From positions 1,116,001-1,180,000 of the forward strand of contig CANTAL010000021.1 in the NCBI GenBank assembly GCA_947650365.1: a stretch of 64,000 nt of DNA, in the 5' to 3' direction. The stretch is from Chamaelirium japonicum. Its lineage: Eukaryota > Streptophyta > Magnoliopsida > Liliales > Melanthiaceae. Made by a program: the position numbers and the translations under genes. Positions 1 through 64,000 of the stretch are shown one piece after another. Position 1 is the first letter of the stretch. Each line of letters begins with the position of its first letter. The notes under the pieces are model-generated. The model was given only the letters and a program-made list of their open reading frames with translations. It was not told the origin of the DNA and ran no database searches.

Positions 1-2085
1 GAAGAGAGAAGAGAATGAAGAGATAAACGAAGAAAGAAGAGAGAAGAAGTCCTGTTCTAGTCCATTGGCACCGGGTATATGTGTGAAGTAAGAAGGAATC
101 TAAATTCCAAAACTCCACTTCTCAATAATATATTTAAATCTCTTCGTTCTCTTTTATCTTCTCCCATGGATTAGGGTTTACCATAGATTGCTTAGGCACT
201 AAGTAAGCTTAGCCTATAAATAATATACGACCCCTTTAGAGTAGGGCATGTTTGATGGCTCTAACTTTCTCCCATCTCACAACACGTTATCAGCACGAAC
301 ATGTCTAGCCCAACCGACCAGTCATAAGAAAATGGAGAGAGAAACAAAAATAGAAGATGAGAGACGAGAACGGAGAGATAAATGAAAAGAGAAGAGAGAA
401 TAAGTCATGATCCAGTCCATTCGCCATGGGTATAGGTATGAAGTAAGAAGGAATCTAAATTTCAAAACTCCACTTCTAAATAGTATCTTCTCAACATTAT
501 CATGATTATCATAGTAATGTAACTATAATTTTTTTAATTAAATTAATTATTTGATTAAAACGAAGAGAGAAGAGAATTTACTATGATAATCATAATAACG
601 TTAAGATGATACTATTGAGAAAACTCTACTTATCAATAATATAATTAAATCTTTCCGTTCTTTTTTATCTTCTCCCATGGATTAGGTTTTCCCATGGATT
701 ACTTAGGCCCTAACTAAGATTACCTTATAAATAATATACGACCCCTTTAGGGTGGGGCACGTTTGACGGCTCTCTCTCTTTCTCTCATCTCATAATATAT
801 TTTTAGCACGAACATATTGAGCCCAGCTGACCCATCATAAGAAAATAGATAGAAAAACGAAGACAGAAATAGAGTTTTGGAATTTAGATTCCTTCTTACT
901 TCACACTTATACCCATGGCCAATTGACTAGAGTAGGACTTCTTCTCTCTTCTCTCTTTATTTATTTCTCTATTTTCTTCTTCTTTCTCTTCTGTCTTTGT
1001 TAAACTCTACTTCTTTTCTCAATAAACGGAGAGAAAAATGAAGACAGAAGAGAGAAGAGAATGGAGAGATAAACAAAGAGAGAAGAGAGAAGAAGTCCTG
1101 CTTCAGTCCATTGGCCATCGGTATAGGTGTGAAGTTCTCTCTTCTATCTTTGTTTAGCTCTCTGTTCTCTTCTCTCTTCTTTTGTCTTTGTTTTTCTCTC
1201 TATTTTTCTTAAGACTGGTCGACTGGGCTTGACATATTTGTGCTAATAATATATTATGAGGTGGAAGAAAGAGAGAGCCGTCAAATAAGAAACCCAACTC
1301 CATGGGAGAAGAGAGAAGAGAACGAAGAGATTTAACTATATTATTGAGACGTAGAGTTTTGGAATTTAGATTCCTTCTTACATAATACCTATATCCTTTG
1401 ATAATGGACTGGAGCAGGACTTCTTCTCTCTTCTTTCTTCGTTTATCTCTCTATTCTCTTCTATCTTCTTCTCCTTACTCACAACTGTTATCATTATAAA
1501 TATATCGAGCCCAGCCGACCACTATTTTGAATTTAACTAAATTATTTAAATATATTATTTAAATTATTTATCTCTCCATTCTCTTCACTCCTCTTCTCTC
1601 TCTTCTGTCTTCATTTCTCTCTCCGGTTTCTTGTGACTGATCAGCTAGGCTTGATATGTTCATGCTGATAACGAGTTATAAGAAAAAAAAAGAAGTAAAA
1701 AAAGAAGGGAGAGATAAACGAAAAAAGAAGAGAGAAGAAGTACTATCCAGTCCATTCGTCACGGGTATAAGTGTGAAGTAAGAAGGAATCTAAATTCCAA
1801 AACACCACTTCTAAATAATATAATTAAATCTCTCCATTATCTTCTCTCTTCTTCCATGGATTAGAGTTTCCCATAGATTGCTTAGGACCTAAGTAAGCTT
1901 ACCCTATAAATAATATACGACCCCTTTAGGGTGGGGCACGTTTGACGACTCTTCCTTTCTCCCATCTCATAACACTTTATCAGCATGAACATATTGAGCC
2001 CAGCTGACCAGTCGCAAGAAAACAAAAAGAGAAATGAATACAGAAGTGGAGTTTTGGAATTTAAATTCCTTCTAACTTCACACCT
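1..2085. repeat. Left copy of the ~2.1-kb direct repeat that also ends the array
   Basis: Landmarks recur in the same order and orientation at about +50,510 to +50,580: the fold-back element at 480-617 (50,991-51,126), the junction TAAACTCTACTTCTTTTCTC at ~1,010 (51,520), the segment TTTAACTAAATTATTTAAAT at ~1,535 (52,117), the run of A near 1,683 (52,266) and the inverted junction at ~2,045 (52,628). Inside are forward leaders near 283, 805, 1,487 and 1,970 and reverse leaders near 1,230 and 1,650. Confidence 0.85.
480..617. repeat. Short fold-back (MITE-like) element
   Basis: Left arm TAGTATCTTCTCAACATTAT and onward is the inverse of the right arm ending in GATGATACTATTG. Arms are about 38 bp and each contains the near-palindrome ATGATTATCAT. 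The interior is AT-rich (TTTTTTTAATTAAATTAATT). Comparable copies lie at 50,991-51,126 and 41,366-41,502, with one-armed forms elsewhere. The flanks are array modules in opposite orientation, so it may be the centre of a small array palindrome rather than a transposed MITE. Confidence 0.6.
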
Positions 2086-5000
2086 ATACCCGTGGCCAAT
2101 AGACTAGAGCAGGAAATCTTCACTCTTCTCTCTTTGTTTATCTCCCATTTCTCTTTTCTCTTCTTCTCTCACTTCTGTCTATGTTTCTCTATTCGTTTAT
2201 TGAGAAAAGAAGAGGAATTTAACAAAGACAGAAGAGAGATAAGAAGCGAGAAGAGAACGGAGAGTTAAATAAAGAGAAAAGAGAGAACTATACACCTATA
2301 CCCGTGACCAATGGACTGGAGCAGGACTTCTTCTCTCTTCTCTCTTTATTTATCTCTCTATTTTCTTCTCTCTTTTTCTTTCTTTTCTATTATCCTTTCT
2401 CTATCCGTTTTTATAGAGAAGAAGTGGAGTTTAACGAAGACAGAAGAGAGATAAGAAGCGAGAAGAGAACAGAGAGATAAATAAAGAGAGAAGAGAGAAG
2501 ATGTCTTGCTCCCGGCTATTGGTCATGGGTATAAGTGTAAAGTAAGAAGGAATCTAAATACCAAAACTCCACTCTGTCTTCGTTTCTCTTACTATTTTCT
2601 TGCGACTGGTCGGCTGGGCTTGATATATTCGTGCTGACAATATATTATGAGATGAGAGAAAAGGAGAGCCGTCAAACATGCTCTACCCTAAAGGGGTCGT
2701 ATATTATTTATAGGGAAAGCTTAGTTAGGGCCTAATAGATGAAAAGAAAAGAAAAGAAAATAAAATGGAGAGATTTAATTATATTATTAAGAAGTGGAGT
2801 TTTTGAATTTAGATTCCTTCTTACTGTACACCTATACCCGTGGCGAATGGACTGGAACCGGACTTCTTCTCTCTTCTCTTTTCGTTTGTCTATTCGTTCT
2901 CTTCTCTCTTCTCACAACACATTATCAATATGAACATGCCGAGCCCAACCGACTAGTCATAAGAAAACAAAAAGATAAATGATGATAGAAAAGAGAGAAG
3001 ATAACAGAGAGATAAATAAAAAGGAAAGATAGAAGAACTCCTGCTCCAGTCCATTGGCCACACGTATAGTTGTAAAGTAAGAAGGAATCTAAATTCCAAA
3101 ACTCCACATAAGAGAGATAAGAAGAGAGAAGAGAAAGAAGAGATAAATAAAGAGAGAAGAAAGAAGAAGTCCTACTCTAGTCCATTGGCCACGGGTATAG
3201 ATATGATGTAAGAAGGAATCTAAATTCCTAAACTCCCCTTCTGTCTTTGTTTCTCTTTCTGTTTTGTTGTGATTGGTCTGCTGGGCTCGACATGTTCGTA
3301 CTGATAACGTGTTATGAGATGGGAGAAAGAGAGAGCCGTCAAACATGCCCCACCCTAAAAGGGTCGTATATTATTTATAGAGTAAGCTTCCTTAGGGCCT
3401 AAGTAATCTATAGGAAATCCTAATCCATCGGAGATATCCGACGATCTACAGCCATCCTTCATACTTCACACCTATACCCGTGGCCAATAGAATGGAGCAA
3501 GACTTCTTTCTCTTCTCTCTTCATTTATCTCTCCATTCTATACTCTCTTTTTCTCTCATCTTATCACACGTTATCAGTACGAACATGTCTTGCCCAGCCG
3601 TCTAGTCATAAGAAAACGGAAAGAGAAACAAAGACAGCAGAGAGAGAAGAAGAGATAAGAGAACAAATAGATAAATGAAGAGAGAAAAGAGAAGAAGTCC
3701 TGCTCAAGTCCATTAGCCACGAGTTTAGGTGTGTAGTAACTAGGATGGCTATCCTCCGTCGGATCTCTCCCATAGATTTGGATTTTCTATAGATTTCTTT
3801 GGCCCTAATTAATCTTACCCTATAAATAATATACGACCCCTTTAGGGAGGGGCACGTTTGATGGCTCTCTTTTTCTCCCATCTCATAATACATTATCAGC
3901 ACGAAAATATCGAGCCCAACTGACTAGTCATAAGAAAACGAAGAGAGAAACAAAGATAGAAATGGAGTTTTGGAATTTAGATTCCTTCTTACTTCACACC
4001 TATACCCATGGCCAATGGACTGGAGTAGGACTTCTTCTTTTTTTACTTTATTTATCTCTCCGTTCTCTTCTCTCTTCCTCTCTCTTTTGTATGGAGTTTC
4101 GGAATTAGATTCATTCTTACTTCACCCCTATACCCGTGGCCAATGTACTAGAGTATGACTTCTTCTCTCTTCTCTCTTCGTTTATCTCTTCGTTCTCTTC
4201 TCTCTTCTTCTCTCACTTCTGTCTTTGTTTCTCTCTCCGTTTTCTTATAACTGGTCGGCTAGGCTCGACATGTTCGTGTTGATAATATGTTATGACAAGT
4301 GAGAAGAGAACGAAGAGATAAACAAAGAGAGAAGAGAGAAGTTCTACTTTAGACCATTCACCACGGGTATAGGTGTGAAGTAAGAAGAAATCTAAATTCC
4401 AAAACTCCACTTATCAATAATATAATTAAACCTCCCATTTCTCTTCTCTCTTCTCCCATGGATTAGGGTTTCTTATAGATTGCTTAGGCCCTAAGTAAGC
4501 TTATCCTATAAATAATATACGACCCCTTTAGGGTGGGGCACATTTGATGACTCTCTCTTTATCCCATCTCATAATACGTTATCAGCACGAACATGTCAAG
4601 CCCAGCTGACCAGTCGTAAGAAAGCAGAGAGAGAAACAAAGACAAAAGAGAGAGAAGAAGAAAGAAGAGAACGGAAAAATAAATAAAGATAGAAGAGAGA
4701 AGAAGTCCTGCTCCAGTCCATTGGCCACGGGTATAGATTTGAAGTAAGAAGGAATCAAAATTCTAAAACTCCACTTCTTAATATTTATATCACCCTTGAT
4801 GATAAGGCACGTTTGACGAATCTCTCTTTCTCCGATCATACAACACATTATTTACCCGAACATGTTGAGCCCAGCCGACCAGTCACAAAAAAATGGAGAG
4901 AGAAACAAAGACAGAAGGGAGAGAAGACAAGAGAACAGAACAGAGAGATAAACGAAAAGAGAAGAAGTCCTGCTCCAGTACATTGGCCATGGGTATAGGA

Positions 5001-6335
5001 ATGAAGTAAGAAGGAATCATAATTCAAAAACTCCACTTTTCAATAATATAATTAAATATCTACGTTCTGTTCTCTCTTCTTCTATGGATTAGGATTTCCC
5101 ATAGATTGCTTAAGCCCTAAATAAGCGTACCTTATAAATAATACATGACCCCTTTAGGGTAGGGCATGTTTGATGGCTCTATCTCTTTCTCTAAAATCAT
5201 AACACGTTATCAGTACGAACATGTCGACCCCAGCCGACCAGTTGCAAGAAAATGGAGAGAGAAACGAAGATAGAAGAGAGAAGAGAATAGAGAGATAAAT
5301 GAAGAGAGAAGAAGTCATGCTCCAGTCCATTGGCCATGGGTATAGGTGTAAAGTAAGATGGAATCTAAATTCCAAAACTCCACTTCTGTCTTTGTTTTTC
5401 TCTCCGTTTTCTTCCGACTGGTCAGCTGGGCTCAATATGTTCGTGCTGATAGCATATCTAGTCTAATTAAGAGTGAATCTAAATTCCAAAACTTCACTTC
5501 TTAATAATATAATTAAATTTCTTCATTCTTTTCTCTTTTCTCTTATAGATTAGGGTTTCCCATAGATTACTTAGACCCTAAGTAAGCTTACCCTATAAAT
5601 AATATTCGACCCCTTTAGGGTAGGGCATGTTTGATGACTCTCTCTTTCTCCCATCTAACAACACTTAGCTTATAAATAATATACGACCCCTTTAGGGTAG
5701 GGCATATTTGATAGCTTTCTCTTTCTCCCATCTTATAACACGTTATCTTTTATTTCTCTCCCCGTTTCTCTCCCCATTTTCTTTGTTTCTCTCTCTTTCT
5801 TTTATAGTATAAAATAAAATAAATAAGTATTAATAGAAAAAAGATAGAAAATTATTTTAAAGTAGAGAGAGCAGGACTTCGTTTCTCTCTTTTCTTCGTT
5901 TATCTTTCCATTCTCTTTTTTCTTTTTCCCATCTCATAACATATTATCAGCACGAATATATCGAGCCTAGCCGACCAGTCGCAAGAAAATGGAGAGAGAA
6001 ACAAAGACAGAAGTAAAGTTTGCAAATTTAGATTTCTTTTTATTTCATACTTATACCCAAGGCTAATGGACTGGAGCAGGACTTCTTCTATATTCTATCT
6101 TCATTTATCTCTCTATTCTCTTCTCTCTTCTTCTCTCTCTTCTGTCTTCGTTTCTCTCTCCGTTTTTTTACGACTTGTCGGTTGGGCTTGATATGTTCGT
6201 GCTGATAACATATTGTAAGATGGGAGAAAAAGAGGACCGTCAAGCGTGCCCCACCCTAAAAGAGTCATATATTATTTATAGGGTCAGCTTACTTAGGGCC
6301 TAAGCAATCTACGAGAAATCCTAATCCATAGGAGA
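2085..6335. repeat. Mixed-orientation array modules
   Basis: No gene. Forward leaders lie near 2,915, 3,565, 3,890, 4,575, 4,850, 5,205 and 5,945; reverse leaders near 2,620, 3,290, 4,260, 5,430 and 6,195. Orientation flips occur mostly at the junction ACAGAAGTGGAG (or its complement), for example near 2,043, 3,230, 3,955 and 5,385. At 5,594-5,740 the TATA-plus-downstream block is doubled (two CTATAAATAATAT-like boxes about 85 bp apart). Confidence 0.8.
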
Positions 6336-6985
6336 GGTCCGACGGTGGATAGCAATCCGATCGAACGATCTCTCAACAGTTGTAATGTTTTATATTTTTT
6401 TGAAGAAAAATGTAAAATATTTTTAAAGCAAAAAATTTGAGTGTGCCTCATCCTCTTTCTTTACTTCCTATTATTTAATTTTTTTAATTTTTTAATAAAT
6501 TAAATAGTTAAATAATTAAATAACTAAATAAATATTTAATTATCTTTTCTCTTCTTACTTTATTTTATTACTATAATAATTAAGTAGAGTGTTGTTACTA
6601 TAATTTTTATAATTAAATTAATAGTTTAATTAAAACGAAGAGAGAAGAGAATTTACTATGATAATCATAGTAACGTTGAGATGATACTATTGAGAAGTGG
6701 AGTTTTAGAATTTAGATTTCTTTTTATTTCACAACTATACCCGTGGCGAATGGACTGGAGTAGGACTTCTTCTCTCTTCTCTCTTATTTATCTTCCTTTA
6801 AATTATTTAATAATTTAAAAAATTTATAAATTAAGTTTTTAGTAAAATATTTAATTTAAAAAAACAAATTTTTTGCTTTAAAAATAATTAATATTTTAAA
6901 AAAAAAAATCTAAAACATTACAACTGTTATAAGATCGTTCGATCGGATGGCTACCCACCAACGGATCTCTCTAATGGATTAGGGT
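6336..6985. repeat. Two facing partial AT-rich modules forming an inverted pair
   Basis: The left piece starts in CCGACGGTGGATAGCAATCC, followed by GATCGAACGATCT and a TTTTAAAG-rich stretch near 6,336-6,450. The right piece, at about 6,850-6,985, is its reverse complement (AGATCGTTCGATCGGATGG). Arms are ~125 bp. Between them are a one-armed fold-back sequence (6,590-6,695, ending GATGATACTATTGAG) and one short reverse array module. The flanking telo-box blocks are also inverted relative to each other. Confidence 0.65.
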
Positions 6986-8640
6986 TTCCCATAGATTGCT
7001 TAGGCCCTAAGTAAGCTAACCCTTTAAATAAAATACAGCCCTTTTAGGGTGGGGCACGTTTGACGGCTCTCTTTTTCTCCTATCTCATAACATATTATCA
7101 GCACGAACATATCGAGCCCCATAGAATTTAATTAAATAAATATTTAATTAATTATATAACTTCTTCTCTCTTCGATATATTCATACTGATAATGTGTTTT
7201 GAGATGAGAGAAAGAGAGAGCCATCAAATGTGCCCCACCCTAAAGGGGTCATATAATCTTTAAAGAAGAGAGAAGAGAACGGAGAGATAAACGAAGTGAG
7301 AAGAGAGAAAAACTCCTACTCCAGTCCATTGGCCACAGGTATAGTTATGAAGTAAGAAGGAAGCTAAATTCCAAAACTCCACTTCTCAATATTTATACTA
7401 CCCATCAGATCTCTACCAACTCTTTATTTATTATACTTATTTAATCGCACAACATGTTATCAGCATGAACATATAGAGTCCAGCCGACCAGTCACAAGAA
7501 AACGGAGAAAAAAACAAAGACAGAAGAAAGAGAAGAAGAAAACGGAGAGATAAACAAAGAGAAAAGAGAGAAAAAGTCCTGCTCTGGTCCATTGGCCACG
7601 GGTATAGGTGTAAAAAAAGAAAGAATATAAATTCCAAAACTCCACATCTGTCTTCGTTTCTCTCTCCATTTTTTTATGACTGGTCAGCTCGGATCGACAT
7701 GTTCGTGCTGATAACGTGTTGTGAGATGGGAGAAAGAAAGAGCTATCAAATATGCACCACCCTAAAGGGGTCGTATAAATATTAAGAAATAGAGTTTTGG
7801 AATTTATATTCCTTCTTACTTCACACCTATACCCGTGGCCAATAGACTGGAGAGGCCATAGGTATATTATTTATTAGGTAAGATTACTTTGGGCCTAAGA
7901 AATCTATAATAAACCCTAATCCCTGGGAGATTATTTAGGGCCTAAGCAGGACTTCTTTTTGTTTCTCTCCTTGTTTATCTTTCTGTTCTCTTCTCTCTTT
8001 CTCCCATCTCATAATACATTATCAATACTAGCATATCGAGCCCAGCTAACTAGTCGCAAGAAAACAAAGAGAGAAGAGACGACAAAAGAGAGAGAAGAAG
8101 AAAGAAAAGAATGGAAAGATTTAATTATATTATTGAGAACTAGAGTTTTGGAAGTTAGATTCCTTCTTAATTCACATCTATACCCGTGGCGAATGGATTA
8201 GAGTAGGACTTCTTCTCTATTCTCTCTTCGTTTGTCTCTCTGTTTTCTTCTTTCTTTTTTGTCTTCGTTTCTCTCTCCGTTTTCTTATGACTGGTCTGCT
8301 GGACTCAACATATTCATGCTGAATGGGAGAGATTATTTAACTAATATTATTTTTAGTCCTGCTCCATGTTTAATCTCTTTTTAGTCATGCTAATGAACTA
8401 GAACAGGACTTTTTTTCTCTTATCTTTTCAATTATCTCTCTGTTCTCTTCTCTTTTCTTCTCTCCCTCTTCTTCTCTCCCTCTTCTTTCTTTGTTTCTCT
8501 TACCATTTTCTTGCGACTGGTCAACTGGGCTCGATATGTTCATGCTGATAATATGTTGTGAGATAGGAGAAAGAAAAAGTCGTCAAACGTGCTCCACCCT
8601 AAAGGGATAGTATATTACTTTTAGGGTAAGCTTACTTAGG
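6986..8640. repeat. Array modules, degraded and partly truncated
   Basis: Forward leaders near 7,095, 7,450 and 8,020; reverse leaders near 7,170, 7,700, 8,310 and 8,530. Several modules are truncated inside the purine tract. No gene, RNA or other signal seen. Confidence 0.7.
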
Positions 8641-9260
8641 ACCTAAGCAATTTATAGGAAACCCTAATCTATGGGAGAGATCCGATGATGGACAACCATC
8701 CTTCTTACTTCACACCTATACCCGTGGCGAATGGACTGGAGCTGGACTTCTTTTCTCTTCTTCTCTTTCTAATTATCGGATAGCTGTCCACCATCGGATC
8801 TCTCCCACGGATTAGGGTTTTGCATAGATTGCATAGGCCCTAAGTAAGAAGAAGTCCTACTTTAGTCCATTGGCCATGGGTATAGATGTGAAGTAAGAAG
8901 AAATCTAAATTCAAAAACTCCACTTCTCAATAGTATCATCTCAACGTTATTATAATTATCATATTAATGTTACTACAATTTTTTAAATTAAATTAAAATT
9001 TTATTTAATTATTAAATAATTAAATAATTTAGTTTTTAATAAAATAATTAATTTATTTAATCATTTAAATATCTAATTATTTAATTAAATTTATTATTTA
9101 ATTTATTTATTATTATTTAATTATTAAATAATTAAATTAGGTAACTATTTAATTATTTAAATTATTTAATAAATAAATAATGATTTAATTATATAATTAT
9201 TTTAATAATTTATTTTATTATTTATTTCTTTAATTATTATTTTATTTTTAAATAATTAAA
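8640..9260. repeat. First copy of a duplicated block: hairpin plus AT-rich module
   Basis: GAGATCCGATGATGGACAAC at ~8,680 faces CCACCATCGGATCTCTCCC at ~8,790 across one short array segment, so the block is itself a small inverted repeat. It leads into a nearly pure A/T stretch (about 8,960-9,260) made of TTAATTAAATAATTTA variants. The same order recurs at about 9,970-10,620. Confidence 0.65.
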
Positions 9261-9970
9261 TAATTAGTCAATTATTTAAACGGAGTGAGAGAACGTAGAG
9301 ATAAATAATAGTGCCCCACCCTAAAAAAAAGTTATAATAACATTGATTATTTCAGGTTCATACTTAAAAAAGAGAGAGCCGTCAAATGTGCCCCATCCTA
9401 AAGGGGTCCAATATTATTTATTGAGAAATTGAGTTTTGGAATTTAGACTCCTTCTTACTTCACACTACTTCACACCTATACCCGTGGCTAATGGACTGGA
9501 GTAGGGCTTCTTCTCTTTTCTCTCTTCGTTTTTTTGTGACTGGTCAGCTGGGCTCGACATGTTCGTACTGATAATGTATTATGAGATGGGAGAAAGAAAG
9601 ATCCGTCAAACATGCCCTACCCTACTTAGATTCCTTCTTACTCCACACCTATATCTTTGACCAATGGACTGGAGTAGGGCTTCTTCTCTTTCCTCTCTTC
9701 ATTTATCTCTCTGTTCTTTTCTCTCTCTTCTGAGGAGTTTTGGAATTTAGATTCTTTCTTACTTCACACCTATACCTGTGGCAAATAAACTGGAGCAGGA
9801 CTTCTACTCTCTTCTCTCTTTATTTATCTCTCAGTTCTCTTATCTCTTCTTCTCGCTCTTTTATCTTTATTTCTCTCTTCATTTTCTTGCGACTGGTCGG
9901 CTGGGCTCGATATGCTCATGCTGATAACATATTATGATGTGGGATAAAGAGAGAGCCGTCAAATATGCCC
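9260..9970. repeat. Reverse-orientation array modules between the two duplicated AT-rich blocks
   Basis: Reverse leaders near 9,560 and 9,905; reverse TATA blocks near 9,415 and 9,990. Standard module content, no gene. Confidence 0.7.
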
Positions 9971-10990
9971 CACTCTAAAACGATAATATATTATTTATAG
10001 GGTAAGCTTATTTAGGACCTAAGCAATCTATCGGAAACCCTAATCCATGCGAGAGATCCGACGGTGGATAGTTATACTTCTTACTTCACACCTATACCCG
10101 TGGTGAATGGACTGGAGTAGGACGTCTTCTCTCTTCTCTCTTCTTCTCTCTCTAATTATCAGATCACTATCCACCGTCGGATCTCTCCCATTGATTAGGG
10201 TTTCCCATAGATTGCTTAGGCCCTAAGTAAGTTTACCCTATAAATAATTAGGACTGACCAGTCATCTCTACGTTATTATGATTATCAGAGTAATATTACT
10301 ATAATTTTTTTAATTAAATTAATCATTTATTTATATATTAAAAATTTAAAATAATTTAATAATTTAAATAATTAATTTTTTAGTAAAATAATTAATTTAC
10401 TCAATTATTGAATTATCTAGTTATTTAGTTAAATTTATTATTTTATTTATTTATTATTATTATATTATTAAATAATTCAAAGAGGTAACTATTTAATTAT
10501 TTAAATTATTAAATAAAGAAATAAAAATTAAATTATATAATTAATTTATTAATTTATTTTATTAATTATTTCTTTAATTAATATTTATCTTTAATTAAAA
10601 TTTTATTTAGTGAAGAAATATATTAAATAGATCATTTACTTAAACAAATAAATAATTTAATTAAAAAAAATATTTTTTTATAATCATAATAACGTTGAGA
10701 TGATTTAAATAACTACTTAAAGAAATAATGATTATCATAGTAATATTACTATAATTTTAAAAAATTAAACTATGATAATTTAATAAATAGGATTTCTATA
10801 ATATTTCTTCGTATATTAGTAAAATTAATAATCTATTCAATATTAAATAAATTATTATTTTACTAAATACTTAATAATTAAATTATTTAAATTATTTAAA
10901 TTATTAAATAATTTATTAAATAAATAATTTAATTAAAAAAATTATAGTAACATTACTATGATAATCATAATAACGTTGAGATTATTCTTT
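9970..10990. repeat. Second copy of the hairpin plus AT-rich module, longer
   Basis: The inverted pair GATCCGACGGTGGATAG (~10,055) and CTATCCACCGTCGGATCTC (~10,168) is followed by a long A/T-only stretch (about 10,280-10,990). Its internal wording (TTAATCATTTATTTATATAT, GGTAACTATTTAATTATTTA) parallels 8,960-9,260 and 33,850-34,260. It ends in ATTACTATGATAATCATAAT near 10,950. Confidence 0.65.
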
Positions 10991-11289
10991 TAATTAAATT
11001 ATAAATGAAGAGAGAAGAGAGGAGAAGTCCTGCTCTTGTCTATAAATAAAATAAATAAGCAATCTTCTATCTCACAACGTGCTTCAGCAAGAACATGTCG
11101 AGCCCAGCCGACCAGTCATAAGAAAACGGAGAGAGAAACGAAAACAGAAGAGATAGAAGAAGAAAGAAGAGAACGGAGAGATAAACAAAGAGAGAAGAAC
11201 TTCTGCTCCAGTCCATTGGCCATGGGATAGATATGAAGTAAGAAGGAATCTAAATTCCAAAACTCCACTTCTTAATAGTATCATCTCAA

Positions 11290-11580
11290 CGTTATTATGA
11301 TTATCATATTAAATTCTCTTCTCTCTTTGTTTTAATTTAATAATTAACTTAATTAAAAAAACTTATAGTAGCATTATTATGATATATAATTATTTAACTA
11401 ATTATAACGTTGAGGTGAATGAAGAGAAGTAGAAGAAAAAAGACCTATATTTAATTAATTGCAGGTAGAAGTGATATAAATATGGATTAGGTATGAATAT
11501 TATTTATAAGAGAAATTTAAATTCTGATTAATTGATTGTAGTCCTTCTTCTCTCTTCCTTCTTCTTACTTCTCTCTTCTT
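11290..11580. repeat. Degenerate AT-rich stretch with broken fold-back arms
   Basis: It contains one good arm (TATCATCTCAACGTTATTATG at about 11,279) and decayed AT-rich sequence to about 11,500 with no match I can place elsewhere in the window. No coding signal. Confidence 0.5.
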
Positions 11581-12905
11581 TCTTCGACATGTTCATACTG
11601 ATGACATATTGTAAGATAATTTAATATTTAACAATTCTCTCTGTGTTTATCTCTCTATTCTCTTCTCGTTTTCTCCCACCTCACAATACATTATTAGCAC
11701 GAACATGTCAAGCCCAACTGGCCAGTTATTAGGAAACAAAGACAGAAACAAAGACAGAAGATAGAGAATAAGAGAGAAGAGAACGGAGAGATAAACGAAG
11801 ACAGAAAAGAGAAAAGAAGACATAAGAGAACAGAGAGATAAACAAAGATAGAAGAGAGAAGAAGTCCTGCTCCAGTCCATTCGCCATGGGTATAAGTGTG
11901 AAGTAAGAAGGATGGCTGTCCACTGTCGGATCTCTCTCATGTAGTAGGGTTTCCCATAGATTGCTTAGGCCTACCCTATAAATAATATATGACCCCTATA
12001 GAGTGGGGCATTTTGACGGCTCTCTCTTTCTCCCATCTCATAATACGTTATCAGTATGAACATGTTGAGCCGAGTCGACCAATCAAAAGAAAACGAGAAG
12101 AGAAATAAAGATAGAAGTAGAGTTTTAGATATTATATTCTTTTTTACTTCACACCTAAATCCGTGGCAAATGGACTCGAACAGGACTTCTTCTTTCTTCT
12201 ATCTTCGTTTATCTCTCTATTCTCTTCTCTCTTGTTCTCTCCCTTCTATTTTCGTTTCTCTCTCTATTTTCTTATGACTGGTCGGCTGGGCTCGACATAT
12301 TCGTGCTGATAATGTATTGTGAGAAGAGAAAAGAAAAGAGAAGAGAGAAGTAAGAAGGAATCTAAATTCCAAACCTCCACTTCTCAGTATTTATATGACC
12401 CTTTTATGGTAGCACATGTTTGATGACTCTCTCTTTCTCACATCTCACAACACGTTATCAGCACAAACAAATCGAGCCCAACTGATTAGTCATAAGAAAG
12501 CAGAGAAAGAAATGAAGATAAAAGTAGAGTTTTGGAATTTAGATTTTTTCTTACTTTACACCTATACTTCACACGGATATAGGTATGAAGTAAGAAGGAA
12601 TCTAAATTCTAAAACTCCACAGAAGAGAGAGAAGAAGAAAGAAGAGAGAACGGAGAGAGAAACGAAGACAGAAGAGAGAGAAGAAAAAAAAAGAGAACAG
12701 AGAGATAAACAAAGATAGAAGAGAGGAAAACTCCTATTCTATTCCATTGACCATGGGTATAGGTGTGAAGTATGAAGGAATCTAAAATATTCCAAAAGTT
12801 CACTTCTGTCTTCGTTTCTCTCTTCGTTTTCTTGCGACTGGTCAGCTGGGCTCGACATGTTCGTGCTGATAACGTATTATGAGATAGAAGAAAGAAAGAA
12901 GAGAA
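11580..12905. repeat. Array modules, mixed orientation
   Basis: Forward leaders near 11,695, 12,045 and 12,455; reverse near 11,590, 12,290 and 12,855. Inverted junctions near 12,110, 12,525 and 12,800. No gene. Confidence 0.75.
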
Positions 12906-13090
12906 CGGAGACATAAATATGACGAGTTTAAATTAAATAAAATATATTAAACATTTTATTAATAATTTAATTTAATAAATAATATAAGAGATATTTTAAT
13001 AATTTGAATTTATTTAAAAATTTAATAAACTAGTTATTTAATTATTTTTTTAGTATTAAAAATATAAAATAAACTAATTAAATAAATATT
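12905..13090. repeat. AT-only spacer
   Basis: About 185 bp that is almost entirely A and T, without the fold-back arms seen in other AT-rich inserts. It joins directly into the purine tract of an array module at ~13,090. Confidence 0.5.
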
Positions 13091-13490
13091 AAGAGAGAAG
13101 TGAAAAGAAGTCCTGTTCTAGTCCATTCACCATGGGTATACGTGTGAAGTAAGATGGAATCTAAATTCCAAAATTCCATAGAAGAGAGGGAAGAAAAGAG
13201 AAGAGAATAGAGAGATAAATAAAGAGAGAAGAGAGAAGAAGTCCTACTCCAGTCAATTGGCCACGGGTATAGGTATGAAGTAGGAAGGAATCTAAATTCC
13301 AAAACTCCACAGAAGAGAGAGAAAAAGAGAAAAAAAAAACAGAGAGAGAAACAAAAACAGAAGAGAGAGAAGAAGAGAGAAGAGAACGTAAAGATTAATA
13401 AAGAGAGAAGAGAGAAGAAGTCATGCTCCAGTCCATTAGCCATGGGTATAGGTGTGAAGTAAGAAGGAATCTAAATTCCAAAACTCTACT
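13090..13490 (-). repeat. Run of promoterless short array modules
   Basis: Three consecutive copies of the purine tract plus the CCATTGGCCA and GGGTATAGGTGTGAAG block (near 13,120, 13,255 and 13,435). They are joined through CCACAGAAGAGAG or a close variant, so the TATA and leader blocks are skipped. All are in the same orientation. The minus strand stays open across them only because the repeat contains few stops in that frame. Confidence 0.7.
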
Positions 13491-13675
13491 ACGCAATAGT
13501 ATCATCTCGACTTTATTTTTATTATCATAGTAATGTTACAATAATTTTTTTAATTAAATTAACCATTTGTTTATTTATTAATATTTTAAATAATTTAATA
13601 ATTTAATAATTAAGTTTTTAGTAAAGTAATTAATTAAATATAATTATTCTAGTATAAATAGTTATTGAATTATCT

Positions 13676-14152
13676 AAATAAAATAAATTATTGCAAAGTG
13701 GAGTTTTTGAAATTTAGATTCCTTCTTACTTCATACCTACACCCGTGGCCAATGGACTGGAGCATGACTTCTTCTTTCTTTATTTATCTCTTTATTCTCT
13801 TCTCTCTTCTTTTCTCTTTTCTGTGGAGTTTTGAAATTTAGATTCCTACTTACTTCATACATATACCCATGGCGAATGGACTAGGCAGGACTTCTTATCT
13901 CTTATCTCTCAATATTTATTTAATTAGTTTACTTTAAATAAAATAAATTATTGCAAAATGAAGTTTTTGAAATTTAGATTCCTTCTTACTTCACACCTAT
14001 ACCCGTGGCCAATAGACTGGTGCATGACTTCTTCTTTCTTTATTTATCTCTTTGTTCTCTTCTTTCTTCTTTTCTGTTTTGTATGGAGTTTTGAAATTTA
14101 GATTCCTACTTACTTCATACCAATACCCATGGTGAATGGACTAGGCAAGACT
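13676..14152. repeat. 260-bp tandem duplication
   Basis: The segment starting ATAAAATAAATTATTGCAAA at ~13,678 recurs at ~13,938. The order is identical: the GGAGTTTTTGAAATTTAG block, CTTTCTTTATTTATCTCTTT, then a second tail block ending GAATGGACTAGGCA. The shared rare wording (ATTGCAAA, ACTAGGCA) shows that this is a local copy, not independent modules. Confidence 0.8.
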
Positions 14153-14159
14153 TCTTCTT

Positions 14160-15560
14160 TCTTCTCTCTTTATTTATCTCTTCGTTCTCCTTTCTCTTTT
14201 TCTCTCTCTTATATCTTCGTTTCTCTCTATATTTTCTTCACTCTTCTATCTTTGTTTCTTTTTTCTATAGATTGTTTAGGCCCAAAGTTATCTTACCCGA
14301 TAAATAATATATGACCCCTTAAAGTGGGGCACGTTTGATGGCTCTCTCTTTCTCCTATCTCCAAAAACGTTATCAGTATGAACATATCGAGCCCAACTGA
14401 CCAGTCACAAAAAAACAGAGAAAGAAACGAAGATAAAAGAGAGAAAAGAAGAGAGAATAGAATAGAGAGATAAATGAAGAGAGAAGATAGAAGAAGATAG
14501 AAGAGAACGGAGAGATAAACGAAGAGAGAAGAGAGAAGAAGTTCTACTCCAGTCCATTGACCACGGGTATAGGTGTGAAGTATGAAGGAATCTAAATTCC
14601 AAAACTCTACTTCTTAATATTTATACGACCCCTTTAGGGTGGGGCTCGTTTGATGGCTCTCTCTTTCTCCCATCTCATTACAAGTTATCAGCATGAACCT
14701 ATTGAGCCCAACCGACCAATCGCAAGAAAATAAAAAAAGAAACGAAGACAGAAGTCGAGTTTTGGAATTTAGATTCGTTCTTACTTCACATCTAAACCCA
14801 TGGTTAATGGACTGGAGCAGGACTTCATCTCTCTTCTCTCTTCGTTTATCTCTCTATTCTCTTCTCTTTCTTCTTTTCTCTCTTCTTCTCTCTCTTCTAT
14901 CTTCATTTTTCTCTTTGTTTCTTATGACTGGTCGGTTGGGCTCGATATATTCGTGCTGATAATATATTGTGAGATAGGAGAAAGAGAGAGCCATCTAATG
15001 TGCCCCACCCTAAAGGGGTCATACATTGTTTATATGGTAAGTGTTGTGAGATAGGAGAATAAGAGAGTCATCAAACTTGCCCCACCCTAAATAGGTCGTA
15101 TTAATATTGAGAAGTAGAGATTTAGAATTTAGATTCCTTCTTACTTTACACCTATACCTGTGGCCAATGGACTAGAGCAAGACTTCTTCTCTCTTCGTTT
15201 ATCTCTCCATTCTATTCTCTCTTCTTCTCTCTCTTCTGTCATTGTTTCTCTCTCTGTTTTTTTCATAATCATATATTAGTTAAATAACATAGAGCAGGAC
15301 TTCTTTTCTCTTCTCTCTTTATTTATCTCTCCATTCTCTTCTCTCTTCTCATAACACGATATCAACACGAACATGTCGAGCCCAGCAGACAAGTCATAAG
15401 GAAACATAGAAAGAAACAAAGAGAGAAGAGGGAGAAGAAGAGAAAAGAGAATAAAGAGATAAACAAAGACAAAAGAGAGAAGAAGTCATACTCCAGTCCA
15501 TTGGCCATGGGTATAGCTGTGAAGTAAGAAGAAATCTAAATTCTAAAACTCCACTTCGCA
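14160..15560. repeat. Array modules, mainly forward
   Basis: Forward leaders near 14,370, 14,685 and 15,360; reverse near 14,945. Near 15,030 a truncated TATA block is joined to GTGTTGTGAGATAGGAG, doubling the end of a reverse module. No gene. Confidence 0.7.
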
Positions 15561-16386
15561 ATATTTATACGATCGTTTTAGGGTGGGGCATATTTGACAG
15601 CTCTCTCTCTCTCTCCCATCTCACAATACGTTATCAGCACGAACATGTCGATCCCAGCTGACCTGTCATAAGAAAACGAAAAGAGAAACAAAGACAAAAG
15701 AGAGAAGAGAATGGAGAGATAAATAAAGATAGAAGGGAGAAGAAGTCCTACTCCAGTCGAAAACTCTATAGAAGAGAGAAAAGAAAAGAGAATAGAACAG
15801 AGAGATAAATGAAGAGAGAAGAGAGAAGAAGTCCTACTCCATTCCATTGGCCACGGGTATAGGTGTAAAGTAAGAAGAAATCTAAATTCAAAAACTCTAC
15901 TTCTATTTTTGTTTCTCTCTCTGTTTTCTTGGGACATGTCGGTTGGGCTTGATATATTCGTGCTGATAACATGTTGTGAGATAGGACAAAGAAAGACCCG
16001 TCAAACATGCCCCACCATAAAGGGGTCATATAAATATTGAGAAGTGGAGTTTTAGAATTTAGATTCCTACTTACTTCGCACCTATACTCGTAGCCAATGG
16101 ACTAGAGTAGGGCTTCTTCTCTCTTCTCTCTTTATTTATCTCTCTGTTCTTTTCTATATTCTTCTCTCTCTTCTGTCTTTGTTTCTCTCTCTGTTTTTTT
16201 GCGACTAGTCGGCTGGGCTCGACATGTTCATGCTGATTATGTGTTGTGAGAAGAGAGAAGAAGAGAGAATAAAGAAGAAATCAAAAACTCTACTTAATAA
16301 TATAATTAAATCTCTATATTCTCTTCTCTCTTCTCCCATGGATTAGGGTTTCCCATAGATTGCTTAGGCCCTAAGTAAGCTTACCC

Positions 16387-16475
16387 TATAAATAATATAT
16401 GATCCATTTAGGGTGGGTCACATTTGACGGCTCTCTCTTTCTCCCATCTCATAACACATTATCAGTATGAACATG
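16387..16475 (+). promoter_or_regulatory. TATA box, leader and ATG of an array module (representative of many)
   Basis: CTATAAATAATATATGATC is a good plant TATA context. A pyrimidine-rich stretch, the leader block and an ATG follow within about 90 bp. The upstream telo-box (TTAGGGTTT) lies about 45 bp before the TATA box. The same spacing recurs in most full modules on both strands, so the field holds dozens of potential promoters facing each other. Activity is not shown by sequence alone. Confidence 0.5.
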
Positions 16476-16562
16476 TCGAGCCCAACCGACCAGTCGCAAG
16501 AAAATAGAGAGAGAAACAAAGATAGAGGAGAGAGAAGAGAATGGAGATATAAACGAAGATAG
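16473..16562 (+). other. Short conserved open frame after the leader (29 residues here)
   Basis: From the ATG after the leader, this copy reads a hydrophilic peptide beginning MSSPTDQSQEN and becoming rich in Arg, Lys and Glu because it runs into the purine tract. Other copies on both strands start MSSPADQSQENGERNEDR or close variants. The N-terminal dozen residues recur, but many copies lose the ATG (ATA) or stop early. I do not recognise a family. It could be the remnant of a leader peptide or the first codons of a lost gag, or simply repeat sequence; I do not call it a gene. Confidence 0.3.
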
Positions 16563-18044
16563 AAGAGAGAAGAAGACCTACTCCAGTCCATTGGCCATCG
16601 GTATAGGAATAAAGTAAGAAGGAATCTAAATTCTAAACCTCCACTTCTCAATAATATAATTAAATCTCACTATTCTCTTCTCTCTTTTCCTATGGAGTAG
16701 GGTTTCCCATAGATTGCTTAGGCCCTAAGTAAGTATACCCTATAAATAATATACAACCCCTTTAGGGTGGAGCATGTTTGATGGTGCTCACTTTCTTCTA
16801 TCTCACAATACATTATCAGCACAAATATGTCGAGCCCAATCGACCAATTACAAGAAAACGGAGAGAGAAATAAAGACAAAAGCGAGAGATGAAAAGAGAA
16901 GAGAATGAAGAGATAAACAAAGAAAGAAGAGAGAAGAGAGAAGAAGTCTTGCTCCAGTCTATTGGCCACAAGTATAAGGGTGAAGTAAGAAAGAATCTAA
17001 ATTCCAAAACTCTATAGAAAAGAGAGAAGTAGATAGAAGAGAATAGAGAGGTAAATAAAGAGAGAAAAGAGAAGAAGTCCTACTCCAGTCCATTGGCCAT
17101 GGTATAGGTGTGAAGTAAGAAGGAATCTAAATTTCAAAACTCAACTTCTGTCTTCGTTTCTCTCTCTATTTTCTTACGACTGGTCGGATAGGCTCGATAA
17201 GTTTTTGCTGATAACGTATTGTGCGATGGGAGAAAGAGAAAGTCGTCAAATGTGCCCTACCCTAAAGGGGTCATATATTATTTATAGGGTAAGCTTACTT
17301 AGGGCCTAAGCAATCTATGAGAAACCCAAATCCATAGGAGAAGATAGAAAAGTACAGAGAAATAAACAAAGATAGAAGAGAGAAGAAGTCCTGCTCCAGT
17401 CCATTAGCTACAGGTATAGGTGTAAAGTTAGCAGGAATCTATATTCCAAAACTCTACTTCTGTCTTTATTTCTCTCTCTGTTTTTTTACGACTGGTCGGC
17501 TGGGCTTGACATGTTCATGCTGATAATGTGTTGTGAGATGGGAGAAAGAGAGAGACGTCAAACGTTCCCAACCCTAAAAGGGTCGTATATTATTTAAAAG
17601 GAAAGATTACTTAGGGCCTAAGCAATCTATAGGAAATCCTAATCCATATGAGAGATAAAGAAGAGAACTAAGAGATTTAATTATATTATTAAAAAATAGA
17701 GTTTTAGAATTTAAGTTCCTTCTTACTTCGTACCTATACCCGTGGTAAATGAGCATGAGCAAGACTTCTTCTCTCTTTGTTTATCTCTCTGTTCTCTTCT
17801 CTCTTCATTTATCTCTCTGTTCTCTTCTCTCTTCTCACAACATATTATCAGTATGAACATGTCAACCCCAACCGACCAGTCATAAAAAATTAGAGAGAGA
17901 AACGAAGACAAAAAAGAGAAAAGAACGGAGAGAACGGAGAGATAAATGATATAAGAAGAGAGAAGAAAGAAGAAGACCTGCTCCAGTGCATTGGCCATGG
18001 GTATAGGTGTGATGTAAAAAGGAATCTAAAATCCAAAACTCCAC

Positions 18045-19290
18045 TTCTCAATATTTATACGACCCCTTTAAGGTAGGGCATGTTTGACGGCTCTCTTTTT
18101 GACTCATCTCACAACACGTTATCAGCACGATCATTTCGAGCTTAACTGACAAGTCACAAGAAAACGGAGAGATAAACAAAGACAGAAGAGATAGAAGAAG
18201 AGAGAAGAGATCTGAGAGATAAACAAAGAGAGAAGAGAGAAGAAGTCCAGCTCTATTCCATTACCCACGGGTATAGGTGTGAAGTTAGAAAAAATCCGAT
18301 AATGTGTTGTAAGATAGGAGAAAGAGAGAGCCGTCAAACGTGCCCCATCCAAAAGGGGTCATATATTATTTATGGTGTAAGCTTACTTAAGGCCTAGGCA
18401 ATCTATGGGAAACCCTAATCCATGGGAGAAGAGAGAAGCGAACGGAGAGATTATAATTATATTATTGAGAAGTGAAGTTTTAGAATTTAGATTCCTTCTT
18501 ACTTCATACCTATACCCATGGCGAATGGATTAGAGTAGGACTTCTTCTCTCTTCGTTTATCTTTCTATTCTCTTCTCTCTTCTCAAAACACGTTATTAGA
18601 ACGAATATATCGAGCCCAGCCTACCAGTCACAAGAAAACGAAGAGAAAAATGAAAATAAAAGAGCGAGAGAGAAACAAAGACAGAAGAGAGTGAAGAAGA
18701 GGGAATAAACGAAAAAAGAAGAGAGAAGAAATCTTGGTCCAGTCCATTGACCACGGGTAAAGGTGTGAAGTAGGAAGGAATGTAAATTCCAAAACTCCAC
18801 AAAAGATTAAAAAAGAGAGAAAAAAGAACAGAGAGATAAATAAAGAGAGAAGAGAGAAGAAGACCTACTCTAGTTCATTATCCACCGTCGGATCTTTCTT
18901 TTGGAGTAGGGTTTCTCATAGATTGCTTAAGCTCTAAGTAAGCTTACCATATAAATAATATAAAGGGTGGGGCACATATGACGGCTTTCTCTTTATCCCA
19001 TCTTACAATACGTTATCAGTATGAACATATCGAGCCCAGCCATTAAATATTTATATTTAATTTATCTCTCCTTTCTCATCTCTCTTCTCTCTTCTCACAA
19101 CACATTATTAGTATGAACATATCAAGCCCAGTTGACCAGTCACAAGAAAACAGAGAGAGAAATAAAGACAGTAGAGAGAGAAGAAAAGAAAAGGGAACGA
19201 AGAGATAAACAAACAGAGAAGAGAGAAGAAGTCCTGCTCCAAGCCATTGGTTATGGGTATAGCTGTGAAGTAAGAAGAAATCTAAATTCT
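18045..19290. repeat. Array modules between the copies of the 2.3-kb duplication
   Basis: Forward leaders near 18,120, 18,590, 19,015 and 19,110; one partial reverse leader near 18,300. Several truncated joins. No gene. Confidence 0.7.
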
Positions 19291-21490
19291 AAAACTCCAC
19301 TTCTCAATATTTATACGACCCCTTTAGGGTAGGGCATATTTGACGGCTCTCTCTCTCTCTTCCATCTCATAATACGTTATCAGCACGAACATGTCGATCC
19401 CAGTCGACAAGTCACAAGAAAATAGAGAGAGAAACAAAGACATAATAGAGAAACGAACAGAGAGATAAACAAAGATAGAAGGGAGAAAAAGTTCTGCTCT
19501 AGTCCAAAACTCCATAGAAGAGAGAGAAGAAAAGAAAAAAGAACAGAGAGATAAATAAAGAGAGAATAGAGAAGAAGTCCCGCTCTAGTCTATTAGCTAC
19601 AGGTATAGGTGTGAAGTAAAAAGAAATCTAAAATCAAAAACTCTACTTCTTTCTTTGTTTCCCTCTCTATTTTTTTATGACTGGTCGGCTGGGCTCGACA
19701 TGTTCATACTGATAATGTATTGTGAGATAGAACAAAGAGAGACCCGTTAAACGTGCCCCACCATAAAGGGGTCGTATAAATATTGAGAAGTAGAGTTTTA
19801 GAATTTAGATTCCTTCTTAATTCACACCTATACCCGTGGCCAATGGACTGGAGCAGGGCTTCTTCTCTCTTCATTTTTCTCTCTATTCTCTTCTCTCTTT
19901 TTCTCTCTCTTTAGTTTTTGTTTCTCTCTCCGTTTTCTTGCGACAGGTCAGCTGGGCTCGACATGTTCGTACTGATAATGTATTGTGAGAAGAGAAAAGA
20001 AGAAAGAAGAGAACGGAAAGATAAACAAAGAGAGAATAGAGAAGAAGTCCTGCTCCAGTCTATTCATCACGGGTATAGTATGAAGTAATAAAGAATCTAA
20101 ATTCCAAAACTCCACTTCTCAATAATATAATTAAATCTCCCCATTCTCTTCTCTCTTCTTTTATGGATTAGGGTTTCCCATAGATTATTTAGGCCCTAAG
20201 TAAGCTTACCCTATAAATAATATATGACCCCTTTAGGGTAGGGCACGTTTGACGGCTAGCTCTTTCTCCTATCTTATAATACGTTATCAGCACGAACATA
20301 TCGAGCCCAACTGACCAGTCGTAAGAAAACGGAGAGAGAAACAAAGATAAAGGAGAGAGAAGAAGAAAAAAGAGAACGGAGATATAAACAAAGATAGAAG
20401 GGAGAATAAGTCCTACTATAGTCCATTGGTCACGGGTATAGGTGTGAAGTAAGAAGGAATCTAAATTCTAAAACTCCACAGAAGAGAGAAAAGAACAGAG
20501 AAGAGAATAGAGAGATAATAAAGAGAGAAAATAGAAGAAGTCCTCCCGTCCATTGGCCATGGATGTAGGTGTGAAGTAAGAAGGAATCTAAATTCCAAAA
20601 CTTTACTTCTATCTTCGTTTCTCTCTTCGTTTTCATATGACTGGTCAGATGGGCACGATATTTTTGTGCCGATAACGTGTTGTGAGATGGGAGAAAGAGA
20701 AAGCCGTCAAACATTCCCCACCCTAAAGGGGTCGTATAATATTTATAGGGTAAGCTTACTTAGGGCCTAAGCAATCTATATGAAACCCTAATCTATGGGA
20801 GAAGATAAAAGAGAACGGAGAAATAAACAAAGAGAGAAGAGAGAAGAAGTCCTGCTCCACTCCATTGGCCACGGGTATAGGTGTGAAGTTAGAAGGAATC
20901 TAAATTCTAAAACTCCACTTCTGTCTTTGTTTCTCTCTCTGTTTTTTTGCGACTGGTAGGCTGGGCTCGATATATTCATGCTGATAATGTGTTGTGCGAT
21001 AGGAGAAAGAGAGAGCCGTAAAACGTTCCCCACCCCAAGGGGGTCGTATATTATTTATAAGGTTAGCTTACTTAGGGCCTAAGCAATCTATAGGAAACCC
21101 TAATCTATATAATAGATCAAGAAGAGAATGGAGAGATTTAATTGTATTATTAAGTAATAGAGTTTTGGAATTTAGGTTCCTTCTTACTTTATACCTATAC
21201 CCGTGGTAAATGGACATAAACAGGACTTCTCTCTTTGTTTATCTCTCCGTTTTCTTCTCTCTTCTTCTCTCTTCTTACAACACATTATCAGTATAAACCT
21301 GTTGACCCCAACCGACCAGTCGTAAAAAAATGGAGAAAGAAACAAACACAGAAGATAGAGAAGAAAAAAAAGAACAGAGAAAATAGAAAGATAAATAAAG
21401 AGAGAAGAGAGAAAAAGACCTACTTCAGTGAATTGGCCACGGGTATAGGTGTGAAGTAAAAAGGAATCTAAAATCCAAAACTCCACTTCT
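19290..21490. repeat. Right copy of the ~2.3-kb direct duplication
   Basis: See the left copy for the shared landmarks. It ends at the inverted junction CACTTCTTATGAGAAGTGG at ~21,484, exactly where the next, larger duplication begins. Confidence 0.8.
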
Positions 21491-21884
21491 TATGAGAAGT
21501 GGAGTTTTGGAATTTAGATTCCTTCTTACTTTACACCTATACCCGTGGCCAATGGACTGGAGCAGGATTTCTTCTCTCTTCTCTCTTCGTTTATCTCTCT
21601 GTTTTCTTCTCTCTTATTTTCTCTCTTCAGTCTTCATTTCACTCTTTATTTTCTTATGACTGGTCAGCTAGGCTCGATATATTTGTGCTGATAACGTGTT
21701 GTGAGATGGAAAAAAGAGAGAGCAATCAAACGTGCCCTATCCTTAAGGGGTCGTATATTATTTATAGGGTAAGCTTACTTAGGGCCTAAGTAATCTATGG
21801 AAAAGAGGTCGTATATTATTTATAGGGTAAGCTTACTTAGGGCCTAAGCAATTTATGGGAAACCCTAATCCATGGGAGAGGACC

Positions 21885-22845
21885 GACGGTGGATAGCCAT
21901 CCCATCGAATGATCTTATAACAGTTATAATGTTTTAAATTTTTTAAAGAAAAATATAAATTATTTTTAAAGTAAAAAATTCAGGAGTACCTCATCTTCCT
22001 TCTTTACTTCTTATTATTTAATTAATTTAATTACTCTAATAAATAAAATTATTAAATAATTATATAATTAAATAAATATTTATTTATTCATATAAATAAA
22101 TAATTAAATTATTTAAATAATTTATTTTTATTTAAATATTAAAATAAATAAATATTCTTTTGATTATTTAAAAAATATTAAGTTATTTAAAAAATATTTT
22201 ATATTTATATATTCAAATAATTAACTAATTATTTAAATAACAATTAAATAGTTATTCTTTTTTTTTTATTACTTAATTCAATAATTAATTTTTTTATTAA
22301 TTTTAATTAAAATTTCGTAATTTAATAAAACAATTATTTATTTATTTAATTATTTAATTATATAATAATTTATTTTATTATTATTTATTTAACTATAAAA
22401 TTATTTCATAATTAAATTATTTATTTGTTTTTGTACATAATCTATTTAATATATTTCTTTACTAAATAAGTTTTTAAATATTTAAATAATAGAATAATTT
22501 TTTAATTATTTAATAATAAAATAATAATTTAAGAAATATCAATAAAAATAAATAAAATAAATAAGTATATAATTAAACTATTATTTTTTTGTTTAATAAT
22601 TTAAATAATTAAATAGTTATCTAATTAAATATTTAATAATTTAATAATAATAAAAAAAATGAATTTAATTAAATAACTATATAATTAAATAAGTAAAATA
22701 ATTAATTATTTTTTAAAAAATTAAATTATTAAATTATTTAAATTATTAAATTATTTAATAATTAAATAAATTATTAATTTAATTAAAAAAAATTTAGTAA
22801 TATTACTATGATAATCATAATAACGTTTGCATAATACTATTGAAA
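21885..22845 (+). repeat. AT-rich module, about 950 bp, full length
   Basis: The left end reads GACCGACGGTGGATAGCCAT, then a GATCGAACGATCT-like stretch, AACAGTTATAATGTTTTAAA, a TTTTTAAAG-rich part and CCTCATCTTCCTTCTTTACT. The body is over 90% A/T with repeating TAATTAAATAATTTA wording and no open frame. The right end is ATTACTATGATAATCATAAT leading to ATACTATTGA. The two ends are not inverted repeats of each other. Other long copies: 27,305-28,245, 45,525-46,300 and, reversed, 33,790-34,640. Confidence 0.7.
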
Positions 22846-23554
22846 TGTAGAGTTTTGGAATTTAGATTCCTTCTTACTTTACACCTTTACCCGTGGCTGA
22901 TGGATTTGAACAGGACTTCTTTTCTCTTCATTTATCTCTCCGTTCTTTTCTCTCTTCTTATCTCTCTTATGTGGAGTTTTGGAATTTAGATTCCTTCTTA
23001 CTTCATACCTATACATATGGCCAATGGACTGGAGTAGAACTTGTTCTCTCTTCTCTCTACGTTTATCTCTTCATTCTCTTCTCTCGTCTTCTCTCTTTTT
23101 TGTCTTTGTTTCCCTCTCTATTTTCTTGTGACTGGTCGGTTGGGCTCGAAATATTCATGCTAATAATATATTATAGAATAGGGGAAAGAGAGAGCCATCA
23201 AATATGCCCCACCCTAAAGGGGTCGTATATTATTTATAAGGTATGCTTACTTAGGGCCTAAGCAATCTATAGGAAACCCTAATCCATGGTAGAAGAGAGA
23301 AGAGAATGGAGAGATTTAATTATATTACTGAGAAGTGAAGTTTTGGAATTTTGATTTCTTCTTACTTAATAACTATACTTGTGGTGAATGGACTGGAGCA
23401 AGACTTTTTCTCTCTTATCTCTTTATTTATCTCTCTATTCTTTTCTCTTTCCTTCTCTCTTCTTCTCTCTCTTCTGTCTTCATTTCTCTCCGTTTTTTTA
23501 TGACTGGTCCATTGGGCTCGACATGTTCGTGCTGATAACATATTGTGAGATGGG

Positions 23555-23745
23555 AGATTACTTATTTACTTTATTTATTTTATTTATTTCAATTAATATT
23601 TCTTTAAATATTATAAAGTGTATCATTTTTTTAAATATTTAAATAGGATCATTTCAATATTATTATTTAAATATTTAATTATAAAACATTATATATTTAT
23701 TAAATAATTTGTATAAATTTATAAGTATAAAAAATATTTTATTTC
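23555..23745 (+). repeat. AT-rich spacer specific to the 5-kb duplication family
   Basis: The block starts after GAGATGGGAG, contains AATATTTCTTTAAATATTAT and ends TATTTTATTTCTCTTCTTC. It recurs at 28,900-29,085 and 43,615-43,800, and as a reversed piece at 33,325-33,385. It is a good marker for copies I, II and III and for the inverted arm. Confidence 0.75.
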
Positions 23746-26509
23746 TCTTCTTCTCTCTTTATTTATCTCTCCGTTCTCTTCTCTCTTCTTCTCTCTCTTC
23801 TCTCTTCATTTCTTGCACCATTTTCTTGTGACTGGTCGGCTAGGCTCGACATGTTCATGCTGATAACGTGTTGTGAGAAGAGAGAAGAAAAGAGAAGAGA
23901 ATGGAAATAACAATGAAGAAAGAAAAGAGAAGAAGACTTACTCCAGTCCATTCACCACGGGTATAGGAGTGAAGTAAGGAGGAATCTAAATTCCAAAACT
24001 CCACTTCTCAATAATATAATTAAATATCTCCGTTCTCTTCCCTATTCTCCCATGGATTAGGGTTTCCCATAGATTGCTTTGGCCCTAAGTAAGATTGCCC
24101 TATAAATAAATATGATCCCTTTATAGTGGGGCATGTTTGATGGCTCTCTCTTTCTCCTATCTCATAATTCGTTATCAGTATGAACATGTCGAGCCCAGCC
24201 GACCAGTTGTAAGAAAACGAAGAGAGAAACGAAGACAGAAAAGAGAGAAGAAAAGAGAAGAAAACGGAGAGACAAACAAAGAGAAAAGAGAAAAGAAGTC
24301 CTGCTCCAGTCCATTCGCCATGGGTATAAGTATGAAATAAGAAGGAATCTAAATTCCAAAACTCCACTTCTATATAGCATCATCTCAAAGTTATTATGAT
24401 TATCATAGTAAATTCCAAAACTCTCTTCATTTTAATTAAATAATTAATTTAATTAAAAAAATTATAGTAACATTATCAATACGAAAAGAGAAGAAATTCT
24501 ACTCCAGTCCATTGGCCATGGGTATACGTATGAAGTAAGAACGAATCTAAATTACAAAACACTACTTCTCAATATTTATATGACCCCTTTAGGGTAGGGC
24601 ACGTTTGATGGCTCTCTCTTTCTTCCACCTCATAATACGTTATCAGAATAAACATATTGAGCTCAGCCTACCAGTCAAGTGAAAACGGAAAGAGAAACGA
24701 ACACAGAAGAGAGAGAATAAGAGAGGAGAAAATGGAGAGAGAAATAAAGGCAGAAGAGAGAAAAGAAGAGAGAACAGAATTAAGAGATAAACGAAGAGAG
24801 AAGAAGTCCTGCTCTAGTCTATTAGTCATGAGTATAGGTGTGAAGTAAGATGGAATCTAAATTTAAAAAGTCAACTTCTTAATATTTATACGACCCTTTT
24901 AGGGTGGTGCACATTTGACAGCTCTCTCTTTCTCCTATCTCACAATAGGTTATCAGTATGAACATATCGAGCCTAGCCGATCAGTTATAAGAAAACAAAG
25001 ATAGAGAAAAAATAGAAAAAAGGGAACAAGATAGAAGTTAATGGAGAGATAAATGAAGAGAAAAGAGAGAAGAAGTCCTACTACAGTCCATTGAACATGG
25101 GTCTAGGTATGAAGTAAGAAGTAATCTAAATTCTAAAACTCCACTTCTCAAAAATATAATTAAATCTCTCCATTCTCTTCTCTCTTCTCCCATGGATTAG
25201 GGTTTCCCATAGACTGCTTAGACCCTAAGTAAGCTTACTCTATAAATAATAAATAATATACGACCCTTTTAGGGTGGTGCATGTTTGACAGCTCTCTCTT
25301 TCTCCCATCTCACAACATGTTATCAGTAGGAACATGTCGAGCCCAGCTGACCAGTCGTAAGAAAACAGAGAAAGAAACAAAGACATAAGTAAAGTTTTGG
25401 ATTAAAGTAGGACTTCTTCTTTCTTCTCTCTTTATTTATCTCTCTATTCTCTTCCCTCTTCTTTTCTCTCTTCTGTTGAGTTTTTGAATTTAGATTCCTT
25501 CTTACTTTACACCTATACCCGTGGCCAATGGATTGGAGCAAGACTTCTTCTCTCTTCTCTTTTTGGTTATCTCTTTGTTCACTTCTCTCTTCTTCTCTCT
25601 CTTCTGTCTTCGTTTCTCACTCTATTTTCTTATAACTGGTCGACTGGGCTCGATATATTCGTGCTGATAACGTGTTATGAGATAGGAAAAAGAGAGAGCC
25701 ATCACACGTGCCCTACCCTAAAGGGGTCGTATAAATATTAAGAAGTGGAGTTTTGGAATTTAGATTCTTTCTTACTTCATACTTATACCCATAGCCAATG
25801 GATTGGAGCAGGACTTCTTTTCTCTTCTCTCTTCGTTTATCTCTCCGTTCTCTTTTATCTTTTTCTCTTTCTTTTATCTTTATTTCTCTCTCCATTTTCT
25901 TGTGACTAGTCGGTTGGGCTCAATATGTTCGTGCTGATAACGTGTTGTGAGAAAAGAAAAGAGGACCTAAATAAATTAATATAAATCTCTCTAGTTTTAT
26001 TTATTAAATAGAAGTCTGTCCTTATCTTCTCTCTCTTCTGTGGAGTTTTGGAATTAAGATTCCTTATTACTTCACACCTATACCTGTGGCCAAAGAACTG
26101 GAGCAATACTTCTTCTCTCTTCTCTTTTTGTTAATCTCTATGTTCTCTTCTTGATTCTTCTCTCTTTTCTCCATTCTTCGTTCTCTTCTCTCTTCTTCTC
26201 TCTCTTCTTTGGAGTTTTGGAATTTAGATTCCTTCTTACTTCATACCTATACCCTTGGCCAATGGATTGGAGCAAGAGTACTTTTGCCCTTCTCTCTTCG
26301 TTTATCTCTCCGTTCTCTTCTTTCTTCTACCAAAATAATTTAATTAAAAAATATAATTATTTAATTGAGAAAGAAACGAAAATAGAAGAGAAAGAAGAAG
26401 AGAGAAGAGAACAGAGAGATAAATAAAGAGATAAGAGAGAAGAAGTCCTGCTCCAGTCCATTAGTCATGGGTATAAGTGTGAAGTAAGAAGGAATCTAAA
26501 TTCTAAAAC

Positions 26510-26940
26510 TACATAGAAAAGAGAAAAGAAGAGAAAAGATAACGGAGAGATATATAAAGTTATAAGTAGAGTTTTGGAATTTAGATTCTTTCTTACTTCA
26601 CACCTATACCTGTGGACAATGGACTGGAGCAGGACTTCTTCTCTCTTCTCTCTTCATTTATCTCTCTGTTCTCTTCTCTTTTCTTCTCTTTTTTCTGTGG
26701 AGTTTTGGAATTTAGATTCCTTCTTACTTTACACCTATACCCATGACAAATAGACTGGAGCAGTATATCTTCTCTCTTCTCTTTTCGTTTATCTCTCCGT
26801 TCTCTTCTTTTTTTTTTCTCTTTCTTCGATCTTCGTTTCTCTCTCCGTTTTCTTATGATTGGTCGGTTGGGCTCGATATTTTCATGTTGAGAAAATATTA
26901 TGAGGTGGAAGAAAGAAGAGATGGAGAGATTTAATTATAT
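26510..26940. repeat. Linker between tandem copies I and II
   Basis: One and a half array modules (reverse leader near 26,870) with no counterpart at the end of copy II. The equivalent position after 31,850 continues differently. Confidence 0.6.
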
Positions 26941-29900
26941 TATTGAGAAGTGGAGTTTTGGAATTTAGATTCCTTCTTACTTCACACCTATCCCCGTGTC
27001 CAATGGACTAGAGCAGGACTTCTTCTCTTTTCTCTCTTCGTTTATCTCTTCGTTATCTTCTCTCTTCTGTATTCATTTCTCTCTTTGTTTTCTTATGACT
27101 GGTCGGTTGGGCTCGATATGTTCGTGCTGATAATGTGTTATGAGATGGGAAAAAAAAGAGTCGTCAAACGTGTCCCACCCTAAAAGGGTTATATATTATT
27201 TATAGAGTAAGCTTACTTAGGGCCTAAGCAATCTATGGGAAAGGGGTCGTATATTATTTATAGGGTAACCTTACTTAGGGCCTATGCAATATATAGGAAA
27301 CCATAATCCATGGGAGAGATCAGACGGTGGATAACCACCACATCGAACGATCTTAGAACAGTTGTAATGTTTTAAATTTTTTTAAAGAAAAATATAAATT
27401 ATTTTTATTAAAAAAATTCAGATTACCTCATCTTCCTTCTTTACTTCCTATTATTTAATTAATTATATTAGTTTAATAAATTAAATAATTAAATAATTTA
27501 TTAAATATTTATTTATTTATATAATTAAATAAATAAATTATTTAAATAATTAATTTATTATTTAAATATTAAAATAAATAAATATTTATTTGATTACTTC
27601 AAAAAATATTAAGTTATTTAAAAAAATATTTTATTATTTATATATTCAAATAATTAACTAATTATTTAAATAATAAGTAAATAGTTATATAATTTATTTT
27701 TAATTTTGTTACTTAATTAAATAATTAAATTTTTTTATTAATTTCAAAATATATTTTATAATTTAATAAAATAATGATTTAATTGCATAATAATTTATTT
27801 TATTATTATTTATTTAACTATAAAATTATTTAATATTTAAATTATTTATTTACTTTAGTAAATAATCTATTTAATATATTTCTTCACTAAATGAGTTTTT
27901 AAATATTTAAATATTTAACTAATTATTTAATTACTTAAAAATAAAATAATATTTTAAGAAATAACTAATAAAATAAAATAATTATATAATTATATAATTA
28001 AATAAATATTTCTTTATTTAATAATTTAAATAATTAAATCGGTACATAATTTAATTATTTTATAATATAATAAAAAATTAATAATTAAAATAATTAAATA
28101 AGTTAAAAAAATTAATTATTTTATAAAAAATATAATTACTAAATTATTTAAATAATTTAATAAATAAATAAATGATTAAATTAATTTAAAAAATTTATAA
28201 TAACATTACTATGATAATCATAATAACGTTGAGATGATACTATTGAGAAGTGGAGTTTTGAAATTTAGATTCATTCTTATTTCACACCTATACCCATGGC
28301 CAATGGACTTGAGCAGGACTTCTTCTCTCTTCTCCCTTCATTTATCACTCCATTCTCTTCTCTCTGATTCTCTCTATTCTATGGAGTTTTGAAATTTAGA
28401 TTCCTTCTTACTTCACACCTATACCTATGGCGAATAGACTGGAGCAGGACTTCTTATCTTTTCTCTCTTCATTTATCTTTTCATTCTCTTCTCTCTTCTT
28501 CTCCCTCTTTTGTCTTCGTTTCTCTCACTATTTTCTTGTAATTGGTCGGTTGGGCTCAACATGTTCGTATGGATAACATATTACGTGATGGGAGAAAAAG
28601 AGAGCCGTCATATGTGCCGCAACCCAAAGGGGTCATATATTTTTTATAGAGTAAGCTTACTTAATGCCTAAGTAATCTATAGAAAATCCTAATCCATGGG
28701 AGAAGAGAGAAGAGAATGGAGAGATTTAATTATATTATTAAGAAGTGGAGTTTTGGAATTTAGATTCCTTCTTACTTCACACCTATACCAGTGGCGAATG
28801 GACTAGAGCAGGACTTCTTCTTACTTCTCTCTTTGTTTTTTGTTGACTGGTCTGCTGGGCTCGACATGTTCATACTGATAACGTGTTGTGAGATAGGAGA
28901 TTATTTATTTATTTTATTTATTTTAATTAATATTTTTTCAAATATTATAAAGAATATCAGTTCTTTAAATATTTAAATAGTAACATCTCAATATTATTAT
29001 TTAAATATTTAATTATAAAATATTAAAAAATTACTAAATAATTTATATAATTTTATGAGTATGAAAAATATTTTATTTCTCTTATTCTCTCTTTATTTAT
29101 CTCTACGTTCTCTTCTCTCTTTTTCTCTCTCTTCTGTCTTCGTTTCTCGCACCGTTTTCTTGTGACTGGTCGGTTGGGCTCGATATGTTCGTGCTGATAA
29201 CGTGTTGTGAGAAGAGAGAAGAGAACAGAGAGATAAATAAAGAGAGAAGAGAGAAGTCTTACTCTAGTCCACTCGCCAAGGGTATTAGTGTGAAGTAAGA
29301 AGGAATGTAAATTCCAAAACTCTACTTCTCAATAATATAATTAAATCTCTCCATTCTCTTTTTTCTTTTCCTATGGATTAGGGTTTCTATAGATTGCTAA
29401 GGCCTTAAGTAAGCATACCCTATAAATAATATATAACCCCTTTAGGGTGTGACATGTTTGACGGCTCTCTCTTTCTCCTAAGTCACAATACGTTATCAGC
29501 ACGAATATGTCGAGCCCAGCCGACTAGTCACAAGAAAACAGAGAGAGAAATGAAGACAAAAGAGAGAAGAAAAAAGAAGAAAACAGAGAGATAAATAAAG
29601 AGAGAAAAGATAAGAAGTCATGCTCAAGTCTATTCATCATGGGAATAGGTGTGAAGTAAGAAGGAATCTAAATTCCAAAACTACTCCACTTCTCAATAGT
29701 ATCATCTCAATGTTATTATGATTATCATAGTAGATTCCAAAACTATCTTTATTTTAATTAAACGATTAATTTAATTAAAAAAATTATAGTAACATTATCA
29801 GTACGAAAAGAGAAAAAGTCCTGCTCCAGTCCATTAGCCACGGGTATAGGTGTAATGTAAGAAGGAATCTAAATTACAAAACTCTATTTCTCAATATTTA

Positions 29901-31850
29901 TATAAGACTTTTAGGGTGGGGCACATTTGATGGATCTTTCTTTCTTCTACCACACAAGTTATCAGCACGAACATGTCGAGCACAGCCTACCAGTCACAAG
30001 AAAACGGAGAGAGAAACGAAGACAGAAGAGAGAAAAAGAGAGAAGAGAAAACAGAGAGAAAATAAAGACAGAAGAGAGAGAAAAAGAGAGAAGAGAACGA
30101 AAAGATAAACGAAGAGAGAAGAAGTTTTGCTCCAGGCCATTGGCTACGGATATAGGTATGAAGTAAGAAGGAATCTAAATTCTAATACTTAATTTCTCAA
30201 TGTTTATATGACTCCTTTAGGGTGGAGCACATTTGACGTCTCTCTCTTTCTCCTATCTCACAATATGTTATCAGCACGAACATGTCGAGCCCAGCCGATC
30301 AGTCATAAGAAAACAGAGAGATAAATGAAGGCAGAGGAGAAAGAACAAGAAAGAAGAGAACGGAGGGATAAATAAAGACAAAAGAGAGAAGAAGTCCTGC
30401 TCTAGTCCATTAACCATGGGTCTAGGTGTGAAGTAAGAAGTAATCTAAATTCCAAAACTCCACTTCTCAATAATATAATTTACACTCGCCATTCTCTTCT
30501 CTCTTTTCCCATGGATTAGGGTTTCTCATAGATTGCTTAGGCCCTAAGTATGCTTACCCTATAAATAATAAATAATTTATGACCCCTTTAGGGTGGAGCA
30601 TGTTTGACGCTCTCTCTCTTTCTCTTATCTCACAACACGTTATCAGTACGAATATGTCGAGCCCAGCTGACTAGTCGTAAGAAAACAGAGAGAGAAACAA
30701 GGCCAGAAGTGAAGTTTTGGAATTTAGATTCCTTCTTACTTCATACCTATACCCATGGCCAAAGGATTGGAGTAAGACTTCTTCTCACTTCTCTCTTAAT
30801 TTATCTCTTCATTCTCTTCTCTCTTCTTCTCTTTCTTCTATGGAGTTTTTGAATTTAGATTTCTTCTTACTTCACACCTATACCCCTGGCCAATGGACTT
30901 GAGCAAGACTTTTTCTTTATTGTCTCTTCGTTTATCTCTTTGTCCTCTTCTCTCTTCTATTTTTGTTTCTCTCTCCATTTTTTTATGACTAGTCGGTTGG
31001 GCATGACATGTTCGTATTGATAACGTGTTGTGAGATGGGAGAAATAGAGAGCTGACACACGTGCCGCACCCCAAAGGGGTCGTATAAATATTGAGAAGTG
31101 GAGTTTTGGAATTTAGATTCCTTTTTACTTCACACCTATACCCGTGGCGAATAGACTGGAGCAGGACTTCTAATCTCTTATCTCTTCGTTTATCTCTCCG
31201 TTATTTTCTCTCTTTTTCTCTCTCTTCTGTCTTTATTTCTCTCTTCGTTTTCTTGTAACTAGTTGGTTGGGCTCGACATGTTCATACTGATAATGTATTG
31301 TGAGAAGAGAGAAGAGAACCTAAATAAAATAATATAAATATCTCTAGTTTTAATAATTAAATAGAAGTCGGTTGTTATCTTTTTTCTCTTTTGTGGAGTT
31401 TTGGAATTTAGATTCCTTATTACTTCAAACTTATACCCGTGGCCAATGGATTAGAGTAGGACTTCTTCTATCTTCTCTTTTTGTTTATCTTTACGTTCTC
31501 TTCTCTATTATTCTCTCTTCTCTCTTCTCTTATCTCTTCTTCTCTCTCGTCTGTAGAGTTTTGGAATTTAGATTCCTTCTTACTCCACACCTATACTCGT
31601 GGCCAATGGACTAGAGCAGGACTTCTTCTCCCCTTCTCTCTTTGTTTATCTCTCTATTCTGTTCTCTCTTCTACCTAAATAATTTAATTAAATAATATAA
31701 TTATTTAATTAAGAGAGAAACAAAGACAAAAGAGAGAAGAGACTAAAGAGATAAACGAAGAGAGAAGATAGTAGAAGTCTTACTCCAGTCTATTCGCCAC
31801 TGGTATAGGTGTAAAGTAAGAAGGAATCTAAATTCAAAAACTCTACTTCT
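26940..31850. repeat. Tandem duplication, copy II
   Basis: Same internal order as copy I. It contains the full AT-rich module at 27,305-28,245 and the AT spacer at 28,900-29,085. Reverse leaders near 27,115, 28,560, 28,865 and 29,190, then forward leaders near 29,490, 29,955, 30,270 and 30,640, then reverse near 31,010 and 31,280. No gene. Confidence 0.85.
27305..28245 (+). repeat. AT-rich module in copy II
   Basis: Starts GATCAGACGGTGGATAACCA, has GATCGAACGATCTTAGAACA and the CATCTTCCTTCTTTACTTCC marker, then ~800 bp that is nearly all A/T. Ends ACATTACTATGATAATCATA followed by GATGATACTATTGAG. Confidence 0.7.
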
Positions 31851-32710
31851 CAATATTTATATGACCTCTTGAGGGTACGGCACGTGTGATGGCCCTCTCT
31901 TTCTCCCATCTCACAACACGTTATCAACACGAACATGTCGTGCCTAGGCGAGACAAAAAAACGGGGATAGAAACGATGATAGAAAAAAGAGAAGAAGAGA
32001 GAAGAGGACAGAGAGATAAACGAAGAGAAAAGAGATAAGAAGTCCTGATGTAGTCCATTGGCCAGGAGTATAGATGTGAAGTAAGAAAGAATCTAAATTC
32101 TAAAACTCCATTTCTCAATAATATAATTAATCTCTCCATTCTTTTCTCTCTTCTTGCATGGATTAGAGTTTCCTATAGATTGCTTAGGCCCTAAGTAAGC
32201 TTACCCTATAAATAATATACGACCTCTTTAGGGTGGGGTATGTTTGATGACTCTCTCTTTCTCCCATTTTATAACACGTTATCTGCACGAACATGTCAAG
32301 CCCAGCCGACCAGTCGTAAGAAAACAGTGAGAGAAACGAAGATAGAAGTGGAGTTTTGAAATATAGATTCCTTCTTACTTCACACCTATACCCATGGTCA
32401 ATGGAATAGAGCAGGACATCTTATCTCTTCTCTCTTCATTTATCTCTCTGTTCTCTTTTCTCTTTTTCTGTCTCTTCTGTCTTCGTTTCTCTCTTTGTTT
32501 TCTTACGACTGGTTGGCTGGGCTCAACATATTCGTGCTGATAACGTGTTGTGAGATGGGAGAAAGAGAGAACCATCAAATATGCCCCACTCTAAAGGTGT
32601 CGTATATTATTTATAGGGTAGCTTAGTTAGTGCCTAATCGATATATATCAAACCCTAATCTATGGGAGAAGAGAGAAGAAAACGGAGAAATTTAATTATA
32701 TTATTGAGAA
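31850..32710. repeat. Array modules at the palindrome centre
   Basis: The centre of the palindrome runs from about 29,690 to 32,710 and includes the tail of copy II. In 31,850-32,710 there are forward leaders near 31,920 and 32,280 and a reverse leader near 32,530. No gene. Confidence 0.65.
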
Positions 32711-35700
32711 GGGAAGTTTTGGAATTTAGATTCCTTCTTACATCACACCTATACCCGTGGCCAATGGACTGGAGCAAGGCTTCTTCTTTTTTCTCTCTTC
32801 ACTTATCTTTTTATTCTCTTCTCTCTTCTTCTCTCTGTTTTGTCTTCGTTTCTCTTTCCGTTTTTTTGTGACTTGTCGGCTGGGCTCGATATATTCATAC
32901 TGATAATGTATTATAAAATGGGAGAAATAGAGAGCCGTGAAATATTGCCCACCCTAAAAGGGTCGTATATTATTTAAAGGGTAAGCTTACTTTGGGCCTA
33001 AGCAATCTGTGGGAAACCCTAATCCATAGTAGAAGAGAAAAGAGAATGGAGAGATTTAATTATATTATTGATAAGTGGAGTTTTGAAATTTAGATTCCTT
33101 TTTACTTTATACCTATACCCGTGGCTAATGGACTGGAGCAGGACTTCTTGTCTCTTCATTTATCTCTCATGTCTTTTCTCTTTTCTTCTCTCTTCTCTCT
33201 TCTCTCAACACGTTATAGCACGAACATGTCGAGCCCAGCCAACCAGTCAAAAGAAAATAGAGCGAGAAACGAACACAGAAGAAAGAGAAGAAGAGAGAAG
33301 AGAAAAAAGAAATAAATAAAGAGAGAAGAAAAGAAATAAAATATTTTTCTTGCTCATAAATTTATATAAATTATTTAATAATTTTGCCCAGCCGACTAGT
33401 CATAAGAAAACGGAGAATATATCGAGCCCAGCCGACCAGTCATAACGTTTGACTTCTCTCTTATTCTCCAATCTCATAATATATTATTAGTTTGAATATA
33501 TCGAGCCCAGCCAACCAGTCATAAGAAAACAGAGAGAGAAACGAAGACAGAACAGAGAAGAAGAGAGAAGAGAATGAAAAGATAAACGAAGAGAAAAGAG
33601 AAAAGATGTCATACTCCAATCCATTGGCCATAGGTATAAGTGTGAAGTAAGAAAGAATCTAAATTTCAAAACTTCTCAGAAGAAAAAGAAGAAGAAAGAA
33701 GAGAACAGAGAGAAAAATAAAGAGAGAAGAAGTCATGCTCCAGTCCATTGGCCACGGGTATAGGTGTAAAGTAAAAAAGAATCTAAATTTCAAAACTCCA
33801 CTTATCAATAGTATCAGCTTAAAGTTATTATAATTACCATAGTAATGTTACTATAATTTTTTTAATTAAATTAATCATTTAATAAATTATTAAATAATTT
33901 AATAATTTAAATAATATAATAATTAAGATTTTAGTAAAATAATTAATTTATTTAATTATTTATTTATCTATTTATTTAATTAAATTTATATTTTTTTTAT
34001 TTATTATTATTATATTATAAAATAATTAAATTAGTTAATTATTAAATTCTTTAAATTATTAAATAAAAAAATAATTATTTAATTATATAATTACTTTATT
34101 AATTTATTATATTAGAAATTTCTCAAAATATTATTTTATTATGAAATAATTCAATAATTAGTCAATTATTTAAATATTTAAAAACTTATTTAGTATAGAA
34201 ATATATTTAATAGATTATTTAATTAATCAAATAAATAATTTAATTAATAAATAATTTTATAATTAACTAAATAATAATTAAAATAAATTATTATGTAATT
34301 ATTTGAATATATAGGTAATAAAATATTTTTTTAAATAATTTAATATTATTTTAAATAATCAATTAAATATTTCTTTAATTTAATATTTAAATAATAAATA
34401 AATTATTAAAATTATTTAGTTATTTAATTATACAGATAATTAAATATTTATTTAATTATTTAAAAATTTAATTTATTAAATTAATTAAATTAATTAAATA
34501 ATAGAAAGTAAAGAAGGAAGATGAGGCATACCTGAATTTTTTTGCTTTAAAAATAATTTATATTTTTCTTTATAAAAATTTAAAATATTACAACTGTTAT
34601 GCGATCGTTCGATCAGATGGATATCCATCGTCGGATCTCTCCCATGGATCAAGGTTTCCTATAGATTGCTTAGGCCCTAAGTAAGCTTGCCCTATAAATA
34701 ATATACAACCCCTTTAGGGTGGGGCACGTTTGCTGGCTCTCTCTTTCTCCCATCTCATAATACATTACCAGCACAAACATGTCGAGCCCAGCCGACCGGT
34801 ATAAGAAAACGGAGAGAGAAATGAAGACAGAAGAGAAAGAAAAGAATAGAGAGATAAACAAGAAAAAAAAGAGAAAAGTCATGCTCCAGTCCATTGGCCA
34901 TGAATATAGGTGTGAAGTAAGAAGGAATCTAAATTCCAAAACTCCACTTCTCAATAATATTATTAAATCTCTCTATTCTTTTTTTTTTGCCCATCTCACA
35001 ACATGTTATCAGCACAAGCTTATCGATCCCAGCCGACCAGTCACAAGAAAATTAAGAGAAAAATAAAGAAAGAAGAGAGAGAAAAAGAAAAAAGAGAACG
35101 GATAGATAAACAAAGAGAGAATAAAGAAGAAGTCCTACTCCAGTCCATTGGCCATGGGTGTAAGTGTAAAGTAAGAAGGAATCTAAATTCCAAAACTTTA
35201 TTTCTCAATAGTATCATCTCAACATTATTATGATTATAATAGTAATATTACTATAATATTTTGAATTAAATTAATTATTATTTAATTATTAACAAAGTGT
35301 GAAGTAAGAAGGAATCTAAATTTCAAAACTTCACTTCTTAATATTTATACGACCCCTTTAGGGTGGGACACGTTTGACGGCTCTGTCTTTCTCCCATCTC
35401 ACAACACGTTATCAGTACGAACATGTCGAGCCCAGCCAACTAGTCGAAAGAAAAAGAAAAGAGAAACAAAGACAGAAAAGGGAGAAGAAGAGAGAAGAGA
35501 ACAGACAGATAAATGAAGATAGAAGAGAGAAGAAGTCCTGCTCTAATTCATTGGCCACAAGTTTAGGTGTGAAGTAAGAAGGAATCTAAATTCCAAAACT
35601 CCATAGAAAATAGAAGAAGAGATAAGAGGAGAGATAAATAAAGAGAGAAGAGAGAAGAAGTCCTACTCCAGTCCAATGGCCATGGGTATAGGTGTAAACT

Positions 35701-38130
35701 AAGAAGGAATCTAAATTCCAAACCTTACTTCTGTCTTCATTTATTTGTCTATTCTTTTCTCTCTTCTTCTCTCTCTTCTGTGTAGTATTGGAATTTAGAT
35801 TCTTTCTTACTTCACACATTTACCCGTTGTAAATAGACTAGAGCAGGACTTCTTCTGTCTTCTCTGTTTATTTATCTTTCCTTTCTCTTCTTTTTTCTTC
35901 TCTCCCTTTTGTTTTTGTTTCATTCTTAATTAAATAATTATATTATTTAAATAAATTATTTATATAGAAGAGAGAAAAGAATAGAGAGATAAATGAAGAG
36001 AGAAGAGGATAAGAAGTCCTGCTCTAGTCTATTGGCTACGGGTATAGGTATGAAGTAAAAAGGAATCTAAATTCCAAAACTCCAAAAAAGAGAGAGAAGA
36101 AGAGAGAAGAGAAAGAAGAAGAGAGAGAAGAAAAGATAAAAGAACAGAAAGATAAACGAAGAGAGAAGAAGTCCTGCTCCAGTCCATTGGCCATAGGTAT
36201 AGGTGTGATGTAATAAGGAATCTAAATTCCAAAACATCACAAAAGAGAGAGAACATGAGGACAGACTTCTATTTAATTATTAAAACTAGAGAGATTTAAA
36301 TTATTTTAATTAGGTTCTCTTCTCTTTCCTCACAACATGTTATCAGCACGAACATGTCGAGCCCAACCGACCAGTCACTAGAAAATAAAGAAAGAAACGA
36401 AGACAGAAAAGAGAGAAAAAGAAAGAAGACAACGGAGAGATAAATAAAGAGAGAAGAAGTCATGCTCTAGTTCATTGGCCACGGGTATTGGTGTGAAGTA
36501 AGAAGGAATCTAAATTCTAAAACTTTACTTCTTAATATTTATACAAGCCCTTTAGGGTGGGGCACGTGTAATGGCTCTCTCTTTCTCCCATCTCATAACA
36601 CGTTATCAGCACGAACATGTCAAGCCCAGCCGACCAGTCAAAAGAAAATTGATAGATAAAAAAAGAAAGAAGAAAGAGAAAAAAAGATAAGAGAATAGAG
36701 AGATAAATGAAGAGAGAAGTAGTCCTACTCCAGTCCTTTGACCACGTGTATATGTGTGAAGTAAGAAGGAATCTAAATTCCAAAACTCTACTTCTGTCTT
36801 TGTTTCTATTTCCATTTTCTTATGACTGGTCGGCTGAGCTCGACATGTTCGTACCGATAATATATTGTGAGATGGGAGAAAGGGAGAGCCGTCAAACGTG
36901 CCCCATCCTATTAGGATCGAATATTATTTATTATTTATAGGATAAGCTTACTTAGGGCCTAAGTAATCTATGGGAAACCCTTATCCATGGGAAAAGAGAT
37001 AAGAGAATAGAGAGAATTAATTATATTATTGAGAAGTGGAGTTTTGAAACTTAGATTCATTCATACTTCACACCTATACCCGTGACCAATAGACTAGAGC
37101 AAAACTTCTTCTCTCTTCTTATTTCGTTTATCTCTCTATTCTATTCTCTCTTCTTCTCTCTCTTCTGTCTTTATTTCTCTCTTCATTTTCTTGTGATTGG
37201 TCGGCTGGGCTTGATATGTTCATGCTGATAACGTGTTGTGAGATTGGAGAAAGAGAGAGCGTCAAATATGCCCTATCATGTAGGGGTCATATAAATATTA
37301 AGAAGTTGAGTTTGGAATTTAGACTCCTTCTTACTTTACACCTATACCCGTGGCCAATGGACTGGAATAGGACTTCATTTCTCTTCTCTTTTCGTTTATC
37401 TCTTCTTTCTCTTCTCTCTCTTCTATCTATGTTTCTCTCTCCGTTTTATTTTCTCTCTTCTTCTCTTTTTTCTGTCTTCGTTTCTCTCTCTATTTTCTTG
37501 TGACTGGTAGACTGGGCTCGACATGTTTACACTGATAATGTGTTGTGATATGGAAGAAAGAGAGAGCCGTCAAACATGCCCCACCATAAAGGGGTCGTAT
37601 AAATATTGAGAAGTGGAGTTTGATATTTAGATTCCTTCTTATTTCACACCTATACCCCTGGCTAATGGACTTGAGCAGGACTTCTTCTCTTTTCGAGCTG
37701 ATAATATTACTATAATTTTTTTAATTAAATTAATTGTTTAATTAAATCGAAGAGAGTTTTGGAATTTACTATGATAATCATAATAACATTGAGATAATAT
37801 TATTGAGAAGTAGAGTTTTATAATTTAGATTCCTTCTTACTTCAAACCTATACCCATGATGAATGGACTGGAGCAGGACTTCTTCTCTCTTCTCTCTTCG
37901 TTTATCTCTCCGTTCTCTTCTTTTTTCTTCTCTCTCTTCTATCTTCGTTTCTCTCTTCGTTTTTTGTGACTGGTTGACTAGGCTCGATATGTTCGTGCTG
38001 ACAATATATTATAAGATGGGAGAAAGAGAGAGTCGTTAAATATACCCCACCCTAAAGGGGTCGTATATTATTTATAAGGTAAGCTTACTTAGGGCCTAAG
38101 TAATCTATGGGAAACCAAAATCCATAGGAG
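32710..38130 (-). repeat. Right arm of the large imperfect palindrome
   Basis: Reverse-complement counterpart of 24,040-29,690. A local excess of ~300 bp near 35,220-35,340 (AT-rich, with fold-back wording) explains the change in the coordinate sum from ~61.9 to ~62.3 kb. Beyond about 38,130 the match with sequence left of 24,040 is lost: the two sides carry different module types. Confidence 0.8.
33790..34640 (-). repeat. AT-rich module, reversed copy in the right arm
   Basis: Begins with the fold-back end (ATAGTATCAGCTTAAAGTTA) and ends AACTGTTATGCGATCGTTCG, then ATCCATCGTCGGATCTCTCC. It retains the AAGTAAAGAAGGAAGATGAG marker (complement of the CTTCCTTCTTTACTT marker of plus copies). Confidence 0.7.
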
Positions 38131-41100
38131 AAGAGAGAAGAGAATGGAGAGAGAAAAGATAGAAGAAGACCTACTGCAGTCCATTGGCCATGGGTATAGA
38201 TGTGAAGTAAGAAGGAATCTAAATTCCAAAACTCAACTTTTCAATATTTATACGACCCTGTTAGGGTGGGCCACGTTTGACGCCTCTCTCTTTCTCCCAT
38301 CTCACAACACGTTATCAGTACAAACATGTCGAACCCAACCGACCAGTTGCAAGAAAACTGAGAGAGAAACGAAGACAGAAGTTGATTTTTGGAATTTAGA
38401 TTCCTTCTTACTTTACACGTATACCCGTGGCCAATGGACTGGAGCAGGACTTCTTCTATTTTCTGTCTTCATTTATCTCTCCATTCTCTTCTCTCTTCTT
38501 TTCTTTTTTCTATGGAGTTTTGGAATTTAGATTCCTTCTTACTTCATACCTATATTTGTGGCTAATGGACTGTAGCAGGACTTATTTTCTCTTCTATCTT
38601 TGTTTAACTCTCTATTCTCTTCTCAATTATGTCTTTATTTATAATATAAAATATAAGTCTATTCTACTTAATTATTTAATTATCATAATTAATTAATTAA
38701 TATACATTGAGATATTCAATTTGGTTTTGAAATTATTGAAGTCCTGCTCGTGTCCATTTTTATTAATTTAAATAACTATTTAATATATTTAGATGTTGAG
38801 ATGATACTATTTTAAAATTATTTTAGGTTTCACATAGATTGTTTAGTCCCTAAGTAAGCTTACCCTATAAATAATTTATGACCCCTTTAGGGTGGGGCAC
38901 GTCTGACGGCTCTCTCTTTCTCCCATCTTATAACACGTTATCCGCACGAACATGTCGAGCCCAACTGACCAGTTATAAGAAAACGGAGAAAGAAATGAAG
39001 ACAGAGAAGAAAGAATAACAGAGAAGAGAACGAAGAGATAAATAAAGAGAGAAGTGTGAAGAAGTCCTACTCCAGTCAATTGGCTACGGGTATAGGTGTG
39101 AAGTAAGAAGGAATCTAAATTTCAAAACTCCATTTCTGTTTTTATTTTTCTGTCCATTTTCTTGCAACTGGTCGGCTGGGCTTAACATGTTCGTGCTGAT
39201 AACGTGTTGTGAGATGGGAGAAAGAGAGAGTCGTCAAACATACCTTATCCTAAAGTGGTCATATATTATTTATAGGGTAACCTTACTCTGGACCTAAGCA
39301 ATCTATGGGAAACCCTAATCCATAGGAGAAGAGAGAAGAGAATGGAGAAATTTAATTATATTATTAAGCAGTGGAGTTTTGGAATTTAGATTTCTTTTTA
39401 CTTCACACTAATACCCGTGGCGAATGGACTGGAGTAGGACTTCTTTTCTCTTCTCTCGTTGTTTATCTCTCTATTCTCTTCTCTCTTCTTTTCTCTTCTC
39501 ACAACACATTATCAGCATGAACACGTCGAGCCCAACCGACCAGTCACAAGAAAATAGAGAGAAAAACAAAGACCGAAGAAAGAGAAGAAAAGAGGAGAGA
39601 ACAGAAAGATAAACGAAGAGAGAAGAGATAAGAAGTCCTACTCCAGTCCAATAGCCAAGGGTATAGATGTGAAGTAAGAACGAATCTAAATTCCAAAACT
39701 CCACTTCTCAATATTTATACGACCCCGTTAGGGTGGGGAACATTTGATGTCTGTCTCTTTCTCCCATCACATAACACGTTATCAATACAACCATATTGAG
39801 TCTAGCTGACCAGTCATAAGAAAACGGAGAGAGACATGAAGACAAAAGTGGAGTTTTAGAATTTAGATTCCTTCTTACTTCATACCTATACCCATGGTCA
39901 AAGGACTGGAGCAGGACTACTTCTTTCTTCTCTCTTTATTTAACTCTCCGTTATAAGAAAACGGAGAGAAAAACGAAGACAGAAAAGAGAGGAGAACGGA
40001 GAGATAAACAAAGAGAGAAGAGAGAAGAAGCCCTGCTCCAGTCTATTAGCTACTAGTATAGGTATGAAATAAGAAGGAATCTAAATTACAAAACTCCAAT
40101 AAAGAGAGAAGAAGAGAGAAGAGAGTGGAGAGATAAATAAAGAGGGAATGGAGAAGAAGTCCTGCTCCAGTCCATTGGCCACAGGTATAAGTGTGAAGTA
40201 AGAAGGAAGCTAAATTCCAAAACTCCAATTTGTCTTTTTTTCTCTCTCCGTTTCCTTACGACTGGTCGGCTGGGCATGACATGTTCATGCTGATAACGTT
40301 TTGTGTGATGGGAGAAAGTAAAAGCCGTCAAACATGCCCCATCCTAAATGGGTCATATATTATTGATAGGGTAAGGGTTGTGAGATGGGAAAAAGAAAGA
40401 GCCATTAAATGTGCCTTACCCTAAAGAGGTCGTATATTATTTATAGGGTAAGCATACTTAGGGCATAAGCAATATATGAAAAACCCTAATCCATGGAAGA
40501 AGATAGAAGAGAACGGAGATATTTAATTATATTAATAAGAAGTGGAGTTTTAGAATTTAGATTCTTTCTTACTTCTCGCACCTATACCCGTGATAACTCT
40601 CTCTTTATCCCATCTCACTACATGTTATCAGCACGAACATGTCAAGCTCAGCTAACCAGTCATAATAAAATGGAAAGAGAAACGAAGATAGAAGAAAGAG
40701 GAGAAAAGAGAAGAGAACGGAGAAATAAATAATGAGAGAAGAGAAAATAAGTCCTGCTCCAGTCCATTAGCCACGGGTATAAACATGAAGTAATAAGGAA
40801 TCTAAATTCCAAAACTCTACTTCTCAATATTTATATGACCCCTTTAGTGTGGGGCACATTTGACAACTCTCTATTTCTTCCATCTCACAATACGTTATCA
40901 GTACGAACGTGTCTATCCTAGCCGACAAGTCACATGAAAGTAGAGAGAGAAATAAAAATAGAAGAGAGAGAAGTAGAGAGAAAAGAAGGGAGAGATAAAT
41001 AAAAAGAGAAGAGAGAAGAAGTCCTGCTCTAGTCCATTGGCCATGGGTATAGGTGTGAAGTTAGAAGGAATCTAAATTCCAAAACTTTACTTTGCAATAT

Positions 41101-43380
41101 TTATACGACCCTTTTAGGGTGGGGAATATTTGACGGCTCTATCTTTCTTCCATCTCATATCATGTTATTAGTACGAACATATCGAGCCCACTCGACTAGT
41201 CACAAGAAAACGGAGAGTGAAACGAAGGCAGAAGAGAGAGAGGAAGAGAGAAGAGAATGGAGAGATAAACAAAAAGAGAAAAGAGAAGAAGTCATGCTCC
41301 TATCCATTACCCACGGGTATAGGTGTAAAGTAAGAATGAATCTAAATTCCAAAACTCCACTTCTCAATAGTATCATCTCAACATTATTACGATTATCATA
41401 GTAAATTCCAAAACTCTTTTAATTTTAAATGATTAATTTAATTAAAAAAATTATAGTAATATTACTATGATAAGCATAATAACGTTGAGATAATACTGTT
41501 AAGAAGTAGAGTTTTGGAATTTAGATTCCTTCTTACTTCACACCTATACTCGTGGCGATAATTAATTAAATAAGTTAAATATTTATAGGGTAAGATTACT
41601 TAGAGACTAAGCAATCTATGGGAAACCCTAATCCATAAGAGAGATCCGACGATGGACAGCTATCTGATCGAAATAAATAAAATAAATAAGCAATCTCCTA
41701 TCTCACAATACGTTATCAGCATGAACATATCGAGCCCAGTCGACCAGTCACAAGAAAACAGAGACAAAAATGAAAACAGGAGAGAGAAAAGAAGAACGAA
41801 GAGAATGGAGAGATAAACGAAGAGAGAAGTAAGTTCTGCTCCAATCTATTGGCCATGGGTATAGGTGTGAAGTAAGAAGGAATCTAAATTTAAAAACTCC
41901 ACAGAAGAGAGAGAAGAAGAGAGAAGATAACGGAGAGATAAATAAAGAGAGAAGAGAGAATAAGTCCTGCTCTAGTCCATTGGCCACGGGTATTTGTGTA
42001 AAGTAAGAAGGAATCTAAATTCCAAAACTCTACTTCTTAATAATATAATTAAATCACTTTTTTCTCTTCTGTCTCTGTTCTCTTCTCTCTTCTCTCGTGG
42101 ATTAGGGTTTCTCATAGATTGCTTAGGCCCTAAGTAAGATTACCCTATAAATAATATACGACCCCTTTAGGGCGGGAAAAGTTTGACGACTCTTTCTTTC
42201 TCCGATCTCAGAACAAGTTATCAGCACGAACATATTGAGCCCAACCAACCAGTTATAAGAAAATAGAGAGAGAAACGAAGACAGAAGAGAGAGAAGAACT
42301 GAGAAGAGAACGGAGAGATAAACAAAGAGAGAAGAGAAAAGAAGTCCTGCTGGAGTTCATTGGCCATGGGTATTGGTGTGAAGTAAGAAATAATCTAAAT
42401 TCGAAAACTCTACTTCTCAATAATATAATTAAATCTCTCTATTCTGTTATCTCTTCTCTCATAGATTAGGGTTTCCTATAGATTGCTTAAGCCCTAAGTA
42501 AGCTTACCTTATAAATAATATATGACCCCTTTAGGTTGGGGCATGTTTCACGGCTCTCTCTTTCTTCCATCTTATAATACTTTCTCTATAAATAATATAT
42601 GACCCCTTTAGGGTAGGGTAGGTTTGATGGCTCTCTCTTTCTCCCATCTCATAACATGTTATCAGTACGAACATGTTGAGCCTCGCCGACCAGTCGCAAG
42701 AAAATTAAGAGTTAAATGAAGACAGAAGTGGAGTTTTGGAAATTAGATTCCTTATTACTTCACACCTATACCCGTGGCTAATAAACTAGAGCATGACTTC
42801 TTTTCTCTTCTCTCTTTATTTAACTCTCCATTCTCTTCTCACTTCTTCTCTCTCTTCTGTAGAGTTTTGGAATTTAGATTCTATCTTACTACACACCTAT
42901 ACCTATGGCCAATGGTTAGAGCAGGACTTCGTCTCACTTCTCTCTTCGTTATCTTTTCATTCTCTTCTCTCTACTTCTCTCTTGTCTATCTTTATTTCTC
43001 TTTCTATTTTCTTGTGACTGATCGGCTAGGCTCGACATGTTCATGCTGATAACGTATTATAAGATGAGAGAAAGAAAGAGCCATCACACATGCCCCACCC
43101 TAAAGGGGTCGTATAAATATTGAGCAGTAGAGTTTTAGAATTTAGATTCCTTCTTACTTTACACCTATACCTATGGCCAATGGACTAAAATAGGACTTTT
43201 TCTCTCTTCTCACTTCATTTATCTCTCCGTTATCTTTTCTCTTTTTCTTTCTCTTTTGTCTTTGTTTCTCTCTCCATTTTTTTGTGACTAATCGGCTGAG
43301 CTCGACATATTCGTGAAGATAACGTGTTGTAAAATGGGAGAAACAATAAGCCGTCAAACATACCCTACCCTTAAGGGGTA
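38130..43380. repeat. Array modules, mostly forward, with one AT-rich scar and one fold-back
   Basis: Forward leaders near 38,310, 38,940, 39,505, 39,780, 40,625, 40,895, 41,165, 41,715, 42,225 and 42,660; reverse near 39,185, 40,275, 43,040 and 43,305. At 38,620-38,860 there is a degraded AT-rich stretch. At 42,490-42,640 the TATA block is doubled. The rare variant GACCCCGTTAGGG or GACCCTGTTAGGG is shared by the modules at 38,255 and 39,720. No gene. Confidence 0.7.
41366..41502. repeat. Two-armed fold-back element
   Basis: Left arm TAGTATCATCTCAACATTAT, right arm ending ACGTTGAGATAATACTGTT. The interior has TTTAATTTTAAATGATTAAT. Flanked on the left by a forward module tail (CCACTTCTCAA) and on the right by a reverse one (AAGAAGTAGAG), so the inverted symmetry extends past the arms. 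Confidence 0.65.
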
Positions 43381-43384
43381 CTAT

Positions 43385-45410
43385 TAATATTGAGAAGTGG
43401 AGTTTTGGAATTTAGATTCCTTTTTACTTCACACCTATACCCATAGCCAATAGACAGGAGCAAGACTTCTTCTCTCTTATCTCTTTTTTTAACTCTCCGT
43501 TCTCTTCTCTCTCCTTCTCTCTCCATCTCTCTCTTCTGTCTTCATTTCTTTCTCTGTTTTTTTATGACTAGTCCATTGGGCTCGACATATTCGTATTGAT
43601 AACGTATTGTTAGATGGGAGATTACTTTTTTATTTTATTTATTTTAATTAATATTTCTTTAAATATTATAAAGTATATCGTTTCTTTAAATATTTAAATA
43701 GTACCATCTTAATATTATTATATAAATATTTAATTATGAAACATTTCATATTCATTAAATAATTTATATAAATTTATGTGCATAAAAAATATTTTATTTC
43801 TCTTCTTCTCTCTTTATTTATCTCTATATTCTCTTCTCTCTTCTTCTCTCTCTTCTGTCTTTGTTTCTTGTACCGTTATCTTGTGATTGGTTGGCTGGGC
43901 TCGACCCGTTCGTGCTGATAACATGTTGTGAGAAGAGAGAAGAAGAGAAAAGAGAACAGAGAGAACAATAAAGAGAGAAAAGAAAAAAAAGCCTTACTCC
44001 AGTCCATTCGCCATCGGTATAGGAGTGAAGTAAGAAGGAATCTAAATTTCAAAACTCCACTTCTTAATAATATAATTAAATATCTCCGTTCTTTTCTCTA
44101 TTCTCCCATGGATTAGGGTTTCCTATAGATTGCTTAGGCCTTAAATAAGCTTACCCTATAAATAAATACGACCCCTTTAGGGTGGGGCATATTTGATGGA
44201 TCTCTCTTTCTTCCATCTCATAATTCGTTATCAGTATGAACATGTCGAGCCCAGCTGACCAGTCGCAAGAAAACGAAGAGAGAAACGAAGATAGAAAAGA
44301 GAAGAGAACGGAAAGATAAATAAACAGAGAAGAGAAAAGAAATACTGCTACAGTCCATTCACCATGGGTATAAGTATGAAATAAGAATAAATCTAAATTC
44401 CAAAACTCCATTTCTCAATAGCATCATCTCAAAGTTATTATAATTATCATAGTAAATTCCAAAACTCTCTTTGTTTTAATTAAATAATTAATTTAATTCA
44501 AAAAATTATAGTAATATTATCAGTACGAAAAGAGAAAAAGTCCTGCTCCAGTCCATTGGCCATGGGTATAGGTGTGAAGTAAGAAAAAATCTAAATTACA
44601 AAAATCCACTTCTTAATATTTATATGATCCATTTAGGGTAGGGCACATTTGATGGCTCTTTCTTTCTTCTACCTCACAACACGTTATCAGAATGAACATA
44701 TTGAGCCCAACCTAACAGTCAAGTGAAAACAAAGAGAGAAACAAAGACAGAAGAGAGAGAAGAAGAGAGAAGAGAAAATAAAGAAAGAAACAAAGACAGA
44801 AGAGAAAAGAAGAGAGAAGAGAATAAAGAAATAAACAAAAGAAGAAGAAGTCTTGCTCTAGTCCATTAGCCACGATTAAAGATGTGAAGTAAGAAGGAAT
44901 CTAAATTCCAAAACTCAACTTCTCAATATTTATACGACCCCTTTAGGGTTGGGCATATTTAACGGCTCTCCCTTTCTCCTATCTCACAACACGTTATCAG
45001 TAGGAACATGTCGAGCCCAACCGACCAATCGTAAGAAAATAGAGAGAGAAACGAAGACAGAGGGAAGAGAACGGAGAGATAAACAAAGAGATAAGAGATA
45101 AGAAGTCATGCTCTATTCCATTGACCATGGGTATAAGTATGAACTAAGAATGAATCTAAATTCTAAATCTCCATTTCTGTCTTCGTTTCTCTCTCCATTT
45201 TCTTGCGACTGGTCGACTGGGCTCGATATATTCGTGCTGATAACTTATTGTGAGATGGGAGAAAGAGAGAGTCATCAAACGTGCCCCACCCTAAAGGGGT
45301 CGTATATTATTTATAGGGTAAGCTTACTTAGGACCTAAGCAATCTATGGAAAACCCTAATCCATTGGAGAAGTAGAAGAGAACTGAGAGATATAATTATA
45401 TTATTGAGAT
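43385..45410. repeat. Partial third copy of the 5-kb duplication
   Basis: Parallels 23,330-25,320. Shared: the rare TAGTCCATTGGGCTCGAC form of the leader block (43,568; 23,506), the AT spacer (43,615-43,800), the one-armed fold-back ending TTATCAGTACGAAAAG (44,518), the rare CAGTCAAGTGAAAAC form (44,718; 24,672) and a TCAACTTC linker (44,915; 24,871). Beyond ~45,030 it diverges from copy I. Confidence 0.75.
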
Positions 45411-46300
45411 GTAGAGTAGAGACATCAAACGTGCCCCACCCCAAAGGGGTCGTATATTATTTATAGGTTAAGCTTACTTAGGGCCTAAACAATCTATGAG
45501 AAACCCTAATCCATGGGAGAGATCCGACGATGGATAGCCATCTGATCGAACGATCTCATAGCATTTGTACTGTTTTAAATTTTTTTAAAGAAAAATATAA
45601 ATTATTTCTAAAATAAAAAATACAGGTGTGCCTTATCTTCCTTCTTTACTTACTATTATTTAATTAATTTATTTAGTTTAATAAATTAAATAGTTAAATG
45701 ATTAAATAAATATTTAATTATCTATATAATTAAATTATTTAAATAATTTATTTATTATTTAAATATTAAAATAAATAAATATTTATTTAATTATTTAAAA
45801 AAATATTAAGTTATTTAAAAAAATATTTTATTAATTATATATTTCATACTTTAATAAAATAATTTTTTAATTATTTAATTATAGAATAATTAATTTAAAA
45901 TATTATTTATTCAACTATAAAATAATTTAATAATTAAAATATTTATTCCTTTAAGCAAATTATCTGTTTAATATATTTTTAACTAAATAAGTTTTTAACT
46001 ATTTAAATTATTAACTAATTATTTAATTATTTTAAAATAAAATAATAATTATATAAATAACTAATAAAAAGAATTAAAAAATTAATTATATAAATAAATC
46101 ATTATTTATTAATATACTAATAATAAATAATTAAAATAATAAATTTAATTAAATAACTAGATAATTAAGTAATTAAATAAATTAATTAATTTACCAAAAA
46201 TATAATTATTAAATTATTAAATTATTTAAATAATTAATTTAATTTAAAAAATTATAATTATATTACTATGATAATCATAATAACTTTGGGATGATACTAT
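45410..46300 (+). repeat. Doubled reverse TATA block followed by a full AT-rich module
   Basis: 45,410-45,520 repeats the reverse TATA and telo-box block already present at 45,290-45,365, the same arrangement that precedes the modules at 21,885 and 27,305. The AT-rich module runs from ~45,525 (GATCCGACGATGGATAGCCA) to ~46,300 (GATGATACTATTGAG). Confidence 0.7.
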
Positions 46301-48330
46301 TGAGAAGTAGAGTTTTGGAATTTAGATTGTTCTTACTTCACACCTATACCTGTGGCGAATAGATTGGAGTAGGACTTCTTCTCTCTTCTCTTTTCGTTTA
46401 TCTCATCATTCTCTTCTCTTTTCTTTTCTCAATCGATTGTCAATGAATTTTTTGTAATAAAATTAATTTATATTTTTCTTTGAAAAATTTTAAAACAATA
46501 CAACTATTATGAAATCGTTCGATCGGATGGCAATAAATTGGATCTAGACTTCTTTTCTCTTCTATCTTTGTTTATATCTCTGTTCTCTTCTCTTTTCTTC
46601 TCTCTCTTTTTTCTTAGTTTTTCTCTCCGTTTTCTTGTGATTGATCGACTGGGCTCGACATATTCCTGCTGATAACGTATTATAAGATGGGAGAAAAAGA
46701 GAGTCGTTAAATATTCCCCATCTAAAGGGGTCGTATATTATTTATAGGGTAAGCTTACTTAGGGCCTAAGCTATCTATGGAAAACCCTAATCCATGGGAG
46801 AAGAAAGAAGAGAATGAAGAGACTTAATTATATTATTAAGAAGTAGAGTTTTGGAATTTAGATTCCTTCTTACTTCATACTTATACTCATTGCTAATAGA
46901 CTGGAGCAGGTCTTCTTCTCTCTTCTCTCATTGTTTATCTCTCTATTCTCTTCTCTCTTCTTCTCTCTCTTTTGTCTTTATTACTCTCTCTATTTTCTTA
47001 TAACTGGTTTGGCTAGGCTCGATATGTTCGTACTGATAAAGTATTGTGAGATGGGAGAAAGAGAGAGCCGTCAAATATGCCCCACCCTAAAGGGGTTGTA
47101 TAAATTTTTAAAAATGGAGTTTTGGAATTTAGATTCTTTCTTACTTCATACCTATATCCATGGCCAATGGACTAGAGCAGGACTTCGTCTCTCTTCTATC
47201 TTCATTTATTTCTCTATTTTCTTCTTTTTTCTTCTCTTTCTTTTGTGGAGTTTTGGAATTTAGATTCCTTCTTACTTCACACCTATACCCGTATAAGAAG
47301 AGACTATTGAAATAATTAATTCTCAGTTTTCTTCTTTCTTATGTCTTTGTTTCTCTTTTTGTTTTTTTATGACTGGTTGGCTGGGCAAGACATGTTCGTG
47401 CTGATAACATTTTGTGAGATAGGAGAAAGAGAGACCCGTCAAATGTGCCCTACCCTAAAGGGGTCGTATTTTATTTATAGGGTATGCTTACTTAGGGCCT
47501 AAGCAATCTATGGTAAACCCTAATCCATGGGAGAAGAGAGAAAAGAACAGAGAGATTTAATTATTTTATTGAGAAGTAGAGTTTTATAATTTAGATTCCT
47601 TCTTACTACATATCTATACCAATGGCGAATAGACTGGAGTAGGACTTCTACTCTCTTCTTTATTCATTTATCTATCTATTTTCTTCTCTCTAATTCTCTC
47701 TTCTATCTTCGTTTCTCTTTCTATTTTCTAATAATTGGTCGGTTGGGCTCGATATATTCATTCTGATAACGTGTTGTAAGATGAGAGAAATGGAGAGCCA
47801 TCAAATATGCCCTACCCTAATTTCCTTTCTTTTTGTTTCTCTTTCTGTTTATCTCCCTGTACTCTTCTCTTTTTTTTTCTCTCTTTTATCTTACTTTCTT
47901 TTTCTGTTTTCTTATGACTGGTCGGTTGGGCTTGACATGTTCGTGTTGATAACGTATTGTATGATGGAGAAAAAGAGAGCTATCAAATATGCCCCACCCT
48001 AAAGGGGCCATATAGATATTGAGAAGTAGAGTTTTAGAATTTAGATTATTCTTTACTTTACACTTATACCCGTGGTGAATAGACTGGAGTAGGACTTCTT
48101 CTCTCTTCATTTTTCTCTCTGTTCTTTTCTTTCTTCTTCTCTCTCTTCTGTCTTTGTTTCTCTCTCTGTTTTTTTGTGACTGGTCGGCTGGGCTCGATAT
48201 ATTCGTGCTGATAACATGTTGTGAGATGGGAGAAAGAGAGAGCCATAAAACGTGCTCCACCCTAAAGGGGTCATATATTATTTATAGGGTAAGCTTACTT
48301 AGGGCCTAAGCAATCTATGGGAAACCCTAA
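46300..48330 (-). repeat. Run of reverse-orientation array modules
   Basis: Reverse leaders near 46,655, 47,020, 47,390, 47,750, 47,935 and 48,195 with no forward leader: the longest single-orientation run in the field. At 46,440-46,540 a fragment of the AT-rich module (AAATCGTTCGATCGGATGG) is embedded in reverse. Confidence 0.7.
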
Positions 48331-48850
48331 TCCATAGGAGAGATCCAACAGTGGACAGCTATTTGATCGAACGATCTCATAACAGTTGTAATATTTTAAA
48401 TTTTTTAAAGAAAAATATAAATTATTTTTAACGCAAAACATTTGGGTGTGCCTCATCTTCCTTCTTTACTTCATATTATTTATTTAATTTAATAAGTTTA
48501 ATAAATTAAATAGTTAAATAATTAAATAAATATTTAATTATCTATATAACTAAATATTTAAATTATTTATATAATTTATTTAATATTTAAATATTAAAAT
48601 AAATAAATGTTAATTTGATTATTTAAAAAAATTTAAGTTATTTAAAAAAATATTTTATTATTTATATATTCAAAAATTAACTTATTATTTAAAAAATAAG
48701 TAACTAGTTATTAAATTATTATTTTATTTTATTACTTAATTAAATAATTAAATTTTTTTTTATTTCAATTAATATTTCATAACTTAATAAGAAAATTTTA
48801 ATTAATTAATTATATAACAAATTTATTAAATTTATTATTTTTTTAACTAT
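48330..48850 (+). repeat. AT-rich module truncated at its right end
   Basis: Starts GATCCAACAGTGGACAGCTA, keeps CAGTTGTAATATTTTAAATT and the CATCTTCCTTCTTTACTTC marker, and breaks off near 48,850 directly into a reverse module (CTTCTCTCTCTTTTGTATTC). Confidence 0.65.
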
Positions 48851-50530
48851 ATATTCTTCTCTCTCTTTTGTATTCGTTTCTCTCTCCGTTTTCTTGTAAC
48901 TGGTCGGACGGGCTCGATATGTTTGTGCTATAATGTGTTATAAGATGGAAGAAAGAAAGAACCATCAAACATGCCCCACTCTAATTAGATTTCTTCTTAC
49001 GTTACACCTATACCCGTAGCCAATAGGTTGGAGCAGGACTTCCTCTATCTTCTCTCTTCGTTTATCTCCCTGTTCTCTTCTCTCTTTTTTTCTCTCTCCT
49101 GTCTTCCTTTCTCTATCTGTTTCTTATGACTGGTTGGCTGGGCTTGACATGTTCGTGTTGATAACATATTTTATTTATAGGGTAAGCTTACTTAGGGCCT
49201 AAGCAATCTATAGGAAACCCTAATCCATGGGAGAGATCCGACGGTGGACAGCCATCCGATCGAACATGCCCCACCCTAAAGGGGTTGTGTTAATTATTTT
49301 TTTAAATAATTATCAAATTAATTTTTTTAATTAGTAAGCTTACCTTATAAATATTTAATTATATATAATTGATTATCACCATGGGTGTAGGTGTGAAGTA
49401 AGAAGGAATCTAAATTCCAAAACTCCACTTATCAATAGTATCATCTCAACGATATTATGATTATCATTGTAATATTACTATAATTTTTTAAATTAAATTA
49501 AATATTTATTTAATTACTAAATAATTTAAATAATTTAATAATTAAGTTTACTAATTAATGTATTGTGAGATGGGAGAAAGAGAGAGCTGTCAACCTTGCT
49601 CCACCCTAAAGAGGTCGTATAATATAATTAAATCTCTTCGTTCTCTTCTCTCTTTTCCCATGGATTAGGATTTATTATAGATTGCTTAGGCCCTAAGTAA
49701 GCCTACCCTATAAATAATATACTACCCCTTTAGGGTGGGGCACGTTTATGGCTTTCTCTTTCTCTCATCTAATAATATTTACCCTATAAATAATATTTGA
49801 CCTCTTTAGGGTGGGGCACTTTTGACAGCTCTCTCTTTCTTCCATCTCACAACACATTATCAGCACGAATATATCGAGCCCAGCCGACCAGTCACAAAAA
49901 AATAGTGAGAGACAAAGATAGAAGAGAAGTTTTGGAATTTAGATTCTTTTTTACTTTACACATATACCCGTGGTCAATGGACTGGAGCAGGACTTCTTCT
50001 CTCTTCTCTCTTCTCTCTTTATTTATCTCTCTATTCTTTTCCTTCTTCTCTCAAATCTCTCGGAAGAGAGGAGAAAAGAAGTCATTCTCCAATCCATTAG
50101 CCATGGGTACAGGTGTGAAGTAAGAAGGAATCTAAATTCCAAAACTTCATAGAAGTGAGAGAAAAAGAGAGAAGAGAACAAAGGGATAAACAAAGACAGA
50201 AGAGATAGATACGATTGGTCGGCTGGGCCCGATAGTAAGAAGTGGCACACCCAAATTGCTTAGGCCCTAAGTTCAAATATTAAGAGATACACTGTCAGAT
50301 ATCTCCTATCGATTTGGGTATCCCATAGAATACTTAGGCCCTAAGTAAGCTTACCCTATAAATAATATATGACCCCTTTAGGGTGGGACATGTTTAATAG
50401 CTCTCTCTTTCTCCCATCTCACAACACGTTATCAGCAAGAACATGTCGAGCCCAACGACCAATCGAAAGAAAACAGAGAGAGAAACAAAGACAAAAGAGA
50501 GAAGAAGAAAGAAGAGAATGGAGAGATAAA
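48850..50530. repeat. Array modules with several truncated joins
   Basis: Reverse leaders near 48,915 and 49,145; forward near 49,860 and 50,430. Fragments of the AT-rich module at 49,230-49,262 and of the fold-back at 49,438-49,500. TATA block doubled at 49,700-49,830. No gene. Confidence 0.7.
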
Positions 50531-52674
50531 CAAAGATAGTAGAGAGAAGAAGTCATGTTCTAGTCCATTGGCCACGGGTATAGGTATAAAGTAAGAAGGA
50601 ATCTAAATTCCAAAACTCTACTTCTCAATAATATAATTAAATCTCTTCGTTCTCTTCTTTCTTCTCCCATGGATTAGGGTTTTCCATAGATTGCTTAGGC
50701 ACTAAGTAAGCTTACCCTATAAATAATATACGACCTCTTTAGGGTGGGGCACATTTGATGGCTCTCTCTTTCTCTTATCTCACAACACGTTATCAGCATG
50801 AACATGTCGAGCCCAGCTGACCAGTCATAAGAAAACAGAGAGAGAAACGAAGACAGAAGAGAGAGAAGATAAGAGGAGAACGGAGAGATAAATGAAAAGA
50901 GAAGAGAGAAGAAGTCATACTCCAGTCCATACGCCATGGGTATAGGTATGAAGTAAGAAGCAATCTAAATTTCAAAACATTACTTCTTAATAGTATCTTC
51001 TCAATGTTATTATGATTATCATAGTAATGTTACTATAATTTTTTTAATTAAATTAATCGTTTGATTAAAACGAAGAGAGAATAGAATTACTGTGATAATC
51101 GTACTAACATTGAGATGATATTATTGAGAAAACTCCACTTCTCAATAATATAATTAAATCTCTCCGTTCTCTTCTATCTTCTCCCGTGGATTATGTTTTC
51201 CCATGGATTTTTTAGGCCCTAAGTAAGCTTACCTTATAAATAATATACAACCCCTTTAGGGTGGGTCACGTTTGATGGCTCTCTCTTTCTCCCATCTCAC
51301 AACACGTTATCAGCACGAACATGTCAAGCCCAGCCGACCCATCATAAGAAAATAGACAGAAAAACCAAGACAGCAGTAGAGTTTTATAATTTAGATTCCT
51401 TCTTACTTTACACCTATACGCATGGCCAATTGAATGGAGCAGGACTTCTTCTCTTTTCTCTCTTTATTTATCTCTCTAATTTCTTCTCTCTTCTTCTCTC
51501 TTTTCTATCTTCATTAAACTCCACTTCTTTTCTCAATAAATAAAGAGAGACACGAAGACAGAGAAGAGAGAAGAAGAGAGAAGAGAATGGAGAGATAAAC
51601 GAAGAGAGAAAAGAAAAGAAGTCCTACTCCAGTCCATTCGTCATAGGTATAGGTGTGAAGATCTCTCTTCTATCATCGTTTATCTCTCCGTTCTCTTCTC
51701 TCTTCTTTCGTCTTCGTTTGTCTCTTTGTTTTTCTTACGACTGGTTGACTGGGCTCGATATATTTGTACTGATAACGTAGTATGAGATGGGAGAATGAGA
51801 GAGCCATCAAATATGCCCCACCCTAAAGGGGTCATATATTATTTATAGGGTTACTTGGGGCCTATGTAATCTATAAGAAACCCTAATCAATAGGAGAAGA
51901 GAGAAGAGAACGGAGAGATTTAATTATATTATTGAGAAGTGGAGTTTTAGATTTCTTCTTACTTAACACCTATACCCGAGGATAATAGACTGGAGCAAAC
52001 CTTCTTCTCTCTTCTTTCTTCATTTATCTCTCAATTCTCTTCTCTCTTCTTCTCTTTACTCGCAACACATTATCAGCATGAACATATCAAGCCCAGCCAA
52101 CCAGTATTTAGAATTTAACTAAATTATTTAAATATCTTATTTAAATTATTTTTTTTTCCATTCTCTTCTCTCTTCTTCCCTCTCTTCTGTCTTTATTTCT
52201 CTCTCCCATTTCTTGTGACTGGTCGGCTGGGCTCGATATGTTCATGCTGATAACGAGTTGTGAGAAAAAAAAAGAAGAGAGAAGATAAGGAACAGATAAA
52301 CGAAGAAAGAAGAGAGAAGAAATATTGCTCTAGTCCATTTGCCACGGGTATAGGTGTGAAGTAATAAGGAATCTAAATTCCAAAACTCCACTTCTAAATA
52401 ATGTAATTAAATCTCTTCATTCTCTTATCTCTTCTTCTATGGATTAGGGTTTTCCATAGATTGCTTAGGACCTAAGTAAGCTTACCCTATAAATAATATA
52501 TGACCCCTATAGGGTGGGGCACGTTTGATGGCTCTTCCTTTCTCCCATCTCATAACACTTTATCAGCACAAACATATCTAGCCCAGCCGACCAGTCGTAA
52601 GAAAACAGAAAGAGAAAAGACGATAGAAGTGGAGTTTTGGAATTTAAATTCCTTCTTACATCACACCTAAACCC
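50530..52674. repeat. Right copy of the 2.1-kb direct repeat; last array segment
   Basis: Direct counterpart of 1-2,085 at a distance of about 50.5 kb (landmarks listed there). It is cut at 52,674, inside the block that normally reads CACACCTATACCCGTGGCC, by the LTR of the gypsy element. The junction reads CACACCTAAACCC followed by TGTGGG. Confidence 0.85.
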
Positions 52675-53377
52675 TGTGGGTGCAAATTTTGGTAAGAAGG
52701 TTGCCAACAGCGGGACCCACCGGCCCTGCCTTGTGGGCCCACGAAGACTACCACGGGACCTACCAGCCCTGCCTGATGGGCCCCCGAGTACCACAGCGGG
52801 ACCCATCGGCCCTGCCTGGTGGGCCCCCGAAGACAACAGCGGGACCCACCGGCCCTGCCTGGTGGGCTCCCTAAAACGGCAGCGGAGCCCACCAGCCTTA
52901 CCTGGAGGATCCCCAGATACGACAGCAAAAAACTGCCATTTACCACCAGAGAAGTCTATAAATAGCAGAGCCTTCGAATGTAAATGGATCGAAATCAAGA
53001 AATCCAAAATCCATTTTCTACTTCTGAGATCTGATTTTCAGAATCCAGAGTTCTGGAATCTCTCAGCTTCTCATCTACCATATCTCTTTGATCTTCTTCT
53101 CTCCTTCGAAGAGATCAGAGTGTTTCTAGTGATACTCGGCCTGTCGAGATCACTTTGATACAAGTGTTAGTGAAATCGGGTTGCTCCCTATAGCACGGAG
53201 ACGTAGGCTTCGGCTGAACTCCGAGATCACATCTCTCGTGTCAACATTCTCTCTGTTTGCATATCAAAAAGCTTCAACTTCAATCAATAGATCGACCAAC
53301 GATCTTCGACGTCAACTTCAACTTCAATTGACTGGTGAGGCGAGGTCTTCGGGTCGGCACGAAGATTTTCCCCCACA
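52675..53377 (+). repeat. 5' LTR of the outer Tat element (703 bp)
   Basis: Starts TGTGGGTGCAAATTTTGG and ends AAGATTTTCCCCCACA, giving TG...CA ends with TGTGGG and CCCACA inverted termini. It holds a GC-rich minisatellite at about 52,707-52,900 (4-5 copies of a ~43-bp unit) and a TATA box, TATAAATA, at 52,957-52,964. It is related over its length to the reversed 909-bp LTRs of the nested element; fewer minisatellite copies account for most of the length difference. The five bases before it (AACCC) cannot be tested as a target duplication. Confidence 0.9.
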
Positions 53378-53541
53378 GTTTAGCGCCGTCTGTGGGATCC
53401 GAGCAAAAAGTCGAGCTCTCTCCACTACTACTTGATCGGTTGAGCATACAACTGATCTTGATAGTCAAACTTCCTCGCCTCCTCGGTTGATCAGACAACT
53501 GATCGGACGTCGGCACTCTCGTTGCACCCTTCGCTCTCTGG
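53378..53541 (+). other. Primer-binding region and leader of the outer element
   Basis: Directly after the LTR comes a segment containing GCGCCGTCTGTGGGATCC. The CGCCGT core resembles the acceptor end of plant tRNA-Asp, but the remainder matches that tRNA poorly, so I do not assign the primer. The next ~120 bp (including CAACTGATCTTGATAGTCAA) are clearly related to the leader of the nested element on the opposite strand. Confidence 0.75.
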
Positions 53542-53652
53542 ATGGCGAGGACGAAACACCAGGGTCAACCAGAAGGAAGTAACACGCAACAACAAGCTCA
53601 TCCTGAGACTCGATCAATGAGTCAAAGGCTCAACTTTGGGCAGCCCCTTGCT
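53542..53652 (+). pseudogene. First part of gag, outer Tat element (fossil)
   Basis: Starts at an ATG about 160 bp after the LTR with MARTKHQGQPEGSNTQQQ, a Gln- and Ser-rich, disordered N-terminus as is common in Tat gag proteins. It ends where the nested element was inserted. It forms the beginning of the same gag that resumes at about 60,735. Confidence 0.75.
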
Positions 53653-53657
53653 GCCCC

Positions 53658-54566
53658 TGTGGGGGAAAATCTTCGTGCCGACCCGAAGACCTCGCCTCAC
53701 CAGTCAATTGAAGGTTCGAGTTGAAGATCGTTGATCGATCTGTCAATTGGAGTTGAAGTTACTTCTTTCGATATGTAAACAGAGAGGCAATCAGAGAGAG
53801 AGTTTGACACAAAAGATGTGATCTCGGAGTTCAGCCGAAGCCTACGTGTCCATGCTATAGGGAGCAACCCGAATTCACTAACACTTCACTTGAAGTGACC
53901 TCGACAGGCCGAGTGTCACTGAAATCTCTTTGACCTCTCCAAGGACAAGAAGAAGAAGATCAAAGAGTTAGAAATTTATGGGTTCTGGTTTCTGAAATAG
54001 ATATCAACTGATGACACTGATCTATTATCAGAGCTCTGGTTTTGGTTCTGGAATTTCAGATTTCGGATCTGAGTTTTGATCCCTCATCCTCCTGAAGGCT
54101 CTGCTATTTATAGGATTCTCTGGTGGTAAATGGCGGTTTTCTGCTGTCGTATCTGGGGATCCTCCAGGTAAGGCTGGTGGGTCCCGCTGTTGTCTTCGGG
54201 GGCCCACCAGGCAGGGCAGGTGGGTCCCGCTGTTGTCTTCGGGGGCCCACCAGGCAGGGCCGGTGGGTCCCGCTGTAGTCTTCGGGCGCCCACCAGGCAG
54301 GGCCGGTGGGTCTCGCTGTAGTCTTCGGGCGCCCACCAGGCAGGGCCGGTGGGTCCCGCTGTAGTCTCCGGGGGCCCACCAGGCAGGGCCGGTGGGTCCC
54401 ACTGTAGTCTCCGGGGGCCCACCAGGCAGGGCCGGTGAGTCCCGCTGTAGTCTTCGGGGGCCCACCAGGCAGGGCCGGTGGGTCCCGCTGTAGTCTTCGG
54501 GGGCCCACCAGGCAGGGCCGGTGGGTCCCGCTGTTTGCAGACTTCTTGCCAAAATTTGCACCCACA
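53658..54566 (-). repeat. 3' LTR of the nested element (909 bp)
   Basis: On + it runs from TGTGGGGGAAAATCTTC to AAATTTGCACCCACA. Contains the ~43-bp GC-rich minisatellite (about 54,175-54,535, 8-9 copies) and a TATA box on the minus strand at 54,105-54,112. Same length as the other LTR of this element and the same order of minisatellite variants. Confidence 0.9.
54175..54535. repeat. 43-bp minisatellite in the LTR
   Basis: Unit reads GGTGGGTCCCGCTGTAGTCT, then TCGGGGGCCCACCAGGCAGGGCC; 8-9 head-to-tail copies with few variants. GC content far above the surroundings. On either strand the translation gives a Pro/Gly-rich pseudo-protein (for example PALPGGPPKTTAGPTGPAW) that is an artefact of the repeat. 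Confidence 0.9.
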
Positions 54567-54581
54567 GTTACCCCCTCCAAG
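54567..54581 (-). other. Polypurine tract of the nested element
   Basis: The minus strand reads CTTGGAGGGGGTAAC immediately before the LTR start TGTGGGTGC. Position and purine run are as expected for priming of plus-strand synthesis next to a 3' LTR. Confidence 0.75.
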
Positions 54582-54671
54582 TTAGCTAGAGATCATCTGG
54601 CTGGCTTGGATACGTGGTGCAAAGCTAACGACCTCCTGTCACACACACAGAGGAGCTTGCAAAATGTTAGC

Positions 54672-55500
54672 ATCAAAATAGACCGATCGGTCAAAATTGA
54701 CCAATCGGTCGAAGTGATCGGTCGAAGTGATCGGTCGAGTTGATCGGTCAAGGTGATCGGTCGAGTTGATCGGTCAAGGTGATCGGTCAAAAGTGATCGG
54801 TCAAAAGTGATCGGTCACGAGTGATCGGTCACGGTGATCGGTCAAATTCAGCCGGTCAAGGTTTGGTTGATCGGCAAAAAACACAGGTTTTTTGCCTGAT
54901 CCAGTAGAAAATCGACCGATCGGTTGATTTTGACCGATCGGTCAAGTTTGACCGATCGGTTAAAATCAGCCGGTCAAGGTTTGGTTGATCGGCAAAAAAC
55001 ACAGGTTTTTTGCTTGATCCAGTAGAAAATCGACCGATCGGTTGATTTTGACCGATCGGTCAAGTTTGACCGATCGGTTAAAATCAGCCGGTCAAGGTTT
55101 GGGTGATCTGGCAAAAAACCACGTTTTTTGCCAGATCCAGTAGAAAATCGACCGATCAGTTGATTTTGACCGATCGGTCAAGTTTGACCGATCGGTTAAA
55201 ATCAGCCAGTCAAGGTGATCGATCGAAAACGATCTGTCAGAGTGATCGGTCGAATTTGACCGATCGATCAAAGTGATCGGTCGGAGTTGATCGGTCGAAT
55301 TTGACCGATCGGTCGAATTTGACCGATCGATCAAAGTGATCGGTCAAAGTTGATCGGTCGAATTTGACCGATCAGTCGAATTTGACCGATCGATCAAAGT
55401 GATCGGTCGGAGTTGATCGGTCGAGTTGATCAGTCGAATTTGACCGATCGATCGAATTTTACCGATCGATCAAAGTGATCGGTCAAATTTGACAGATCAA
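54672..55500. repeat. GATCGG-rich tandem tract with 118-bp higher-order unit
   Basis: Very dense in GACCGATCGGTC and the 16-bp perfect palindrome TTGACCGATCGGTCAA. From 54,700 to 54,840 it is a short-period repeat of GATCGGTC spaced by ~8 bp. From 54,849 to 55,202 a 118-bp unit starting CAGCCGGTCAAGGTTTGG occurs three times (54,849; 54,967; 55,085). After that the short period resumes with GTCGAATTTGACCGATCG. No coding signal. Confidence 0.85.
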
Positions 55501-55539
55501 CGAAAGACCCTCTGCCAGGGTCGCGGACTCAATCGCCTG

Positions 55540-55800
55540 CCTCTAATACTGATGGATTAGATCGAAGAGGGGAGGATGGCCTCGACCCATGTTTGTTGCA
55601 TTTTGAGGATGCTGTAGGGGGGTTGTCGAATCTGGATGTTTAATCAGGTTGAGGGAGGGAGGAGGATTGATTGCAGCTATAGATGATCTATTGAGAGAAG
55701 AAGGTTGATTGATCGGGTGCAAGTCACGGATCGGGTGGAGGCAGCCGATCGGGTGCAGATCACCGTTCGGGAGCAGATCACCGATCGTGAGGAGGTTGCT
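55540..55800. other. Transition segment, mostly unique
   Basis: GC-balanced sequence with GGGAGGGAGGAGGATTGATT, then increasing GATCGGGTGCAGATC wording. No reliable open frame: short frames on both strands are fed by the GATCGG repeats. Confidence 0.5.
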
Positions 55801-56410
55801 GATCGGGTGCAAATCGCCGATCGGGAGAATTTCGCCGATCGGGTGAAATTCACCGATCGGGTGAAATTCACCGATCGGACAAAAACAGCCGGTCAGGAAA
55901 TGGTTGATCGGTTGGATATCCACATTTGGCTCCAGATCTAGTGTGTTTCTGGCCGATCAGATGGAGGACGATCGGGAGAATTTCGCCGATCGGGTGAATT
56001 TCACCGATCGGGTGAAATTCACCGATCAGACAAAAACAGCCGGTCAAGAAATGGTTGATCGGTCGGAAATGCACTCCTAGCCCCAGATCCAATGGATTTC
56101 TGACCGATCAGATGGAGGATGATCGGGAGAATTTTGCCGATCGGATGAATTTCACCGATCGGGTGAAATTCACCGATCGGACAAAAACAGCCGGTCAAGA
56201 AATGGTTGATCGGTCGGAAATGCACTCCTAGCCCCAGATCCAATGGATTTCTGACCGATCAGATGGAGGATGATCGGGAGAATTTCGCCGATCGGATGAA
56301 TTTCACCGATCGGGTGAAATTCACCGATCGGACAAAAACAGCCGGTCAAGAAATGGTTGATCGGTCAAATATCCACGTTTGGCTCCAGATCTAGTGTGTT
56401 TTTCGCCGAT
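55800..56410. repeat. 151-bp tandem repeat, about four copies
   Basis: The landmark CCGATCAGATGG occurs at 55,953, 56,104, 56,255 and 56,406 (period 151 bp). Each unit contains GATCGGGAGAATTTCGCCG, GATCGGGTGAAATTCACC, AAAAACAGCCGGTCA and GAAATGGTTGATCGG. The CAGCCGGTCA box is shared with the 118-bp unit, so both arrays probably grew from one ancestor. Confidence 0.88.
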
Positions 56411-56750
56411 CAGATGGAAAACGAAGGGGAAGAAGGGGATCGAGATTCGCTAATTGGGCGAATTTGACCGATCGGTCAAATTTGACCGATCGGGCAAATT
56501 CGACCGATCGGAGCACTGATCGGGTGATTTTGCACTAAATTTGGAGAAAAACCCTCTTTTTGACCGATCGCTGAAACCTTGACCGGCTGAATATGCCCGA
56601 TCGGTCGCCGACTGCCGATCTGAGGCGGAGTTGGCGCTGTTGGTGAAGATGGGGATGCTGCAGCTGCAGCTGCGCTTGGGAGGGGCGGAGCTTCAGCACT
56701 TCGTCGTCGTCGATGGGAGAGAGCACTGTGACCTCACGAGGGCATTTGTG
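56410..56750. other. End of the GATCGG tract and unique segment
   Basis: A few more GACCGATCGG boxes to about 56,620, then GC-rich sequence with GCTGCAGCTGCAGCTGCGC and CGTCGTCGTCG micro-repeats. No gene recognised. Confidence 0.5.
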
Positions 56751-56960
56751 CAGCAAACGTGGGTCACGGGTTCACAGTGAACCGAACGAAAGTTGAGGTT
56801 TCACTGGCGGATCCTGGCCGCTGATCTCGTTTCCAACGGAGGTTGTAGTGGGCAGCAGCAAACGTGAGTCACGGGCTCACAGTGAACCGAACGAAAGTTG
56901 AGGTTTCATTGGCGAATCCTGGCCGCTGATTTCTTACTCAAAAGCAATGAAAAAAAATCT
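56751..56960. repeat. 105-bp tandem duplication
   Basis: CAGCAAACGTGGGTCACGGG at 56,751 recurs as CAGCAAACGTGAGTCACGGG at 56,856. The shared unit contains TTCACAGTGAACCGAACGAA and CCTGGCCGCTGAT. Two copies, few differences. Confidence 0.88.
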
Positions 56961-57780
56961 GAACCGCTTGGAGGCCTTGTGTTTGCTGTTTGCCCAAATC
57001 GGGAGATATTGGGTGTCAAACCACGTGAAATAGGTACGGTGATATGATGCCTTGTTGACTGCATGGTCATCTTTCAATCGAACCATGCTATTCTACCAAA
57101 CCTTTGGGTATGGACAAATATGATTCAACCAACCCAATTGTTGGGTGCTCCGATCCACTCATGAAAAGATGTTAAATCCCGTTGGGCACTTGGTAGTGAA
57201 TTTGGGCACTTGGTAGTGAATGATCTTCAACTTGAGGTGTTTTGCCACAAATGCTATACCCGCTGTGAGTGCAAATCCCAATCGTCAATTGCATGATCTT
57301 GAAATGTTGCGATTGTGGGAGATGCATATCAGAGCTTGTGGGCTTCCATGCTACGTCGAGTGCACGGACGAACAAGGGCAACTCCAGGCTAAGGGCTAAT
57401 CGAACGATTGTCGTTAACTGGTAACGATCCAGGGGATCGACTACTGTTGGAAGATCGGACGACGAAGGTCAGCCGATAATTCGTAGCATTGAAAGCCATG
57501 CCACGGGAGGTCATGCAAGTTAGTTGAGCAGGGACAATCCTCGTCGTATGGGAGTTTGGATCGATCGAAGCTACGAACCGAGGTAACTCGATCTTTTGCA
57601 AGATCAGCTTGTACTCACAAGTCTTCGAATGCACAAGCATGTACGAATGACGGGCGTACCTAATTGTCCCCCACTGGTGGACTAACCAGGTAGAGAGTGC
57701 CTTTAGAAAGCAATTGAATGTTTGTGTTCTCTGAAATAGAATTCAAATGTCTTGCTACCGAATAGCGCTGAGGCTATGTG
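56960..57780. other. Unique interior of the nested element
   Basis: About 800 bp without recognised genes. A 20-bp tandem duplication (TGGGCACTTGGTAGTGAAT at 57,183 and 57,203) is the only local repeat seen. The longest open frames (up to ~83 codons) have no recognisable domain and no support from neighbours. Confidence 0.5.
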
Positions 57781-58560
57781 CGAAGACTTCGATTGAATGC
57801 CGAAACTCAGGTCTCGGACTTTGCTGCCTCGTGCCAAGGTTGCGAGCTTGGACTTTCGACCAAATGCCAAGATGTTGGTCTCGGACTTTGCTACCACATA
57901 CTAGGACTAAATTTGGACTTTGTTCGAATGCTGCGGTTCATGCCTCAGACTTTGCCCTTGAATGGTTGATGAGTCTTTGTCTGTAAGTTGTTGGAGGATT
58001 GTTTCTCCTTTCTCCTCAGTTGACAGGAGTTGGGCAACTAATTTTGGAGCGTGGAGCACATGTCTTTGTATGTTGATGCTAGCTATAGAAGAGTGTAGAT
58101 TCACCCCCTCATCGGTGGTGGACTTCCAGAACGCATCTTCCTCGAGCATGAGAGCGCGTGATGCTCTCTTATATGAGTGTCAAGCGGTAGAAGTCTTCTG
58201 TAGTGACTTGGTAAGTTTGAGGGATTTTCTGCCTCTGGAGTGACGTTGGCTGAATGATGCAGAACACGTTGGACCTTGATCTTCATGTCGAGATGTGTTG
58301 GTGCTGAGAGCTTTAGGCTTTGCTAGGGTGCCGAGAGCAGGTCTCGGATTTTGGACTTGCTGAGTGCCGAGGCGATGGTCGCCTCGGACTTTGTCTGCGA
58401 GCACCGGAGCTCTCTATCTGAGTTCGTTAGGTGTCAAGACGGTGTAGAGCATCTTGAACTTTTCATTCGAGTGCTGAGGCTTGTCTTTGGACTTTGTTGC
58501 ACGTCGAGGTAGCGAAGGTGCCTCGGATTATGTATCTGAGTGTTGATATTCTGAATAGAA
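57780..58560. repeat. Degenerate GCCGAGG / CTCGGACTTTG repeats, main block
   Basis: Recurring pairs of GTGCCGAGG or GTGCCAAGG and CTCGGACTTTG with 30-70 bp between copies, for example near 57,800, 57,860, 57,935, 58,330, 58,365 and 58,480. CCGAGG and CCTCGG are complementary, so each pair can fold into a small hairpin. The same wording returns at 59,260-59,395. Confidence 0.6.
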
Positions 58561-58579
58561 TAGAATGATTGAATAGGTT

Positions 58580-58977
58580 TAACATTTGCACATAAGGGGT
58601 CGTGTCACAATACGAGGCCCCAAACTTGTTAAACGACCTGGTAGCTTGAAATTGAGAGTTGTGCTGTTTCACAACCCGAAATCGTTTAACCTTTGCACGT
58701 AAAGGGTCATGTCGCAACACGAGGCCCTAAACTTGTTAAATGACCTGGTAGCTTGAAATTGAGAGTTGTGCTGTTTCACAACCCGAAACCGTTTAACATT
58801 TGTACGTAAAGGGTCGTGTCGCAACACGAGGCCCTAAACATGTTAAACGACCTGGAGATTGAAATTGAAAGTTGTGCTGTTTCACAACCCGAAACCGTTT
58901 AACATTTGCACGTAAAGGGTCGTGTCGCAACACGAGGCCCTAAACTTGTTAAACGACCTGGTAGCTTGAAGGTTGAG
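58580..58977. repeat. 107-bp tandem repeat, four copies
   Basis: Copies start at about 58,580, 58,688, 58,795 and 58,901 with AACATTTGCACGTAAAGGG or a close form. Each contains GTCGTGTCGCAACACGAGGC, TTGTTAAACGACCTGG and GTGCTGTTTCACAACCCG. Inside each unit GTCGTGTCGCAACACGA is a near-perfect hairpin. The last copy continues into a different sequence (GGTTGAGCTGGCTCAAC, itself a hairpin). Confidence 0.9.
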
Positions 58978-59255
58978 CTGGCTCAACTTGAATTTGCTTG
59001 AAGGTTTGAAACTGAATGTTGCGCTGTCTCATAACTCAAAATTTGAACGGACAAGTAGACGTTTGAGAGCAATCTTTATTCAGCATAGAAATTACATCAG
59101 AGATGGAAATCTATCTCTTTTTGGCGAGATCAGTTGATAAGATCCTTTGCTTGAAATAGATTCGACGGTGTAGGTTCCTTCCCAGTTGGGAGTTAGTTTC
59201 CCACTGCTTTTCTCTTGTATTGGAAAAGACTGCTCCGAACTATGTCTTCAAGTGC
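58978..59255. other. Unique segment
   Basis: No gene or repeat beyond a short GAGCTGGCTC hairpin at its left end. Confidence 0.4.
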
Positions 59256-59395
59256 CAAGACTATCTCCTTGGACTTCGCCGAATGCCGAGGCAGAGAGCG
59301 TGTCTCGGACTTTGCATTCGAGTGCCAAGGCTTCTCCTTGGGCTTCGCCGAATGCCGAGGCAGCGAGTGTGCCTCGGACTTTGCGGATATGTAAC
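59256..59395. repeat. Second GCCGAGG / CTCGGACTTTG block
   Basis: Two near-identical ~70-bp units (CGAATGCCGAGGCAGAGAGC at 59,280; CGAATGCCGAGGCAGCGAGT at 59,349), each followed by CTCGGACTTTGC. Confidence 0.75.
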
Positions 59396-59820
59396 ATATA
59401 CCTTTGCCTATCACCTCGTTGTAGTCTTCAAGTGAGCCCTTTAGTTTCGAACCTCACCCCCAATGTAGGGATTGGAGGAGAGTCAGACTTGAGAGGCTTA
59501 GGATATCGATGGGAGATATCGACGATGGATTGTCTAGAAAGAGTGGGTTGTTGGATTGAAGTTGAGCCGTCGACTCATTGAATAAGTTTCGGGTCGAAAC
59601 TGATGTCGTTGTGAGTAACTTCCCTCTGGATGATCCTGATAGTCTTTGCCATTCAGTGAAAGCGGAGGAAGCAACCAGATCGCTCAAGTCCATTCGGTTG
59701 TCTGCTCAACCGAGGGAGCTGAGAAGTTTGACTTTGAAGATCAGTTGTCTGCTCAACCGATCCGATGTTGTCATCGAGTGCCTTGAGCTTTTTGAACGGA
59801 TCCCACAGACGGCGCCAAAC
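59396..59820 (-). other. Leader and primer-binding region of the nested element
   Basis: The minus strand from 59,820 reads GTTTGGCGCCGTCTGTGGGA directly after the LTR: a TGGCGCC-type primer-binding region as in plant Tat/Athila-like elements. The first ~120 bp of the leader (with GAGCAGACAACTGATCTTCA) match the leader of the outer element. From there the two elements share nothing I can see. Confidence 0.75.
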
Positions 59821-60729
59821 TGTGGGGGAAAATCTTCATGCCGACCCGAAGACCTCGCCTCACCAGTCAATTGAAGGTTCGAGTTGAAGATCGTTGATTG
59901 ATCTGTCAATTGGAGTTGAAGTTACTTCTTTCGATATGTAAACAGAGAGGCAATCAGAGAGAGAGTTTGACACAAGAGATGTGATCTCGGAGTTCAGCCG
60001 AAGCCTACGTCTCCGTGCTATAGGGAGCAACCCGAATTCACTAACACTTCACTTGAAGTGACCTCGACAGGCCGAGTGTCACTGAAATCTCTTTGACCTC
60101 TCCAAGGACAAGAAGAAGAAGATCAAAGAGTTAGAAATTTCTGGGTTCTGGTTTCTGAAATAGATATCAACTGATGGCACTGATCTATTATCAGAGCTCT
60201 GGTTTTGGTTCTGGAATTTCGGATTTCGGATCTGAGTTTCGATCCCTCCACCTCCTGAAGGCTCTGCTATTTATAGGATTCTCTGGTGGTAAATGGCGGT
60301 TTTCTACTGTCGTATCTGGGGATCCTCCAGGTAAGGCTGGTGGGTCCCGCTGTTGTCTTCGGGGGCCCACCAGGCAGGGCTGGTGGGTCCCGCTGTTGTC
60401 TTCGGGGGCCCACCAGGCAGGGCCGGTGGGTCCCGCTGTAGTCTTCGGGCGCCCACCAGGCAGGGCCGGTGGGTCCCGCTGTAGTCTTCGGGCGCCCACC
60501 AGGTAGGGCCGGTGGGTCCCGCTGTAGTCTCCGGGGGCCCATCAGGCAGGGCCGGTGGGTCCCGCTGTAGTCTCCGGGGGCCCACCAGGCAGGGCCGGTG
60601 GGTCCCGCTGTAGTCTTCGGGGGCCCACCAGGCAGGGCCGGTGGGTCCCGCTGTAGTCTTCGGGGGCCCACCAGGCAGGGCCGGTGGGTCCTGCTGTTTG
60701 CAGACTTCTTGCCAAAATTTGCACCCACA
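59821..60729 (-). repeat. 5' LTR of the nested element (909 bp)
   Basis: Same ends, length and minisatellite order as the LTR at 53,658-54,566. TATA box on the minus strand at 60,268-60,275; minisatellite at about 60,339-60,700. Confidence 0.9.
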
Positions 60730-60734
60730 GCCCC

Positions 60735-62470
60735 CGAGATGGGGGTTCGTTCAGGGAGTGGGAGATCTGTCGATCGACCTATCGCCCATCCTGCGCGACA
60801 ATCGGTTGGGCAAACTGCACCCACTCCTACTGAAGACCCTCCATCGACCTACCAAATCTCTGCGGTCGACTTCCAACTGCTCCAATTGGCGAAGCAAAAC
60901 GCCACCCTCACCGCTGAGAGGGATGCTCTGAAGAAAGCAGCTTCCGAGGCTGGAATCGCTCTACCTATTCCCTCTACAAGTAAGAGGGTCGATCTTCCTC
61001 GACATTCAATTCACTCTGAGCAACGGAGGTCAATGGGCACTGCTGCCCTCGAGAGGATCCGACGCGACCCAACTCCCTCTGCTGCCCCCTGGAAGCAGAG
61101 TGTTTGGGATCGCCTTGACGACGAGTCTTCCCAATCGTCTTCTGGCCGCAACTGCGACAAGAGGGCACCTTCAAAGCTCAATATACCAAGGAAGCACCAA
61201 ATGAAAGGCACTCCTTCAAAAAGTAGAGCCTCCCCTTCCATTCCACTTCAACGTGGGCTTGGATCGGACCTCAGACATCGACTTCAACCGGCAAATACTT
61301 CAATGCCAGAGCAAGACCTTGCGATCTTGCCTCTTGACCCACCTCTAGGTCGAGGACACGGTCGTAGGGATGGTTACTCCTCTGCCGGGCCTCTACATCG
61401 AAGTCTCTTTGAGACAACATTTCCAAGGGGATGGAGAACTCCTATCCTCGCCAAATTCAACTGCATCAGAGGAGATCCCACTCTCCATATACTTGCCTTC
61501 AAGCAAGCCCTAACGCCGCACGAAGAAGAAAACAACGTGCTCTGCCGTACCTTTGCAGGAAGTCTCGATGAACCGTCACTCGACTGGTATCACAATCTTC
61601 GAGCTGGGTCCATCACCCAGTTCGATGTTTTGGCAAACCTATTCGTGCAGCACTATCAACTCAATCTGAAGCCTGAGAAGAAGCTCGACTCTCTATATCG
61701 GCTAAGGATGGGTGCCGACGAGACTCTCCGCAGCTTCACAAGGAGATTTCGCAACGAGCATGCTGCTCTCTCTGGAAGACATCTAGATGATGAAGCCATC
61801 ATGTTGGCTTTCCAGAACGCCCTCCGCTTCGATCTACACATCTACAACGACTTCATCCGCAATCCCCCTCCTTCTCTTGGAGCTATGTTCGATCGAATCC
61901 AGAGAGAGATCGAGGTTGAAGATAATCAAGTCGCTCGAAAAGGGCGAGAAACAAAGCGAAGACCGGTGGAGAGAGAAGCTCCTAAGTATGCTGCCAAAGC
62001 CCACAATGCTGAAGCAGCAGCCCCTCCCACCAACAAACGATCAAAGAATGATGGGCGTCGATCTCCAACGAAGACCACTTTCACCGAGTGGAATTTACCT
62101 GTTGAACAGATCCTTGACCGCATTCAACACGAGGAGTTCATTCGAAGGCCCAATCCTCTTCAGCCAAACTCAAAATTTACAGCTGATAAAACAGTGTATT
62201 GTGACTTCCACCGAAGTCACGGCCACTCCACTGATCGGTGCTTTCGGCTGAAGTTCCATCTTGAAGACCTATTGCGAGAAGGCCATCTTCAAGAGTTCGT
62301 CAAAGTCGGACAAGATCAACGTCGAGCCTCTGCAAAGGGAAAAGAAGTTTGTTGGGTCCATCAAATCTCCTCCAACCGGCGACCTATCTCTGTGAATGCC
62401 AATGTCTTTGGTATCCATGGAACATTGCACAATCAAGCTTTGACCGGGAAGGAAGTGGATCGGCAGGTTT
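60735..62470 (+). pseudogene. Main part of gag, outer Tat element (fossil)
   Basis: Gag forms the structural core of the particle. Seen in order: a short coiled-coil-like segment (QLLQLAKQNATLTAERDAL, near 60,870-60,930); a basic, Ser/Pro-rich region; the retrotransposon gag domain (about 61,390-61,900) with FPRGWRTPILAKFN, LDWYHNLRAGSITQFD and LRSFTRRFRNE; a Lys/Arg-rich linker; LPVEQILDRIQHEEFIRRP; and a zinc-knuckle-like YCDFHRSHGHSTDRCF near 62,196-62,245, followed by LEDLLREGHLQEFV, the usual Tat gag ending. Codon use is GC-richer than the array. Boundaries are rounded. An open frame also runs back through the nested LTR by chance; that portion is not gag. Confidence 0.88.
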
Positions 62471-62539
62471 GACGCATCTTCCACGTTCGTTCTGCTGCGA
62501 ACAAGGAGGATACTTGGATCGAGAAGCCCATCGAGAGTT

Positions 62540-63085
62540 TGGCTTGGCCCTCTATCGTCTTTAACGACTCCGACCTTCAAGGAGTTCAAACTCCCCATCG
62601 AGACCCCCTGGTCTTGAAACTCCTCATCGACGGAAGCACCGTCAACCGGATCCTCATCGACACCGGGAGTTCCATCGACATTATGTTCTCAGACTGCTTC
62701 AAACGTCTGGGATATAAATATCAAAGTCTTGACGTCGTCCCGACCGTGATCACTGGCTTCAATGGCGAACAAAGCATCACGGTGGGTGAGTCGAGATTCA
62801 CTCTCGACCTCAGCCGAGAGACTCGAGTCTCGGTCAGGTTTGCAATTGTCGAAGGAGTATCCAGCTACAACGCCATCCTCGGGCGACCATTCCTCCACCA
62901 GATCAATGCCATCTCCTCTTCTTATCATCAACTACTCAAGTTTGAAACGGGAGAAGGTATTGTCTGCATTCGAGGTGATCAGCAAGCTGGAAGGTCTTGT
63001 GAGGCTGCTGCGGCTAAGACAGATCGAAAGATCAACATTGCTCCTCCAAAGCGGCCACGAGATGAAGATGGTCCCTCTTCCAAAT
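62540..63085 (+). pseudogene. Aspartic protease region, outer Tat element (fossil)
   Basis: The retropepsin-like enzyme that matures the polyprotein. LIDGSTVNRILIDTGSSIDI (about 62,610-62,690) is the active-site region with the DTGSS motif. Further on YNAILGRPFLHQINAISSSY is the typical C-terminal ILGRP motif of plant Ty3/gypsy proteases. It follows gag and precedes reverse transcriptase, the standard gag-PR-RT order. The end is rounded; the tail is a charged linker. Confidence 0.88.
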
Positions 63086-63089
63086 AGCA

Positions 63090-64000
63090 ATCAAAGGAGA
63101 TTCCACTGACCAAACCTCCACCAATCGGATGGGAAGCATCACCTTCAATTGAAGAAATCATCCCAATCAACATAGGCAGCGGAGATCTCCCTCGACAAAC
63201 TTTCATTGGTACCGGTCTTAGCGACGCAGAAGCGCAAGACATGGTGTCCTTCCTCCAGTCCAATATCGACGTCTTCGCTTGGTGTTTCGAAGACATGCCT
63301 GGCATCAACCCAGATGACGCTTGTCACCGACTTGCTATCAAAGAAGAAATTAAGCCTGTCAAGCAAAAGCCACGCACCATTCGACCAGAGCTACAAGTTG
63401 CTGTGCAAGAAGAAATCACCAAGCTACTCGCAGCAGGCTTCATCCGTGAAGTAGAGTATCCTACCTGGATCTCTAACAGAGTTGCTGTTCCAAAGAAGAA
63501 TGGGAAGGTCAGAGTCTGCATCGACTTCACCAATCTCAACAAGGCTTGTCCCAAAGACCCATTCCCCATGCCAAGGATAGATAGACTCGTCGATGCCACT
63601 GCTGGCCACGAGCTATTGTCTTTCATGGATGGGTACTCTGGATACAATCAAATTCCTCTTCACGCTGATGATCAAGAGAAGACATGTTTTGTGACTAGCC
63701 GAGGTCTCTACTGCTACAATGTCATGCCATTCGGCCTCAAGAATGCTGGTTCCACCTATCAAAGGTTAGTCACAAAGATGTTCGAAGACCAGATCGGTCG
63801 CAATATTGAAGTCTATGTCGATGATCTCCTCACCAAGAGCTCCACTCGGGAAAGGCATCTATCCGATCTGGCTGAAACTTTTCAAGTTCTTCGAAAATAT
63901 CGTATGAAGCTCAATCCGGCCAAGTGCGCTTTCGGAGTTCAATCTGGCAAATTCCTGGGTCATCTTGTGACCAGGAGGGGTATTGAAGCCAATCCCGATC
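63090..64000 (+). pseudogene. Reverse transcriptase region, outer Tat element, cut by the window end (fossil)
   Basis: After a linker with SNIDVFAWCFEDMPGINPD (the usual segment before the polymerase domain) come IKPVKQKPRTIRPELQ, WISNRVAVPKKNGKVRVCID, LNKACPKDPFPMPRIDRLVD, FMDGYSGYNQIPLH, YCYNVMPFGLKNAGSTYQRL and the catalytic YVDD at 63,814-63,825, then KCAFGVQSGKFLGHLVTRRG. Motif order and spacing are normal for Ty3/gypsy polymerases and the sequence is Tat-like. The thumb, RNase H and integrase lie outside the window. Confidence 0.93.

Follow-up and report, generated by a model that had tools for sequence, protein, structure and literature searches.

Results

The window, by which we mean the whole 64,000-nucleotide stretch of Chamaelirium japonicum DNA that was analysed, consists of a repeat field (1..52680) followed by Ty3-type retroelement material on the + strand (52681..64000), with the border between them drawn by eye. 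The retroelement region carries an LTR-like pair (53,657-54,567 and 59,820-60,730, 97.9% identical) and matches to gag, protease and reverse transcriptase, and it lies outside the palindrome described below. The two main modules of the field occur in both orientations: with single window copies as nhmmer queries (E ≤ 0.001), M1 gave 162 matches (78 on the + strand and 84 on the − strand) and M2 gave 144 (72 on each). Classical satellite DNA is made of head-to-tail tandem monomers, and the field does not fit this pattern: the modules divide into 150 on the + and 156 on the − strand, with 88 orientation runs among 306 modules. None of the five field reading frames that were scanned matched Pfam, the three matching frames sitting in the adjoining retroelement, and there was no Rfam match at gathering score and no tRNA gene in the window. 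CpG depletion gave no distinct signature of methylation, as CpG and GpC are reduced to the same level in the field (0.63 each). Searches of main texts with the exact module strings as spelled found no published description of this repeat, and one search combining palindrome, subtelomere and four further terms found no paper. The exact strings gave hits in a zebrafish paper, in an ice-plant miRNA table and in a Brassica primer.

A higher-order unit of 5.4 kb is present in the field as a direct tandem (21.5-31.8 kb), as an inverted copy (32.7-38.2 kb) and as a partial copy (43.4-46.9 kb). Unit A (21493..26940, + strand) matches unit B, its tandem copy (26944..31842, + strand), directly at 82.9-83.6%, and B is supported by self-comparison, chaining and a copy tree. 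The partial direct copy, unit D (43385..46936, + strand), is about 1.9 kb shorter inside and is made up of two direct matches, 23,323-25,148 with 43,385-45,178 (85.8%) and 27,240-28,838 with 45,443-46,936 (74.5%). The inverted copy, unit C, is the right arm of an imperfect palindrome (32695..38152, − strand), whose left arm lies at 24027..29705 on the + strand as part of the top inverted chain of the field. Compared in reverse complement, the arms share 84.4% identity across 4,988 aligned bases; the alignment contains 1,161 gap columns, and its longest unbroken run measures 55 bases. The 3-kb centre (29706..32694) is mostly the remainder of direct unit B, as the direct match of 23,470-26,510 with 28,816-31,842 (82.9%) indicates.

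Self-comparison of the window at E ≤ 1e-30 yielded 1,719 direct and 1,702 inverted matches, 1,688 of the latter within the field. Among them, four segments line up on one anti-diagonal: 24,027-25,401 with 38,150-36,779 (83.0%, coordinate sum 62,177), 25,475-26,987 with 36,791-35,297 (80.9%, sum 62,266), 27,240-28,610 with 34,715-33,450 (75.7%, sum 61,955) and 29,027-29,705 with 33,385-32,695 (82.7%, sum 62,412). The third is AT-rich; by eye, the AT-rich part of the left arm runs from 27320 to 28240 on the + strand and has its inverted counterpart at about 33,800-34,620. Between the third and fourth segments, at 33386..33449, the window is without about 0.47 kb that is found in C41 and C2:668-707 kb, with alignment breaks at 33,386-33,387 and 33,445. 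The 62.0-62.6 kb band ranked first among 1,000 overlapping 600-base bands of the field, with 7,532 bases covered against a background mean of 2,284 (SD 1,528, 99th percentile 6,248). After chaining, the palindrome (4,685 bits) was likewise first of the 953 inverted chains of the 52.7-kb field, the runner-up reaching 2,655 bits. An earlier note, made from the sequence alone, had described rare landmarks recurring in reverse complement with coordinate sums of 61.9-62.4 kb, and these agree with the four segments. It had also foreseen a single anti-diagonal at 24.0-38.1 kb, which was found and is stronger than all other inverted chains. The collinearity thus stands above the background of single-module inversions, and the arms of about 5.5 kb around a 3-kb centre are a real inverted duplication that is found at other loci too. 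The 67.1-67.7 kb band almost equals that of the palindrome (7,259 bases) because the left arm also has a direct tandem copy, and the direct chain between A and B scores higher (5,943 bits) than the inverted chain. Therefore, the palindrome represents one inverted copy of a unit that is present at least four times.

The arrangement is the same at all six further loci whose sequence was followed through both arms, with arms 92-99% identical to those of the window (C4, 99%; C47, 96-97%; C57, C292 and C3, 95-96%; C41, about 92%). C4 and C33, to which the window belongs, are an apparent haplotype pair. An assembly artefact, in which long repeats were misjoined and the palindrome is absent from the chromosome, might be suspected in a highly repetitive region of an assembly with 3,253 contigs and apparent retained haplotigs. 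However, order and orientation are equal in C33, C4 and five further loci, whose arms differ from the window by 3-8%, and an arm divergence of about 16% should be resolved by long-read assemblers. As the arrangement is found at other loci, an assembly slip is extremely unlikely. At the level of query positions, 10 of the 40 best matches to 24,027-26,987 were accompanied on the same strand, at the distance expected (shift ≤ 2.4 kb), by a match to 34,800-35,800. This count includes the window, C4 and C57, and as the match lists stop at the best 40, the remaining 30 are no counter-examples.

Across the seven loci, arm-to-arm identity was 83.6-85.7% inside one locus and 83.6-85.4% between loci, and orthologous arms were 92.1-99.3% identical. 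Because the arms are about equally alike inside one locus and across loci, the palindrome is older than its spread, and the duplications predate dispersal. In a tree of the copies, A, B, C and D grouped by position rather than by locus, with support of 1.0 for each split. In palindromes maintained by conversion, such as those of the mammalian Y, arms of the same locus are more alike than orthologous arms; the identities at these seven loci do not show this pattern, and the comparison gave no visible sign of arm conversion. The idea that the palindrome is a rearrangement hot spot fared poorly, the centre having the same orientation at all six of the further loci and being flipped in none, with no visible conversion. 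As a counterweight, the centre is altered at three places: 10 kb is inserted in C47, some 0.7 kb is added at C2:138-148 kb, and at C3:95.69 Mb, one of eight places fetched and read for 10 kb only, collinearity ends at window position 30,748 with other field sequence beyond. C2 also carries a younger palindrome of the same material, with arms of at least 16 kb that are 97.4% identical. It occurs as a unit at three loci, and its inner junction, which was placed using bins of 40 bases in surroundings of similar modules, lies in M2-like sequence.

The earlier note had further suggested that transcripts through the arms fold into long double-stranded RNA, which the arm identity of 84.4%, with its gaps and short perfect runs, does not favour. 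Within 24,027-38,152, inverted matches that are exact over 21 bases or more and have loops of up to 5 kb covered 2,934 bases, against 876 on the palindrome axis, two sets that may overlap; opposed modules lying close together therefore have more scope for pairing than do the arms. Doubly changed sites, altered in one arm as well as in the other, came to about twice the expectation in 12 of 15 locus pairs, and none was shared in the three closest. Between the window and C41, 50 sites were doubly changed (24.0 expected), 19 of them in parallel. A similar excess is seen between the direct copies A and B (36 against 12.1 expected, 12 in parallel), so doubled changes are no mark of pairing and were rejected as evidence of selection for a hairpin.

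Plant inverted-repeat loci that give rise to siRNAs are known, and long ones have near-identical arms. The palindrome could accordingly be pictured as a functional long inverted repeat whose double-stranded RNA is cut by Dicer-like enzymes into siRNAs that silence the family. The arms are real and largely collinear, and the M2 core is contained in mcr-miR6 of ice plant, a small RNA of 22 nt with a 233-nt hairpin that was tabulated as a novel miRNA (PMC4977306). Yet the arms here are far from near-identical, pairing is greater within loops of up to 5 kb than on the axis, the paired changes are no more in excess than in direct copies, and the hairpin in ice plant is about as large as a module, a point in favour of single modules rather than 14-kb arms. 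We consider such a function very unlikely.

The M2 copy that served as query lies at 29369..29559 on the − strand; with features given on the + strand, it has TATAAATA at 29,421, a primer site of the half-tRNA-Ile type at about 29,490-29,504 and an ATG 2 bases beyond. The primer-site string TCGTGCTGATAACG occurred in 113 copies at up to 3 mismatches, against 18 for the backward string, and in 94 against 0 at up to 2 mismatches. In 38 of the 113 copies TATAAATA begins 69-70 bases upstream of the primer site, and in 57 an ATG follows 2 bases after it. The stretch is also present in the genome's tRNA-Ile(AAT) genes, which have A in place of the module's G, the difference that an inosine would template; three of nine matches were fetched and all three were called tRNA-Ile by ARAGORN. 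Among copies chosen by their likeness to a G-bearing motif, 97% have G where the inosine would pair. Copia elements of the Bianca lineage are described with a primer site complementary to a half tRNA-Ile with an edited (inosine) first anticodon base (PMC6317226), and the edited half-tRNA-Ile primer-binding site that marks this lineage is found in M2. Besides this site, M2 has a TATA box upstream and, in many copies, an ATG just downstream. Judged from these motifs, namely TATA box, primer-binding site and ATG, the leader of a Bianca-type Ty1/copia LTR retrotransposon is the most likely identity of M2. In contrast to the Bianca elements (PMC6317226), all that is seen here of the presumed source is the leader, repeated in 144 matches in both orientations; the five field frames scanned gave no Pfam match, and so none to the reverse transcriptase, RNase H or integrase by which the lineage is also known.

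Chromosomal distribution and copy number were assessed on the best copies only, as the best 40 matches for each of five queries (n = 200) out of 6,333-16,310 first-look candidates. Of these 200, 116 fell on chromosomes and 84 on unplaced contigs, the window's own included. Among the 116 placed best matches, 64 lay less than 2 Mb and 96 less than 8 Mb from a chromosome end, and 20 lay at 8-21 Mb, where interstitial blocks and scaffold misjoins look alike; none was deeper than 21 Mb, and C8, C9 and C11 had none. By this terminal concentration of placed best matches, the repeat is subtelomeric. Parts of the block recur among the best matches on 9 of the 12 large chromosomes, on both strands and mostly at 91-97%, and one full-length match at 88% is among the matches listed. 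At C57 the block was read directly for 30 kb and followed to about 44 kb by collinear query positions. Such a spread might suggest a giant mobile element that comprises the entire block, has ends of its own and includes the palindrome as a functional part; however, none of the five scanned field frames matches Pfam and the parts recur at differing spacings (about 36-37 kb and about 182-186 kb), and we regard this as very unlikely.

Discussion

Considering the above results, the palindrome is very probably an old, decayed inverted copy of the 5.4-kb unit, within a composite subtelomeric repeat that has no recognised coding sequence and with which it spread as a passenger. We infer that the palindrome itself is most likely a passenger without function. 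The most likely course begins with short modules, M2 among them, building up the repeat. Units would then have been doubled in tandem and inverted; for this joining step, template switching or ectopic recombination at opposed modules is the likeliest route, as suggested by the one junction on C2. Later the surrounding block was probably copied between non-homologous chromosome ends, presumably by ectopic exchange, taking the palindrome along.

The khipu repeat of common bean is comparable in that it is found chiefly in the last megabases of numerous chromosomes and is exchanged between non-homologous ends; it forms tandem arrays of a 528-bp unit (PMC3797529). Unlike khipu, the modules here occur equally in both orientations, and multi-kilobase units are nested in direct and inverted order. 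Human inverted duplications that arise when a broken end folds back (PMC3907307) similarly have a spacer between their inverted copies and short inverted sequences where the spacer begins or ends. In contrast, the present palindromes belong to plant subtelomeric repeats, have different ages and occur at several loci. We know of no dicentric intermediate for them. Cassandra TRIM elements provide another likeness, as non-coding retroelement parts in arrays for which recombination was proposed as the cause; Cassandra, however, contains 5S RNA sequence and is clustered at and around 5S rDNA (PMC7215508). M2 differs in its TATA and half-tRNA-Ile leader, its two orientations and its terminal location.

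A bolder reading, which we hold to be unlikely, is that opposed leader modules seed repeated fold-backs, the old one of 14 kb and the young one spanning 38 kb or more, and that the TATA modules, lying in both orientations, give rise to short hairpin RNAs that silence the chromosome ends. Two inverted duplications of differing age, with arms of 84% and 97% identity, are present in one module family at plant chromosome ends, and with readable junctions the rise and spread of large subtelomeric palindromes could be tested. Furthermore, M2 points to a retrotransposon primed by a half tRNA whose leader has turned into a bulk subtelomeric repeat.

Results

The palindrome is real. Self-comparison of the window recovered the anti-diagonal described in the earlier note, with a left arm (24,027-29,705) facing a right arm (32,695-38,152), and this anti-diagonal ranked first among 1,000 anti-diagonal bands and first among 953 inverted chains. 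Across 4,988 aligned bases the full arms are 84.4% identical, and their alignment has 1,161 gap columns. The left arm has other copies in the self-comparison: 21,493-26,510 has a direct counterpart at 26,944-31,842 (82.9-83.6%), further partial copies of left-arm sequence lie at 43,385-46,936, and the direct chain outscores the inverted one (5,943 vs. 4,685 bits). The right arm is an inverted unit (C) beside two tandem units, A and B. The repeat field (1-52,680) contains 162 matches to module M1 and 144 to module M2, its two main short modules, in both orientations (jointly 150 plus and 156 minus). Orientation falls into 88 runs against 153.9 expected (SD 8.7), switches being rarer than chance; adjacent modules thus tend to point the same way within short blocks. 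A direct repeat (1-2,095 and 50,504-52,679; 87% identity, offset ~50.5 kb) stops at the border of a Ty3-type retroelement (52,681-64,000), which has an LTR-like pair of 97.9% identity and separate open frames matching gag, protease and reverse transcriptase; a related LTR-like piece is inverted at 52,707-53,636.

The genome comprises 1.52 Gb in 3,253 contigs, of which C1-C12 measure 69.9-137.3 Mb each and C13 3.9 Mb, and loci were compared over retrieved segments no longer than 30 kb (10 kb only at C2:138-148 kb and C3:95.69 Mb). Chromosome C4 carries window 11.5-41.6 kb at 99.0-99.2%. The window itself is C33:1,116,001-1,180,000, and contig C33 seems to be the alternative haplotype of the end of C4, because matches on the two pair up, in the same order, at four places. 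Around the palindrome, the block is present at 95-97% on C57, C292, C3:92.7 Mb and C47, some outer pieces on C292 and C3 being lower (91-94%), and at 91-93% on C41. On C57 the 6.6-kb and 48.9-kb queries were likewise collinear with the window, so the shared block spans ~44 kb by position. Both arms kept the same orientation, with the centre unflipped, in all six loci read that far. A 10-kb unclassified insertion lies within the centre on C47, C41 has ~0.47 kb more than the window at 33.4 kb, and, in the 10 kb fetched, C2:138-148 kb stays collinear with the window across the left arm and has an additional 0.7 kb at 30.75 kb. The proposal of a rearrangement hot spot found no support, as the centre was flipped in none of the six loci, though C3:95.69 Mb diverges inside it, at 30.75 kb (10 kb fetched).

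Arm-to-arm identity was 83.6-85.7% within one locus (seven loci) and 83.6-85.4% across different loci; orthologous arms were 92.1-99.3% identical. A tree of copies A-D (D being a partial direct copy) from four loci, based on their 1.1-kb core and with copy D of C57 outside the fetched stretch, split by block position, not locus, with a support of 1.0 for each split. The palindrome is older than the spread of the block that carries it. Most simply, both kinds of duplication, tandem and inverted, would have arisen once, before that spread, with the arms diverging since. Changes seen in both arms were about twofold above expectation in most locus pairs; since direct copies show a comparable excess, these changes are no sign of selection for pairing.

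For chromosomal placement, five queries along the window gave 200 best matches (40 each, only the best candidates being scored), which include allelic ones, so that the figures are not copy numbers. Among them, 116 fell on C1-C12, covering nine of the 12 chromosomes: 64 less than 2 Mb from an end, 32 at 2-8 Mb, 20 at 8-21 Mb and none deeper. On C4, the stretch corresponding to the window is found ~1.15-1.20 Mb from the start of the chromosome. The field clusters 8-21 Mb from the nearest scaffold end (C1:117 Mb, C2:109-111 Mb, C5:82-84 Mb, C10:59-60 Mb) reflect either interstitial blocks or misjoined scaffolds. CCCTAAA, the plant-type telomere repeat, occurs 56 times in the first 400 bases of C3, which marks the genome as that of a plant. 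By eye, the end of C2 and the starts of C8, C9 and C57 have another short repeat in common, one constructed around GAATGGAT and its reverse complement with CGTACG. Among the matches listed, query 6,600-7,900 gave five same-orientation pairs 35.6-37.2 kb apart (C3:92.7-93.1 Mb, C292, C317), suggesting a larger unit of ~37 kb, and query 34,800-35,800 gave spacings of 181.6-186.4 kb on C3, C43, C36, C14 and C12, suggesting common blocks of that size.

Among the matches listed for window 48.9-50.3 kb, there are three opposed pairs spaced ~36 kb, two on C2 and one on C4. C2:668,001-707,000 is a palindrome of window-like sequence whose arms reach 16.0 kb or more (a lower bound, the fetched edge cutting the arms) at 97.4% identity, with a 6.4-kb spacer. 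Only this locus was read at full length; at C2:~996,600-1,035,242 and C4:~93,902,902-93,941,591 the sampled ends and inner borders match it. In outer segments of 1.3-1.4 kb, identity is 97.95-98.22% between the two arms of a locus and 98.90-99.79% between corresponding arms across loci. Because the latter are more alike, this younger palindrome most simply appears to have formed once and then been copied whole, the C4 copy in the opposite direction.

Discussion

The sense strand of M2 includes TATAAATA, and 69-70 bases on begins a stretch complementary to TCGTGCTGATAACG, with an ATG two bases after it. This primer-site motif occurred in 113 copies at up to three mismatches (backward control, 18) and in 94 at up to two (control, 0); the TATA spacing is kept in 38 of the 113 and the ATG in 57. 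A tRNA-Ile pattern had nine genomic matches, and the three fetched were all called tRNA-Ile with anticodon AAT and read TCGTGCTAATAACG. They differ from the M2 site solely at the wobble position, where the genes have A and 97% of module copies have G, a share counted among copies selected for resembling the G-bearing motif; this is as expected if inosine had templated the primer site. An edited half tRNA-Ile primer site is described for Bianca-lineage copia elements by Neumann et al. (PMC6317226), and it is at this site that M2 was compared with the lineage. Given the TATA, primer-site and ATG features and the Bianca-type primer site, M2 is most likely a retrotransposon leader turned satellite-like. 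The M2 core (e.g., 29,490-29,504) also matches most of a listed ice-plant miRNA (mcr-miR6) and most of a Brassica qPCR primer; both entries may be retrotransposon primer-site sequence.

At the inner right end of the younger palindrome, likeness shifts between the parents within roughly 70-100 bases (40-base bins), and by eye the junction sits in the M2 core, which supports inverted joining mediated by modules. Such joining would proceed via template switching, fold-back or ectopic recombination, a choice among which would be inferential; fold-back inverted duplication, as outlined in PMC3907307, offers a comparison.

The suggestion that the arms yield long double-stranded RNA finds no support, as their longest perfect run is 55 bases and, within 24,027-38,152, inverted exact matches cover 876 bases on the axis vs. 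2,934 with loops of up to 5 kb, two sets that may overlap. Field-wide, the complexity filter left 2,481 inverted exact matches (21 bases or longer), of which 28 fall on the axis and 431 have loops of up to 5 kb, sets that may likewise overlap. Small RNAs at module scale, not palindrome scale, are conceivable, since an ice-plant small RNA from a 233-nt hairpin carries the M2 core (PMC4977306).

Most probably the palindrome travels as a passenger within subtelomeric repeat DNA. What deserves attention is the wider architecture, in which a probable retrotransposon leader has been amplified in both orientations, with nested palindromes that differ in age.
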